A DNA stretch of 39,854 nt from a virus. Shown one piece after another: positions 1 to 39,854 of the stretch. The position numbers and the translations under genes were made by a program. The number at the start of each line of letters is the position of its first letter. The stretch's first letter is position 1. Where the stretch lies: positions 1-39,854 of the IMG/VR virus record IMGVR_UViG_3300010157_000121. One strand, 5' to 3'. The notes under the pieces were generated by a model. The model was not told the origin of the DNA, did no database searches, and saw only the letters and a list, made by a program, of their open reading frames with translations.

Positions 1-1
1 A

Positions 2-1351
2 CAATATGCCACTCAGGCCGACGGGTATAATAGTCAAATTCAAGCCATCAATAAACAGTTGGGTTCTCCGAGATTTGGGGGAGATCCTAATTTGACAGCA
101 GATCAAAGAGCAGCGTTAGAAGAACAGCGTACTAAATTGTATTCACAATATAATCAAGCCAAGGATAATCAGTATGCCGCAGAAAAACCCGGACTATCCG
201 ATACTGTAACAACTCCTAATACCACAACTACTACAACTACAGTTTCTGAAGTAACCGCCAGTGCTAATGACCCAGTAAGCACCGCCGAAGACGCCGATGT
301 TGCCGCAACCGAAAACGCTGCTTCAGGGCCAGATGTGCCAGCGTCATTTGTTGAAGACTTTCCGGCCCCTGTGGACCCGGCAGTAGATGCGGGATTACAA
401 TATACATCTACCTACTATGCTCCCAATGGCGATACGGTATACAGCACCGAACAAGGTAGTAGTACAGTTTTCAGTCCGGCAACTATTGATATTATGGCAG
501 GTGTAGACAATGCCCAAGCACAGGCGGCGAGAGCTAACCAAGCTGGGATAACTGCCACTAATACTGATTGGCGTGTAAAGATAAGTCTTGCCCAAGGAGC
601 TGACTATCTTTATAAAACACCTGGCAATCCCAATAATCCCAACGATCCGGGGCCCGGAATACTTCAGCCGCTGGCTAATACAGATGGCGTAATATTTCCG
701 TATACACCAAAGATAGAGATGAGTTATAAAGCCAACTATTCGGCATATGACTTAACACATTCTAATTATAAAGGATATTTTTATCAGAGCTCTGCTCCTG
801 GAGAAATAACCATCACGGGACTGTTTACCGCACAAACAACAAATGACGCAAATTATTTGTTAGCAGTGATACATTTTTTTAGATCAGCCAGTAAGATGTT
901 TTATGGGCAAGATGCTCAACGCGGAAGTCCGCCGCCCTTAGTATTCTTATCAGGATTAGGGCAATATCAATTTAATAACCATCCCTGTCTTATAACCACT
1001 TTTAATTATAGCCTGCCTGACGATGTTGACTATATACGTGCGTTGGTATCTAATCAAAATAATACTAATACAACAGCACAAAATACAGTCAAACAATTTG
1101 TGGCCACCAATACTTCGCAAATAGTCGCAAGCAGATTAGCTAATGCCGGTACTACAGCGGGGGCTTTACCAGGAGTACCTTTTGGTAGTCCGAATGCCCC
1201 GGCACTAGGATCAGGGCCACCGACGTATGTTCCGACAAAAATGACTATTAGTGTTAGTCTACTGCCGGTCAATACCCGTAAACAGGTCAGTACACAATTT
1301 AGTTTGAAAGGATTTGCTAATGGGAATTTACTCAGGGGAGGTTTCTGGTAA
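2..1351 (+). CDS. Baseplate/tail structural protein, 5-prime partial
   Basis: The reading frame is open from base 2 with no stop, so the gene enters from outside the window; the TTG at 59 is not a convincing start. The visible 449 residues begin with a Gln/Ala-rich, Thr-rich low-complexity linker. A compact domain follows at roughly residues 230-347, starting VIFPYTPKIEMSYKANYS and including ANYLLAVIHFFRSASKMFYG and a Pro-rich PPPLVFLSG stretch. This FPYTP-type domain is one I associate with baseplate proteins of large myoviruses encoded next to gp53-like genes; I cannot match it to a named T4 protein. The C-terminus ends in GGFW. The stop overlaps the next start by one base (TAATG), which suggests coupled translation with the gp53-like gene. 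Structural role is likely from context; the exact position in the baseplate is unknown. Confidence 0.75.
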   Translation, partial: QYATQADGYNSQIQAINKQLGSPRFGGDPNLTADQRAALEEQRTKLYSQYNQAKDNQYAAEKPGLSDTVTTPNTTTTTTTVSEVTASANDPVSTAEDADVAATENAASGPDVPASFVEDFPAPVDPAVDAGLQYTSTYYAPNGDTVYSTEQGSSTVFSPATIDIMAGVDNAQAQAARANQAGITATNTDWRVKISLAQGADYLYKTPGNPNNPNDPGPGILQPLANTDGVIFPYTPKIEMSYKANYSAYDLTHSNYKGYFYQSSAPGEITITGLFTAQTTNDANYLLAVIHFFRSASKMFYGQDAQRGSPPPLVFLSGLGQYQFNNHPCLITTFNYSLPDDVDYIRALVSNQNNTNTTAQNTVKQFVATNTSQIVASRLANAGTTAGALPGVPFGSPNAPALGSGPPTYVPTKMTISVSLLPVNTRKQVSTQFSLKGFANGNLLRGGFW

Positions 1352-1650
1352 TGGCTAATTATAATCAAACAAGCCCATACTATACTACCGGGTATAGTCA
1401 GTTTTTTCTCGATGTTATGGTGAATCGACCGATTCCCAAATTACCCGATGATCAATATTTTTCCATAAATTCTACATATCAATATAGACCTGATCTATTG
1501 GCATTTGATCTTTATCAAAATAGTGCTCTGTGGTGGGTATTTTATCAACGTAACCCCAACACACTAATGGCACCGCCACTTGATTTCACTTCGGGCACAC
1601 AGATATATCTGCCAAAGATAACAACACTAAAATCAGTATTGGGATTTTAA
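1351..1650 (+). CDS. gp53: gp53-like baseplate wedge protein (LysM-like)
   Basis: A 99-residue protein. The first half carries SQFFLDVMVNRPIPKLPDD and YQYRPDLLAFDLYQNSALWW. The second half (VFYQRNPNTL, then GTQIYLPK) reads as a LysM-like fold, the arrangement seen in T4 gp53 and in short tail proteins that clamp the wedge to the hub. It is shorter than T4 gp53 (about 196 residues), so only the core is present. The start is supported by GGGAGG at about 1336-1341 and by the one-base overlap with the upstream stop. In T4, gp53 attaches late and links neighbouring wedges around the hub; the same job here is inferred from family and position. Confidence 0.72.
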   Translation: MANYNQTSPYYTTGYSQFFLDVMVNRPIPKLPDDQYFSINSTYQYRPDLLAFDLYQNSALWWVFYQRNPNTLMAPPLDFTSGTQIYLPKITTLKSVLGF

Positions 1651-1658
1651 TATTTAAT

Positions 1659-2861
1659 ATGTCAGCCATACATAATCAAATTCAAACCTATGCTGGTGTG
1701 ACGCCAGGGCAACCTATAGTGACTACACCTACGAGTGGCCCAGGGGGCAGAGGGACACCTGTTATTACCTCAGCGCAGTCACAATCAACTCCGGGAGCAG
1801 ATGTTAACGCAGTGCCGGGTGTAAAAGCTCCGGCATCTCCTGGCGTTGCCGCTGCCCCTGAAGACCAATCCAATGGAGCAACATCTGCTTCAGGGATAAA
1901 TCAAACGCTCAATGATGCTACATCCCCATCTAATCCTATAATTCCGCAACCTAATATTCTAGATCAATTTGCCAGCTACACATATAGTTTAAGTTGGTAT
2001 CTGGTATCTCCACTTCAATATAAAAATTTAGTTAATCAAAGTGGCAAACTTAACACAAATTTATGGAATTTGTTAGCACAAAGTGGCGGAGCCAGCGCTC
2101 AGAGCACTTCGACTAATCCAACGGCTACTCCCACACCTACTTATAACAGAGCTACTGCCCAGGCTGCCGGAAGAATTACATCTACTAGCAGCACGACTGG
2201 CAGAAACAAATATTTTAGTTTAGACTACTATTTGGATGATTTAGAAATTGTCAGTACTCTGCAAAATCGCGCGACATCAACTACTGAGATATCTTTTAAA
2301 GTAGTCGAACCCAACGGAATAACTTTACTGTCAAATTTAAATAGCGCGATTCGTGGGTTAACAAGTAAACCAGAAGCTACTTGGCAAAATGTACATTATG
2401 TGATGGTAATAAGATTCTATGGTTACGATGATCAGGGTAATTTAATTACAAATGTTGGAACGCAAAACGGGCTAATTGGTGCCACACAAGATAATACTAC
2501 CGCTGTTGTGGTAAAATTTGTTCCTTTTATTATAACAGAATTAAAATTTTCACAAGCAAATAAAACTGTAGAATATCACATCAAAGGAGGTCCTGCTAAC
2601 TTCGTAAAGCCAGTGGGGTCGGGATTAGGTAGTATTCCATATAATCTAGAATTGACAGGGGATACCGTAGATAAAGTATTAAATGGTCAAGTAACTACTA
2701 CGGTCGCCTCTGCCACTGACGGGATAATTACTACTCCAAATCCGCCAAATCAATCAGGTACACTAAACACATCAGTCGTAACGTCAGAGTTGTCGGCATA
2801 CGCACTACAAGTAACTCCGCTCAGTTCTCTCGGATATAATCTCAATAATTTAACTAGGTAA
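1659..2861 (+). CDS. Probable baseplate hub protein, part 1
   Basis: A 400-residue protein. The first 100 residues are Pro/Thr/Gly/Ala-rich linker. Structured segments follow: YTYSLSWYLVSPLQYKNLV at about 107-125, a second Ala/Thr-rich linker, NKYFSLDYYLDDLEIV at about 183-198, FKVVEPNGITLLSNLN near 213, and ELKFSQANKTVEYHIKGGP at about 294-312. The alternation of beta-rich blocks and the EPNGITLL-type motif resemble hub proteins (gp27 class) of myoviruses, and the gene lies three genes before the spike. I cannot assign a named family. Only 5 bases separate it from the next gene, a second hub-like protein that may be its structural partner. It has no enzyme motifs. Confidence 0.55.
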   Translation: MSAIHNQIQTYAGVTPGQPIVTTPTSGPGGRGTPVITSAQSQSTPGADVNAVPGVKAPASPGVAAAPEDQSNGATSASGINQTLNDATSPSNPIIPQPNILDQFASYTYSLSWYLVSPLQYKNLVNQSGKLNTNLWNLLAQSGGASAQSTSTNPTATPTPTYNRATAQAAGRITSTSSTTGRNKYFSLDYYLDDLEIVSTLQNRATSTTEISFKVVEPNGITLLSNLNSAIRGLTSKPEATWQNVHYVMVIRFYGYDDQGNLITNVGTQNGLIGATQDNTTAVVVKFVPFIITELKFSQANKTVEYHIKGGPANFVKPVGSGLGSIPYNLELTGDTVDKVLNGQVTTTVASATDGIITTPNPPNQSGTLNTSVVTSELSAYALQVTPLSSLGYNLNNLTR

Positions 2862-2866
2862 TTTAA

Positions 2867-4837
2867 ATGGCCGGCGGAAATAATAATACATTAAATGCTA
2901 TACGTGGGTTGACACAAGGAAATGTCGGAGGCCGAGGCATAAATCAAGGAGGACGAGGTATTATACCAACTCCGGCACCGGCCGGAGTGCGTACTCCCAA
3001 CGCTGCGGTCAATGCTCTTATTAGTCCAAATAATCCTCCACCAAATGCTGCGGCTGCTCCAGCCGGATCTGGGCAACTCACTGCCGTAGGACTTTGCCAA
3101 GCACTAAATGATTATGAAAATCAATTAGTAAAAGATGGGCAAGCTGAACAGGCTAATTTTTATGAAGTTCAGTTTGTGCCTGATAGTTTAAAAAATTCTA
3201 CCTTAAAATTATCAGGCACAACTGATAAAAACATGTTGCCAATGCCAGTACCAACGACTGCTAATGCTGCGGCAAATCCTAATCAAAATAATGTGAATTA
3301 CAAAGGACTATTGCGGTCGATTAGTCAAGGCACACAGGTTGTACAATTTATTGAAACGATTATGCGTAATAGTAGTTTTATTACTGACCAACAAACATAT
3401 AAGGTTGATTCTGTAATAGGTTCATCCATACCTAATGCGTCGCCTATTAATAGTAACAGAACCCCGACACAATGGTTTAAAATTAGTTTAAATGCCGTAC
3501 CAATTAGCGATACGCTAGATACGATACGTAATGATTATGCTTACCATATGACCTACATTGTTAGTCCATATCAGATTAATCAAGCTGATAGTCAGTATTT
3601 TCCTGATAGTACTTTTCGCGGAGCACACAAGATTTTTAATTACTGGTTTACCGGAGAAAATACACAGATTTTACATTATGAACAAAATTTTAATACTTTA
3701 TATTATAATGTTATCGGTGGATCTAATGCCCCGGCTAAACCAGTACTTTATCCCGATATAGCGCAGGCACTACAATATCAAAATAAAAGAGTACCGGCGA
3801 CACGAACAGGAGAAAATGATCAAGGTGCCACAAACGGAGCAAATAATCCTGCTAGTAGTTTGGCCGATTATTTGTATAGTTTATCTGATCAAAAAACTAT
3901 TGATCTTAAAATAATAGGCGATCCTGCTTTTATACTTCAAGGCGAAGTCACAGGTCTGACAGCACAAAATTTCAATTTTGGGGGATTTTATCCAGATGGT
4001 ACTATAAATCCTGATATCCAGCAAGCAGTATTCATCGTAAAATGGAATTCTCCAGCTGACTATGACAACGCGATCGGAGATCCTTATCAAGGATCTGGAC
4101 TAATGGATATTAACGCAGCGGGCCAAGCGGCTTTTAACAGTTCGCTAGCAGCCTCCCCGGCTCAACAAAGTGCTGCGTATAGCGTAACAACCGTTAAAAG
4201 TACTTTTAGTAAAGGAAAATTTGAGCAAGATTTACACGGGGCATTGATAACAAACCTAGGACAACAACAACTATCTGAGGTTACTGCCTCGGCCGGCAGA
4301 AGCTCAACCGCTAGTAACACATCAACCCCGGCACCAAATCAACCACAACAAGGCACACGCACGCCTAATTTACAAACTTTCTCAAATGATGCCGGCGCAT
4401 TACTGGCTCCGATTACAACTAACAGTTTGAATAGTGGATTGAATCCTAGCCTATGGACTAATAAAATTAATAATATTTTACAGCCGACAGGAATCGCATC
4501 TTCGATATTAAATCTAGGCACTCCTCAACCAGCTAATCCAAATCAATTACCTTCTTCTAATGGTATAAATCTTGGTCCTGTTAATATTAGTACCAATGCA
4601 ATCTTACAAAATTTACCTAACGGGTTCGCTTCTACTACCAAAGCTGCCGTAGTTTCTGCGTTTAATAATTTTAATAAAACCCCTATATCTACAGTGCCTC
4701 CTGTCGATAATACATATAGCCCCACGCAAACTGACGCTTCGATACAAGTTTACGGGGATACTCAAGTACAAGTAAATACAGAATCACAAATTATGGCACC
4801 GCCCGAAGATTCTTCGGATGGTGATTTAGGAACTTAA
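2867..4837 (+). CDS. Probable baseplate hub protein, part 2
   Basis: A 656-residue protein. It starts with a Gly/Asn/Pro-rich tail. The core begins at GLCQALNDYENQLVKDG (about residue 75) and includes ANFYEVQFVPDSL, then VVQFIETIMRNSSFITDQQ at about 158-176 and YAYHMTYIVSPYQINQ at about 224-239. A beta-rich segment follows, ending near VFIVKWNSPADYDNAIGDPY (about residue 400). The last 240 residues are Ser/Thr/Asn/Gln-rich and look disordered. The gene sits directly before the OB-fold spike (2-base gap), where T4-type phages place the hub that holds the spike. Hub function is inferred from that position and from the alternating beta character. No catalytic residues are recognisable. Confidence 0.55.
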   Translation: MAGGNNNTLNAIRGLTQGNVGGRGINQGGRGIIPTPAPAGVRTPNAAVNALISPNNPPPNAAAAPAGSGQLTAVGLCQALNDYENQLVKDGQAEQANFYEVQFVPDSLKNSTLKLSGTTDKNMLPMPVPTTANAAANPNQNNVNYKGLLRSISQGTQVVQFIETIMRNSSFITDQQTYKVDSVIGSSIPNASPINSNRTPTQWFKISLNAVPISDTLDTIRNDYAYHMTYIVSPYQINQADSQYFPDSTFRGAHKIFNYWFTGENTQILHYEQNFNTLYYNVIGGSNAPAKPVLYPDIAQALQYQNKRVPATRTGENDQGATNGANNPASSLADYLYSLSDQKTIDLKIIGDPAFILQGEVTGLTAQNFNFGGFYPDGTINPDIQQAVFIVKWNSPADYDNAIGDPYQGSGLMDINAAGQAAFNSSLAASPAQQSAAYSVTTVKSTFSKGKFEQDLHGALITNLGQQQLSEVTASAGRSSTASNTSTPAPNQPQQGTRTPNLQTFSNDAGALLAPITTNSLNSGLNPSLWTNKINNILQPTGIASSILNLGTPQPANPNQLPSSNGINLGPVNISTNAILQNLPNGFASTTKAAVVSAFNNFNKTPISTVPPVDNTYSPTQTDASIQVYGDTQVQVNTESQIMAPPEDSSDGDLGT

Positions 4838-4839
4838 CT

Positions 4840-6447
4840 ATGCCAAATAATACCCCGCGAACGACAGGTAGGTCGCAGACTTATAAATTTGATCGTGGCG
4901 GAACCCCTGCCGATTTTGGCCCATTCAGCGGCGAGGTAATGAATAACGTCGACCCAACTAGACAAGGTCGTCTTCAAGTATACATCGAGCAGTTTAGTGG
5001 ACCAAACAAACAAGTCGTTGAAAAGTGGCGCACTGTAAGTTATTGCCCGCCGTTTTTCGGAGCAACACCAAAAACTAGTACGTCAGATGGAGTGGGCACG
5101 TACGGATCTACTAACAATCAGCAGAGTTACGGGATGTGGATGACGCCACCTGATGTGGGAGTTTCAGTTTTATGTTTTTTCATAGCTGGTGATCCAAATC
5201 AGGGATACTACATAGGTTGCTTACCAGAGCAAGGTATCAATCATATGGTGCCTGCGATCGGGGCTACTGCTAATGCAACCGATCAAAACATAGATCAAAA
5301 TGAATATTTTACCAAAAGTCCAGCATTGCCAGTAACTGAAATTAATAATGCTCCGACCAATACTGCCATCAATGAATCTCCACAATTTTTTAATCAAAAA
5401 AAGCCGGTACACAGTTATGTTGCCAGTGCTCTTTTTCAGCAGGGTTTAGTGAACGATCCCATACGCGGATCAATCACTAGTTCTAGCCAGCGAGAGAGTC
5501 CTTCGACCGTATACGGAATCAGTACCCCCGGTAGACCCATCTATCAAGGCGGATTGAATGATGCTACCGTACAACAACAAGTAGCATCAGGACAAGTAAA
5601 GGTAGAAGATCTCAATATCGTAGGTCGTCGTGGCGGGCATTCTTTTGTGATGGATGATGGGGACATCGCCGGAAAAAATGCCCTAGTGCGGATACGCACT
5701 GCCAGCGGCCATCAGATTACATTAAGTGATGACGGGAACTGCTTATACATCTGTCATGCTAATGGGCAGGCGTGGGTCGAATTAGGTCAAGAAGGTACGT
5801 TAGATGTCTATGCCACAAACAGTATAAATCTACGCACCGAAGGCACGCTAAATCTGCACGCTGATAAAGATATCAATATCAATGCTGGTGGCAATCTAAC
5901 TATGTTAGGTAATACTGCGAGTACGTTACAGAGTAACGGTCCACTTAATTTACAATCTAAAGGCCTGGCAAGTCTGTATAGCCAACTCAGTATAGGTGTA
6001 AAAACTGGCGGAGCATTGGCATTGCAAAGTAGTATCGGAGCATGGAATGCCGGTGCCGAACTGGCGTTAGACGCAGTTGGTATAGATCTCAATGGCGGAC
6101 TAGCTTTAGCAACGGCCGCTTTGCCGGCGCCCACAGGAGTACATAATTATCTAATGCCAGATTCTGATTTTAATGCTTCAACTGGGTGGAAAGTATCAGC
6201 TACACAACTAAAGAGCGTGTGTACACGGGCACCTACACACGAACCTTGGCCTTATCATAATCAAGGTGTGCAGGTTCATGTTAGTCTAGAAACCCCAACT
6301 AATAGCCAGCCGCCCGGAGCACCGACATTGCCTGGCGGAGTTTCTATATCTCAAGTTGCTTCGGCAGCAACTTCAGCAGCATCGTCTGCGGTGTCATCGG
6401 CAGCATCGACGGCAATATCTGATCTCACATCGTCTTTGGGATTTTAA
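4840..6447 (+). CDS. gp5: gp5-like central spike protein (OB-fold plus beta-helix, no lysozyme)
   Basis: A 535-residue protein. At about residues 25-130 it shows the OB-fold of gp5/VgrG-type spikes: FSGEVMNNVDPTRQGRLQVY, then WRTVSYCPPFFGA, then GMWMTPPDVGVSVLCFF followed by NQGYYIGCLPE. From about 260 the spike signature appears (GGHSFVMDDGD, VRIRTASGHQITLSDDG, ICHANGQAWVELG). Short strand repeats follow at about 319-420 (SINLRTEGTLNLHADKDI, NLTMLGNTASTLQSNGPLNL) and would form a trimeric beta-helix needle. The C-terminus is Ser/Ala-rich. T4 gp5 carries a lysozyme domain between the OB-fold and the needle; none is visible here. The protein should form the membrane-piercing tip at the tube end. 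Confidence in family is high. Confidence 0.88.
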   Translation: MPNNTPRTTGRSQTYKFDRGGTPADFGPFSGEVMNNVDPTRQGRLQVYIEQFSGPNKQVVEKWRTVSYCPPFFGATPKTSTSDGVGTYGSTNNQQSYGMWMTPPDVGVSVLCFFIAGDPNQGYYIGCLPEQGINHMVPAIGATANATDQNIDQNEYFTKSPALPVTEINNAPTNTAINESPQFFNQKKPVHSYVASALFQQGLVNDPIRGSITSSSQRESPSTVYGISTPGRPIYQGGLNDATVQQQVASGQVKVEDLNIVGRRGGHSFVMDDGDIAGKNALVRIRTASGHQITLSDDGNCLYICHANGQAWVELGQEGTLDVYATNSINLRTEGTLNLHADKDININAGGNLTMLGNTASTLQSNGPLNLQSKGLASLYSQLSIGVKTGGALALQSSIGAWNAGAELALDAVGIDLNGGLALATAALPAPTGVHNYLMPDSDFNASTGWKVSATQLKSVCTRAPTHEPWPYHNQGVQVHVSLETPTNSQPPGAPTLPGGVSISQVASAATSAASSAVSSAASTAISDLTSSLGF

Positions 6448-6455
6448 CTTAAGCA

Positions 6456-8531
6456 ATGTCTAAATTCACTTATACGCTTCCATCTGGAACAAAATACGTG
6501 TTAAACGCTCCGAGTGGTACTACACAGCTCGAAGCGGATAAGATTTTTTACTCACAAGTTGCAGCTGGATCATTGGTGGGATATAAACCTGGAGACATAT
6601 TGACCAGTCCAGCTACGATACTGACTAATTTTGGATTATCTAGACTACAGAGAAAAACTGCTGGAGTTGATGAAAAAACTTTACTAGCAATAGTTTCCGG
6701 GTTACCTATTGTAGCACCTATTCCGTCATTGCCCACCGCATCAGTACAAAATCCAATCAGTCAAGCAGATTTCGTACAAGTTCTTAGTAACCCCAGGGGC
6801 AATATAAATGGTTTGGTGGACATACAACCGCAAGGTATCGGACCGTTAACACCGGTACAAGTACAAGCATTGATGGCGCAGCTAGCAGCCGTTGTCGATC
6901 AACCATCTGCTGATATAACACAAGAAAAGGGTGTGGGAAAATACGGATTTAATAGTGTACAATTAGAAAGAGCTGGTTACATCAAACCAGGATTCTCTAA
7001 TAGATATTGCCGATTAAATGCCACTACACAGCAGAATCCAACTAATTTTGTGTCATACATGAAATCTCCCGCCCCATGGACAGGTGTTAATGGTGTAACG
7101 ACAGTCGATGACATTCTTGCCAATGATGCTTTACAAAATCAGATACAGCATAATCTAATGTCTCAGAGTTACGATGGGCTGGTGGCAACGGGAACAATTA
7201 TTCCCCCAACGCCAACAGTCACCACACCTAGCGTCAGTACCGGACAAGTTTATACTAATGATGGGATATTAACTTCTATAACCCCATTAACTTTATTAAC
7301 AAGTAGCGGTATTGGAATCAACTCTACTGACAGTAATTTACTACGAGCGGTAGCAGGCAATGCTTTAGTCACTTTAAATAGCCTAAACGGTCTTAATGGT
7401 AATATAAGTTCATTGCCGGCAGATCCTCCGGTTGGTACGATCAGCAGCAGTTTATCTAGTTTAGGGCCAACGGCAGTAGCAATTTACAATAGCGGGATAA
7501 CTAGCCTCTCATCAGGAGCAGTTGGATTTTCAGCTAATCCAACTAGTTTAACTAATGCTGCTAGTAGTATACTGAGCAGCAACGGAGCTAACAGTCTGCT
7601 TGGCGGCGGTAGTGTAAGTAGTTTATTATCTAGCAATGGCGTAAGCAATTTACTCGGAAATAACGGAGTGAGTAACCTATTAAATGGTAGTGGCGTAAGC
7701 AATTTACTCGGAAATAACGGAGTGAGTAACCTATTAAATGGTAGTGGCGTAAGCAATTTACTAAGTGGTGGCGGGCTATCGCAGCTGGGAGGGCTAGCCA
7801 GCGCAGTACCTCCGGGAATAGGTGATATTGCCGGTAGCCTCACTACTAGCCTAAACGGTGATATCGGAGCATTAGTTAATAATGCTAGCAAATACGGAGT
7901 GGATGTTACCAATGCCTGGGCATCCGCTTCCAGCGAGATTACATCTGTCACAAGCGATTTAACCGGAGGAATAACAACTAATTTTGGTAGTGGTATAACC
8001 GATAATATATCAAATTTAACTGACGGGCTTTCAAGTAGTTTCGGGGATCTGACTGGGGGGCTAGGAGGTTCTGGATTTATCGGCACGGAGGGATATATTG
8101 CCGGCGTCGGAGATCTTTCTAGTTTAGGCAGTGGTGTTGGGGACATTTCTAATTTAACAAGCGGATTAAGCGGTGGCCTTGGCGACGCGCTAGGATCACT
8201 CGGCGCTAGTAGTGTATTCAGTGTAGGGTTCTCGGCTTTTTCATCGGGTGGATTAGATGGGGGTACTTCGGTGGCAGGAGCATTTAGCAATACTGTTGAT
8301 CGTAGTAAGCTAGATGCTGCGGCAGTCAGAATTATCGGGAGCAACAAAATAACACCCCCATCTTATGATTTACCTAGTTTTTCTAGTCTCGGCGCAAGTG
8401 CTGATATAAATTTTGCTCAATCCATATTAGGCGGATTACAAAATGCCGCTGCTGGTTTATTGACTTCGGCCGGTATACCATCTAATATTTCCAATCAAGC
8501 AGTAAAAATCGCTGGCAACTTATTCGGTTAA
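6456..8531 (+). CDS. Large Gly/Ser-rich spike- or hub-associated protein
   Basis: A 691-residue protein. Residues 1-60 form a small domain (FTYTLPSGTKYVLNAPSG). Residues around 150-260 contain GVGKYGFNSVQLERAGYIKP followed by a segment with SPAPWTGVNGVTTVDDIL and LQNQIQHNLMSQSYDGL. That arrangement resembles a domain in structural proteins of other large aquatic phages; I cannot say whether it binds or cuts peptidoglycan. From about residue 290 onward the protein is extremely rich in Gly, Ser, Asn and Leu, with a perfect 18-residue tandem repeat near 395-430. The gene lies between the spike and gp25. It could be a spike-tip cap, a tail-associated wall-active protein that compensates for the lysozyme-less spike, or a tape-like hub component. 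Function unknown. Confidence 0.6.
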   Translation: MSKFTYTLPSGTKYVLNAPSGTTQLEADKIFYSQVAAGSLVGYKPGDILTSPATILTNFGLSRLQRKTAGVDEKTLLAIVSGLPIVAPIPSLPTASVQNPISQADFVQVLSNPRGNINGLVDIQPQGIGPLTPVQVQALMAQLAAVVDQPSADITQEKGVGKYGFNSVQLERAGYIKPGFSNRYCRLNATTQQNPTNFVSYMKSPAPWTGVNGVTTVDDILANDALQNQIQHNLMSQSYDGLVATGTIIPPTPTVTTPSVSTGQVYTNDGILTSITPLTLLTSSGIGINSTDSNLLRAVAGNALVTLNSLNGLNGNISSLPADPPVGTISSSLSSLGPTAVAIYNSGITSLSSGAVGFSANPTSLTNAASSILSSNGANSLLGGGSVSSLLSSNGVSNLLGNNGVSNLLNGSGVSNLLGNNGVSNLLNGSGVSNLLSGGGLSQLGGLASAVPPGIGDIAGSLTTSLNGDIGALVNNASKYGVDVTNAWASASSEITSVTSDLTGGITTNFGSGITDNISNLTDGLSSSFGDLTGGLGGSGFIGTEGYIAGVGDLSSLGSGVGDISNLTSGLSGGLGDALGSLGASSVFSVGFSAFSSGGLDGGTSVAGAFSNTVDRSKLDAAAVRIIGSNKITPPSYDLPSFSSLGASADINFAQSILGGLQNAAAGLLTSAGIPSNISNQAVKIAGNLFG
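7638..7762 (+). repeat. Perfect 54-bp tandem repeat inside a coding region
   Basis: Two identical 54-base units (7638-7691 and 7692-7745) are followed by the first 17 bases of a third copy. Each unit encodes the 18 residues GVSNLLGNNGVSNLLNGS, itself two related 9-residue halves. Identity at the DNA level, including third positions, implies a recent in-frame duplication. The reading frame is kept through all copies. Confidence 0.93.
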
Positions 8532-8539
8532 ATATAGAC

Positions 8540-8914
8540 ATGGCTACCTTTATTGGATTTAATACGATAAATCAAAATAAACAATTTGTATTGGTTGATT
8601 TTGATCTTATAAAACAAGACTTATTAAACGCGTTCAATATAAGACAGGGCGAATTGGTGGGGTTACCGGGGTATGGTACCTTGTTATGGGATTACTTGTT
8701 TGAAAATCAAACAACGGAAACACAGACAGCCATATATAACGAAATTCAACGTGTAGCTGGCGGCGATCCCCGTATATACATCAATGATATCGTTATGTTT
8801 CCACAGGAGAATGGGATATTAGTACAGATCCAACTTCAGACCGTAGCCACAACTGATGCACAGATTTTATCTATATTTTTCAATCAAAATCAACGCAGTG
8901 CCAGCTATGTCTAA
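8540..8914 (+). CDS. gp25: gp25-like baseplate wedge protein (GPW/gp25 family)
   Basis: A 124-residue protein, close to the usual size of this family (T4 gp25 is 132). It shows DFDLIKQDLLNAFNIRQGE at residues 20-38, then GLPGYGTLLWDYLFEN at 41-56, the family's most recognisable block. GGDPRIYINDI follows near 74-84, a variant of the conserved E-P-R motif with Asp replacing Glu (D76-P77-R78). The C-terminal strand is GILVQIQLQTV. gp25 proteins start the sheath and tie it to the wedge core built by gp6 and gp7 equivalents. That matches the context: the gp6-like gene follows after a short gap carrying a late-promoter-like octamer. Confidence 0.9.
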   Translation: MATFIGFNTINQNKQFVLVDFDLIKQDLLNAFNIRQGELVGLPGYGTLLWDYLFENQTTETQTAIYNEIQRVAGGDPRIYINDIVMFPQENGILVQIQLQTVATTDAQILSIFFNQNQRSASYV

Positions 8915-8938
8915 GTAAACTACCCAGTTTATTTTAGG

Positions 8939-8946
8939 CATAAATA
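8939..8946 (+). promoter_or_regulatory. T4-type late promoter-like octamer (CATAAATA)
   Basis: CATAAATA lies 19 bases before the ATG of the gp6-like gene in a non-coding gap. It matches the NATAAATA form known for late promoters of T4-like phages, recognised by a gp55-type sigma factor. It would give a very short leader that includes the AGGA ribosome site just before the ATG. Confidence 0.55.
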
Positions 8947-8965
8947 TCGTAATACTAGGATAACA

Positions 8966-11900
8966 ATGGCCACAACAACAAGACAAACTGTACTTTTCGG
9001 AGTAGAAGACTGGCGGCGTATATACCAAACTTACAGCGAGGGGAATTTTCAAAGTTACGATTTTGAAACACTACGCAAAAGTTTTGTAGACTATCTACAG
9101 CAGTATTATCCGGAGACGTTTAATGATTATATCGAATCTTCGGAATTTATTGCTCTGCTCGACGTCATGGCATTTATGGGCCAGAGTCTTGCCTTTCGTA
9201 CCGATCTAAATACTCGCGAAAATTATATCGACACAGCTGAACGCAGAGACAGTGTAATTAAACTGGCTAATTTAGTTTCTTATACTCCGCAACGTAATAC
9301 TGAAGCTAGTGGATATCTCAAAGTATTTTCAGTATCTACAACAGAAAATTTAACAGACTATAATGGCGTTAGTCTTTCAAACGTAACAGTAAATTGGGCC
9401 GATCCTAGTAACTTTGATTGGCAAGAACAATTTATAACCATCATCAATGCGGCTCTAGTTGATACACAGAGAGTTGGCAATCCGGCAAATGATCAAGTTA
9501 TATTAGGAATAGATACTCAAGAATATACTATTAACTTAGTGCCTGGGTATATTCCGGTCATTCCTTATACAGCTACTATTGACGGTATCAACATGCCATT
9601 TGAAGCTGTAAATGCCACATCATTGTACGAAACATATGTATACGAACCGCCTCCTTTGCCTAACGGACAATTCAATGTTTTATTTAGAAACGATCAGTTA
9701 GGCTATGCCAGTGCCAATACTGGCTTCTTCTTTTACTTTAAGCAAGGTGTGTTACAGAGTCAAGATTTTAATCTAGCTGAAAGCATCAGTAATCGAACAG
9801 TTAATATTAACATAGACGGTATTAATAATACTGATATATGGTTATATCAATTAGATAATCTCGGCAATCTTCGTCAGGAATGGTCTATGGTACCTTCAGT
9901 GTACGCCGCTGCTGTCGAGCAAATGACCTCGACACTACGTACAGTATTTTCAGTAGCAAGTAGAACTAATGATCAGATAACACTAGTATTTGGTGATAAT
10001 GTATTTTCGGCCATTCCAGTTGGACAGTTCAGAACTTATGTGCGGGCGTCTAACGGATTACAATACATTATCAATCCTGAGCAGATGCAGTCAGTACAGA
10101 TTCCTATATCATACGTGAGTCGCACTGGCAGTATTGAAACTATAACATTTACTTGCGGGTTGACTACTCCAGTATCCAATGCTGCTCCGCGCGAAACTAT
10201 CACACAGATCAAAGAACGCGCCCCTGCCAGATATTACACACAGAATCGTATGGTTAACGGCGAAGACTATACTAACTTCCCTTTCACTACATACAATTCT
10301 ATCATTAAAAGTGCTGCCTTAAACCGCAGCTCTATTGGTACTAGTCGCTATCTAGATCTAGTTGATCCAACAGGAAAGTATTCTTCTACTAATGTGTTTG
10401 GCAGTGACGGCGCACTATGGTATACTAACACTACTCCGGCATTCACATTTACATGGCAAACTACTAATAATATCAATAATGTCATCTTAAATGATCTGAC
10501 TCCGATATTGATACAAGCAACATTAAAACAATTTTACTATGCTAATTTTTCCAGACCAGATCTGTCAGCGTTAAATTACTCATGGCATGAAAGTACTACT
10601 ATTGTAAATGAAACTACTGGGTATTTCATGAATAGTAATGGTACTCCCGTTGCTGTTGGATCTAGTGCCAGTAACAATGCTAAATTTATCGTCGAAGGGG
10701 CGTTAGTTAAATTTATTCCGCCAACTGGATATTATTTTAGTGGCAGCAACGAGTTGAAACCCGGTGTGCCTACATCAGATCAAGATCATCTAGTAATCTG
10801 GGCGAGTCCAACTGCCGTTATCGGCGACGGCACTAACAATGGGTTAGGCAATCTGACCAGCGGGGTCGGTCCAGTGGTTTTTAATACCTATGTCCCTACG
10901 GGTGCCATCGCATCATCGGTTATTCCCTTATTTGTAACAACCTTTACTAACACAGTACAGCAGTCAATTTATAATCAGATTTTTATTAATGCCAATTTTG
11001 GATTGGGATATGATAACACAGGTGCTATAACCGGAACCCCATACACTTGGTACGTGATCACCGCAACTAATTTGGCAGTTGGGGCAACATGGAGCCAAAC
11101 CAATGCTGGTAACACATCTGGGGCCAGTCTAGATGCCAGTTGGTTAATACAATGTACATATGATGGATCACAATATACTACGGTATCTAGGAGTTTAGAT
11201 TATTATTGGGGTAGTGTAGTGGAAGTACGATTCTTCTTTGATACTGTACAGACAATTTACGATAGCCGCACCGGTACTGTCATCAGTGATTTCATCAAAG
11301 TATTAAAGACTAATAGTCAGCCCAACACCAATTATCCCTTGTTGGGAGATATACAACTAAAAATTATAGGTCAACCAGTATTAACTGATGGATTAGTTGA
11401 CGACTATCAGATATTAGTCAGTTATCAAGATTACAATAATAACAGAATACCCGATGATCCTGATTTCTTCGAAGAGATAGTTGGGGTGTCTCCTGCCAGC
11501 GGGGCAGCCACTGGGTTATCCTATGTATATTTCCAACAAACTGTTGATTTTGACAATCTAGAACGTTATCTATTACAACCTTCGGGTGTAGTCGATGATG
11601 ATTGGCCTACATTGGCTGCGATAGAAGTAGTGAAGGAACAATATCCAACTGGGAAAGTTTTTTATGCTTACCAAGAAGGTAATTTTTATATCTTAACATT
11701 AACTCTTCAAGGTGCGAGAGTATTAACTCTCACATCAGGCTGGATAGCACAAGTAGGCAGACAAGATTTGTATTTCCAATATAGACACAATAGCGCATTG
11801 ACCAATCTCATCGATCCCGGTAGTACTAATATCATCGACTTATATGTTGTAACTTTAGAATATTATACGGCATACAAACAATGGATACAAGATACCACTG

Positions 11901-12400
11901 GCGCAGTGACCGAACCTTTGCCACCGTCTATCGATGCATTAACATCTGCGTATGCTAGTCTTCAAAGCTATAAAATGATAAGTGATAATATGATTCTCAA
12001 CAGCGTCGAGTTCCAGCCGTTATTCGGTAGTAAGTCAAAAGAATCCCTGCGAGCCACTATCAAAGTTATACCCGCAGCTAATACTAATGCCAGTAACAAT
12101 CAGATACAAAATTTAGTATTGGCTACGATGAACGCTTATTTCGATATTGCGAACTGGAACTTTGGGCAGACCTTTTACTTCTCAGAGTTATCTGCGTATA
12201 TACACTCGCAAGTAGGTACATATGTGGCATCGGTGGTATTAGTACCGTTAAACCCGCAAAAATCTTTTGGCGACTTATATGAGATTCAATGTGCTCCTTA
12301 TCAGATTTTTGTCAACGGAGCTACTATACAAGATATAGAAATAATCAATTCATTAACCAGCACGAATCTACAGACGGCTCCTGGTAGCGGAGTAATATAA
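8966..12400 (+). CDS. gp6: gp6-like baseplate wedge protein
   Basis: A 1144-residue protein, larger than T4 gp6 (660). The N-terminus carries the family block: SFVDYLQQYYPETFNDYIES, then ALLDVMAFMGQSLAFRTDLN, ENYIDTAERRDSVIKLANL and SYTPQRNTEASGYL (about residues 35-115). The middle is a long beta-rich region with GEDYTNFPF, typical of this family, near residue 430. The last about 130 residues (NSVEFQPLFG, then KESLRATIKVIPA, then FYFSELSAYIHSQVGTYVAS) resemble the gp6 C-terminal dimerisation region. gp6 forms the ring of the inner baseplate and drives its opening. The ATG is preceded by AGGATAAC and by a late-promoter-like octamer. Its stop overlaps the next gene's start by one base (TAATG), so gp6 and the giant downstream protein are probably made in a coupled way. 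Confidence 0.9.
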   Translation: MATTTRQTVLFGVEDWRRIYQTYSEGNFQSYDFETLRKSFVDYLQQYYPETFNDYIESSEFIALLDVMAFMGQSLAFRTDLNTRENYIDTAERRDSVIKLANLVSYTPQRNTEASGYLKVFSVSTTENLTDYNGVSLSNVTVNWADPSNFDWQEQFITIINAALVDTQRVGNPANDQVILGIDTQEYTINLVPGYIPVIPYTATIDGINMPFEAVNATSLYETYVYEPPPLPNGQFNVLFRNDQLGYASANTGFFFYFKQGVLQSQDFNLAESISNRTVNINIDGINNTDIWLYQLDNLGNLRQEWSMVPSVYAAAVEQMTSTLRTVFSVASRTNDQITLVFGDNVFSAIPVGQFRTYVRASNGLQYIINPEQMQSVQIPISYVSRTGSIETITFTCGLTTPVSNAAPRETITQIKERAPARYYTQNRMVNGEDYTNFPFTTYNSIIKSAALNRSSIGTSRYLDLVDPTGKYSSTNVFGSDGALWYTNTTPAFTFTWQTTNNINNVILNDLTPILIQATLKQFYYANFSRPDLSALNYSWHESTTIVNETTGYFMNSNGTPVAVGSSASNNAKFIVEGALVKFIPPTGYYFSGSNELKPGVPTSDQDHLVIWASPTAVIGDGTNNGLGNLTSGVGPVVFNTYVPTGAIASSVIPLFVTTFTNTVQQSIYNQIFINANFGLGYDNTGAITGTPYTWYVITATNLAVGATWSQTNAGNTSGASLDASWLIQCTYDGSQYTTVSRSLDYYWGSVVEVRFFFDTVQTIYDSRTGTVISDFIKVLKTNSQPNTNYPLLGDIQLKIIGQPVLTDGLVDDYQILVSYQDYNNNRIPDDPDFFEEIVGVSPASGAATGLSYVYFQQTVDFDNLERYLLQPSGVVDDDWPTLAAIEVVKEQYPTGKVFYAYQEGNFYILTLTLQGARVLTLTSGWIAQVGRQDLYFQYRHNSALTNLIDPGSTNIIDLYVVTLEYYTAYKQWIQDTTGAVTEPLPPSIDALTSAYASLQSYKMISDNMILNSVEFQPLFGSKSKESLRATIKVIPAANTNASNNQIQNLVLATMNAYFDIANWNFGQTFYFSELSAYIHSQVGTYVASVVLVPLNPQKSFGDLYEIQCAPYQIFVNGATIQDIEIINSLTSTNLQTAPGSGVI

Positions 12401-15400
12401 TGGCTAATCAAATTCGCAGCGTCGATTTCTTACCACAGATATTTCAAACTCCAGTCAATACACAGTTTTTATCGGCTACATTAGATCAGCTTATCCAAGA
12501 ACCAAAGTATAAACAGACACAAGGTTTTATAGGTCAAAAAACTGGACCTGGGGTTAATCCCAATGACAACTATGTAATCGAACCAACTGCCAGTCGTAAC
12601 AATTATCAACTAGAACCGGGGGTGGTATCACTCAACCCAACTACATCGGCACTTGATGATGTCATAACTTATCCAGGTATACTAGATGCATTGAGTACAC
12701 AAGGCGGAATAGTCAATCAAGCTGACAGATTATTTGAAAGTGAATATTATTCTTGGGATCCATTTGTAGATTTTGACAAGCTAAACAATTATGCTCAGTA
12801 CTACTGGCTACCAAACGGCCCAGATGCTGTCACCGTAGCCGGAACAGAAGTGCCAACGACGCAAACATTTACGGTTACTAGAGCCAACGGAGCTTACACC
12901 TTTAACGGGTACACTGGCGATAACCCCGCGATAACACTGGTTAGAAACGGCAACTATCAATTTAATGTAGCACAAAATACTGCCGATGCCATCGACTTCC
13001 GCGTTACAAATAATGGCACAAGTTCTTGGGCTATCGATTACCAACCCAACCCAACACTAACTCTAGTTCGTGGCAATACATATTCTTTTAATCTCATACA
13101 AACTCTGCCTTTAGCATTTTACATCAAAACAGAGTTAAGTTATGGCACGACTAATATATGGTCAGAAGGTGTATCTAATAATGGTGCCGTACAGGGGTTA
13201 ATTATTTTTACAGTTCCACAAGATGCGCCCGATGTGCTTTATTATTGTAACGATTTAGAATTTAATCTACGTGGACAATTAAATATCGTCGATGCTACTT
13301 CAGGCACTGGTCCAGATTTTTGGATACAAACACAGCCAGGAACAAAAGGTGTATTACCCTGGAGTCCTAACATTTCTAGCCGAGATGTGCTGGGCGTAAG
13401 CAATAACGGTATTGATTTAGGTACTGTATCGTTTAGTGTTCCGGCAAGTACCGCACAAGATTTCTATTTTTCCTTAACAAACATCGGCAGAGTCGATTTG
13501 ATAGCCGGGTCGCAATATCAGTTTGACAAAATCAATGGCGTAACAGTAGCAAGTTTTCTAGCCTCGTACCCTACTGGCATTGACGGTATAACTAACATTA
13601 ATAATAGAACTTTAGTTTTTACCACACAAACTGCTAGTCCAGAACTCGGAGGTTGGTATTATCAGAGCCCCTTCTCTCCACAAACTAGAACCTCCCCTCC
13701 CAATGTACCTGATCCGGCCGACGGGCAAGCAGGAACCTTCGATGCTTCGCCGTTTGATCAAAGTACCCCTATAACTGATCCGGCGATACAGTTTGGTGTC
13801 TGGCGTGCTAATTATGTCACTGTCAACGGAGTACAGTTTATACAATTAACCTCAGTCCAGAATGTAGCTACATTATCACAACTTACTGTGGGAATGGGTA
13901 CTCAATGGGTGAATACGCAATGGTGGAAAAATTCACAAGGCTACTATGTAGAAATGCCAGCACTGACGGCACCGTTATCTACTTTATTCTATCAAGACAG
14001 CGAAGATCCCAATATATTTGGTACAATTAATCTTATAAATCAGAATTCCAATGCTAGTATTGATGTTGACATAGATATTTTAGGTAAAAAAACATATACT
14101 AGCCCAAACGGCGTAACTTTTACTAACGGACTCAAAGTAATATTTCAAGGAGCAGTAACTCCGTCATCTTATCAGGGAAATAGTTACTACGTTCAAGGTG
14201 TGGGCGCAGGTATCGTGTTACTACCAGTATCAGAATTCGTTGTACCTGAAACATATGCGACAGAAGTAAGCTCTATCCAAGTAACTGGAGCAACCAGTAC
14301 GGGAACAGAAGTAACGCTGACATATGTTACGCAATCATATGTTCCGTTTGTCACTGGCGAAATAATAATCGTTAGTGGGATCGTATCAGAAACTGGAAAT
14401 TACAACGGTGTTTTTACAGTACTGTCCGCAACTGAATCACAGGTAGTATATACCAGTACTGCCATTGGTGTTTATGTCAGTGGCGGAAAAATTGATGCTT
14501 ACGGTAATCAGCCACTAACACCTGATTATATAACCATCAGTCAAGCCAGTATCGACCTTAACCCATGGACACGAAGCAATAGATGGTTTCATACAGATGT
14601 ATTAAAGTTGACAGCGGCGTATAATAAGACATCGCCTAGTTATGTAAATGTACAGCGAGCCAAAAGACCCATCTTAGAATTTAGAGCTGGCACAAAATTA
14701 TTCAATTTTGGGTCAGACGGTGTAATACCTGTAAATGTTATCGACTTTACACAGACTAATGCCTTAGAAAATGTTAATGGGCAGACTGGTTATGGAACTG
14801 ATGGTTACACATTGATACAGGGCAGTTTGATTATTTTTGCCGCGGATGCTAATCCTGCTGTGCGCAATAATATCTATCAAGTTACATTTATCGTACCAGA
14901 TCCTGCGAATCCTACACCCATTATCGATCTAGTTTTAGTGTCTGGTTACGATCCAATATTACTAAATCAAAGTACTGTTTGTCTTGACGGATTGACATTG
15001 ACCGGAGTAAGTTTTTACTATAACGGAACCAATTGGGTAAAATCTCAGCAAAAGACTGCGGTCAATCAACCGCCATTGTTTGATGTATTTGACAGTAACA
15101 GCAATAGTTTTGGTGACACTGAATATTACCCCAGTACTAACTTTACTGGCTGTAAATTATTAAGTTACGCAGAAAATCCCGACAATCCAGTTGATAGTGT
15201 ATTGGGGATTCCGTTAGCTTACTTTAGTATCGATAATATAGGAGACATATTATTCGATAATAATTTATACACTGATACATTTGTATACACAAAAACTAAT
15301 AATGGCATCACTGTGGATGTCAGCACTGGGTTTGTTCGACAGTATTTGACTAGAACCCTTTACTCCACTGAACTTGGCTGGCAGACGGCTGCGATACCCT

Positions 15401-18400
15401 CGCTACCAAGACAGCAATTTCAATTTAATTATTCTGGTCAACCACTACAGCTTGATGTTTTAGCTGCTACTAGTTTAGGAGTTCCTGCGGTACAGATTTT
15501 CATTAACAATGTCTATCAATTATCAAACAGTTATACATTATCGGTAAACGCTAATACAAATACTACCGTTATAACATTGACGGGTACAGGGTATGTTATC
15601 GGCGATATCATCGAAGTTTTAGTTTATAGCTCAGAAGTTAGTAACGTGGGATTTTATCAAGTTCCTGTTAATCTAGAAAATAATCCCTTTAACGGTAATA
15701 GTAGTCAGTTTAGTCTCGGCACGATTCGTCAACACTATGCTACTGTCTGCGAAAATCTATTAGGATTCCAGGGCACGATAAATGGCCCTAACAATACACG
15801 AGATCTGGGTAATATCGTTCCCTATGGGCAACAGATATTACAGCAATCTTCGCCTTTGACGTTAGCGGGGTATTTCTTAAGGAGTATTAACTACGATATA
15901 TTTGCTTCAATCGAATATAATAGTCGAGAATATGTCAAATATAAAAACAAATTATTAACGGCTGTAACACAATTGAATATAAGTGTAGGGCAATCTGTCA
16001 GTAGCATCCTCGATGCGGCTATACAACGTATTACAGTAAGTTTTACTAACTCTAGTCCATTTTATTGGAGTGATATGCTGCCAACAGGCGCCAATTATAC
16101 TTCAAACTCAACTACCGTAAACCCCATTACTACAGCGACATTTAATACCGTACAAACATATAATTTCACATCTAGTAACTACCTAGGATTGTTGGTTTAT
16201 GTAAATGGCGTATTATTATTGAGAGGCCCTCAGTATGTGGTATCCACAGAAGCTCCTAAATTAACTATCTTAATTCCGTTAAACATCGGAGACGTTGTTA
16301 CAATTAATGAATACCCAACTACTATACCTAGCTGGTGCCCGAATACGCCCAGCAAGATGGGATTATATCCTAAGTATACGCCAGAGATTTATCTCGACGA
16401 AACCTACTCGGAACCTACTGTGGTAATACAAGGACACGATGGTAGCATTACTGTCGCATTTGGTGATATAAGAGACCAAGTTTTACTAGAATTTGAAAAA
16501 AGAATTTACGACAACATCAAAGTTGATGACAATCCAATTCCATTGACAACTGACGAAGTAGATCCAAACTTTTATCCAGCACAGACAACAGCATTACTGC
16601 CGGGATTTTTCCGCAGTACACCTTATACCTATGCTGAAGTAAATCAGATACTCAGCGAAGAATTTTTAACTTGGGTCGGGCAGAATAAAATAGATTACAC
16701 ACGGCAGAATTATGTTGCCGACAATCCGTTTAGTTATAATTACGGCCAATCAGCTAATCGCATAACTGGTGAAGAATTTTTACAAGGCAACTGGCGCGGA
16801 ATTTATCGTTATTTTTACGACACTGAGACACCAAATTCTACACCTTGGGAAATGGTGGGATTCAGCGAAGAACCTAACTGGTGGGTACAACGTTATGGGC
16901 CAGCCCCTTACACATCTGGCAATACAGTATTGTGGGATGATTTAGAAGCTGGTATAGTGGGAGATCCTGCTGGACCATATATATTATCAGAATACGCTAG
17001 ACCAGGTTTGAGCAAAGTTATACCAGCAGGTAGCGAAGGGGAATTATTATCACCCTTAGAATGTGTAGTAGGTAAAAACGACCCGCTATCTTTCCAAGCA
17101 TCGTGGGTAGCAGGAGATGGTGGGCCAGTACAAGCTTCTTGGTGGAATTCGTCATCTTATCCGTTTGCCATAATGAGACTATTGGCTCTCACTAAACCAG
17201 CACAATTCTTCTCACTGTTTGCTGACAGAGATCTATATCGCTACAACACTACGTTAGGGCAATATCTCTATAATGGCCGTTATCGCTTAAATGCCAGCGG
17301 TGTTCAAATTTACGGTAATGGCGTTAGCAAAGCCAGTTATATAAACTGGATCGTCGATTACTATAGTCAATCGGGTGTGAATAGCACTACCGCATTAACC
17401 GAAGCATTGGCAAATCTAGATGTGAGACTATGCTACCGCATGGCGTCATTCTCAGACCCTGTATACCTACGACTATTCACTGAACGTGCTGGACCTAACT
17501 CTACTAATAATAGTCTGTTAATTCCTCCAACAAGTTACGACTTATTATTTTATAAGAATCAACCTTTTAATCAGATCACTTACAGCTCGGTTATCGTCAC
17601 AGTCACTGAACTGGCAAATGGCGGCACAGGATATGCGGTATTTGGATATAGTAATGTACAGCCCTATTTTGAAGTTTTAGTCAGCAATCCGTTTGGTCCT
17701 TACCAACCTATTACTGCTGGTGGGGTTACGGTCAAAGTACCTACCCAGTACACCACCAATACTACCTTGATACCTTACGGTTACGTCTTTACCAATACCA
17801 CTAGTGTATGTGATTTCTTGTTGAGTTACGGTGGATATTTAGAAAATCAAGGTATAATTTTCAACAATGTGGAAAACGGGTACACACTAAATTGGCAGCA
17901 GATGGCGCAGGAATTTTTATATTTTTCTTCGCAAGGCTGGACACCAGGAACGATGATAAATCTCAACCCTTGTGCCACTAAAATCACTGCGAGCCAGCCC
18001 ATCAGTATCGTTGATACTATCGCTAGTGTTACCCCGGAAAATATGCTGTTAGATCAGAATCATAAAGTTCTGGATGTGAGAACTATGGTGGTTTTCCGTG
18101 ACGGTAATACATTTTCAGTATCAACCACAACTGGGCAGACTATTAATTTCTTAACACTAAAATTTACCAATTATGAAGATATGGTAGTATTGAACAACAC
18201 TAGCCAATATCAAGATTTAATATATAATCCAATAACGGCAGCACGTCAATCCAGGCTCAGTTTGATCGCATCAACTACTACCGAGTGGGACGGTCAGTTA
18301 AATGCCCAGGGCTTTATATTAAATCTAAATAACGTAAAACAGTGGCAATCGTATACAAAATATACTAAAGGTCAGATAGTTTTATATAAAAATACCTACT

Positions 18401-21400
18401 GGCAAGCTGTCACTATTAGTCAACCTCAGGAAACATTTAATTATAACGATTGGGTAAAGAGTAACTATCAATTAATAGATCAAGGTCTATTGCCTAACCT
18501 AGCCAATAAAGCTGACCAACTAGTCAGTGCTTACGATGTATATCAAGCTAATCTGACCAGCGACAATGACTTATTTGCGTTTGGATTAATCGGCTTCCGT
18601 CCACGTCAATATATGACTGATATGAATCTTGACGGGGTTACACAGGTTCAATTATATCAACAATTTATTGGTACTAAAGGAACCAGACTAGCAGCACAAG
18701 TTTTTGGAAACGCTAATCTAGGAAAAGAATCTGGCCAATATAATGTTTATGAAAACTGGGGCGTTTTATCCGGTACATACGGAGCACAGGCTAATAGAAG
18801 TTATTTTGAAATTCAGCTAAATCAGTCATTGTTAAGTTACAATCCGTCAACTATACAAATCATCGTACCAGGACAGACGAGCCAGGCCAATCAGACTGTT
18901 TTTGTTGACAATTTATGGCGTGAAAGTTACAAGATCACTTCGCCTGATGTCCTTCCCACTACCTACGAAAATAGTAACCTGCCTACCGCGTTACCGACCG
19001 CAGGTTACGTGTGTTTAGATGACGTCAATGTTACAGTCTTTAGTATAGATGATCCCAGTGCTATCAGTGCTGATCTTAATAACATTGGTATTGGCACTTA
19101 TATATGGATAGCAAAAATCAACAGCTATAATTGGGGTGTCTACCGTGTAGCAGAAGTGCCTGGGCAGATGAGATTGTTAACGAATGGACTTAACGGTACT
19201 AGTACAGTTTCATTCAGTGCCGCGCATGGTTTGGCAGTTGCTGATTTAATCATCATAAAATATTTTAATCCTGCGGTTAACGGAGTGTATAGAGTATTAG
19301 CGATTCCGTCAATCACTACGATTACTATCGCATATACTTTCACTAATACTAATTTAACTTCAGTTGGTGGCACTGGTTTGGTATTTAGATTGCAACCGGC
19401 CCGTGTAAGCCAGGCTAGCGATATATCAACATTAGATTATGTTAATAATCTATTACCCGGAGACATCGTTTGGGTAGACAACGACGGTAACGGGCACTGG
19501 GAAACTCTTAAGAAGCAGTCGCCCTTTGTGGCAAATACCACTATTATTCCTGAATTTACTGCTGATACCCAATATGGAATAAGTGTTGCCCAGACTATCG
19601 ATAGTTTTGGTGCACTCGTCGGAGCCCCAGGGGCTAACAACGGGGCTGGCGCGGCATTGGCATATTTCAAAGGAGCCACTACTGACTATCAGTATAGTAC
19701 TATTTTTGTTCCTTCGGCGACAGGGTCAGCTGGATTTGGAAATTTAGTAAATTTTGGTAATCAAAACTGGGCAGTAGTCGGAGCTAGTAATAGTCTGTCG
19801 GGTGTGGGCTATGCTACGATGATCTATCGTAATTCACTCGATGGACAATATAGTATAACACAGTTACTAGTTCCCCCGGATCAGAATTTTACTGCTATAG
19901 GATTTGGAACATCGGGCGTTATTAGTACAGATGAACATTGGATGTATATTGGAGCTCCGAATAATAATACAGTATATGCTTACGAGCGTGTTGATGTGGT
20001 TGATCAATTTATAACTTATACCACAGACGGTGTTACAACTAGCTTTGCCTATAGTGATGCTATACAGATTAACTATGCCGAGATAAACCAACTAATTGTT
20101 ACTTTAGGAACTTTAGTCGTTACACCTAATGTAGATTACACCATCACCTCAAACAATGTAGTGTTTATCGATGCGCCATTTAGAGGTCAAACTCTATCAA
20201 TTACCAGAAGACAACAGACACAACTAGATCAAGTAATTTATAGCAACTTATCACAAAGTTCAACATCTGGTACTGGACAAGGCGCAACATTTACTGTGAC
20301 TAACACTCGCGGTGTATACTCGGCTATATTAACTTATGGCGGTAGTGCTTACAACATAGGCGACACTCTCACCATTAACGGTAGTGTCATCGGAGGCGTC
20401 ACCCCGGCCAATAATCTAATTATCGTAGTGACTAATGTTGCTGGTGGCGTGTTAGTGAGCTTTACGACTGCCGGCGGGGGCATAACCGATACGAGCTCTT
20501 TCAATCTATCTTCGTCACTGTATACGGCTACTAACATTTATAGCTTTACTGTTGTTGTAGATTCTCGGATACAGCGTCCTTATCTAGATTATACATTTAA
20601 CAACACTTCTGCCGAGTTAACTTTCCTATCCGGATCTAATCCCACAGCAGGCGCAGCAATCATCGTAACTTCAGAAACATACTGGCAGTATGTCACTAGC
20701 ATAACCGCATCTGATTCTGCGTATGGAGATAAATTTGGAGCAAGTGTAGGCACGACCACAGATGGTCGCCAGATCATAATAGGGGCACCCAACGCAGAAG
20801 TCAATACCATAGGAATGGCCGGTAAGGCTTATGTCTTTGACCGCAGCGTAATTAGATATATCGTTTCTAATGCTAGTCAGACGACCTATCCGATGTCAGG
20901 TACGATAAACTCACCAGTCGCAGTAAGTGTTAATAATGTCTTTTTATTGACCACAGCACAATCGATCACAGGACAGTATACTGTAAGTGGCAATAATATC
21001 GTGTTTTCTAATATAACATTCACCATCGGTGACATTATACAGATTGAAACTAACGAAATCCAGCAGATACAAGAATTCAATTCTGACACACCTAGTTATG
21101 AAGCTAAGTTTAGCACAGCAATCGATGTATGTCCGTTAAACTGTAGTATCTACACAGGAGCTCCGTTTGACAGTACATATGTTTCGCAGGCAGGGTCAGT
21201 AGATCACTTAGTTAATCAGTCGAGAGTATACGGAGTTACAACGACAACTATCGCAAACCCTGTGCTGACCGCATACGGAACATTGAGAATCAACGATAGT
21301 ATAATCGCTATACCTCCCGCACCATTAAATACTGTAACAGGTTTTGCCGATGCCATCAATAATTCGGGCATACCCAATGTTGCTGCCGCGACTACACCTA

Positions 21401-24400
21401 ACTTAAATTTTATAGGCGACGGGGTAACCAAGGCGTTTTATATAGGTACTTTATATTCTTCGACATCTTCGTACACAACTGTAGTATATGTAAATGGCGA
21501 GCTACAAGTTTATGGAGTAGATTATTCATACGACAATACGTCGGAACAGATATATTTTGTTTACGCTCCTCAGAGATTTGCTGAGATAACCGTCGTATCC
21601 GGAAGATTGACTATCAGTATCCAGAATTCGGCAGCCGCTGCTACTGGAAATATGATAACAGTTTTACCTGGTGTAGAAAATTCTGTGTTTAATGAATTAG
21701 GATTTGATACATTTGTGTTTACACAACAGATATTAAGCCCTGCCCCTACCGTATATGGTCAATTTGGCGCTTCGCTTAGTATAGATACTAATGCCATTAA
21801 TTTAATCGTCGGCAGTCCTAACGGCAATGTTTACGAGGCAACGACATTTGATGCTGGGCAGACTTATTTTGACGAGCATAGCACTACGATCTATAATGCC
21901 ATACTCAATGGCGGTGTTGCTTATACTTACGATTATTTCCCAGGTAGCACTAATACACTTAGCAATGCCGGGCAATTTGCGTTTGGGCAACAGATTTACA
22001 ATAGCAGTACTGTTAGTGGCGACAGATTTGCTGTCAGTGTAAATTATACCAGCGGTAGATTGTTGATCGGAGCTCCAGCAGGTTGGCCTACGAATATAAC
22101 GAATTTAAGTTACGCTACAGTATTCAATAACCCAACTAATTCGCCCGCATGGACACCTATACGCATACAGCAACCGGTCGTAGATGTTTACGCTATAAAC
22201 GGAGTATTCAGTTACAACGGTGGGCAGGCGATAGGTGTAAATGTAACGGCTACCGCCGGAACACAAACTTACTTTGACTTCTTTGATCCGTTACAGGGAA
22301 AAATATTAGGTGTCGCTAGACAAAATATTGATTATATCGGGGCAGTAGATCCTGCTCAATATAATGCAGGTCCGATTCATAATAATGGCAATGTATGGGG
22401 TAGCGAGAGACTTGGTGAGATGTGGTGGGATACGAATACTGTGAGATTTATCGACCCCAATCAAGATGATATCGTATATGCTAGTAGAAGATGGGGAACT
22501 ACATTTCCCGGCAGTAGTGTAGACATCTATCAGTGGGTCGAGAGCTCAACCCCACCAGCAAACTATACTGGCGCCGGCACTCCGTTAAGCACCGTCAGTT
22601 ATTCTGTCAGTTCACGATTAGGTCAGAATAATATTTTTCAGACACTATATTATTTCTGGGTCAGGGGTATCACCACAATAGCCAGCGGTGCTGGTAAAAC
22701 TCTTAGCTCTAGCGGTATTAGTAGTTATATAACTGATCCTCGCAGTAGCGGACTACCTTATATCGCCGGGCTTAATGCTTCAACTATAGCCATTTACAAT
22801 GCACAGAATTTATTAGAAGCTACAAATACTATTTTAAGTATAGGATTTGATCGAGAGATCAACGATGCTGTGGTACATCAAGAGTATCAGATAATTACCG
22901 ATGGTATTGCTAACAGTTTCTTAAACACTCAACTGTATCGCAAATTATTAGATAGTTTGTGCGGTGTCGACATTGCTGGCAATGCTGTGCCTGATCCTAC
23001 ACTAAGTTTAGGCATGCAGTTTGGAGTACAGTTTAGACCTCGTCAAAGTATGTTTGCTGATAGATTTACGGCACTACAAAATTATCTAGGTCGTGCTAAC
23101 ACAGTACTGTCTCAATATCCCATAAGCGAAACCCGTAGTTTTAGTCTACTCAATTCTGTACAACCTATACCAACTGCCAGTTCCGGAGCTTGGAATTTTG
23201 AAGTACCTAATTTAGAAATATTAGGGTTCCAGAATCTCGCAACTGTGCCTGTTGGTTATAGATATCTAGTATTGAGTGATAGTAGCCAACAAGGTCGATG
23301 GACAATCTATCAAGTACAATCTAATAAATCTTTGTATTTGGTACAAGTACAGAGTTATAACACTCCGTTATATTGGTATTACATTAATTGGTATCAGCCT
23401 GGATATAATAGCAGTATCGCCCCTGTGGCCGCAGTACAAAATTATGGCCAACTAATAACATTGCCAGTTACTACCGCTTCAGTTGGATCTAGCGTTCGTG
23501 TAATAAGCAACGGCGCAGGCAAGTGGGAAATATATCTGCGCACTGGAGTGGGCACAGCTAATGATTGGACTCGCGTGGGATTAGAAGATGGCACCATCGC
23601 ATTTTCTCAATCGTTGTGGAACTATGCCAAAGGTAATTTTGGATTTGATGCTGATGTGTTTGATGCTCAATACTTTGACGAAACCCCGCAAGTTGAAACG
23701 AGATTTATTCTCAGAGCCTTAAACGAAGAGATCTACGTCGACGATTTACAGATCGAACGTAATAGCAGTTTGATCTTGATGTTCAATTATGTGTATAGCG
23801 AATTTACTGATCCATCGTGGCTGATTAAAACTAGCTATGTAGATGTCAATCATAATATCAGATCATTACAACCTTATCAAACTTATCTTCAAGATAATCA
23901 GAATTTCGTATTAGATTATTTCCAAGAAGTTAAGCCTTATCATGTACAAGTGAGACAATTTAATCTAATTTACAGTGGTGAAGACGATTTCTTAGGCGAC
24001 TTAACTGACTTTGATCTGCCGGCATACTGGGATACCGCTTTAGAAATACCGCAGTTTGTTAGCCCGATACTGACGCCGTACGACACTGCCATCACGCCAG
24101 TGTATTCCACTGCGAGCGATGCTGCTTCTAACGCACAGATCTGGGTACCTCCTAGCTTATATAATCAATGGTATTCTAATTATTTGCTGAGCATACAAAG
24201 CGTAGCCATCGCAAACGGAGGGTCAGGTTATACGGTCGCACCCACAATTACGGTAACAGGAACATGCGTGACTCCTGCTGTAATGACCGCAGTTATCAAC
24301 GGAGCAGGACAAGTTGTGGCTATCAACGTTGTCGACTCTGGGGTCGGATATCGTACTACAGCAATAATCAATATCGTCGGCGGCAATGGGTCAGGGGCCC

Positions 24401-27400
24401 AAGCTGTTGCCTATATGGGCAATAATCTAGTACGTTCGATCAAAACCACTATAAAATATGACCGATATGAATACCAAACTACGATTATAGATTGGGTATC
24501 GGGTACAACCTATACGGCAGGCGAACAAGTAAGATATGACAATACTGTATGGCAAGCTAACAGTACTGTAATCAATACGATTTTTGATCCTAGTCAGTGG
24601 ACTTTAGTAAGTGCCAGTGAATTAAGCGGGGTTGATCGTACTATGGGCTACTATGTGTCAACCCCCGATACCCCAGGGTTATCCCTGCCGCTATTAATCG
24701 ATGGTATCGATTATCCCGGGGTTCAAGTTACTGGATTAAACTTTATTGACAACCCCGGGTTTGGTCGCGGTGGATTTGCTGCTTTGCCTTTTAATAATGT
24801 ATCATACGATGCCAACGGTAAACCTACTTATTATATAGGTCTATTAGATACTATTTTTGAAAGTTCATATGTTGATCCTTATCTGGGTACGCGAGCCACA
24901 GATATAAACATAGTAGGCGGAGCATATGTTGATACATTCGAAAGTCACGCCCCCGAAGAGTTAGTGCCGGGCATAGAATTTGACACATTGGATTATCGTG
25001 TGTATACAACACCCGGAGCTGACTGGCAAGGCTTTGGGCATGGATTTCCGCAGAGTCTAGTTAATGTAATCTACGATGCTGCTCAGGCAACCATTAGTTT
25101 TGCCAATCAACAGCCATACCCAATCGCACTTGTGATAAATGATGATACTCAAGGTAGATATCTAGTATCTGGAATAGATTACACTGTTGACTGGGCAAAT
25201 CAGTCTTTCACCATACTTGCATCATCTACGATAGTCTCAGATGGTGACCAGTTAGGTATCAATGTATTTGAATTAGGAGGTGGGAACCAACTATTCAAGG
25301 GAGTATACAACGGAGCTGAAGTTTTAAATGCTCTGACTGTACCAGTCGAATACAGTTTAATATATGAATTTGCGATTTTTGTCAATGGGGTCTATCTATC
25401 TAGCAGTAATTATACCTATGCTGCGGGCGCAGAGTACGGCACTACTCAGATCCAGTTTAATTCAACTTATACCGACACCGATTTTATCAGTTTAGTGGCC
25501 ATCGGACCAACTACCATAGACGGTGTTACGACTGACTATTCATGGAGCGTACCAGTAACACAACCCATCATCGCCACAGGCAGTATAGCATATCAATTAG
25601 ATAATAGTTTAGATTATACCAACTCCGTAAACGCCATCGTAACATTAGCTGGCACACGTGCCCGCACAGCAGCTGGCATCGCTTATGTAGGTGACGGAGC
25701 TACTACTTCGTACACGGTGGCACAAAGATTGGGCATCGATCAACTTACAATTTTACCCACAGATGTGAGTGTGTATTTAAATGACGTACTTCAAAACTTT
25801 TCAACTTACGCGGTAGACCCAAATACAGCAGGAACTGTGGTAATATTTAATGTTGCCCCCGCTGCCGGGACAAGAGTTTATCTAGCAGTAGCTACAGGGG
25901 CACAGGTCATCATCGATCCAGTATCTAAAATCTTAGAGTTTGTGCCTGGTCGTGGATTGACGCCCTTCACGGGTCAGATTATTACAGTTACTACATGGAA
26001 TGATACCAGAGAACAACGAGCACTCACACAGGTATTTGTAGGCCCAGTTACAGTAGGTGAAACTGTATCTGAAGGTTTTGATAGCACAGTGTTTGATCCG
26101 TTATTTGTGCCTGCAATAGAACCTGCTAATTATCCCGGCCCATTTCCTGCTACACAATTAACAGCGGGTTTTGTATATCAAATTAATGCTGTTGGTACTA
26201 CAGACTTTACAGTTATCGGAGCACCAAATAATAATGTTAACACAGTATTCACGGTACAAACTGCGATTCCTGTAGAATTAATCTTACCCAATAGTGTATT
26301 CTATTGCGAAACAAATAGTCTTCCGTTAGTAGTAGGTGGGGTAGTTGTAATTTCTGGTATGCTATCGACAGGCACGGGTATGGCCACTATTCCAGATTTA
26401 TTACCCCAAGGGTTTAATGTTACTCCTTTCAACACCGGAGCTTTTAACGGAGAGGCCATTACAATTTACTATATTGTGACCACAAATGGATCAACTAAAT
26501 TCCAATTATCCGAAACTCCCGGGGGTCCAGTGATTATAACTACGCCCGGGGCCGTTCAAGGATTATATTTTAATACTCAAGCATCCGGAAATGGTAACGC
26601 TCTCGAAATGCAGTATATTCGTGATACTAGTACGAATTTATATAACGATGAACCAGGCTCATTTAATTACACCGAAGGAACTACTATTTCAACAAATAAT
26701 CTAATTCTCGGATCTGTAATTACAGACGCAGAAAGATTATGGGTATCATTAAATGGGAAAATCCTAAACACCACACAAGACTTTACGTTAGCGACAACTT
26801 TTATTGGTAGCGAATTCAGTACAAGTGCTTTTGGTATTGGCGGTTTCAGTTATACGATGGCAGCATCCGAACTCGTATTGACCTCGGGGATCTTACAACC
26901 AACTGACACTGTAATGGTCACCCAATTCACAAATTATGTAGTACCCGAATCGATGACTTTCCGACTATTTCAAGACATGCGAGGAGTACAGGCTACATAT
27001 AGAATTACAAATGCAACTACGACTACCACAGCTAGTCCAGTGGCTTTAGCAGACGACGTCATATATGTGGTCGACGCCGGGGCATTATCTATTCCTAATT
27101 TTATGGCAAACGTATGGGGAGTCGTTACTATAGGCGGTGAGCGTATTATGTATCGTAGTCTAGATCTTGTTAATAATTCCATCAGTAATTTGCTACGTGG
27201 TACCGCAGGCACAGGAGCAGCGGCACACGATGCTGGTACGTATGTATATGACGAAGGCCGGGGAAATTTGATGCCAGAACAATTTCAAAATTACATTGTC
27301 AGCGATACTGCTCTAGCTGACGGGGTAACTAAAGAATTTACAGCAACAAATATTTCATTAAGTGGGTCAAATCCCATAGTTTGGATAGAGACCGATAGTT

Positions 27401-27738
27401 ACTCGGGAGCTACTACGGTAGTCGACGGTATTAATTATTACTATGCAAAACAAGCAGTGCCCGCAAATACAATTATCACCGATACCACATACTGGCAGCC
27501 GTTGAATAGAGCTGTACAAGTTTACGTAGGTGGTACACTACAAACATCAGGTTATACGTTCTTAAATGAAAGCCCGGTCACTATAGAATTTGCCAGCGCT
27601 CCTGCCGCAGGAGTGGATGTTACTATATTAGTGAAACGTGGAGTAATTTGGTACGCTCAAGGCATGGATACTGCCAGTAACGGAGTACCTTTACAAGAAA
27701 CTAATACAGCAGCAGCTAGATTCTTACAAGGCCATTGA
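12400..27738 (+). CDS. Giant 5112-residue mosaic baseplate protein (gp7 position)
   Basis: One uninterrupted 15.3-kb frame covers 38 percent of the window. The first 150 residues look like a conserved baseplate segment: SVDFLPQIFQTPVNTQFL, YVIEPTASRNNYQLEPG and LFESEYYSWDPFVDFDKLN followed by YYWLPNGP. Then come, in order: a degenerate cupredoxin-like domain (217-299); a Trp/Tyr-rich region (about 720-2000) with RSNRWFHTDVLKL and FRSTPYTYAEVNQILSEEF; a chitin-binding-like module (1981-2021); an interrupted set of seven FG-GAP repeats (2387-3244); a second chitin-binding-like module (4029-4074); and a conserved block with GTRATDINIVGGAYVDTFES. Small beta-modules containing VYVNG are scattered throughout. 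T4 gp7, encoded right after gp6, has 1032 residues; this gene has the gp7 position but about five times the length. It is probably the outer wedge arm plus peripheral binding modules. No catalytic motif, transmembrane segment or frameshift was seen. Confidence 0.82.
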   Translation: MANQIRSVDFLPQIFQTPVNTQFLSATLDQLIQEPKYKQTQGFIGQKTGPGVNPNDNYVIEPTASRNNYQLEPGVVSLNPTTSALDDVITYPGILDALSTQGGIVNQADRLFESEYYSWDPFVDFDKLNNYAQYYWLPNGPDAVTVAGTEVPTTQTFTVTRANGAYTFNGYTGDNPAITLVRNGNYQFNVAQNTADAIDFRVTNNGTSSWAIDYQPNPTLTLVRGNTYSFNLIQTLPLAFYIKTELSYGTTNIWSEGVSNNGAVQGLIIFTVPQDAPDVLYYCNDLEFNLRGQLNIVDATSGTGPDFWIQTQPGTKGVLPWSPNISSRDVLGVSNNGIDLGTVSFSVPASTAQDFYFSLTNIGRVDLIAGSQYQFDKINGVTVASFLASYPTGIDGITNINNRTLVFTTQTASPELGGWYYQSPFSPQTRTSPPNVPDPADGQAGTFDASPFDQSTPITDPAIQFGVWRANYVTVNGVQFIQLTSVQNVATLSQLTVGMGTQWVNTQWWKNSQGYYVEMPALTAPLSTLFYQDSEDPNIFGTINLINQNSNASIDVDIDILGKKTYTSPNGVTFTNGLKVIFQGAVTPSSYQGNSYYVQGVGAGIVLLPVSEFVVPETYATEVSSIQVTGATSTGTEVTLTYVTQSYVPFVTGEIIIVSGIVSETGNYNGVFTVLSATESQVVYTSTAIGVYVSGGKIDAYGNQPLTPDYITISQASIDLNPWTRSNRWFHTDVLKLTAAYNKTSPSYVNVQRAKRPILEFRAGTKLFNFGSDGVIPVNVIDFTQTNALENVNGQTGYGTDGYTLIQGSLIIFAADANPAVRNNIYQVTFIVPDPANPTPIIDLVLVSGYDPILLNQSTVCLDGLTLTGVSFYYNGTNWVKSQQKTAVNQPPLFDVFDSNSNSFGDTEYYPSTNFTGCKLLSYAENPDNPVDSVLGIPLAYFSIDNIGDILFDNNLYTDTFVYTKTNNGITVDVSTGFVRQYLTRTLYSTELGWQTAAIPSLPRQQFQFNYSGQPLQLDVLAATSLGVPAVQIFINNVYQLSNSYTLSVNANTNTTVITLTGTGYVIGDIIEVLVYSSEVSNVGFYQVPVNLENNPFNGNSSQFSLGTIRQHYATVCENLLGFQGTINGPNNTRDLGNIVPYGQQILQQSSPLTLAGYFLRSINYDIFASIEYNSREYVKYKNKLLTAVTQLNISVGQSVSSILDAAIQRITVSFTNSSPFYWSDMLPTGANYTSNSTTVNPITTATFNTVQTYNFTSSNYLGLLVYVNGVLLLRGPQYVVSTEAPKLTILIPLNIGDVVTINEYPTTIPSWCPNTPSKMGLYPKYTPEIYLDETYSEPTVVIQGHDGSITVAFGDIRDQVLLEFEKRIYDNIKVDDNPIPLTTDEVDPNFYPAQTTALLPGFFRSTPYTYAEVNQILSEEFLTWVGQNKIDYTRQNYVADNPFSYNYGQSANRITGEEFLQGNWRGIYRYFYDTETPNSTPWEMVGFSEEPNWWVQRYGPAPYTSGNTVLWDDLEAGIVGDPAGPYILSEYARPGLSKVIPAGSEGELLSPLECVVGKNDPLSFQASWVAGDGGPVQASWWNSSSYPFAIMRLLALTKPAQFFSLFADRDLYRYNTTLGQYLYNGRYRLNASGVQIYGNGVSKASYINWIVDYYSQSGVNSTTALTEALANLDVRLCYRMASFSDPVYLRLFTERAGPNSTNNSLLIPPTSYDLLFYKNQPFNQITYSSVIVTVTELANGGTGYAVFGYSNVQPYFEVLVSNPFGPYQPITAGGVTVKVPTQYTTNTTLIPYGYVFTNTTSVCDFLLSYGGYLENQGIIFNNVENGYTLNWQQMAQEFLYFSSQGWTPGTMINLNPCATKITASQPISIVDTIASVTPENMLLDQNHKVLDVRTMVVFRDGNTFSVSTTTGQTINFLTLKFTNYEDMVVLNNTSQYQDLIYNPITAARQSRLSLIASTTTEWDGQLNAQGFILNLNNVKQWQSYTKYTKGQIVLYKNTYWQAVTISQPQETFNYNDWVKSNYQLIDQGLLPNLANKADQLVSAYDVYQANLTSDNDLFAFGLIGFRPRQYMTDMNLDGVTQVQLYQQFIGTKGTRLAAQVFGNANLGKESGQYNVYENWGVLSGTYGAQANRSYFEIQLNQSLLSYNPSTIQIIVPGQTSQANQTVFVDNLWRESYKITSPDVLPTTYENSNLPTALPTAGYVCLDDVNVTVFSIDDPSAISADLNNIGIGTYIWIAKINSYNWGVYRVAEVPGQMRLLTNGLNGTSTVSFSAAHGLAVADLIIIKYFNPAVNGVYRVLAIPSITTITIAYTFTNTNLTSVGGTGLVFRLQPARVSQASDISTLDYVNNLLPGDIVWVDNDGNGHWETLKKQSPFVANTTIIPEFTADTQYGISVAQTIDSFGALVGAPGANNGAGAALAYFKGATTDYQYSTIFVPSATGSAGFGNLVNFGNQNWAVVGASNSLSGVGYATMIYRNSLDGQYSITQLLVPPDQNFTAIGFGTSGVISTDEHWMYIGAPNNNTVYAYERVDVVDQFITYTTDGVTTSFAYSDAIQINYAEINQLIVTLGTLVVTPNVDYTITSNNVVFIDAPFRGQTLSITRRQQTQLDQVIYSNLSQSSTSGTGQGATFTVTNTRGVYSAILTYGGSAYNIGDTLTINGSVIGGVTPANNLIIVVTNVAGGVLVSFTTAGGGITDTSSFNLSSSLYTATNIYSFTVVVDSRIQRPYLDYTFNNTSAELTFLSGSNPTAGAAIIVTSETYWQYVTSITASDSAYGDKFGASVGTTTDGRQIIIGAPNAEVNTIGMAGKAYVFDRSVIRYIVSNASQTTYPMSGTINSPVAVSVNNVFLLTTAQSITGQYTVSGNNIVFSNITFTIGDIIQIETNEIQQIQEFNSDTPSYEAKFSTAIDVCPLNCSIYTGAPFDSTYVSQAGSVDHLVNQSRVYGVTTTTIANPVLTAYGTLRINDSIIAIPPAPLNTVTGFADAINNSGIPNVAAATTPNLNFIGDGVTKAFYIGTLYSSTSSYTTVVYVNGELQVYGVDYSYDNTSEQIYFVYAPQRFAEITVVSGRLTISIQNSAAAATGNMITVLPGVENSVFNELGFDTFVFTQQILSPAPTVYGQFGASLSIDTNAINLIVGSPNGNVYEATTFDAGQTYFDEHSTTIYNAILNGGVAYTYDYFPGSTNTLSNAGQFAFGQQIYNSSTVSGDRFAVSVNYTSGRLLIGAPAGWPTNITNLSYATVFNNPTNSPAWTPIRIQQPVVDVYAINGVFSYNGGQAIGVNVTATAGTQTYFDFFDPLQGKILGVARQNIDYIGAVDPAQYNAGPIHNNGNVWGSERLGEMWWDTNTVRFIDPNQDDIVYASRRWGTTFPGSSVDIYQWVESSTPPANYTGAGTPLSTVSYSVSSRLGQNNIFQTLYYFWVRGITTIASGAGKTLSSSGISSYITDPRSSGLPYIAGLNASTIAIYNAQNLLEATNTILSIGFDREINDAVVHQEYQIITDGIANSFLNTQLYRKLLDSLCGVDIAGNAVPDPTLSLGMQFGVQFRPRQSMFADRFTALQNYLGRANTVLSQYPISETRSFSLLNSVQPIPTASSGAWNFEVPNLEILGFQNLATVPVGYRYLVLSDSSQQGRWTIYQVQSNKSLYLVQVQSYNTPLYWYYINWYQPGYNSSIAPVAAVQNYGQLITLPVTTASVGSSVRVISNGAGKWEIYLRTGVGTANDWTRVGLEDGTIAFSQSLWNYAKGNFGFDADVFDAQYFDETPQVETRFILRALNEEIYVDDLQIERNSSLILMFNYVYSEFTDPSWLIKTSYVDVNHNIRSLQPYQTYLQDNQNFVLDYFQEVKPYHVQVRQFNLIYSGEDDFLGDLTDFDLPAYWDTALEIPQFVSPILTPYDTAITPVYSTASDAASNAQIWVPPSLYNQWYSNYLLSIQSVAIANGGSGYTVAPTITVTGTCVTPAVMTAVINGAGQVVAINVVDSGVGYRTTAIINIVGGNGSGAQAVAYMGNNLVRSIKTTIKYDRYEYQTTIIDWVSGTTYTAGEQVRYDNTVWQANSTVINTIFDPSQWTLVSASELSGVDRTMGYYVSTPDTPGLSLPLLIDGIDYPGVQVTGLNFIDNPGFGRGGFAALPFNNVSYDANGKPTYYIGLLDTIFESSYVDPYLGTRATDINIVGGAYVDTFESHAPEELVPGIEFDTLDYRVYTTPGADWQGFGHGFPQSLVNVIYDAAQATISFANQQPYPIALVINDDTQGRYLVSGIDYTVDWANQSFTILASSTIVSDGDQLGINVFELGGGNQLFKGVYNGAEVLNALTVPVEYSLIYEFAIFVNGVYLSSSNYTYAAGAEYGTTQIQFNSTYTDTDFISLVAIGPTTIDGVTTDYSWSVPVTQPIIATGSIAYQLDNSLDYTNSVNAIVTLAGTRARTAAGIAYVGDGATTSYTVAQRLGIDQLTILPTDVSVYLNDVLQNFSTYAVDPNTAGTVVIFNVAPAAGTRVYLAVATGAQVIIDPVSKILEFVPGRGLTPFTGQIITVTTWNDTREQRALTQVFVGPVTVGETVSEGFDSTVFDPLFVPAIEPANYPGPFPATQLTAGFVYQINAVGTTDFTVIGAPNNNVNTVFTVQTAIPVELILPNSVFYCETNSLPLVVGGVVVISGMLSTGTGMATIPDLLPQGFNVTPFNTGAFNGEAITIYYIVTTNGSTKFQLSETPGGPVIITTPGAVQGLYFNTQASGNGNALEMQYIRDTSTNLYNDEPGSFNYTEGTTISTNNLILGSVITDAERLWVSLNGKILNTTQDFTLATTFIGSEFSTSAFGIGGFSYTMAASELVLTSGILQPTDTVMVTQFTNYVVPESMTFRLFQDMRGVQATYRITNATTTTTASPVALADDVIYVVDAGALSIPNFMANVWGVVTIGGERIMYRSLDLVNNSISNLLRGTAGTGAAAHDAGTYVYDEGRGNLMPEQFQNYIVSDTALADGVTKEFTATNISLSGSNPIVWIETDSYSGATTVVDGINYYYAKQAVPANTIITDTTYWQPLNRAVQVYVGGTLQTSGYTFLNESPVTIEFASAPAAGVDVTILVKRGVIWYAQGMDTASNGVPLQETNTAAARFLQGH
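13048..13296 (+). other. Degenerate cupredoxin-like domain in the giant protein
   Basis: Residues 217-299 read PTLTLVRGNTYSFNL, then GVSNNGAVQGLIIFTVP and DAPDVLYYCNDLEF, then LRGQLNIVD. This is the layout of plastocyanin-like domains: RG.TY.FN strand, GV.NNG turn, VP.DAP, YYC loop, G.I.VVD end. The copper-site Cys equivalent (C283) is kept. The position usually held by His before FYIKT is Ala (A239), and the usual His and Met after the Cys are absent. The fold is likely; copper binding is not. Confidence 0.55.
18340..18462 (+). other. Chitin-binding-like module 1 in the giant protein
   Basis: Residues 1981-2021 follow the pattern W..YTKYTKGQIVLYKNTYWQA followed by an acidic/aromatic tail ending YNDWVKS. 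This is the W..Y..G..V.Y....W.A layout of small carbohydrate-binding modules of the CBM5/12 type. Surface polysaccharide binding is an inference from that layout. Confidence 0.5.
19558..22131 (+). repeat. Seven FG-GAP-type repeats, interrupted, in the giant protein
   Basis: Seven segments share the pattern FG..V....D...L.VGAP.......G.AYVF: 19558-19674, 19726-19830, 19885-19992, 20716-20844, 21097-about 21210, 21751-21939 and 22012-22131. Clear cores include SFGALVGAPGANNG, GDKFGASVGTTTDGRQIIIG, QFGASLSIDTNAINLIVGSP and RFAVSVNYTSGRLLIGAP. Seven is the number that closes an integrin-alpha-like beta-propeller. The runs between repeats 3 and 4, 4 and 5, and 5 and 6 hold inserted beta-modules of about 80-240 residues. 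The fifth copy is the most divergent. Confidence 0.7.
24484..24621 (+). other. Chitin-binding-like module 2 in the giant protein
   Basis: Residues about 4029-4074 read IIDWVSGTTYTAGEQVRYDN, then VWQA, then FDPSQWTLVS. This is the same W..G..Y..G..V.Y....W.A....P....W pattern as at 18340, and a better match to CBM5/12-like modules. Confidence 0.55.
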
Positions 27739-27764
27739 AGTTTAAAAACATAAGATTTCAACAT

Positions 27765-27772
27765 TATAAATA
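27765..27772 (+). promoter_or_regulatory. T4-type late promoter-like octamer (TATAAATA)
   Basis: An exact TATAAATA sits in the 39-base gap after the giant gene, only 5 bases before the ATG at 27778. If used as a promoter, the transcript would start inside the 47-residue gene and chiefly serve the 201-residue gene at 27918. Confidence 0.5.
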
Positions 27773-27777
27773 CGCAT

Positions 27778-27921
27778 ATGGAAAATAAAACAACTACTCA
27801 AACACCGCAAGTTCAAAAACCTCAAAAAAGACCCGACGATACTGGTCATGTATCTGTAGATGGATTTGTGAAGATTTTTGATCCAAAAACTCACAAAGTA
27901 TTTGTGGAGCAAAAAGCATGA
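27778..27921 (+). CDS. 47-residue mini-protein related to the next gene product
   Basis: A short frame from ATG at 27778 to TGA at 27921. The first half is Gln/Lys/Thr/Pro-rich; the second half ends DGFVKIFDPKTHKVFVEQKA. That end aligns with the N-terminal motif GHIKITDRNTGEVLVDK of the next protein, so it looks like a stand-alone copy of that hairpin. Its stop overlaps the next start as ATGA, and a GGAG at 27906-27909 lies inside it, serving the downstream gene. Lack of frame interruption, motif similarity and coupling support it as a real gene. Function unknown; probably a small virion or assembly component. Confidence 0.62.
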   Translation: MENKTTTQTPQVQKPQKRPDDTGHVSVDGFVKIFDPKTHKVFVEQKA

Positions 27922-28523
27922 ATAACCTAATTACCCCTGTAATAAAAGGTCACATCAAAATTACAGATCGCAATACCGGCGAAGTATTAGTGGACAAAGA
28001 TAATGCCATTAATTACGAAAATATTTCTATAGCTATGGCTAATACTCTCAGCGATCAGGGCAAGGGTTGGATATATGCCATGGCGTTTGGTAACGGCGGA
28101 TCTGCTGTAGATCCCACAGGCGTGATCACATATCTGCCTCCCAATGTTACAGGACAAAACGCTAGTTTATATAACGAAACTTACGCTAAAGTCGTAGATC
28201 AATCTTCGGCTAGTAATCTGGACCCTATCAACAATAATATGACAGTGTTGCATACCCCGGGTAATTATTATACTGATATACTAGTGACCTGCTTATTAGA
28301 TTACGGCGAGCCAGCAGGTCAGCAGGCCTTTGACAACAGCACTAATTTCAACGGTGAGTATGTGTTTGACGAGTTAGGTTTACAGTGTTGGAATGGATCG
28401 GCTACTGATTTGTTTTTGATCACACACGTAATTTTCCACCCTGTACAAAAAAGTTTAAATCGCCAAATTCAAATAGATTACACTTTACGGATACAAACTC
28501 TCACTAATCTTTCAACAACTTAG
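27918..28523 (+). CDS. Putative virion structural protein near tail fibres
   Basis: A 201-residue protein. It opens with IKGHIKITDRNTGEVLVDKD followed by NAINYENISIAMAN (about residues 9-41), a motif I associate with small structural proteins of marine and jumbo myoviruses. GWIYAMAFGNGGSAVDPTG follows. The second half has YVFDELGLQCWNG and a C-terminal block LNRQIQIDYTLRIQTLTN that looks like a conserved beta-strand pair. It lies between the giant baseplate protein and the fibres and could be a fibre-attachment or baseplate-tip protein. The start is set by the ATGA overlap and GGAG eight bases upstream. No enzyme motif is visible. Confidence 0.6.
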   Translation: MNNLITPVIKGHIKITDRNTGEVLVDKDNAINYENISIAMANTLSDQGKGWIYAMAFGNGGSAVDPTGVITYLPPNVTGQNASLYNETYAKVVDQSSASNLDPINNNMTVLHTPGNYYTDILVTCLLDYGEPAGQQAFDNSTNFNGEYVFDELGLQCWNGSATDLFLITHVIFHPVQKSLNRQIQIDYTLRIQTLTNLSTT

Positions 28524-28541
28524 TATGAATTGGGCAGACGG

Positions 28542-28572
28542 GTGATATAAGATATCGCATTTTTGATATCAC
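28542..28572 (+). other. Inverted repeat before the first fibre gene
   Basis: GTGATAT (28542-28548) and ATATCAC (28566-28572) are perfect inverted arms around a 17-base, T-containing loop, lying after the stop at 28523 and just before the late-promoter-like octamer at 28578. There is no T-run after the second arm, so it is a weak terminator candidate or a transcript-stabilising hairpin. Confidence 0.35.
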
Positions 28573-28577
28573 TAAAT

Positions 28578-28585
28578 AATAAATA
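28578..28585 (+). promoter_or_regulatory. T4-type late promoter-like octamer (AATAAATA)
   Basis: AATAAATA lies 22 bases before the ATG of the first S74 fibre gene, in a non-coding gap, and fits the NATAAATA late-promoter form. TAGGA lies between it and the start codon as a ribosome site. Confidence 0.5.
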
Positions 28586-28607
28586 TAGAAAATAGGATAC
28601 TGACTTT

Positions 28608-31385
28608 ATGAGTTATACGATTAATCTTACGAACGGCAATGTTTTTGCTGTAGTACCGTCGGGCACCATCAACCAATCGAGTTCAATGACATTGATCGGA
28701 CAAAACTATGCCGGTTATGGTCAATTTTTAGATGATAACTTTATTCGTCTATTAGAATCTGGAGCTAACAGTACTCCACCTGGTGCTCCATTAACCGGTC
28801 AATTATGGTTCAATACAGTGGCGGGTGTTTTAGAAGTTTACACCGGGGCAGCATTCAAAGCGGTTGGCGGTAGTCAGGCTTCTAGTAGTGCTCCCACTAG
28901 TAATGCCATCGGTGATCTGTGGTATGACACAGTTAATCAACAATTAAAAGTCTGGACTGGCACACAGTGGTTGCTGGTTGGTCCTATATATAATGCTACA
29001 ACTGGTGTAACAGGTGCCATTCCCGGAACTATTATTGACAATACTTCGACTAGCCATACAGTCATTGAATTATTCGTGGGCAATGTTATAGTAGGATTTA
29101 TCTCATCGTCTGCTACATTTACCCCACAGAGTGCTATCTCTGGTTTTACAACAATACGCCCTGGTATCACCTTATCCACATTAGTGGGTAATAGTGTTCC
29201 ATTATTCCAAGGCACTGCCACAAACAGTCAACAATTTAATGGTCTAACTTCAACGCAATTTATGCGGGCAGATACAAATACCAGCACAACTGGCGTATTA
29301 TCGATACAAAACAACGGCGGATTAATCGTCGGAGCCGGTAATAACTTTGGTGCTACTGTATCAGGTAATACAGTAAACCTCACAAATAATACCTATAACG
29401 GCAATATCAACATCAATGCTAATATTTCTGGCGTACCAGCGACAGTAGTCGCGATAAATGGCGCAAATGGCACGATGTCATTAGTGGGAAATATCTTGAC
29501 TGCTGGTGCGATAAGTGCAACTGGCACAGTATCGGGAAGTAGTTTATTAGGTACAACAGTAAGCGCAAGCGGTAATATAGCGGGCGGCAACATTGTAACT
29601 GCCGGAATCGTGAGCGCAAGTGGTAATGTAACCGGAAGTTATATTTTAGGTAACGGCGCATTCTTAACTGGAATAAGTAGCAGCGGTAATATAAACTACA
29701 GTAATAGCAATGTTGCCGGTTTTATGGCAGCTTTCGGAGCCAATTCAATTTCAACTAGTGGCAACATAACCGCTGGCAATGCCAGCGCAAGTGGTAATAT
29801 CACAGGTAATTATATTTTAGGTAATGGGGCGTTCCTAACCGGAATAAGTGGCAGCGGCAATGTAAACTATAGTAATAGCAATGTTGCCGGTTTCATGGCA
29901 GCGTTTGGGGCCAATTCAATTTCAACTAGTGGCACTGTGACAAGTGGTAATATAACTGGTAGCAACATCTTAACCAGTGGTTTAGTAAGTGCGACCGGCA
30001 ATATCACAGGCAGTTATATTTTAGGTAACGGCGCGTTCTTAACTGGGATAAGTGGCGGCGGCAATGTAAACTATAGCAATAGCAATGTCTCTAGCTTCTT
30101 AGCTGCGTTTGGTTCCAATACGATTTCTACAACTGGTTCGATTACTAGTAATGGTCTTGTGGACCCCGGAGATCTCAATTTTACCTCGACTGGGTCTGGT
30201 CAGAGAATCTTAGGAAGATTTACAGGATCGCCGCACAGTGCCCGTGTCAGAGTCCAAGATACATATAGTCCTAATCTGGGTAATCCTACGTCATTTGGTG
30301 TATTACCAGCCAGTGGTGGTACAGGTGGTAGCAACTTCACGGCCTATACTCTGCCGGATGCAGATAACTCACCCACTATCGCATTTGCTGCCAGCAATGC
30401 TGGCAACGCCAACCATAGTATTATTTCTACTGGCACGGTAGGCGGCGCCGGTTCTTCTACATTCTCAGGCTTGCCAATAGCTTTTTATGTCACACCCCAA
30501 GGCGAAATAGCTAGAATGTTGAACAATGGCCATGTTTTAATTGGCACAACAACTGATAACGGAAATACATTACAAGTTAGTGGCAACACTAGTATAAGTA
30601 GTGACGTAACCATAGGTGGTAATACCACTATTAGTGGTGCCAATACCGTGTTCAACGGTACTGGTCAGAGAATATACGGTGCTTTTGGAAATCCATATAC
30701 TAGTCGTAATGACCTGTTGACATTTAAGCCCATCGGCAATCAACAGATGAGGTTTAATATTCAGGGCGGCACAACTGGTGTAAATGCCGGCAATGCTAAC
30801 TTTCTTGCTTATGCTGCACAAGATATGGATAATGCCCCTTACATGGCAGTGGGCATAAGCCCCAATAGTCAAACAGGAGGTATAACCACCGGAGCAAATG
30901 GAAGCGGTGGATTATATCCATTGACCTTGGTAACAAACACTACATCAGAGAGAATGCGTATTGATGTTGGCGGTAATATTATGATGGGAACTACCACTGT
31001 TAGTGGCAGTAATCTACTTACGGTTAATGGAAGTATCGGAGCAACGGCTTTCAATAATACATCTGACTATAGACTAAAAGATAATATCCAGCCCATCACT
31101 AATGCTTTAGACAAAGTATCACAACTGAAACCGGTGTCATTTACTTGGAAGAAGACAGGGTTGAATAGTGACGGATTTATCGCGCACGAGCTTCAGCAGG
31201 TGTTACCTCTAGCAGTCACGGGTGTAAAAGATCAGATAAATGCTGTTGGTAACCCAGTACACCAACAAGTTGATAAATCATCATTAGTGGCGACACTAAC
31301 TGCAGCAATACAAGAACTTAACACCAAATTTAATGAAAAAATTGCCGAATTAGAAGCTAAACTTAAAGCCGCTGGCATCAATTAA
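28608..31385 (+). CDS. Tail fibre with peptidase S74 autocleaving chaperone (fibre 1)
   Basis: A 925-residue protein. The N-terminal about 130 residues (YTINLTNGNVFAVVPSGTIN, then TGQLWFNT, then IGDLWYDTVNQQLKVWTG) form the presumed attachment domain, shared with fibre 2. The shaft holds repeated modules of the type GNITGSYILGNGAFLTGIS and YSNSNVAGFMAAFGANSIS (three copies). It is followed by a globular segment with GSPHSARVRVQD and a second, diverged one. The C-terminal 107 residues are an intramolecular chaperone of the S74 family: SDYRLKDN with the catalytic pair S819 and K824, FTWKKTG, GFIAHELQQVLP, and a terminal heptad coiled coil. Such domains trimerise the fibre and cut themselves off just before the Ser. 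The fibre therefore probably binds the host receptor through the segments before residue 819. Confidence 0.88.
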   Translation: MSYTINLTNGNVFAVVPSGTINQSSSMTLIGQNYAGYGQFLDDNFIRLLESGANSTPPGAPLTGQLWFNTVAGVLEVYTGAAFKAVGGSQASSSAPTSNAIGDLWYDTVNQQLKVWTGTQWLLVGPIYNATTGVTGAIPGTIIDNTSTSHTVIELFVGNVIVGFISSSATFTPQSAISGFTTIRPGITLSTLVGNSVPLFQGTATNSQQFNGLTSTQFMRADTNTSTTGVLSIQNNGGLIVGAGNNFGATVSGNTVNLTNNTYNGNININANISGVPATVVAINGANGTMSLVGNILTAGAISATGTVSGSSLLGTTVSASGNIAGGNIVTAGIVSASGNVTGSYILGNGAFLTGISSSGNINYSNSNVAGFMAAFGANSISTSGNITAGNASASGNITGNYILGNGAFLTGISGSGNVNYSNSNVAGFMAAFGANSISTSGTVTSGNITGSNILTSGLVSATGNITGSYILGNGAFLTGISGGGNVNYSNSNVSSFLAAFGSNTISTTGSITSNGLVDPGDLNFTSTGSGQRILGRFTGSPHSARVRVQDTYSPNLGNPTSFGVLPASGGTGGSNFTAYTLPDADNSPTIAFAASNAGNANHSIISTGTVGGAGSSTFSGLPIAFYVTPQGEIARMLNNGHVLIGTTTDNGNTLQVSGNTSISSDVTIGGNTTISGANTVFNGTGQRIYGAFGNPYTSRNDLLTFKPIGNQQMRFNIQGGTTGVNAGNANFLAYAAQDMDNAPYMAVGISPNSQTGGITTGANGSGGLYPLTLVTNTTSERMRIDVGGNIMMGTTTVSGSNLLTVNGSIGATAFNNTSDYRLKDNIQPITNALDKVSQLKPVSFTWKKTGLNSDGFIAHELQQVLPLAVTGVKDQINAVGNPVHQQVDKSSLVATLTAAIQELNTKFNEKIAELEAKLKAAGIN
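31062..31385 (+). other. S74 chaperone domain and self-cleavage point, fibre 1
   Basis: Codon 819 (TCT at 31062-31064) encodes the Ser of SDYRLK; in characterised S74 domains the bond before this Ser is cut with help from the Lys five residues later (K824 here). Both residues are present, so the domain should be active. It would release a 107-residue trimer after folding. Confidence 0.75.
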
Positions 31386-31394
31386 GGAATTGTG

Positions 31395-31478
31395 ATGTCA
31401 AATCAACTTACGAGTTCACCATTTTATCTAGTATTAAATCGCTATGTCGTTAAACAAAGTATGGTAGCGACATTATGA
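31395..31478 (+). CDS. 27-residue small ORF coupled to fibre 2
   Basis: ATG at 31395 to TGA at 31478, giving a 27-residue peptide that begins MSNQLTSSPFYLVLNRY. AAGGA at 31384-31388 gives a well-placed ribosome site, whereas the fibre-2 start at 31475 has no good one of its own. The stop overlaps the fibre-2 ATG as ATGA. It may be a translational lead-in for fibre 2 and not a functional protein. No homologue is recognisable. Confidence 0.42.
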   Translation: MSNQLTSSPFYLVLNRYVVKQSMVATL

Positions 31479-34400
31479 GCTTTACGATAACTCTCACAAA
31501 TGGTAATGTATTTGCAGTAATTCCTCCAAATACTATCAATCAATCAAGTTCAATGACATTGATTGGTGATCACTATGTAAATTATGGAGCATTTTTAGAT
31601 CAAAACTACATACGCTTACTAGAAAATGGTGCTAACAGCGTTGCCCCAAGTGCCCCGTTGACAGGACAACTATGGTTCAATACTACACTTAAAACATTAG
31701 AAGTTTATAATGGAACGACCTTTAAATCATTAAGTGGTAGTCAAGCCGCAAGTTCGGCACCAACAGGTAATGCCATCGGTGATCTGTGGTATGATACAAT
31801 AAATCAACAGTTAAATGTCTGGACAGGATCACAATGGCTATTAGTTGGACCAGCATATAATTCAGCACAGGGTATAACCGGAGCATTACCTGCTACTATA
31901 GTTGACAATTCATCTGTATCGCATACAGTCATTGAATTATATGTTGCTAATACAGTTGTGGGTTTCATCTCGTCTTCTGCTTCATTTACCCCACAAACTG
32001 CTATATCGGGATTTACCACGATAAGCCCGGGCATTACATTATCTACATTAGTAGGAAATAGCATTCCTTTATTCACAGGAACTGCCACAAATAGCCAACA
32101 ATTTAATGGATTATCTTCTACACAATTCATGAGATCAGACGCTAATACTAGTACCACTGGTTCAATAAGCGCAGTCGGTAATATTGCTGGTAACTATTTT
32201 ATTGGAAATGGAAGTTTATTAACAGGTATCAGTGGCGGAGGCAATGTTAATTACAGTAATGCCAACACTGCCAGCTTTTTAGCAGCATTTGGATCGAATA
32301 CTATATCGACAACAGGATCTATTACATCAGGTAACATAACTAGTTCTAATGTATTGACAGGAGGGATTGTAAGTGCTACTGGTAATATAAGTGGTAATTT
32401 TATTTTAGGTAACGGAGCATTCTTAACTGGTATAAGTGGCGGCGGCAATGTAAACTATAGTAACAGCAATGTTTCTAGTTTCCTTGCTGCGTTTGGGTCA
32501 AATACTATATCAACGATCGGGACAATCACATCAGGTAACATAAGTGGTAGTAATATATTGACAACTGGTTTAGTAAGTGCTAGTGGTACAATTACAGGTA
32601 GTAGTCATATAGGTACTGTTGTAAGTGCTAGTGGCAATATAACTGGTGCCAATTTATTAACAGGTGGTACCGTGAGTGCTACTGGTAATATTGCTGGTAA
32701 CTATTTTATAGGAAATGGTAGTTTATTAACTGGGATAAGTGGCAGCGGTAATGTAAACTATAGTAATAGTAATGTCTCTAGCTTCTTGGCAGCGTTTGGA
32801 TCTAATACGATTTCAACAACTGGATCTATTACATCAGGTAACATAAGTGGTAGTAATATATTGACCGCAGGCCAATTAAGTGCTACTGGCAATATAAGTG
32901 GAAATTTTATTTTAGGTAACGGCTATTATTTAAGTGGCTTAGGTAATGGCAGCGGTAATATAAATTATAGTAATAGTAATGTCTCTGGTTTCTTGGCAGC
33001 GTTTGGATCTAATACGATTTCAACAACTGGTTCGATTACTAGCGGCAATCATAGTATAAGCGGAAATATTACATTCACGGGAGGAACACAAGGTTCCGCC
33101 GGCAGTGGTCCTAAATTTTTAGCAAGATTTTCGGGATCACCACACAGCAGTCGCATGGTATTTCAGGATGCCGTTAATCCCGGGTTGCCTATGTCTTTTG
33201 GTATAGCCCCCGCAAATGCGACTGGAGGATCAAATTATATCGCATATGCCAATTCAGATCCAGATAATAGTGCCATAGGAATATTTACAGCAATACCATC
33301 TAGCTCGATATCTATACAATCATTGGGTACAGCTAACGGAATAAACAGTGGAAGTTATTCAGGGCTACCACTGACATTTAGTGTGGCTCCTGCTGGGGAA
33401 ATAGCAAGATTTACAAACACTGGTAACTTATTAGTAGGTAACACGACTGACAATGGGGGTAAACTTCAAGTTAGTGGCAATATTAGTGCTACTGGCAATA
33501 TCGCAGGAAGTTATATTTTAGGCAACGGAGCTTTTTTAACTGGTATTAGTGGTGGGAGCGGAAATGCTAATTATAGCAATAGTAATGTTTCTAGTTTCTT
33601 AGCAGCTTTTGGATCAAATACGATATCAACCACAGGATCTATTAGTAGCGGGTTACACACACTAAGCGCAAACATAAGTTTTACTGGTGGCACTCAAGGT
33701 TCAGCAAATAGCGGATCTAGATACTTGGCTAGATTTTCCGGAGCGCCACATAGTAGTCGTATGCTATTCCAGGATGCTGCCAATCCAGGCCTGCCTATGT
33801 CTTTTGGAATAGCCCCTGCCAATGCGGTTGGGGGTTCTAATTATATAACTTATGCTAATTCGGACACGGATAATAGCGCGATAGGAATATTTACATCGCA
33901 ACCTGGAAGCCAGATAGCTATACAATCATTGGGCACATCTGGTGGTACCAATAGCGGAAGTTATTCAGGACTGCCACTGACATTTAGCGTCTCTCCCCAG
34001 GGCGAAATAGCCAGAATGTTAAATAACGGGCACTTTTTAGTAGGCACGTCGACTGATAATGGAAATACTTTTCAAGTTAACGGCAGTATAAGTGGCGGCA
34101 ATGTTTTAACTGGTGGGGTTGTTAGCGCAAGTGGAAATATAACAGGCAGTTATATTTTAGGTAACGGAGCATATCTTACTGGTATAAGTGGCGGGGGAGG
34201 GTCAACTTACGGAGATAGTAATGTATCTAGTCTACTATCCGCGTTTGGTTCTAATACCATATCTACCACCGGATCTATAAGCAGTGGCTTACATACAATA
34301 AGCGGAAATATCAGTTTTACAGGCGGGACACAAGGATCAGCTGGAAGTGGACCTAGATTACTAGCTAGATTTGATGGGTCACCACACTCAAGTCGTTTTA

Positions 34401-35086
34401 TGTTCCAAGGTACGACAAGTTCATCTAATCCCACCGCTTTTGGTATATTACCACCGCCTAATGGTGCTAATGGCGCAAGTTTTTTTGCTTATGGATCTCC
34501 CGATCCAGATAATTCACCGTTTGGTCAATTAGGCTGTAGCCAAGGAGGAGGTACTACTGGAATTTCGTCAGCAGGAACTTCTGGGGGGACGGTATCCGGA
34601 TCATTTTCCGGGTTTCCGATTAATTTTTATATCACGCCATACGGGGAAGTAGCAAGATTTGTTAACAATGGAAATTTCCTCATCAATACAACAGGCGATC
34701 TAGGTTCAGGATATAATCTCCAAGTTAACGGATATGCTGTGGCTAATAATTTCTTTACGTTTTCAGACTATAGACTCAAAGAAAATGTAAAGACAGTTTC
34801 TGGAGCATTAAATAAAGTATTAAAACTAAATCCTGTAACATTTACTTGGAAAAAAACAGGTAAATCTGGTGTTGGATTTATCGCACACGAATTACAACAG
34901 GTCTTACCACAATCTGTTACAGGTATAAAAGATGAAAAAAATGCTGCCGGCAGTCCGCTACATCAGTTAGTTGAGGCATCATCGGCAACATTAATAGCAA
35001 CATTAACAGCAGCAATACAAGAACTCAACACCAAAGTGGTAGAGTTAGAAGCTAAACTCAAATCTGCCGGTGTGAACGGATTTTAA
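31475..35086 (+). CDS. Tail fibre with peptidase S74 autocleaving chaperone (fibre 2)
   Basis: A 1203-residue paralogue of fibre 1. The N-terminus (FTITLTNGNVFAVIPPNTIN, TGQLWFNTTL, IGDLWYDTINQQLNVWTG) is nearly the same attachment domain. The shaft has six NYSNSNV..FLAAFGSN-type modules interleaved with SATGNI.GN.ILGNG.LLTGIS. Three copies of a roughly 120-residue beta-domain follow, each beginning near FTGGTQGSA and containing FLARFSGSPHSSRMVFQD or a variant (about 33060-33440, 33670-34030 and 34310-34690). The C-terminal S74 domain has S1097 and K1102 in SDYRLKEN, then FTWKKTG, GFIAHELQQVLP and a coiled-coil end. The two fibres may sit on one virion for different receptors, or form one heteromeric fibre system. 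The start overlaps a 27-residue upstream peptide. Confidence 0.88.
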   Translation: MSFTITLTNGNVFAVIPPNTINQSSSMTLIGDHYVNYGAFLDQNYIRLLENGANSVAPSAPLTGQLWFNTTLKTLEVYNGTTFKSLSGSQAASSAPTGNAIGDLWYDTINQQLNVWTGSQWLLVGPAYNSAQGITGALPATIVDNSSVSHTVIELYVANTVVGFISSSASFTPQTAISGFTTISPGITLSTLVGNSIPLFTGTATNSQQFNGLSSTQFMRSDANTSTTGSISAVGNIAGNYFIGNGSLLTGISGGGNVNYSNANTASFLAAFGSNTISTTGSITSGNITSSNVLTGGIVSATGNISGNFILGNGAFLTGISGGGNVNYSNSNVSSFLAAFGSNTISTIGTITSGNISGSNILTTGLVSASGTITGSSHIGTVVSASGNITGANLLTGGTVSATGNIAGNYFIGNGSLLTGISGSGNVNYSNSNVSSFLAAFGSNTISTTGSITSGNISGSNILTAGQLSATGNISGNFILGNGYYLSGLGNGSGNINYSNSNVSGFLAAFGSNTISTTGSITSGNHSISGNITFTGGTQGSAGSGPKFLARFSGSPHSSRMVFQDAVNPGLPMSFGIAPANATGGSNYIAYANSDPDNSAIGIFTAIPSSSISIQSLGTANGINSGSYSGLPLTFSVAPAGEIARFTNTGNLLVGNTTDNGGKLQVSGNISATGNIAGSYILGNGAFLTGISGGSGNANYSNSNVSSFLAAFGSNTISTTGSISSGLHTLSANISFTGGTQGSANSGSRYLARFSGAPHSSRMLFQDAANPGLPMSFGIAPANAVGGSNYITYANSDTDNSAIGIFTSQPGSQIAIQSLGTSGGTNSGSYSGLPLTFSVSPQGEIARMLNNGHFLVGTSTDNGNTFQVNGSISGGNVLTGGVVSASGNITGSYILGNGAYLTGISGGGGSTYGDSNVSSLLSAFGSNTISTTGSISSGLHTISGNISFTGGTQGSAGSGPRLLARFDGSPHSSRFMFQGTTSSSNPTAFGILPPPNGANGASFFAYGSPDPDNSPFGQLGCSQGGGTTGISSAGTSGGTVSGSFSGFPINFYITPYGEVARFVNNGNFLINTTGDLGSGYNLQVNGYAVANNFFTFSDYRLKENVKTVSGALNKVLKLNPVTFTWKKTGKSGVGFIAHELQQVLPQSVTGIKDEKNAAGSPLHQLVEASSATLIATLTAAIQELNTKVVELEAKLKSAGVNGF
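33060..34690 (+). repeat. Triplicated beta-domain in fibre 2
   Basis: Three successive protein repeats start near 33060, 33670 and 34310. Each begins FTGGTQGSA.SG and has LARF.G.PHSSR..FQ, then a SFGI.P or AFGILP segment, a DPDNS-type loop, SLGT or SAGTSGG, SGLP or SGFPI, and GEIAR or GEVAR. Copies 1 and 2 are most alike; copy 3 is more diverged. Related single copies occur in fibre 1 (near 30170-30530). Confidence 0.8.
34763..35086 (+). other. S74 chaperone domain and self-cleavage point, fibre 2
   Basis: Codon 1097 (TCA at 34763-34765) is the Ser of SDYRLK with Lys at 1102. As in fibre 1, cleavage is predicted just before this Ser, releasing a 107-residue fragment of the same length. Confidence 0.75.
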
Positions 35087-35111
35087 AATTAACTTTAAGG
35101 AAAAATAAAAA

Positions 35112-35474
35112 ATGTCAAATACAAACACATATACCTGGACAATCAATGCTTTAGATTGTTACCCAACAAGTCCTCAGCCAGACTGCGTATTTCTAGTTCA
35201 TTGGACTTATGTGGCTACTAGCTCAACTATCGATACTCAAACCAACAAGCCATATACTAGTTCTATGTATGGTACAACTAGTATCACATATAACCCAAAT
35301 GATCCATATATCCCTTATGCGAATCTAACTCCTATAGTAGTGGAAGGTTGGTTAGAGGAAGTGTTGGTACCAAGCGGAGATTTAGAACAGATGAAATCGG
35401 GATTAGACGCACAGATTAATAATCAGATCGCACCACCAGTAGTACAGCCACCGTTGCCTTGGGTTTCGAACTAA
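35112..35474 (+). CDS. Small conserved phage protein between fibre genes
   Basis: A 120-residue protein with YTWTINALDCYPTSP, then CVFLVHWTYVA, then MYGTTSITYNP, a VVEGWLEEVL motif, a D/Q-rich LDAQINNQIAPP run and LPWVSN at the end. This layout recurs in small uncharacterised proteins encoded beside tail fibres in many tailed phages. I recognise the family by its pattern but not by function. It has no signal peptide, no membrane segment and no catalytic motif. The start is preceded by TAAGGA about 12 bases upstream. It may be a fibre-assembly or minor virion protein. Confidence 0.62.
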   Translation: MSNTNTYTWTINALDCYPTSPQPDCVFLVHWTYVATSSTIDTQTNKPYTSSMYGTTSITYNPNDPYIPYANLTPIVVEGWLEEVLVPSGDLEQMKSGLDAQINNQIAPPVVQPPLPWVSN

Positions 35475-35479
35475 AGAGA

Positions 35480-35487
35480 TATAAATA
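35480..35487 (+). promoter_or_regulatory. T4-type late promoter-like octamer (TATAAATA)
   Basis: An exact TATAAATA lies 40 bases before the ATG of the third fibre gene in the non-coding gap after 35474. This is the best-placed of the octamers, with room for a leader and the GGAG ribosome site. Confidence 0.6.
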
Positions 35488-35527
35488 CTATATCGAAAGA
35501 TTAATAAACTAACCGGAGTTATGATAA

Positions 35528-36799
35528 ATGGCATTTCCACTAAACCCCACTAACGGGCAACAAACTACTATAAACGGTGTTATATACACGTATAGCACTG
35601 CACTGACAGCCTGGACTGTTACTTCATCTGGGGGATCGTTACTGACGGCTAGCGATATTCAAACATCGGGAAATATCTCAATCGGTGGGTTCAACAGTGC
35701 TGTTGGTAACATTACTGGTAATTATTTCTTTGGTAATGGTAGCCAGTTAACAGGAGTTACTGGTGGCACAAACTACAGCAATGCCAATACTGTCAGCTTC
35801 TTAGCTGCGTTTGGTTCTAATGTAGTGTCGACAACTGGTAATATATATGCCGGTAATGTGATCAACACTGGAGCATCAAGTGTAACTGGCAATATCACCG
35901 TAGGTAATGTATTGACCGGTGGTTTAGTAAGTGCTACTGGAACGGCTACTGTGGGTAATATATTGACCGGTGGTTTAGTAAGTGCTACTGGTAATATTAC
36001 AGGTAGTTATATTTTTGGTAACGGTAGTCAGTTAACGGGAATTACAGGTACAGGTAATTATAGTAATGCCAATACTGCCGGCTTCTTGGCCGCATTTGGT
36101 TCTAATGTGATTTCTACAACTGGATCAATCACATCAGGCAATATATTAACTGGCGGCTTTGTAAGTGCTGTCGGAAACATATATGGCGGTAATGTCATTA
36201 ACGCAGGAATAAGCTCAGTAACTGGTAACTTAAGTGCTGGTAATATCACCACTGCTGGGTTGATAAGTGCTACTGGAAATGTTCGTGGCGGTAATATAGT
36301 CGGTAACATACTTACAAATAGTATTGTAAACAGCGGAACAAGTGCTACTGGTAACATCGGATCATCGACCACACCATTTAACACAATTTTCGCCACAGCA
36401 ACCACGGCACAATACGCTGACGTTGCTGAACGTTTTGCTGCTGATGCTACATACTTGCCCGGTACAGTGGTGGAATTGGGCGGGGCAGCTGAAATTACCT
36501 GTGCTATGACAGATCTCAGCGAGAATGTATTCGGCGTCATCAGTACTAAAGCAGCTTACCTTATGAATTCAGGAGCTGGTGAAGATGCTACACATCCTCC
36601 TATAGCAATGACTGGGCGTGTGCCTGTACGAGTTGTAGGTGTCGTAAACAAAGGCGATCGTTTGGTCAGTGCTGGCAATGGGCTAGCTCGTGCGGCTCAG
36701 ACCGGAGAAGCAACTGCGTTTAACGTCATCGGCAGAAGTTTAGTCAATAAATCTAGCAGTGACGAAGGTGTAGTAGAAGCCATCGTAACAATCAAGTAA
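35528..36799 (+). CDS. Tail fibre with YADVAERF / G2-like C-terminus (fibre 3)
   Basis: A 423-residue protein. The N-terminus MAFPLNPTNGQQTTINGVIY is the short attachment-type start common in aquatic phage fibres. The shaft uses the same SATGNITG and FLAAFGSN modules (two of the latter) as fibres 1 and 2. The last about 130 residues differ. They contain YADVAERFAADATYLPGTVV, a GGAAEIT turn, VFGVISTKAAYLMNSG, GRVPVRVVGVVNKGDRLVS and a VVEAIVTIK end. This layout resembles self-cleaving G2-type chaperones in fibre proteins, but the cleavage residues cannot be pointed to from sequence alone. No S74 motif is present. The start is chosen because GGAG lies nine bases upstream; the ATG at 35521 is out of frame and gives only 10 codons. 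Confidence 0.82.
   Translation: MAFPLNPTNGQQTTINGVIYTYSTALTAWTVTSSGGSLLTASDIQTSGNISIGGFNSAVGNITGNYFFGNGSQLTGVTGGTNYSNANTVSFLAAFGSNVVSTTGNIYAGNVINTGASSVTGNITVGNVLTGGLVSATGTATVGNILTGGLVSATGNITGSYIFGNGSQLTGITGTGNYSNANTAGFLAAFGSNVISTTGSITSGNILTGGFVSAVGNIYGGNVINAGISSVTGNLSAGNITTAGLISATGNVRGGNIVGNILTNSIVNSGTSATGNIGSSTTPFNTIFATATTAQYADVAERFAADATYLPGTVVELGGAAEITCAMTDLSENVFGVISTKAAYLMNSGAGEDATHPPIAMTGRVPVRVVGVVNKGDRLVSAGNGLARAAQTGEATAFNVIGRSLVNKSSSDEGVVEAIVTIK
35911..35991 (+). repeat. Tandem 30-bp direct repeat inside fibre 3
   Basis: The 30 bases at 35911-35940 recur exactly at 35962-35991, with the unit repeating every 51 bases (17 codons). It encodes LTGGLVSATG twice, the second copy followed by NITG. 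Perfect identity indicates recent in-frame duplication. Confidence 0.9.
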
Positions 36800-36808
36800 G
36801 TTATCCCG

Positions 36809-36835
36809 AGACACTGGCAACTATAGTCAGTGTCT
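36809..36835 (+). terminator. Hairpin after fibre 3
   Basis: AGACACTG (36809-36816) and CAGTGTCT (36828-36835) are perfect 8-base arms around an 11-base loop, starting nine bases after the fibre-3 stop. Only a few Ts follow, so it is a moderate terminator or an mRNA 3-prime protection hairpin. Confidence 0.5.
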
Positions 36836-36889
36836 GTCTTCCGTAAAAATCCAAATAATAGTTAAAAATACGCTATTATCTGCGTAATT

Positions 36890-36897
36890 AATAAATA
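36890..36897 (+). promoter_or_regulatory. T4-type late promoter-like octamer (AATAAATA)
   Basis: AATAAATA lies 27 bases before the ATG at 36925, after the hairpin that closes the fibre-3 gene. It fits the NATAAATA form and would start the next transcription unit. Confidence 0.5.
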
Positions 36898-36924
36898 ATA
36901 GAATAAACTAACAGGAGTTTTAAA

Positions 36925-37329
36925 ATGGCGCATTTCGCACAAATAGATGAAAACAACAAAGTAGTACAAGTTATCGTAGTTGACACCAAAGACACCAGTA
37001 CCGCCGACGGCGTTGAAAAAGAAAGTATCGGTGAAGCTTTCTGCGAGCGCTTGTTTGGTGGCACATGGAAAAAGACCAGTTACAACACAAAAGCCAGTGT
37101 TCACAATCAAGGTGGCACACCTTTACGTGGTAACTATGCTGGTATAGGTCACACTTATGACGCAGAAAATGATGTATTTTATGCCCCGCAGCCATTTCCC
37201 AGCTGGACTATTTCAGCTCCCACTTGGCAGTGGACTGCTCCAACACCTATGCCCACAGATGGAAAAGGATATACTTGGAACGAAAACACAAGATCTTGGG
37301 ATCTAGTGACTCCCGCAATCGGTAACTAG
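36925..37329 (+). CDS. Conserved small phage protein (MAHFAQ family)
   Basis: A 134-residue protein. It begins MAHFAQIDENNKVVQVIVVD, continues GEAFCERLFGGTWKKTSYNT and GNYAGIGHTYDAENDVFYAP, and ends with a Pro/Trp-rich run (PFPSWTISAPTWQWTAPTP, then DGKGYTWNENTRSWD). I recognise this pattern from small proteins near structural genes in cyanophages and other marine myophages. The role is not established; the WxW/Pro-rich tail suggests a virion or fibre-tip component. AGGAG a few bases before the ATG and a late-promoter-like octamer support the start. A hairpin with a T-rich tail follows the stop. Confidence 0.65.
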   Translation: MAHFAQIDENNKVVQVIVVDTKDTSTADGVEKESIGEAFCERLFGGTWKKTSYNTKASVHNQGGTPLRGNYAGIGHTYDAENDVFYAPQPFPSWTISAPTWQWTAPTPMPTDGKGYTWNENTRSWDLVTPAIGN

Positions 37330-37337
37330 AATAAATT

Positions 37338-37386
37338 AATAGCGCCTTGATTTGCTACTAAGTAATAAGCAAGCAACGGCGCTATT
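37338..37386 (+). terminator. Rho-independent-like terminator
   Basis: AATAGCGCC (37338-37346) and GGCGCTATT (37378-37386) are perfect 9-base arms; the 31-base loop contains a second inverted pair, TTGCT and AGCAA. ATTT follows the second arm. This separates the MAHFAQ-family gene from the oxygenase gene. Confidence 0.65.
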
Positions 37387-37405
37387 ATTTCAGGAGAAAA
37401 ATCAA

Positions 37406-37444
37406 ATGCTAGTAGTTACACATGTATCAACGGGGGTAAAATGA
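37406..37444 (+). other. 12-codon leader ORF coupled to the oxygenase gene
   Basis: ATG at 37406 has a good AGGAG (37392-37396) nine bases upstream. Twelve codons later the TGA overlaps the next start as ATGA. The downstream gene has only a G-run before its ATG, so ribosomes may reach it through this leader. Whether the peptide has any function cannot be judged. Confidence 0.3.
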
Positions 37445-38040
37445 TAACCCACGGTTTATTTCCAACACCGGTAGCTAGTTTCAATTTTGGTTCGGAATTA
37501 ACATTAGACGAGCTAAACTTTATTAATGGGCAAGATGCCCGCGGTAATCAAGGCAACACCACTAGTAAAGATAACTATCTATTCAAAAACACACAATTAG
37601 ATAGAATCAAAACCTTTTGCGAAGAGTCAATGCTACAGTACTTTAGTGAGATCTACGCTCCCAAAGAAGACGTTAGTCCTTACATAACACAAAGTTGGGC
37701 CAACTACACTAGCAAAGGGCAGTGGCATCACAAGCATGCTCATCCCAACAGTATAGTATCAGGTGTGTTCTATGTACAGGCACAAGAGGGTAGCGACAAG
37801 ATTTACTTTTATCGTGACGTATACAATCAGATAGAAGTCCCAACCGAAAACTACAATCTTTATAACAGTACCAGTTGGTGGTTAGGCGTTGAAACAGGCA
37901 CATTATTATTGTTTCCAAGTCATTTCACACACATGGTACAAACTGTAGAAACTGACGCAACACGCATAAGTATTAGTTTTAACACCTTTTTAAAAGGTTA
38001 TTTAGGTGCTGAGAATGATCTCACAGCATTAAAATTATAA
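37441..38040 (+). CDS. 2-oxoglutarate/Fe(II)-dependent oxygenase
   Basis: A 199-residue protein. It starts MITHGLFPTPVASFNFG, a typical opening of the phage-abundant 2OG-FeII_Oxy_5-like group. The iron site is visible: HKHAHPNSIVSGVFYVQ gives an HxH pair (H99 and H101 most likely), and LLLFPSHFTHMVQ gives the distal ligand H164. R175 in TRISISFNTF is placed to bind 2-oxoglutarate. Such enzymes hydroxylate a protein side chain, nucleotide or small molecule using O2, Fe(II) and 2OG; the substrate cannot be read here. Location beside the fibre genes suggests a virion protein or host-surface substrate, but this is inference only. It is separated from the preceding gene by a terminator and has a 12-codon coupled leader. 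Confidence 0.82.
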   Translation: MITHGLFPTPVASFNFGSELTLDELNFINGQDARGNQGNTTSKDNYLFKNTQLDRIKTFCEESMLQYFSEIYAPKEDVSPYITQSWANYTSKGQWHHKHAHPNSIVSGVFYVQAQEGSDKIYFYRDVYNQIEVPTENYNLYNSTSWWLGVETGTLLLFPSHFTHMVQTVETDATRISISFNTFLKGYLGAENDLTALKL

Positions 38041-38061
38041 TTTTATTTAGGAGATATAGAT

Positions 38062-38259
38062 ATGGAGAAACGCTATAGATTTTATGGAGCCGACACAGCC
38101 ATTGAGCTATTACGTCCTCAAGCAGGGCCATGGCAGTTTAATGGTAGAGAGATTACTATATGGAATGATCCAAGACCTAAGCCCACAGCGGAAGAGATCA
38201 GGGATGCCATGGAAAAGATCAAAGCCATGGAAGACTCTATAGAAAATATCTGGCTATAA
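38062..38259 (+). CDS. Small conserved phage protein, 65 residues
   Basis: A 65-residue protein, MEKRYRFYGADTAIELLRPQ then EITIWNDPRPKPTAEEIRD and a short acidic helix ending MEDSIENIWL. The WNDPRP.PT.EEI motif resembles small proteins I associate with T4-like cyanophages, in some of which it follows fibre genes; the function is unknown. TTAGGAG is placed well before the ATG. A strong hairpin terminator follows the stop by 7 bases, so this closes the transcription unit that begins upstream. Confidence 0.6.
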   Translation: MEKRYRFYGADTAIELLRPQAGPWQFNGREITIWNDPRPKPTAEEIRDAMEKIKAMEDSIENIWL

Positions 38260-38266
38260 CAAAATA

Positions 38267-38290
38267 ATGGGGCTTAACTGCCCCATTTTC
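38267..38290 (+). terminator. Rho-independent terminator
   Basis: ATGGGGC (38267-38273) and GCCCCAT (38280-38286) are perfect arms around the 6-base loop TTAACT, followed by TTTT. Flanking AAAATA before the first arm also pairs with the T-run, so it could work on both strands. Confidence 0.8.
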
Positions 38291-38356
38291 ACGACGGCGC
38301 GCCCAGTAGAACCAACGAACCGCACGTAGTGCAAAACGCATGACACCAAATTGATA

Positions 38357-38385
38357 TTGACTTCTGAGATAATTGACTGTATACT
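38357..38385 (+). promoter_or_regulatory. Sigma70-type promoter for the accessory cassette
   Basis: TTGACT (38357-38362) and TATACT (38380-38385) are separated by exactly 17 bases, each a 5-of-6 match to the bacterial -35 and -10 consensus. The predicted start lies near 38392, giving a roughly 28-base leader before the ATG at 38420. It is the only strong host-type promoter noticed in the window, so the cassette could be read early, before late-gene expression. Confidence 0.72.
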
Positions 38386-38419
38386 GTAGTTGTTTTAAAC
38401 AATCAAAAAGGTCAACGCT

Positions 38420-38827
38420 ATGCGCCTCAAAGAATCTGACTATGCAGCTTATAAAGCACAAGTAGCACAGGATCTGCGTCGCAGTTTAAATGAATCTGTC
38501 ACTTATGCTCGTCGCAGAGCACGAGACAATGATCTAGACATAGACATCACTGTGGATGATTTAATGGAATTATGGCGTAAAACTGACGGCCGCTGTGTCA
38601 TGAGTAATAAGCCCATGAGTCTAGAAACTGGCACTGTAAAGAATCGTAATATGATGAAGGTGAGTATAGATAGGAAAGACAGCACTGTAGGATATACTAA
38701 AAACAACATCCAACTGGTATGTTATATGTATAATGCAGGTAAGAACTCAAGTACTGATGAAGAAACACTAGAGTTCTGGCGAAGTGTCATAAACTACCAA
38801 GACAGTTTAAAAGCTATCGATGCGTAG
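38420..38827 (+). CDS. HNH-type endonuclease-like protein
   Basis: A 135-residue protein. An Arg-rich helix (LRRSLNESVTYARRRARDND, residues 19-38) is followed by IDITVDDLMELWRKTDGRCV with C59 and MSNKPM. The core VSIDRKDSTVGYTKNNIQLV (81-100) precedes CYMYNAGK with C101, N105 and K108. This is the S.DR.D...GYT..N.Q.VC...N..K layout of small phage HNH nucleases; the first His of classic HNH is replaced by the D84-R85 pair, as in many phage members. It could be a homing-type nuclease or a DNA-processing enzyme; activity is not certain. AAAGG lies eight bases before the ATG and a sigma70-type promoter precedes it. Its end overlaps the next gene by 8 bases. Confidence 0.68.
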   Translation: MRLKESDYAAYKAQVAQDLRRSLNESVTYARRRARDNDLDIDITVDDLMELWRKTDGRCVMSNKPMSLETGTVKNRNMMKVSIDRKDSTVGYTKNNIQLVCYMYNAGKNSSTDEETLEFWRSVINYQDSLKAIDA

Positions 38828-39089
38828 TCTAATACTATTAGCACTTATGACGAACCTCACTGGCTGTGCGATTATAGTAACCTCAGCTGGCGGGGGCGCC
38901 GCAGCCGTACAAACAGCCACTATACTGGACGCTGCTAAACTAACCGGCGATGTAGTATCTGGAGCCACAACTGGTAAAAGCCTCACTGACAATGTGATAA
39001 GTTATGCATTTGATCAAGACTGTAGCTTGTTATACCCGTTGGGAGGTTATGACATCTGTAATGATGAAGTAGGAGATGTAACACAGTGA
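38820..39089 (+). CDS. Small lipoprotein
   Basis: An 89-residue protein with a short signal peptide, MRSLILLALMTNLTGC: one Arg, a hydrophobic core, and the lipobox LTGC with the lipid-attached Cys at 16. The mature part has a Gly/Ala-rich segment (TSAGGGAAAVQTATIL), then TGKSLTDNVISYAFDQDCSL with a second Cys and GYDICND with a third. The TGK..TD..IS....DC pattern resembles a family of small proteobacterial lipoproteins. Expressed from a phage it could act at the outer membrane, for example in superinfection exclusion or lysis, but no partner inner-membrane spanin is visible. It overlaps the nuclease gene by 8 bases, so the two are likely co-translated. Confidence 0.68.
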   Translation: MRSLILLALMTNLTGCAIIVTSAGGGAAAVQTATILDAAKLTGDVVSGATTGKSLTDNVISYAFDQDCSLLYPLGGYDICNDEVGDVTQ

Positions 39090-39099
39090 CGGATAATAA

Positions 39100-39303
39100 T
39101 TGACAGAGTACGAAGAATATCAGATGGCAGTGCGGCGTCTAGATGAACTAGAAGCAGAGTATATACCACGCAGAGATAGACTGCGGGCACTGACTAGGGG
39201 CAGCGAGAATAGCTACTTCCTCACAGCACTAAATCAACTTAATGATCAATTGATGCGACAACGTGCTAAAGTGAGATCATTCCAGGGTAAGGGATATAGC
39301 TGA
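39100..39303 (+). CDS. Unidentified 67-residue coiled-coil-like protein
   Basis: The frame opens right after two in-frame stops, and the first possible start is TTG at 39100; ATG at 39124 (residue 9) is the alternative. The product is highly charged and helical, EYEEYQMAVRRLDELEAEY then RRDRLRALTRG and LTALNQLNDQLMRQRAKVRS. I do not recognise a family. The hydrophobic spacing suggests a small coiled coil. It lies 10 bases after the lipoprotein and 2 bases before the next gene, so it belongs to the same operon. Confidence 0.5.
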   Translation: MTEYEEYQMAVRRLDELEAEYIPRRDRLRALTRGSENSYFLTALNQLNDQLMRQRAKVRSFQGKGYS

Positions 39304-39305
39304 GT

Positions 39306-39554
39306 ATGCACATAGATAGACGGGGCGCTATTACCTGTGAAGTATATCTCTTACATGCAGCAGAACGCTATCAAGACTGGCTAGAGCGGGGAGACAGAGA
39401 AGTGGCTGAAGGCTATTGGCTAAGCATGCGACAGTTCGTAAAAGCTCGCTGGCCCGGAGACTATGAGATAGAGTGGTGTCACGCAGAGATGAGGATAAAT
39501 CTAGTGTTTAGAGACACTGGGGCTGAAGTGTGGTTTAGACTACAGCACAAGTAG
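39306..39554 (+). CDS. Unidentified 82-residue protein
   Basis: An 82-residue protein, opening MHIDRRGAITCEVYLLHAAE, with AEGYWLSMRQFVKARWPGDY and EIEWCHAEMRINLVFRDTGA, ending WFRLQHK. It is Trp/Arg-rich, mixed alpha/beta by eye, with Cys residues at about 11 and 58. No family is recognised. The ATG is 2 bases after the preceding stop; it has no strong ribosome site of its own, so translation is likely coupled. It is the last gene seen in the cassette. Confidence 0.5.
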   Translation: MHIDRRGAITCEVYLLHAAERYQDWLERGDREVAEGYWLSMRQFVKARWPGDYEIEWCHAEMRINLVFRDTGAEVWFRLQHK

Positions 39555-39578
39555 GCGAAGATGCAGCTGAGATAATAA

Positions 39579-39600
39579 AAAATTGCATGCATGCAATTTT
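39579..39600. promoter_or_regulatory. Perfect 22-bp palindrome
   Basis: The half-site AAAATTGCATG is followed by its exact reverse complement, with no central loop bases. It lies 25 bases after the last gene. It may bind a dimeric regulator or act as a bidirectional terminator (11-bp stem ending in TTTT). Confidence 0.55.
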
Positions 39601-39662
39601 GAAATAGGAATTTTAACCACACCGAAGTTTCTGACCCCTGGGGTATGGATACGCGATTTTTG

Positions 39663-39713
39663 TGACTAAGACTTTAGTCATACAGTAAAGAAAATATGCG
39701 GCTAAGACTTTAG
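39663..39713 (+). repeat. Pair of CTAAGACTTTAG direct repeats
   Basis: CTAAGACTTTAG occurs at 39666-39677 and 39702-39713, spaced by 36 bases. The first copy sits in a hairpin with arms TGACTAA and TTAGTCA (39663-39680, loop GACT). The second can form a shorter CTAA/TTAG pair flanked by GG and CC. Confidence 0.6.
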
Positions 39714-39854
39714 GGCCAAAAAAGGACGCGGCAAGCCCCTAAGTATTGTAGCTAACCTTGCATACACCCCCCATGAAGTTTTTGCCCCCTACCCCCTTGG
39801 ATCCGCACGATAAAAATAATTTGACTACCAGACTTGACTTATGACACCAATGAC

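Follow-up and report, generated by a model that had tools for sequence, protein, structure and literature searches.

A giant gene directly after gp6 in a jumbo-phage baseplate operon encodes a putative wedge scaffold with a predicted integrin-alpha-like propeller

The stretch of DNA analysed here, referred to as the window, comprises 39,854 bases of the IMG/VR virus record IMGVR_UViG_3300010157_000121. Its most conspicuous feature is a gene of 15.3 kb that encodes a protein of 5112 amino acids and 556 kDa (Table 1). This giant gene starts with an ATG that overlaps the TAA stop codon of a gp6-like gene by one base (TAATG), and GGAG is found upstream of the start. On its 5' side lie a gp53-like gene, a gene for a hub-type protein, and the gp25-like and gp6-like wedge genes, the gp6-like protein being 34% identical to the baseplate wedge protein of phage CBB over 94%. 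On its 3' side, a small conserved ORF and a 201-aa conserved neighbour are followed by two genes, at 28608 and 31475, for tail fibres that carry S74 chaperone domains. The C-terminal end of the small ORF reads GHVSVDGFVKIFDPKTHKVFVEQKA; its motif is common to tiny ORFs of PA5oct and Atu_ph07, and also resembles the N-terminal start of the 201-aa protein (GHIKITDRNTGEVLVDK). Neither a tRNA nor an Rfam match was found in the window. Two further proteins, one of 691 aa (6456-8531) and one of 656 aa at 2867, had no PHROG match, and in the gene for the former a 54-bp unit is repeated perfectly in tandem (2.3 copies, positions 7637-7762), encoding GVSNLLGNNGVSNLLNGS repeats.

Table 1. Features of the giant gene and its surroundings (positions in the window; aa, residues of the encoded protein).
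Feature	Position	Strand	Basis
gp25-like baseplate wedge subunit, 124 aa	8540..8914	+	phrog_43 baseplate wedge subunit, 1.1e-10
gp6-like baseplate wedge subunit, 1144 aa	8966..12400	+	phrog_10646, 1.5e-281; phrog_219 (T4 gp6 family), 3e-22
Giant putative virion protein in the wedge slot	12400..27738	+	phrog_10938 over most of length; open frame; purifying selection
Conserved N-terminal segment, aa 1-148	12400..12843	+	26-36% identity, all jumbo relatives; HMM segment boundaries
Expansion site 1, aa 149-706	12844..14517	+	segment HMMs
Module common to cyanophage fibre-connector proteins, aa ~179-299 (in site 1)	12934..13296	+	phrog_677 'baseplate wedge tail fiber protein connector', 7.9e-10
Scaffold segment 1, aa 707-2290	14518..19269	+	conserved from Rak2-like phages through Atu_ph07
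Expansion site 2: predicted seven-bladed FG-GAP (integrin-alpha-like) propeller with inserted beta modules, aa 2375-3275	19522..22224	+	AlphaFold2; VIA-align; Pfam FG-GAP_2, 4.7e-10
Propeller blade 1, aa 2387-2434	19558..19701	+	blade HMM
Propeller blade 2, aa 2441-2479	19720..19836	+	blade HMM
Propeller blade 3, aa 2496-2538	19885..20013	+	blade HMM
Propeller blade 4, aa 2773-2817	20716..20850	+	blade HMM; Pfam FG-GAP_2
Propeller blade 5, aa 2899-2938	21094..21213	+	blade HMM
Propeller blade 6, aa 3117-3162	21748..21885	+	blade HMM
Propeller blade 7, aa 3204-3246	22009..22137	+	blade HMM
Scaffold segment 2, aa 3288-3852	22261..23955	+	conserved in all tested jumbo relatives
Variable C-terminal tail, aa 3853-5112	23956..27735	+	557-1706 aa among listed relatives; pN high compared with scaffold
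Beta module with weak CBM_5_12 (chitin-binding type 3-like) motif, aa ~3931-4054	24190..24561	+	phrog_460, 5.4e-8; PF02839, 1.9e-4, below Pfam cut-off
Conserved 47-aa ORF between giant gene and next gene	27778..27921	+	position and 'GHV..VKI.D' motif common to PA5oct and Atu_ph07
Conserved neighbour, 201 aa	27918..28523	+	phrog_11259, 5.6e-70; ~200-aa gene likewise placed in PA5oct, Atu_ph07, Phosso, SCTP-2

The first-pass annotation had described one gene that is open throughout and begins one base into the gp6-like stop, and both observations held. The frame contains zero internal stops, while the longest open run on the same strand in 200 shuffles of the window was 195 codons. Relatives of the giant gene were found in 17 environmental records; 15 of these reach the central segment, with frames of 4432-5356 codons that are likewise free of internal stops. 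Complete ORFs could be read in 12 of the environmental relatives, and most are 4.2-5.4 kaa long. In three pairwise comparisons pS was 0.66-0.78 (near saturation) and pN 0.04-0.26 in all regions, the inserts included. Because this pattern extends over the entire length, the giant cannot be a chance ORF or an assembly fusion; together with the open frames of the relatives and the shuffles, it also rules out a frameshift. Judged from these substitution patterns, every part of the protein is under purifying selection. Promoter-like and terminator-like sites inside the gene were no more frequent than expected by chance. In a close relative (IMGVR 3300025449_000025) the giant ORF of 4432 codons ends ~680 residues earlier, within the variable tail, and in another relative (IMGVR 3300027782_000030) the open frame at the FG-GAP match extends over 6350 codons, more than in any other member seen.

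A search of PHROGs matched the protein to phrog_10938, annotated 'virion structural protein', on four stretches (1.1e-123, 4.1e-69, 4.1e-67 and 3.5e-19). By sequence, the giant thus belongs to a catalogued family of virion proteins that are encoded after gp6 in jumbo phages of the Rak2/PA5oct/Atu_ph07 type. Its named homologues are CBB_236 (3340 aa), SCTP-2 gene 140 (3807 aa), PA5oct gp355 (3857 aa), Atu_ph07 gp180 (4449 aa) and Phosso gene 294 (4555 aa). The gene order gp25, gp6, giant and ~200-aa gene is common to the window, PA5oct, Atu_ph07 and Phosso; CBB has the order gp6 and giant, and the SCTP-2 giant gene is flanked by a 3096-codon frame and a 198-codon gene. The database record of PA5oct gp355 carries an ESI-MS/MS note (virion protein), and CBB_236 was detected in CBB virions by 21 peptides at 7.72% coverage (PMC5259590). 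A search of IMG/VR with the core segment returned at least 585 confirmed relatives, which means that the family is abundant. A scan of GTDB added six distant homologue loci (26-30% identity), mostly from marine MAGs. These contigs were binned in MAGs of Neomarinimicrobiota, Endomicrobia, Puniceicoccaceae and Gammaproteobacteria, and are probably phage contigs within those bins. The annotation of phage K64-1 (NC_027399) splits the family member into seven hypothetical proteins; annotation-based statistics of gene length may therefore miss such giants.

The giant size is consequently not new. The first-pass annotation had set the size of the protein against that of T4 gp7, which has 1032 aa, a contrast that proved misleading because the gp7 of Prochlorococcus phage P-SSM2 (PSSM2_111; phrog_2885) has 5195 aa, encoded by 15,588 bp, and the jumbo-phage family is giant as a whole. 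PHROGs also holds a 'baseplate wedge subunit' family of 4179 positions that T4 gp7 matches weakly.

To delimit conserved and variable parts, segment HMMs were placed on ~120 family members. This divided the protein into a conserved scaffold (aa 1-148, 707-2290 and 3288-3852), two expansion sites and a variable C-terminal tail. The earlier expectation of a conserved stretch of ~150 residues at the N-terminus was thereby borne out, as was that of a mosaic of beta modules in the remainder, for which the segment HMMs, the PHROG module matches and the propeller model all speak. Site 1 has 559 aa in the window and ranged from 336 to 671 aa in 97 environmental relatives; PA5oct, SCTP-2, Atu_ph07 and Phosso have 78-130 aa at this place, and Rak2-like phages only 4-8 aa. 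Its cyanophage-type module is 39% identical to Synechococcus phage Bellamy gp29 over 96 aa. Site 2 measures 92-120 aa in Rak2-like phages, 338 aa in PA5oct, 428 aa in SCTP-2, ~1410 aa in Atu_ph07 and Phosso, 997 aa in the window and 768-1145 aa in the environmental relatives. The phrog_460 beta module of the tail is common to other virion proteins. In comparisons with three relatives, pN was 0.04-0.15 in the scaffold and 0.14-0.26 in the inserts and tail, so that the inserts evolve about twice as fast as the scaffold.

A beta-rich mosaic with modules common to fibre-type proteins could also belong to a fibre or spike precursor expressed from the baseplate operon, in which the N-terminus would serve for docking and the remainder would form a peripheral fibre, possibly cleaved into pieces after assembly. 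The low peptide coverage of CBB_236 (7.72%; PMC5259590) would be compatible with such processing. We nevertheless regard a precursor of this kind as quite improbable: no protease site was identified in the giant, neither a repetitive shaft nor an S74 chaperone was found in it, in contrast to the fibres at 28608 and 31475, and, unlike fibres, it retains long scaffold segments in all jumbo relatives.

Next, we asked whether the giant is a gp7. The first-pass annotation had placed it in the gp7 slot of a T4-type baseplate operon, and with regard to position this is correct, since the gene directly follows gp6 in a wedge operon, after gp25 and then gp6. Homology to T4 gp7 could not be detected. 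When 20 T4-type gp7 sequences were compared with the giant family by hhalign, the probability stayed below 1% both for the entire chain and for each of six slices, whereas in the positive control the N-terminal part of cyanophage gp7 matched T4 gp7 733-813 at 88.5% (E 2.7e-6). Likewise, hhalign did not find T4 gp7 in a profile of the giant N-terminus (125 sequences), and neither BLAST, profile searches nor the six gp7 slices revealed T4 gp7 homology in the giant. The gp7-like phrog_17744, which T4 itself matches, had no match in the window or the jumbo records, and sequence-profile homology between cyanophage gp7 and the window scaffold was not detected either. The core motif FYxxKGIEESxxxLxKxL, which T4 and cyanophage gp7 have in common, was undetectable in the giant and in the other genes of the window. 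The possibility that another window gene is a hidden gp7 was also considered, but profile comparison matched none.

Structures were compared as well. A phmmer search of PDB sequences with the window protein produced no match. We modelled aa 1-1200 of an insert-free GAP32-type homologue (64 sequences), in which the first 158 residues had a pLDDT <50, as may be expected if this segment folds only together with gp6. The part corresponding to scaffold segment 1 was well modelled over ~690-1100 (pLDDT ~85). Foldseek with this model returned nothing from the PDB at E 0.001 or better, and matches in BFVD were mainly to its own family. The only VIA-align result was a small beta domain near T4 gp6 171-275 (Z 4.4), which we judged to be a common arrangement. 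No gp7 chain was present among the PDB matches listed for the model by Foldseek and VIA-align, its N-terminus being of low confidence. At the level of sequence profiles, the comparison with T4 gp7 that had been proposed earlier came out negative, and the assignment as gp7 follows from gene position, not from detectable homology. The view of an exceptional giant derived from T4 gp7 was therefore only partly supported, as the family and even larger gp7-slot proteins were already known.

These data bear on the idea that the giant is a true gp7 orthologue which has diverged beyond recognition, and whose N-terminal helices would supply one strand of the core bundle in a (gp6)2-gp7 heterotrimer, as in T4, P2 (gpJ/gpI) and the T6SS (TssF/TssG), the rest of the chain being decoration. 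Such architectures have been published for (gp6)2-gp7 of T4 and for (TssF)2-TssG (PMC6300606). In addition to the position directly after gp6, an N-terminal LP(E)xF...helix pattern, helices predicted at 9-17, 28-46 and 109-125 of the GAP32-type homologue, and the likewise N-terminal location of the T4-gp7-like core in the 5195-aa cyanophage chain are in agreement with this idea; the undetectable core motif and the low-confidence N-terminal model count against it. On balance we give it slightly less than an even chance. With no profile similarity to gp7 detected and a poorly supported model of the N-terminus, we infer rather than observe a (gp6)2-gp7 arrangement.

The new and interesting part of the protein is an integrin-alpha-like propeller within the scaffold. 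A blade HMM, built from the window blades and refined on their own family, identified exactly seven blades at aa 2387-3246 of the window protein (domain E 2.7e-16 to 3.6e-6). Of the 99 family sequences that gave hits, 76 likewise had exactly seven blades. The HMM detected no blade in P-SSM2 gp7 or in the wedge-slot protein of CBB, PA5oct, Atu_ph07, Phosso or SCTP-2. Pfam FG-GAP_2 scored above cut-off for one repeat (blade 4). Extra beta modules lie between blades 3 and 4, 4 and 5, and 5 and 6. An AlphaFold2 model of the propeller (57 sequences) reached a pLDDT of 89.7 and a pTM of 0.88. When this model was compared with known structures by VIA-align, all of the best 50 matches were integrin alpha chains (Z 36.6-41.1, 15-19% identity), the best with an rmsd of 2.6 over 354 residues. 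Consistent with this, 12 of 13 weak matches in a profile search of PDB sequences were integrin alpha. Since Foldseek returned WD40-type and other propellers at comparable E-values, the specific tie to integrins rests on VIA-align and the FG-GAP motif. No solved bacterial FG-GAP_2 propeller was among the listed structures, and the designation 'integrin-like' may thus partly reflect what has been solved. The fold prediction nonetheless points to a seven-bladed FG-GAP propeller of the integrin-alpha type. The calcium-binding DxDxDG motif of integrin blades was absent from aa 2375-3275. No PHROGs family covers the propeller region, a tblastn search of 50,697 phage records returned only single small modules with weak E-values (none covering >16% of the region), and none of the papers searched paired FG-GAP with a phage baseplate.

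The function of such a propeller can be read in two ways. FG-GAP propellers, and beta-propellers generally, are often assembly platforms, and integrin-type FG-GAP folds are not always adhesive. The propeller might accordingly be structural or enzyme-like, for example a protein-protein platform that attaches fibres inside the baseplate instead of a host-binding head, and the strong constraint on the region would suit such a role. However, relatives that share the scaffold either lack the propeller or carry unrelated cargo in its place, and the nonsynonymous change of the propeller is ~1.7-2.6 times that of scaffold segment 1. A variable surface part fits these two observations better than a platform, which we hold to be possible but rather unlikely. 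Its resemblance to the head of integrin receptors of animals makes the predicted propeller a good candidate for the part that touches the host cell.

FG-GAP proteins also occur free-standing in the same broad phage group. Atu_ph07 gp320 is a 393-aa protein with FG-GAP_2 repeats that is annotated as hemagglutinin and adjoins genes annotated as tail sheath, and Phosso genes 129 and 130 encode two FG-GAP_2 proteins of 392-394 aa. MS-confirmed virion proteins are described as abundant in the CDS 284-329 cluster of Atu_ph07 (PMC6102473), in which gp320 lies. At 5019-6200 of the locus examined, gp320 bears the annotation 'Streptococcal hemagglutinin', but its sequence looks like that of a propeller standing alone, with about seven FG-GAP blades. 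In Phosso, the adjacent genes 107 and 108 (3339-12827 and 12901-23979 of the locus examined) encode giants of 3162 and 3692 aa, annotated only as hypothetical, in which 17 and 33 blade-like FG-GAP matches, respectively, would suffice for several propellers per protein. Propellers that stand free in some relatives and are embedded in the wedge-slot protein of an environmental clade fit a scaffold that may have absorbed a peripheral adhesin. The earlier proposal that a wedge protein took up adhesin modules is upheld as regards a conserved scaffold, lineage-added beta modules of binding type and homologues in this slot that are virion proteins; homology to T4 gp7 found no support.

Taken together, we favour with reasonable confidence the view that the giant is a baseplate-wedge scaffold of a jumbo myophage related to Rak2, PA5oct and Atu_ph07, loaded with surface-binding heads that contact the host. 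Most likely, the three conserved segments would build a structural arm in every baseplate wedge, with the N-terminal segment as its anchor on gp6. This arm would have two permissive sites which, like the C-terminal tail, take up surface-exposed modules: in the window lineage, site 1 holds cyanophage-connector-like beta domains, and site 2 the predicted propeller with further beta domains between its blades. These modules would face outward and let the baseplate itself touch glycans or proteins of the host surface, adding to the contacts of the S74-type tail fibres encoded just downstream. Arguments for a wedge scaffold of this type are the family and synteny, the homologues detected in virions, the pattern of scaffold and expansions, the site 1 module, the propeller, the free-standing FG-GAP proteins and the constraint. 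Arguments against it are the absence of profile homology to T4 or cyanophage gp7, the N-terminal pLDDT <50, a modelled scaffold without a clear PDB match, the absence of the integrin calcium motifs, and the fact that FG-GAP folds of this type need not be adhesive. A bolder and, to us, doubtful extension is that a widespread environmental clade of jumbo phages built an integrin-alpha-like propeller into the wedge as a ring of receptor-binding heads, which would sense the host surface and may help to trigger contraction alongside the tail fibres.

What was a curiosity of size thereby becomes a testable architecture with a conserved wedge scaffold, two hot-spots and lineage-specific surface modules. 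At T4 stoichiometry, six copies of the 556-kDa chain would add ~3.3 MDa to the baseplate. The wedge-slot propeller belongs to no PHROGs family, and tblastn against the 50,697 phage records detected no relative of it apart from single small modules; in IMG/VR, however, it is common. Were it to bind hosts, the baseplates of jumbo phages would themselves bear adhesion heads, which host-range predictions based on fibres only would miss.

Compared with known systems, the giant resembles T4 gp7 in its gene position after gp6 and as a putative one-chain wedge protein, but T4 gp7 is far shorter and has no profile similarity to any segment of the giant. The giant gp7 of cyanophage P-SSM2 is likewise modular and occupies the gp7 slot, between gp6 and gp8; it holds a T4-gp7-like core, for which no counterpart was detected in the window giant. 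The jumbo phages of phrog_10938 agree with the window in the slot after gp6, the three scaffold segments and the giant size (3340-4555 aa), and their proteins are virion proteins where tested (CBB and PA5oct). They differ in site 1, which has 4-130 aa, and in site 2, which has 93-428 aa, or ~1410 aa without FG-GAP signal. Atu_ph07 gp320 and Phosso 129/130 are FG-GAP propeller-type proteins too, but are not fused to a wedge scaffold. The integrin alpha beta-propeller, finally, differs from that of the window by its low sequence identity and its DxDxDG motifs, and the window propeller stands apart by being embedded in a phage protein and by its beta modules after blades 3, 4 and 5. Both have seven FG-GAP blades and the same predicted fold (Z up to 41), and integrins too have domains inserted between blades, such as the alpha-I domain in some of them.
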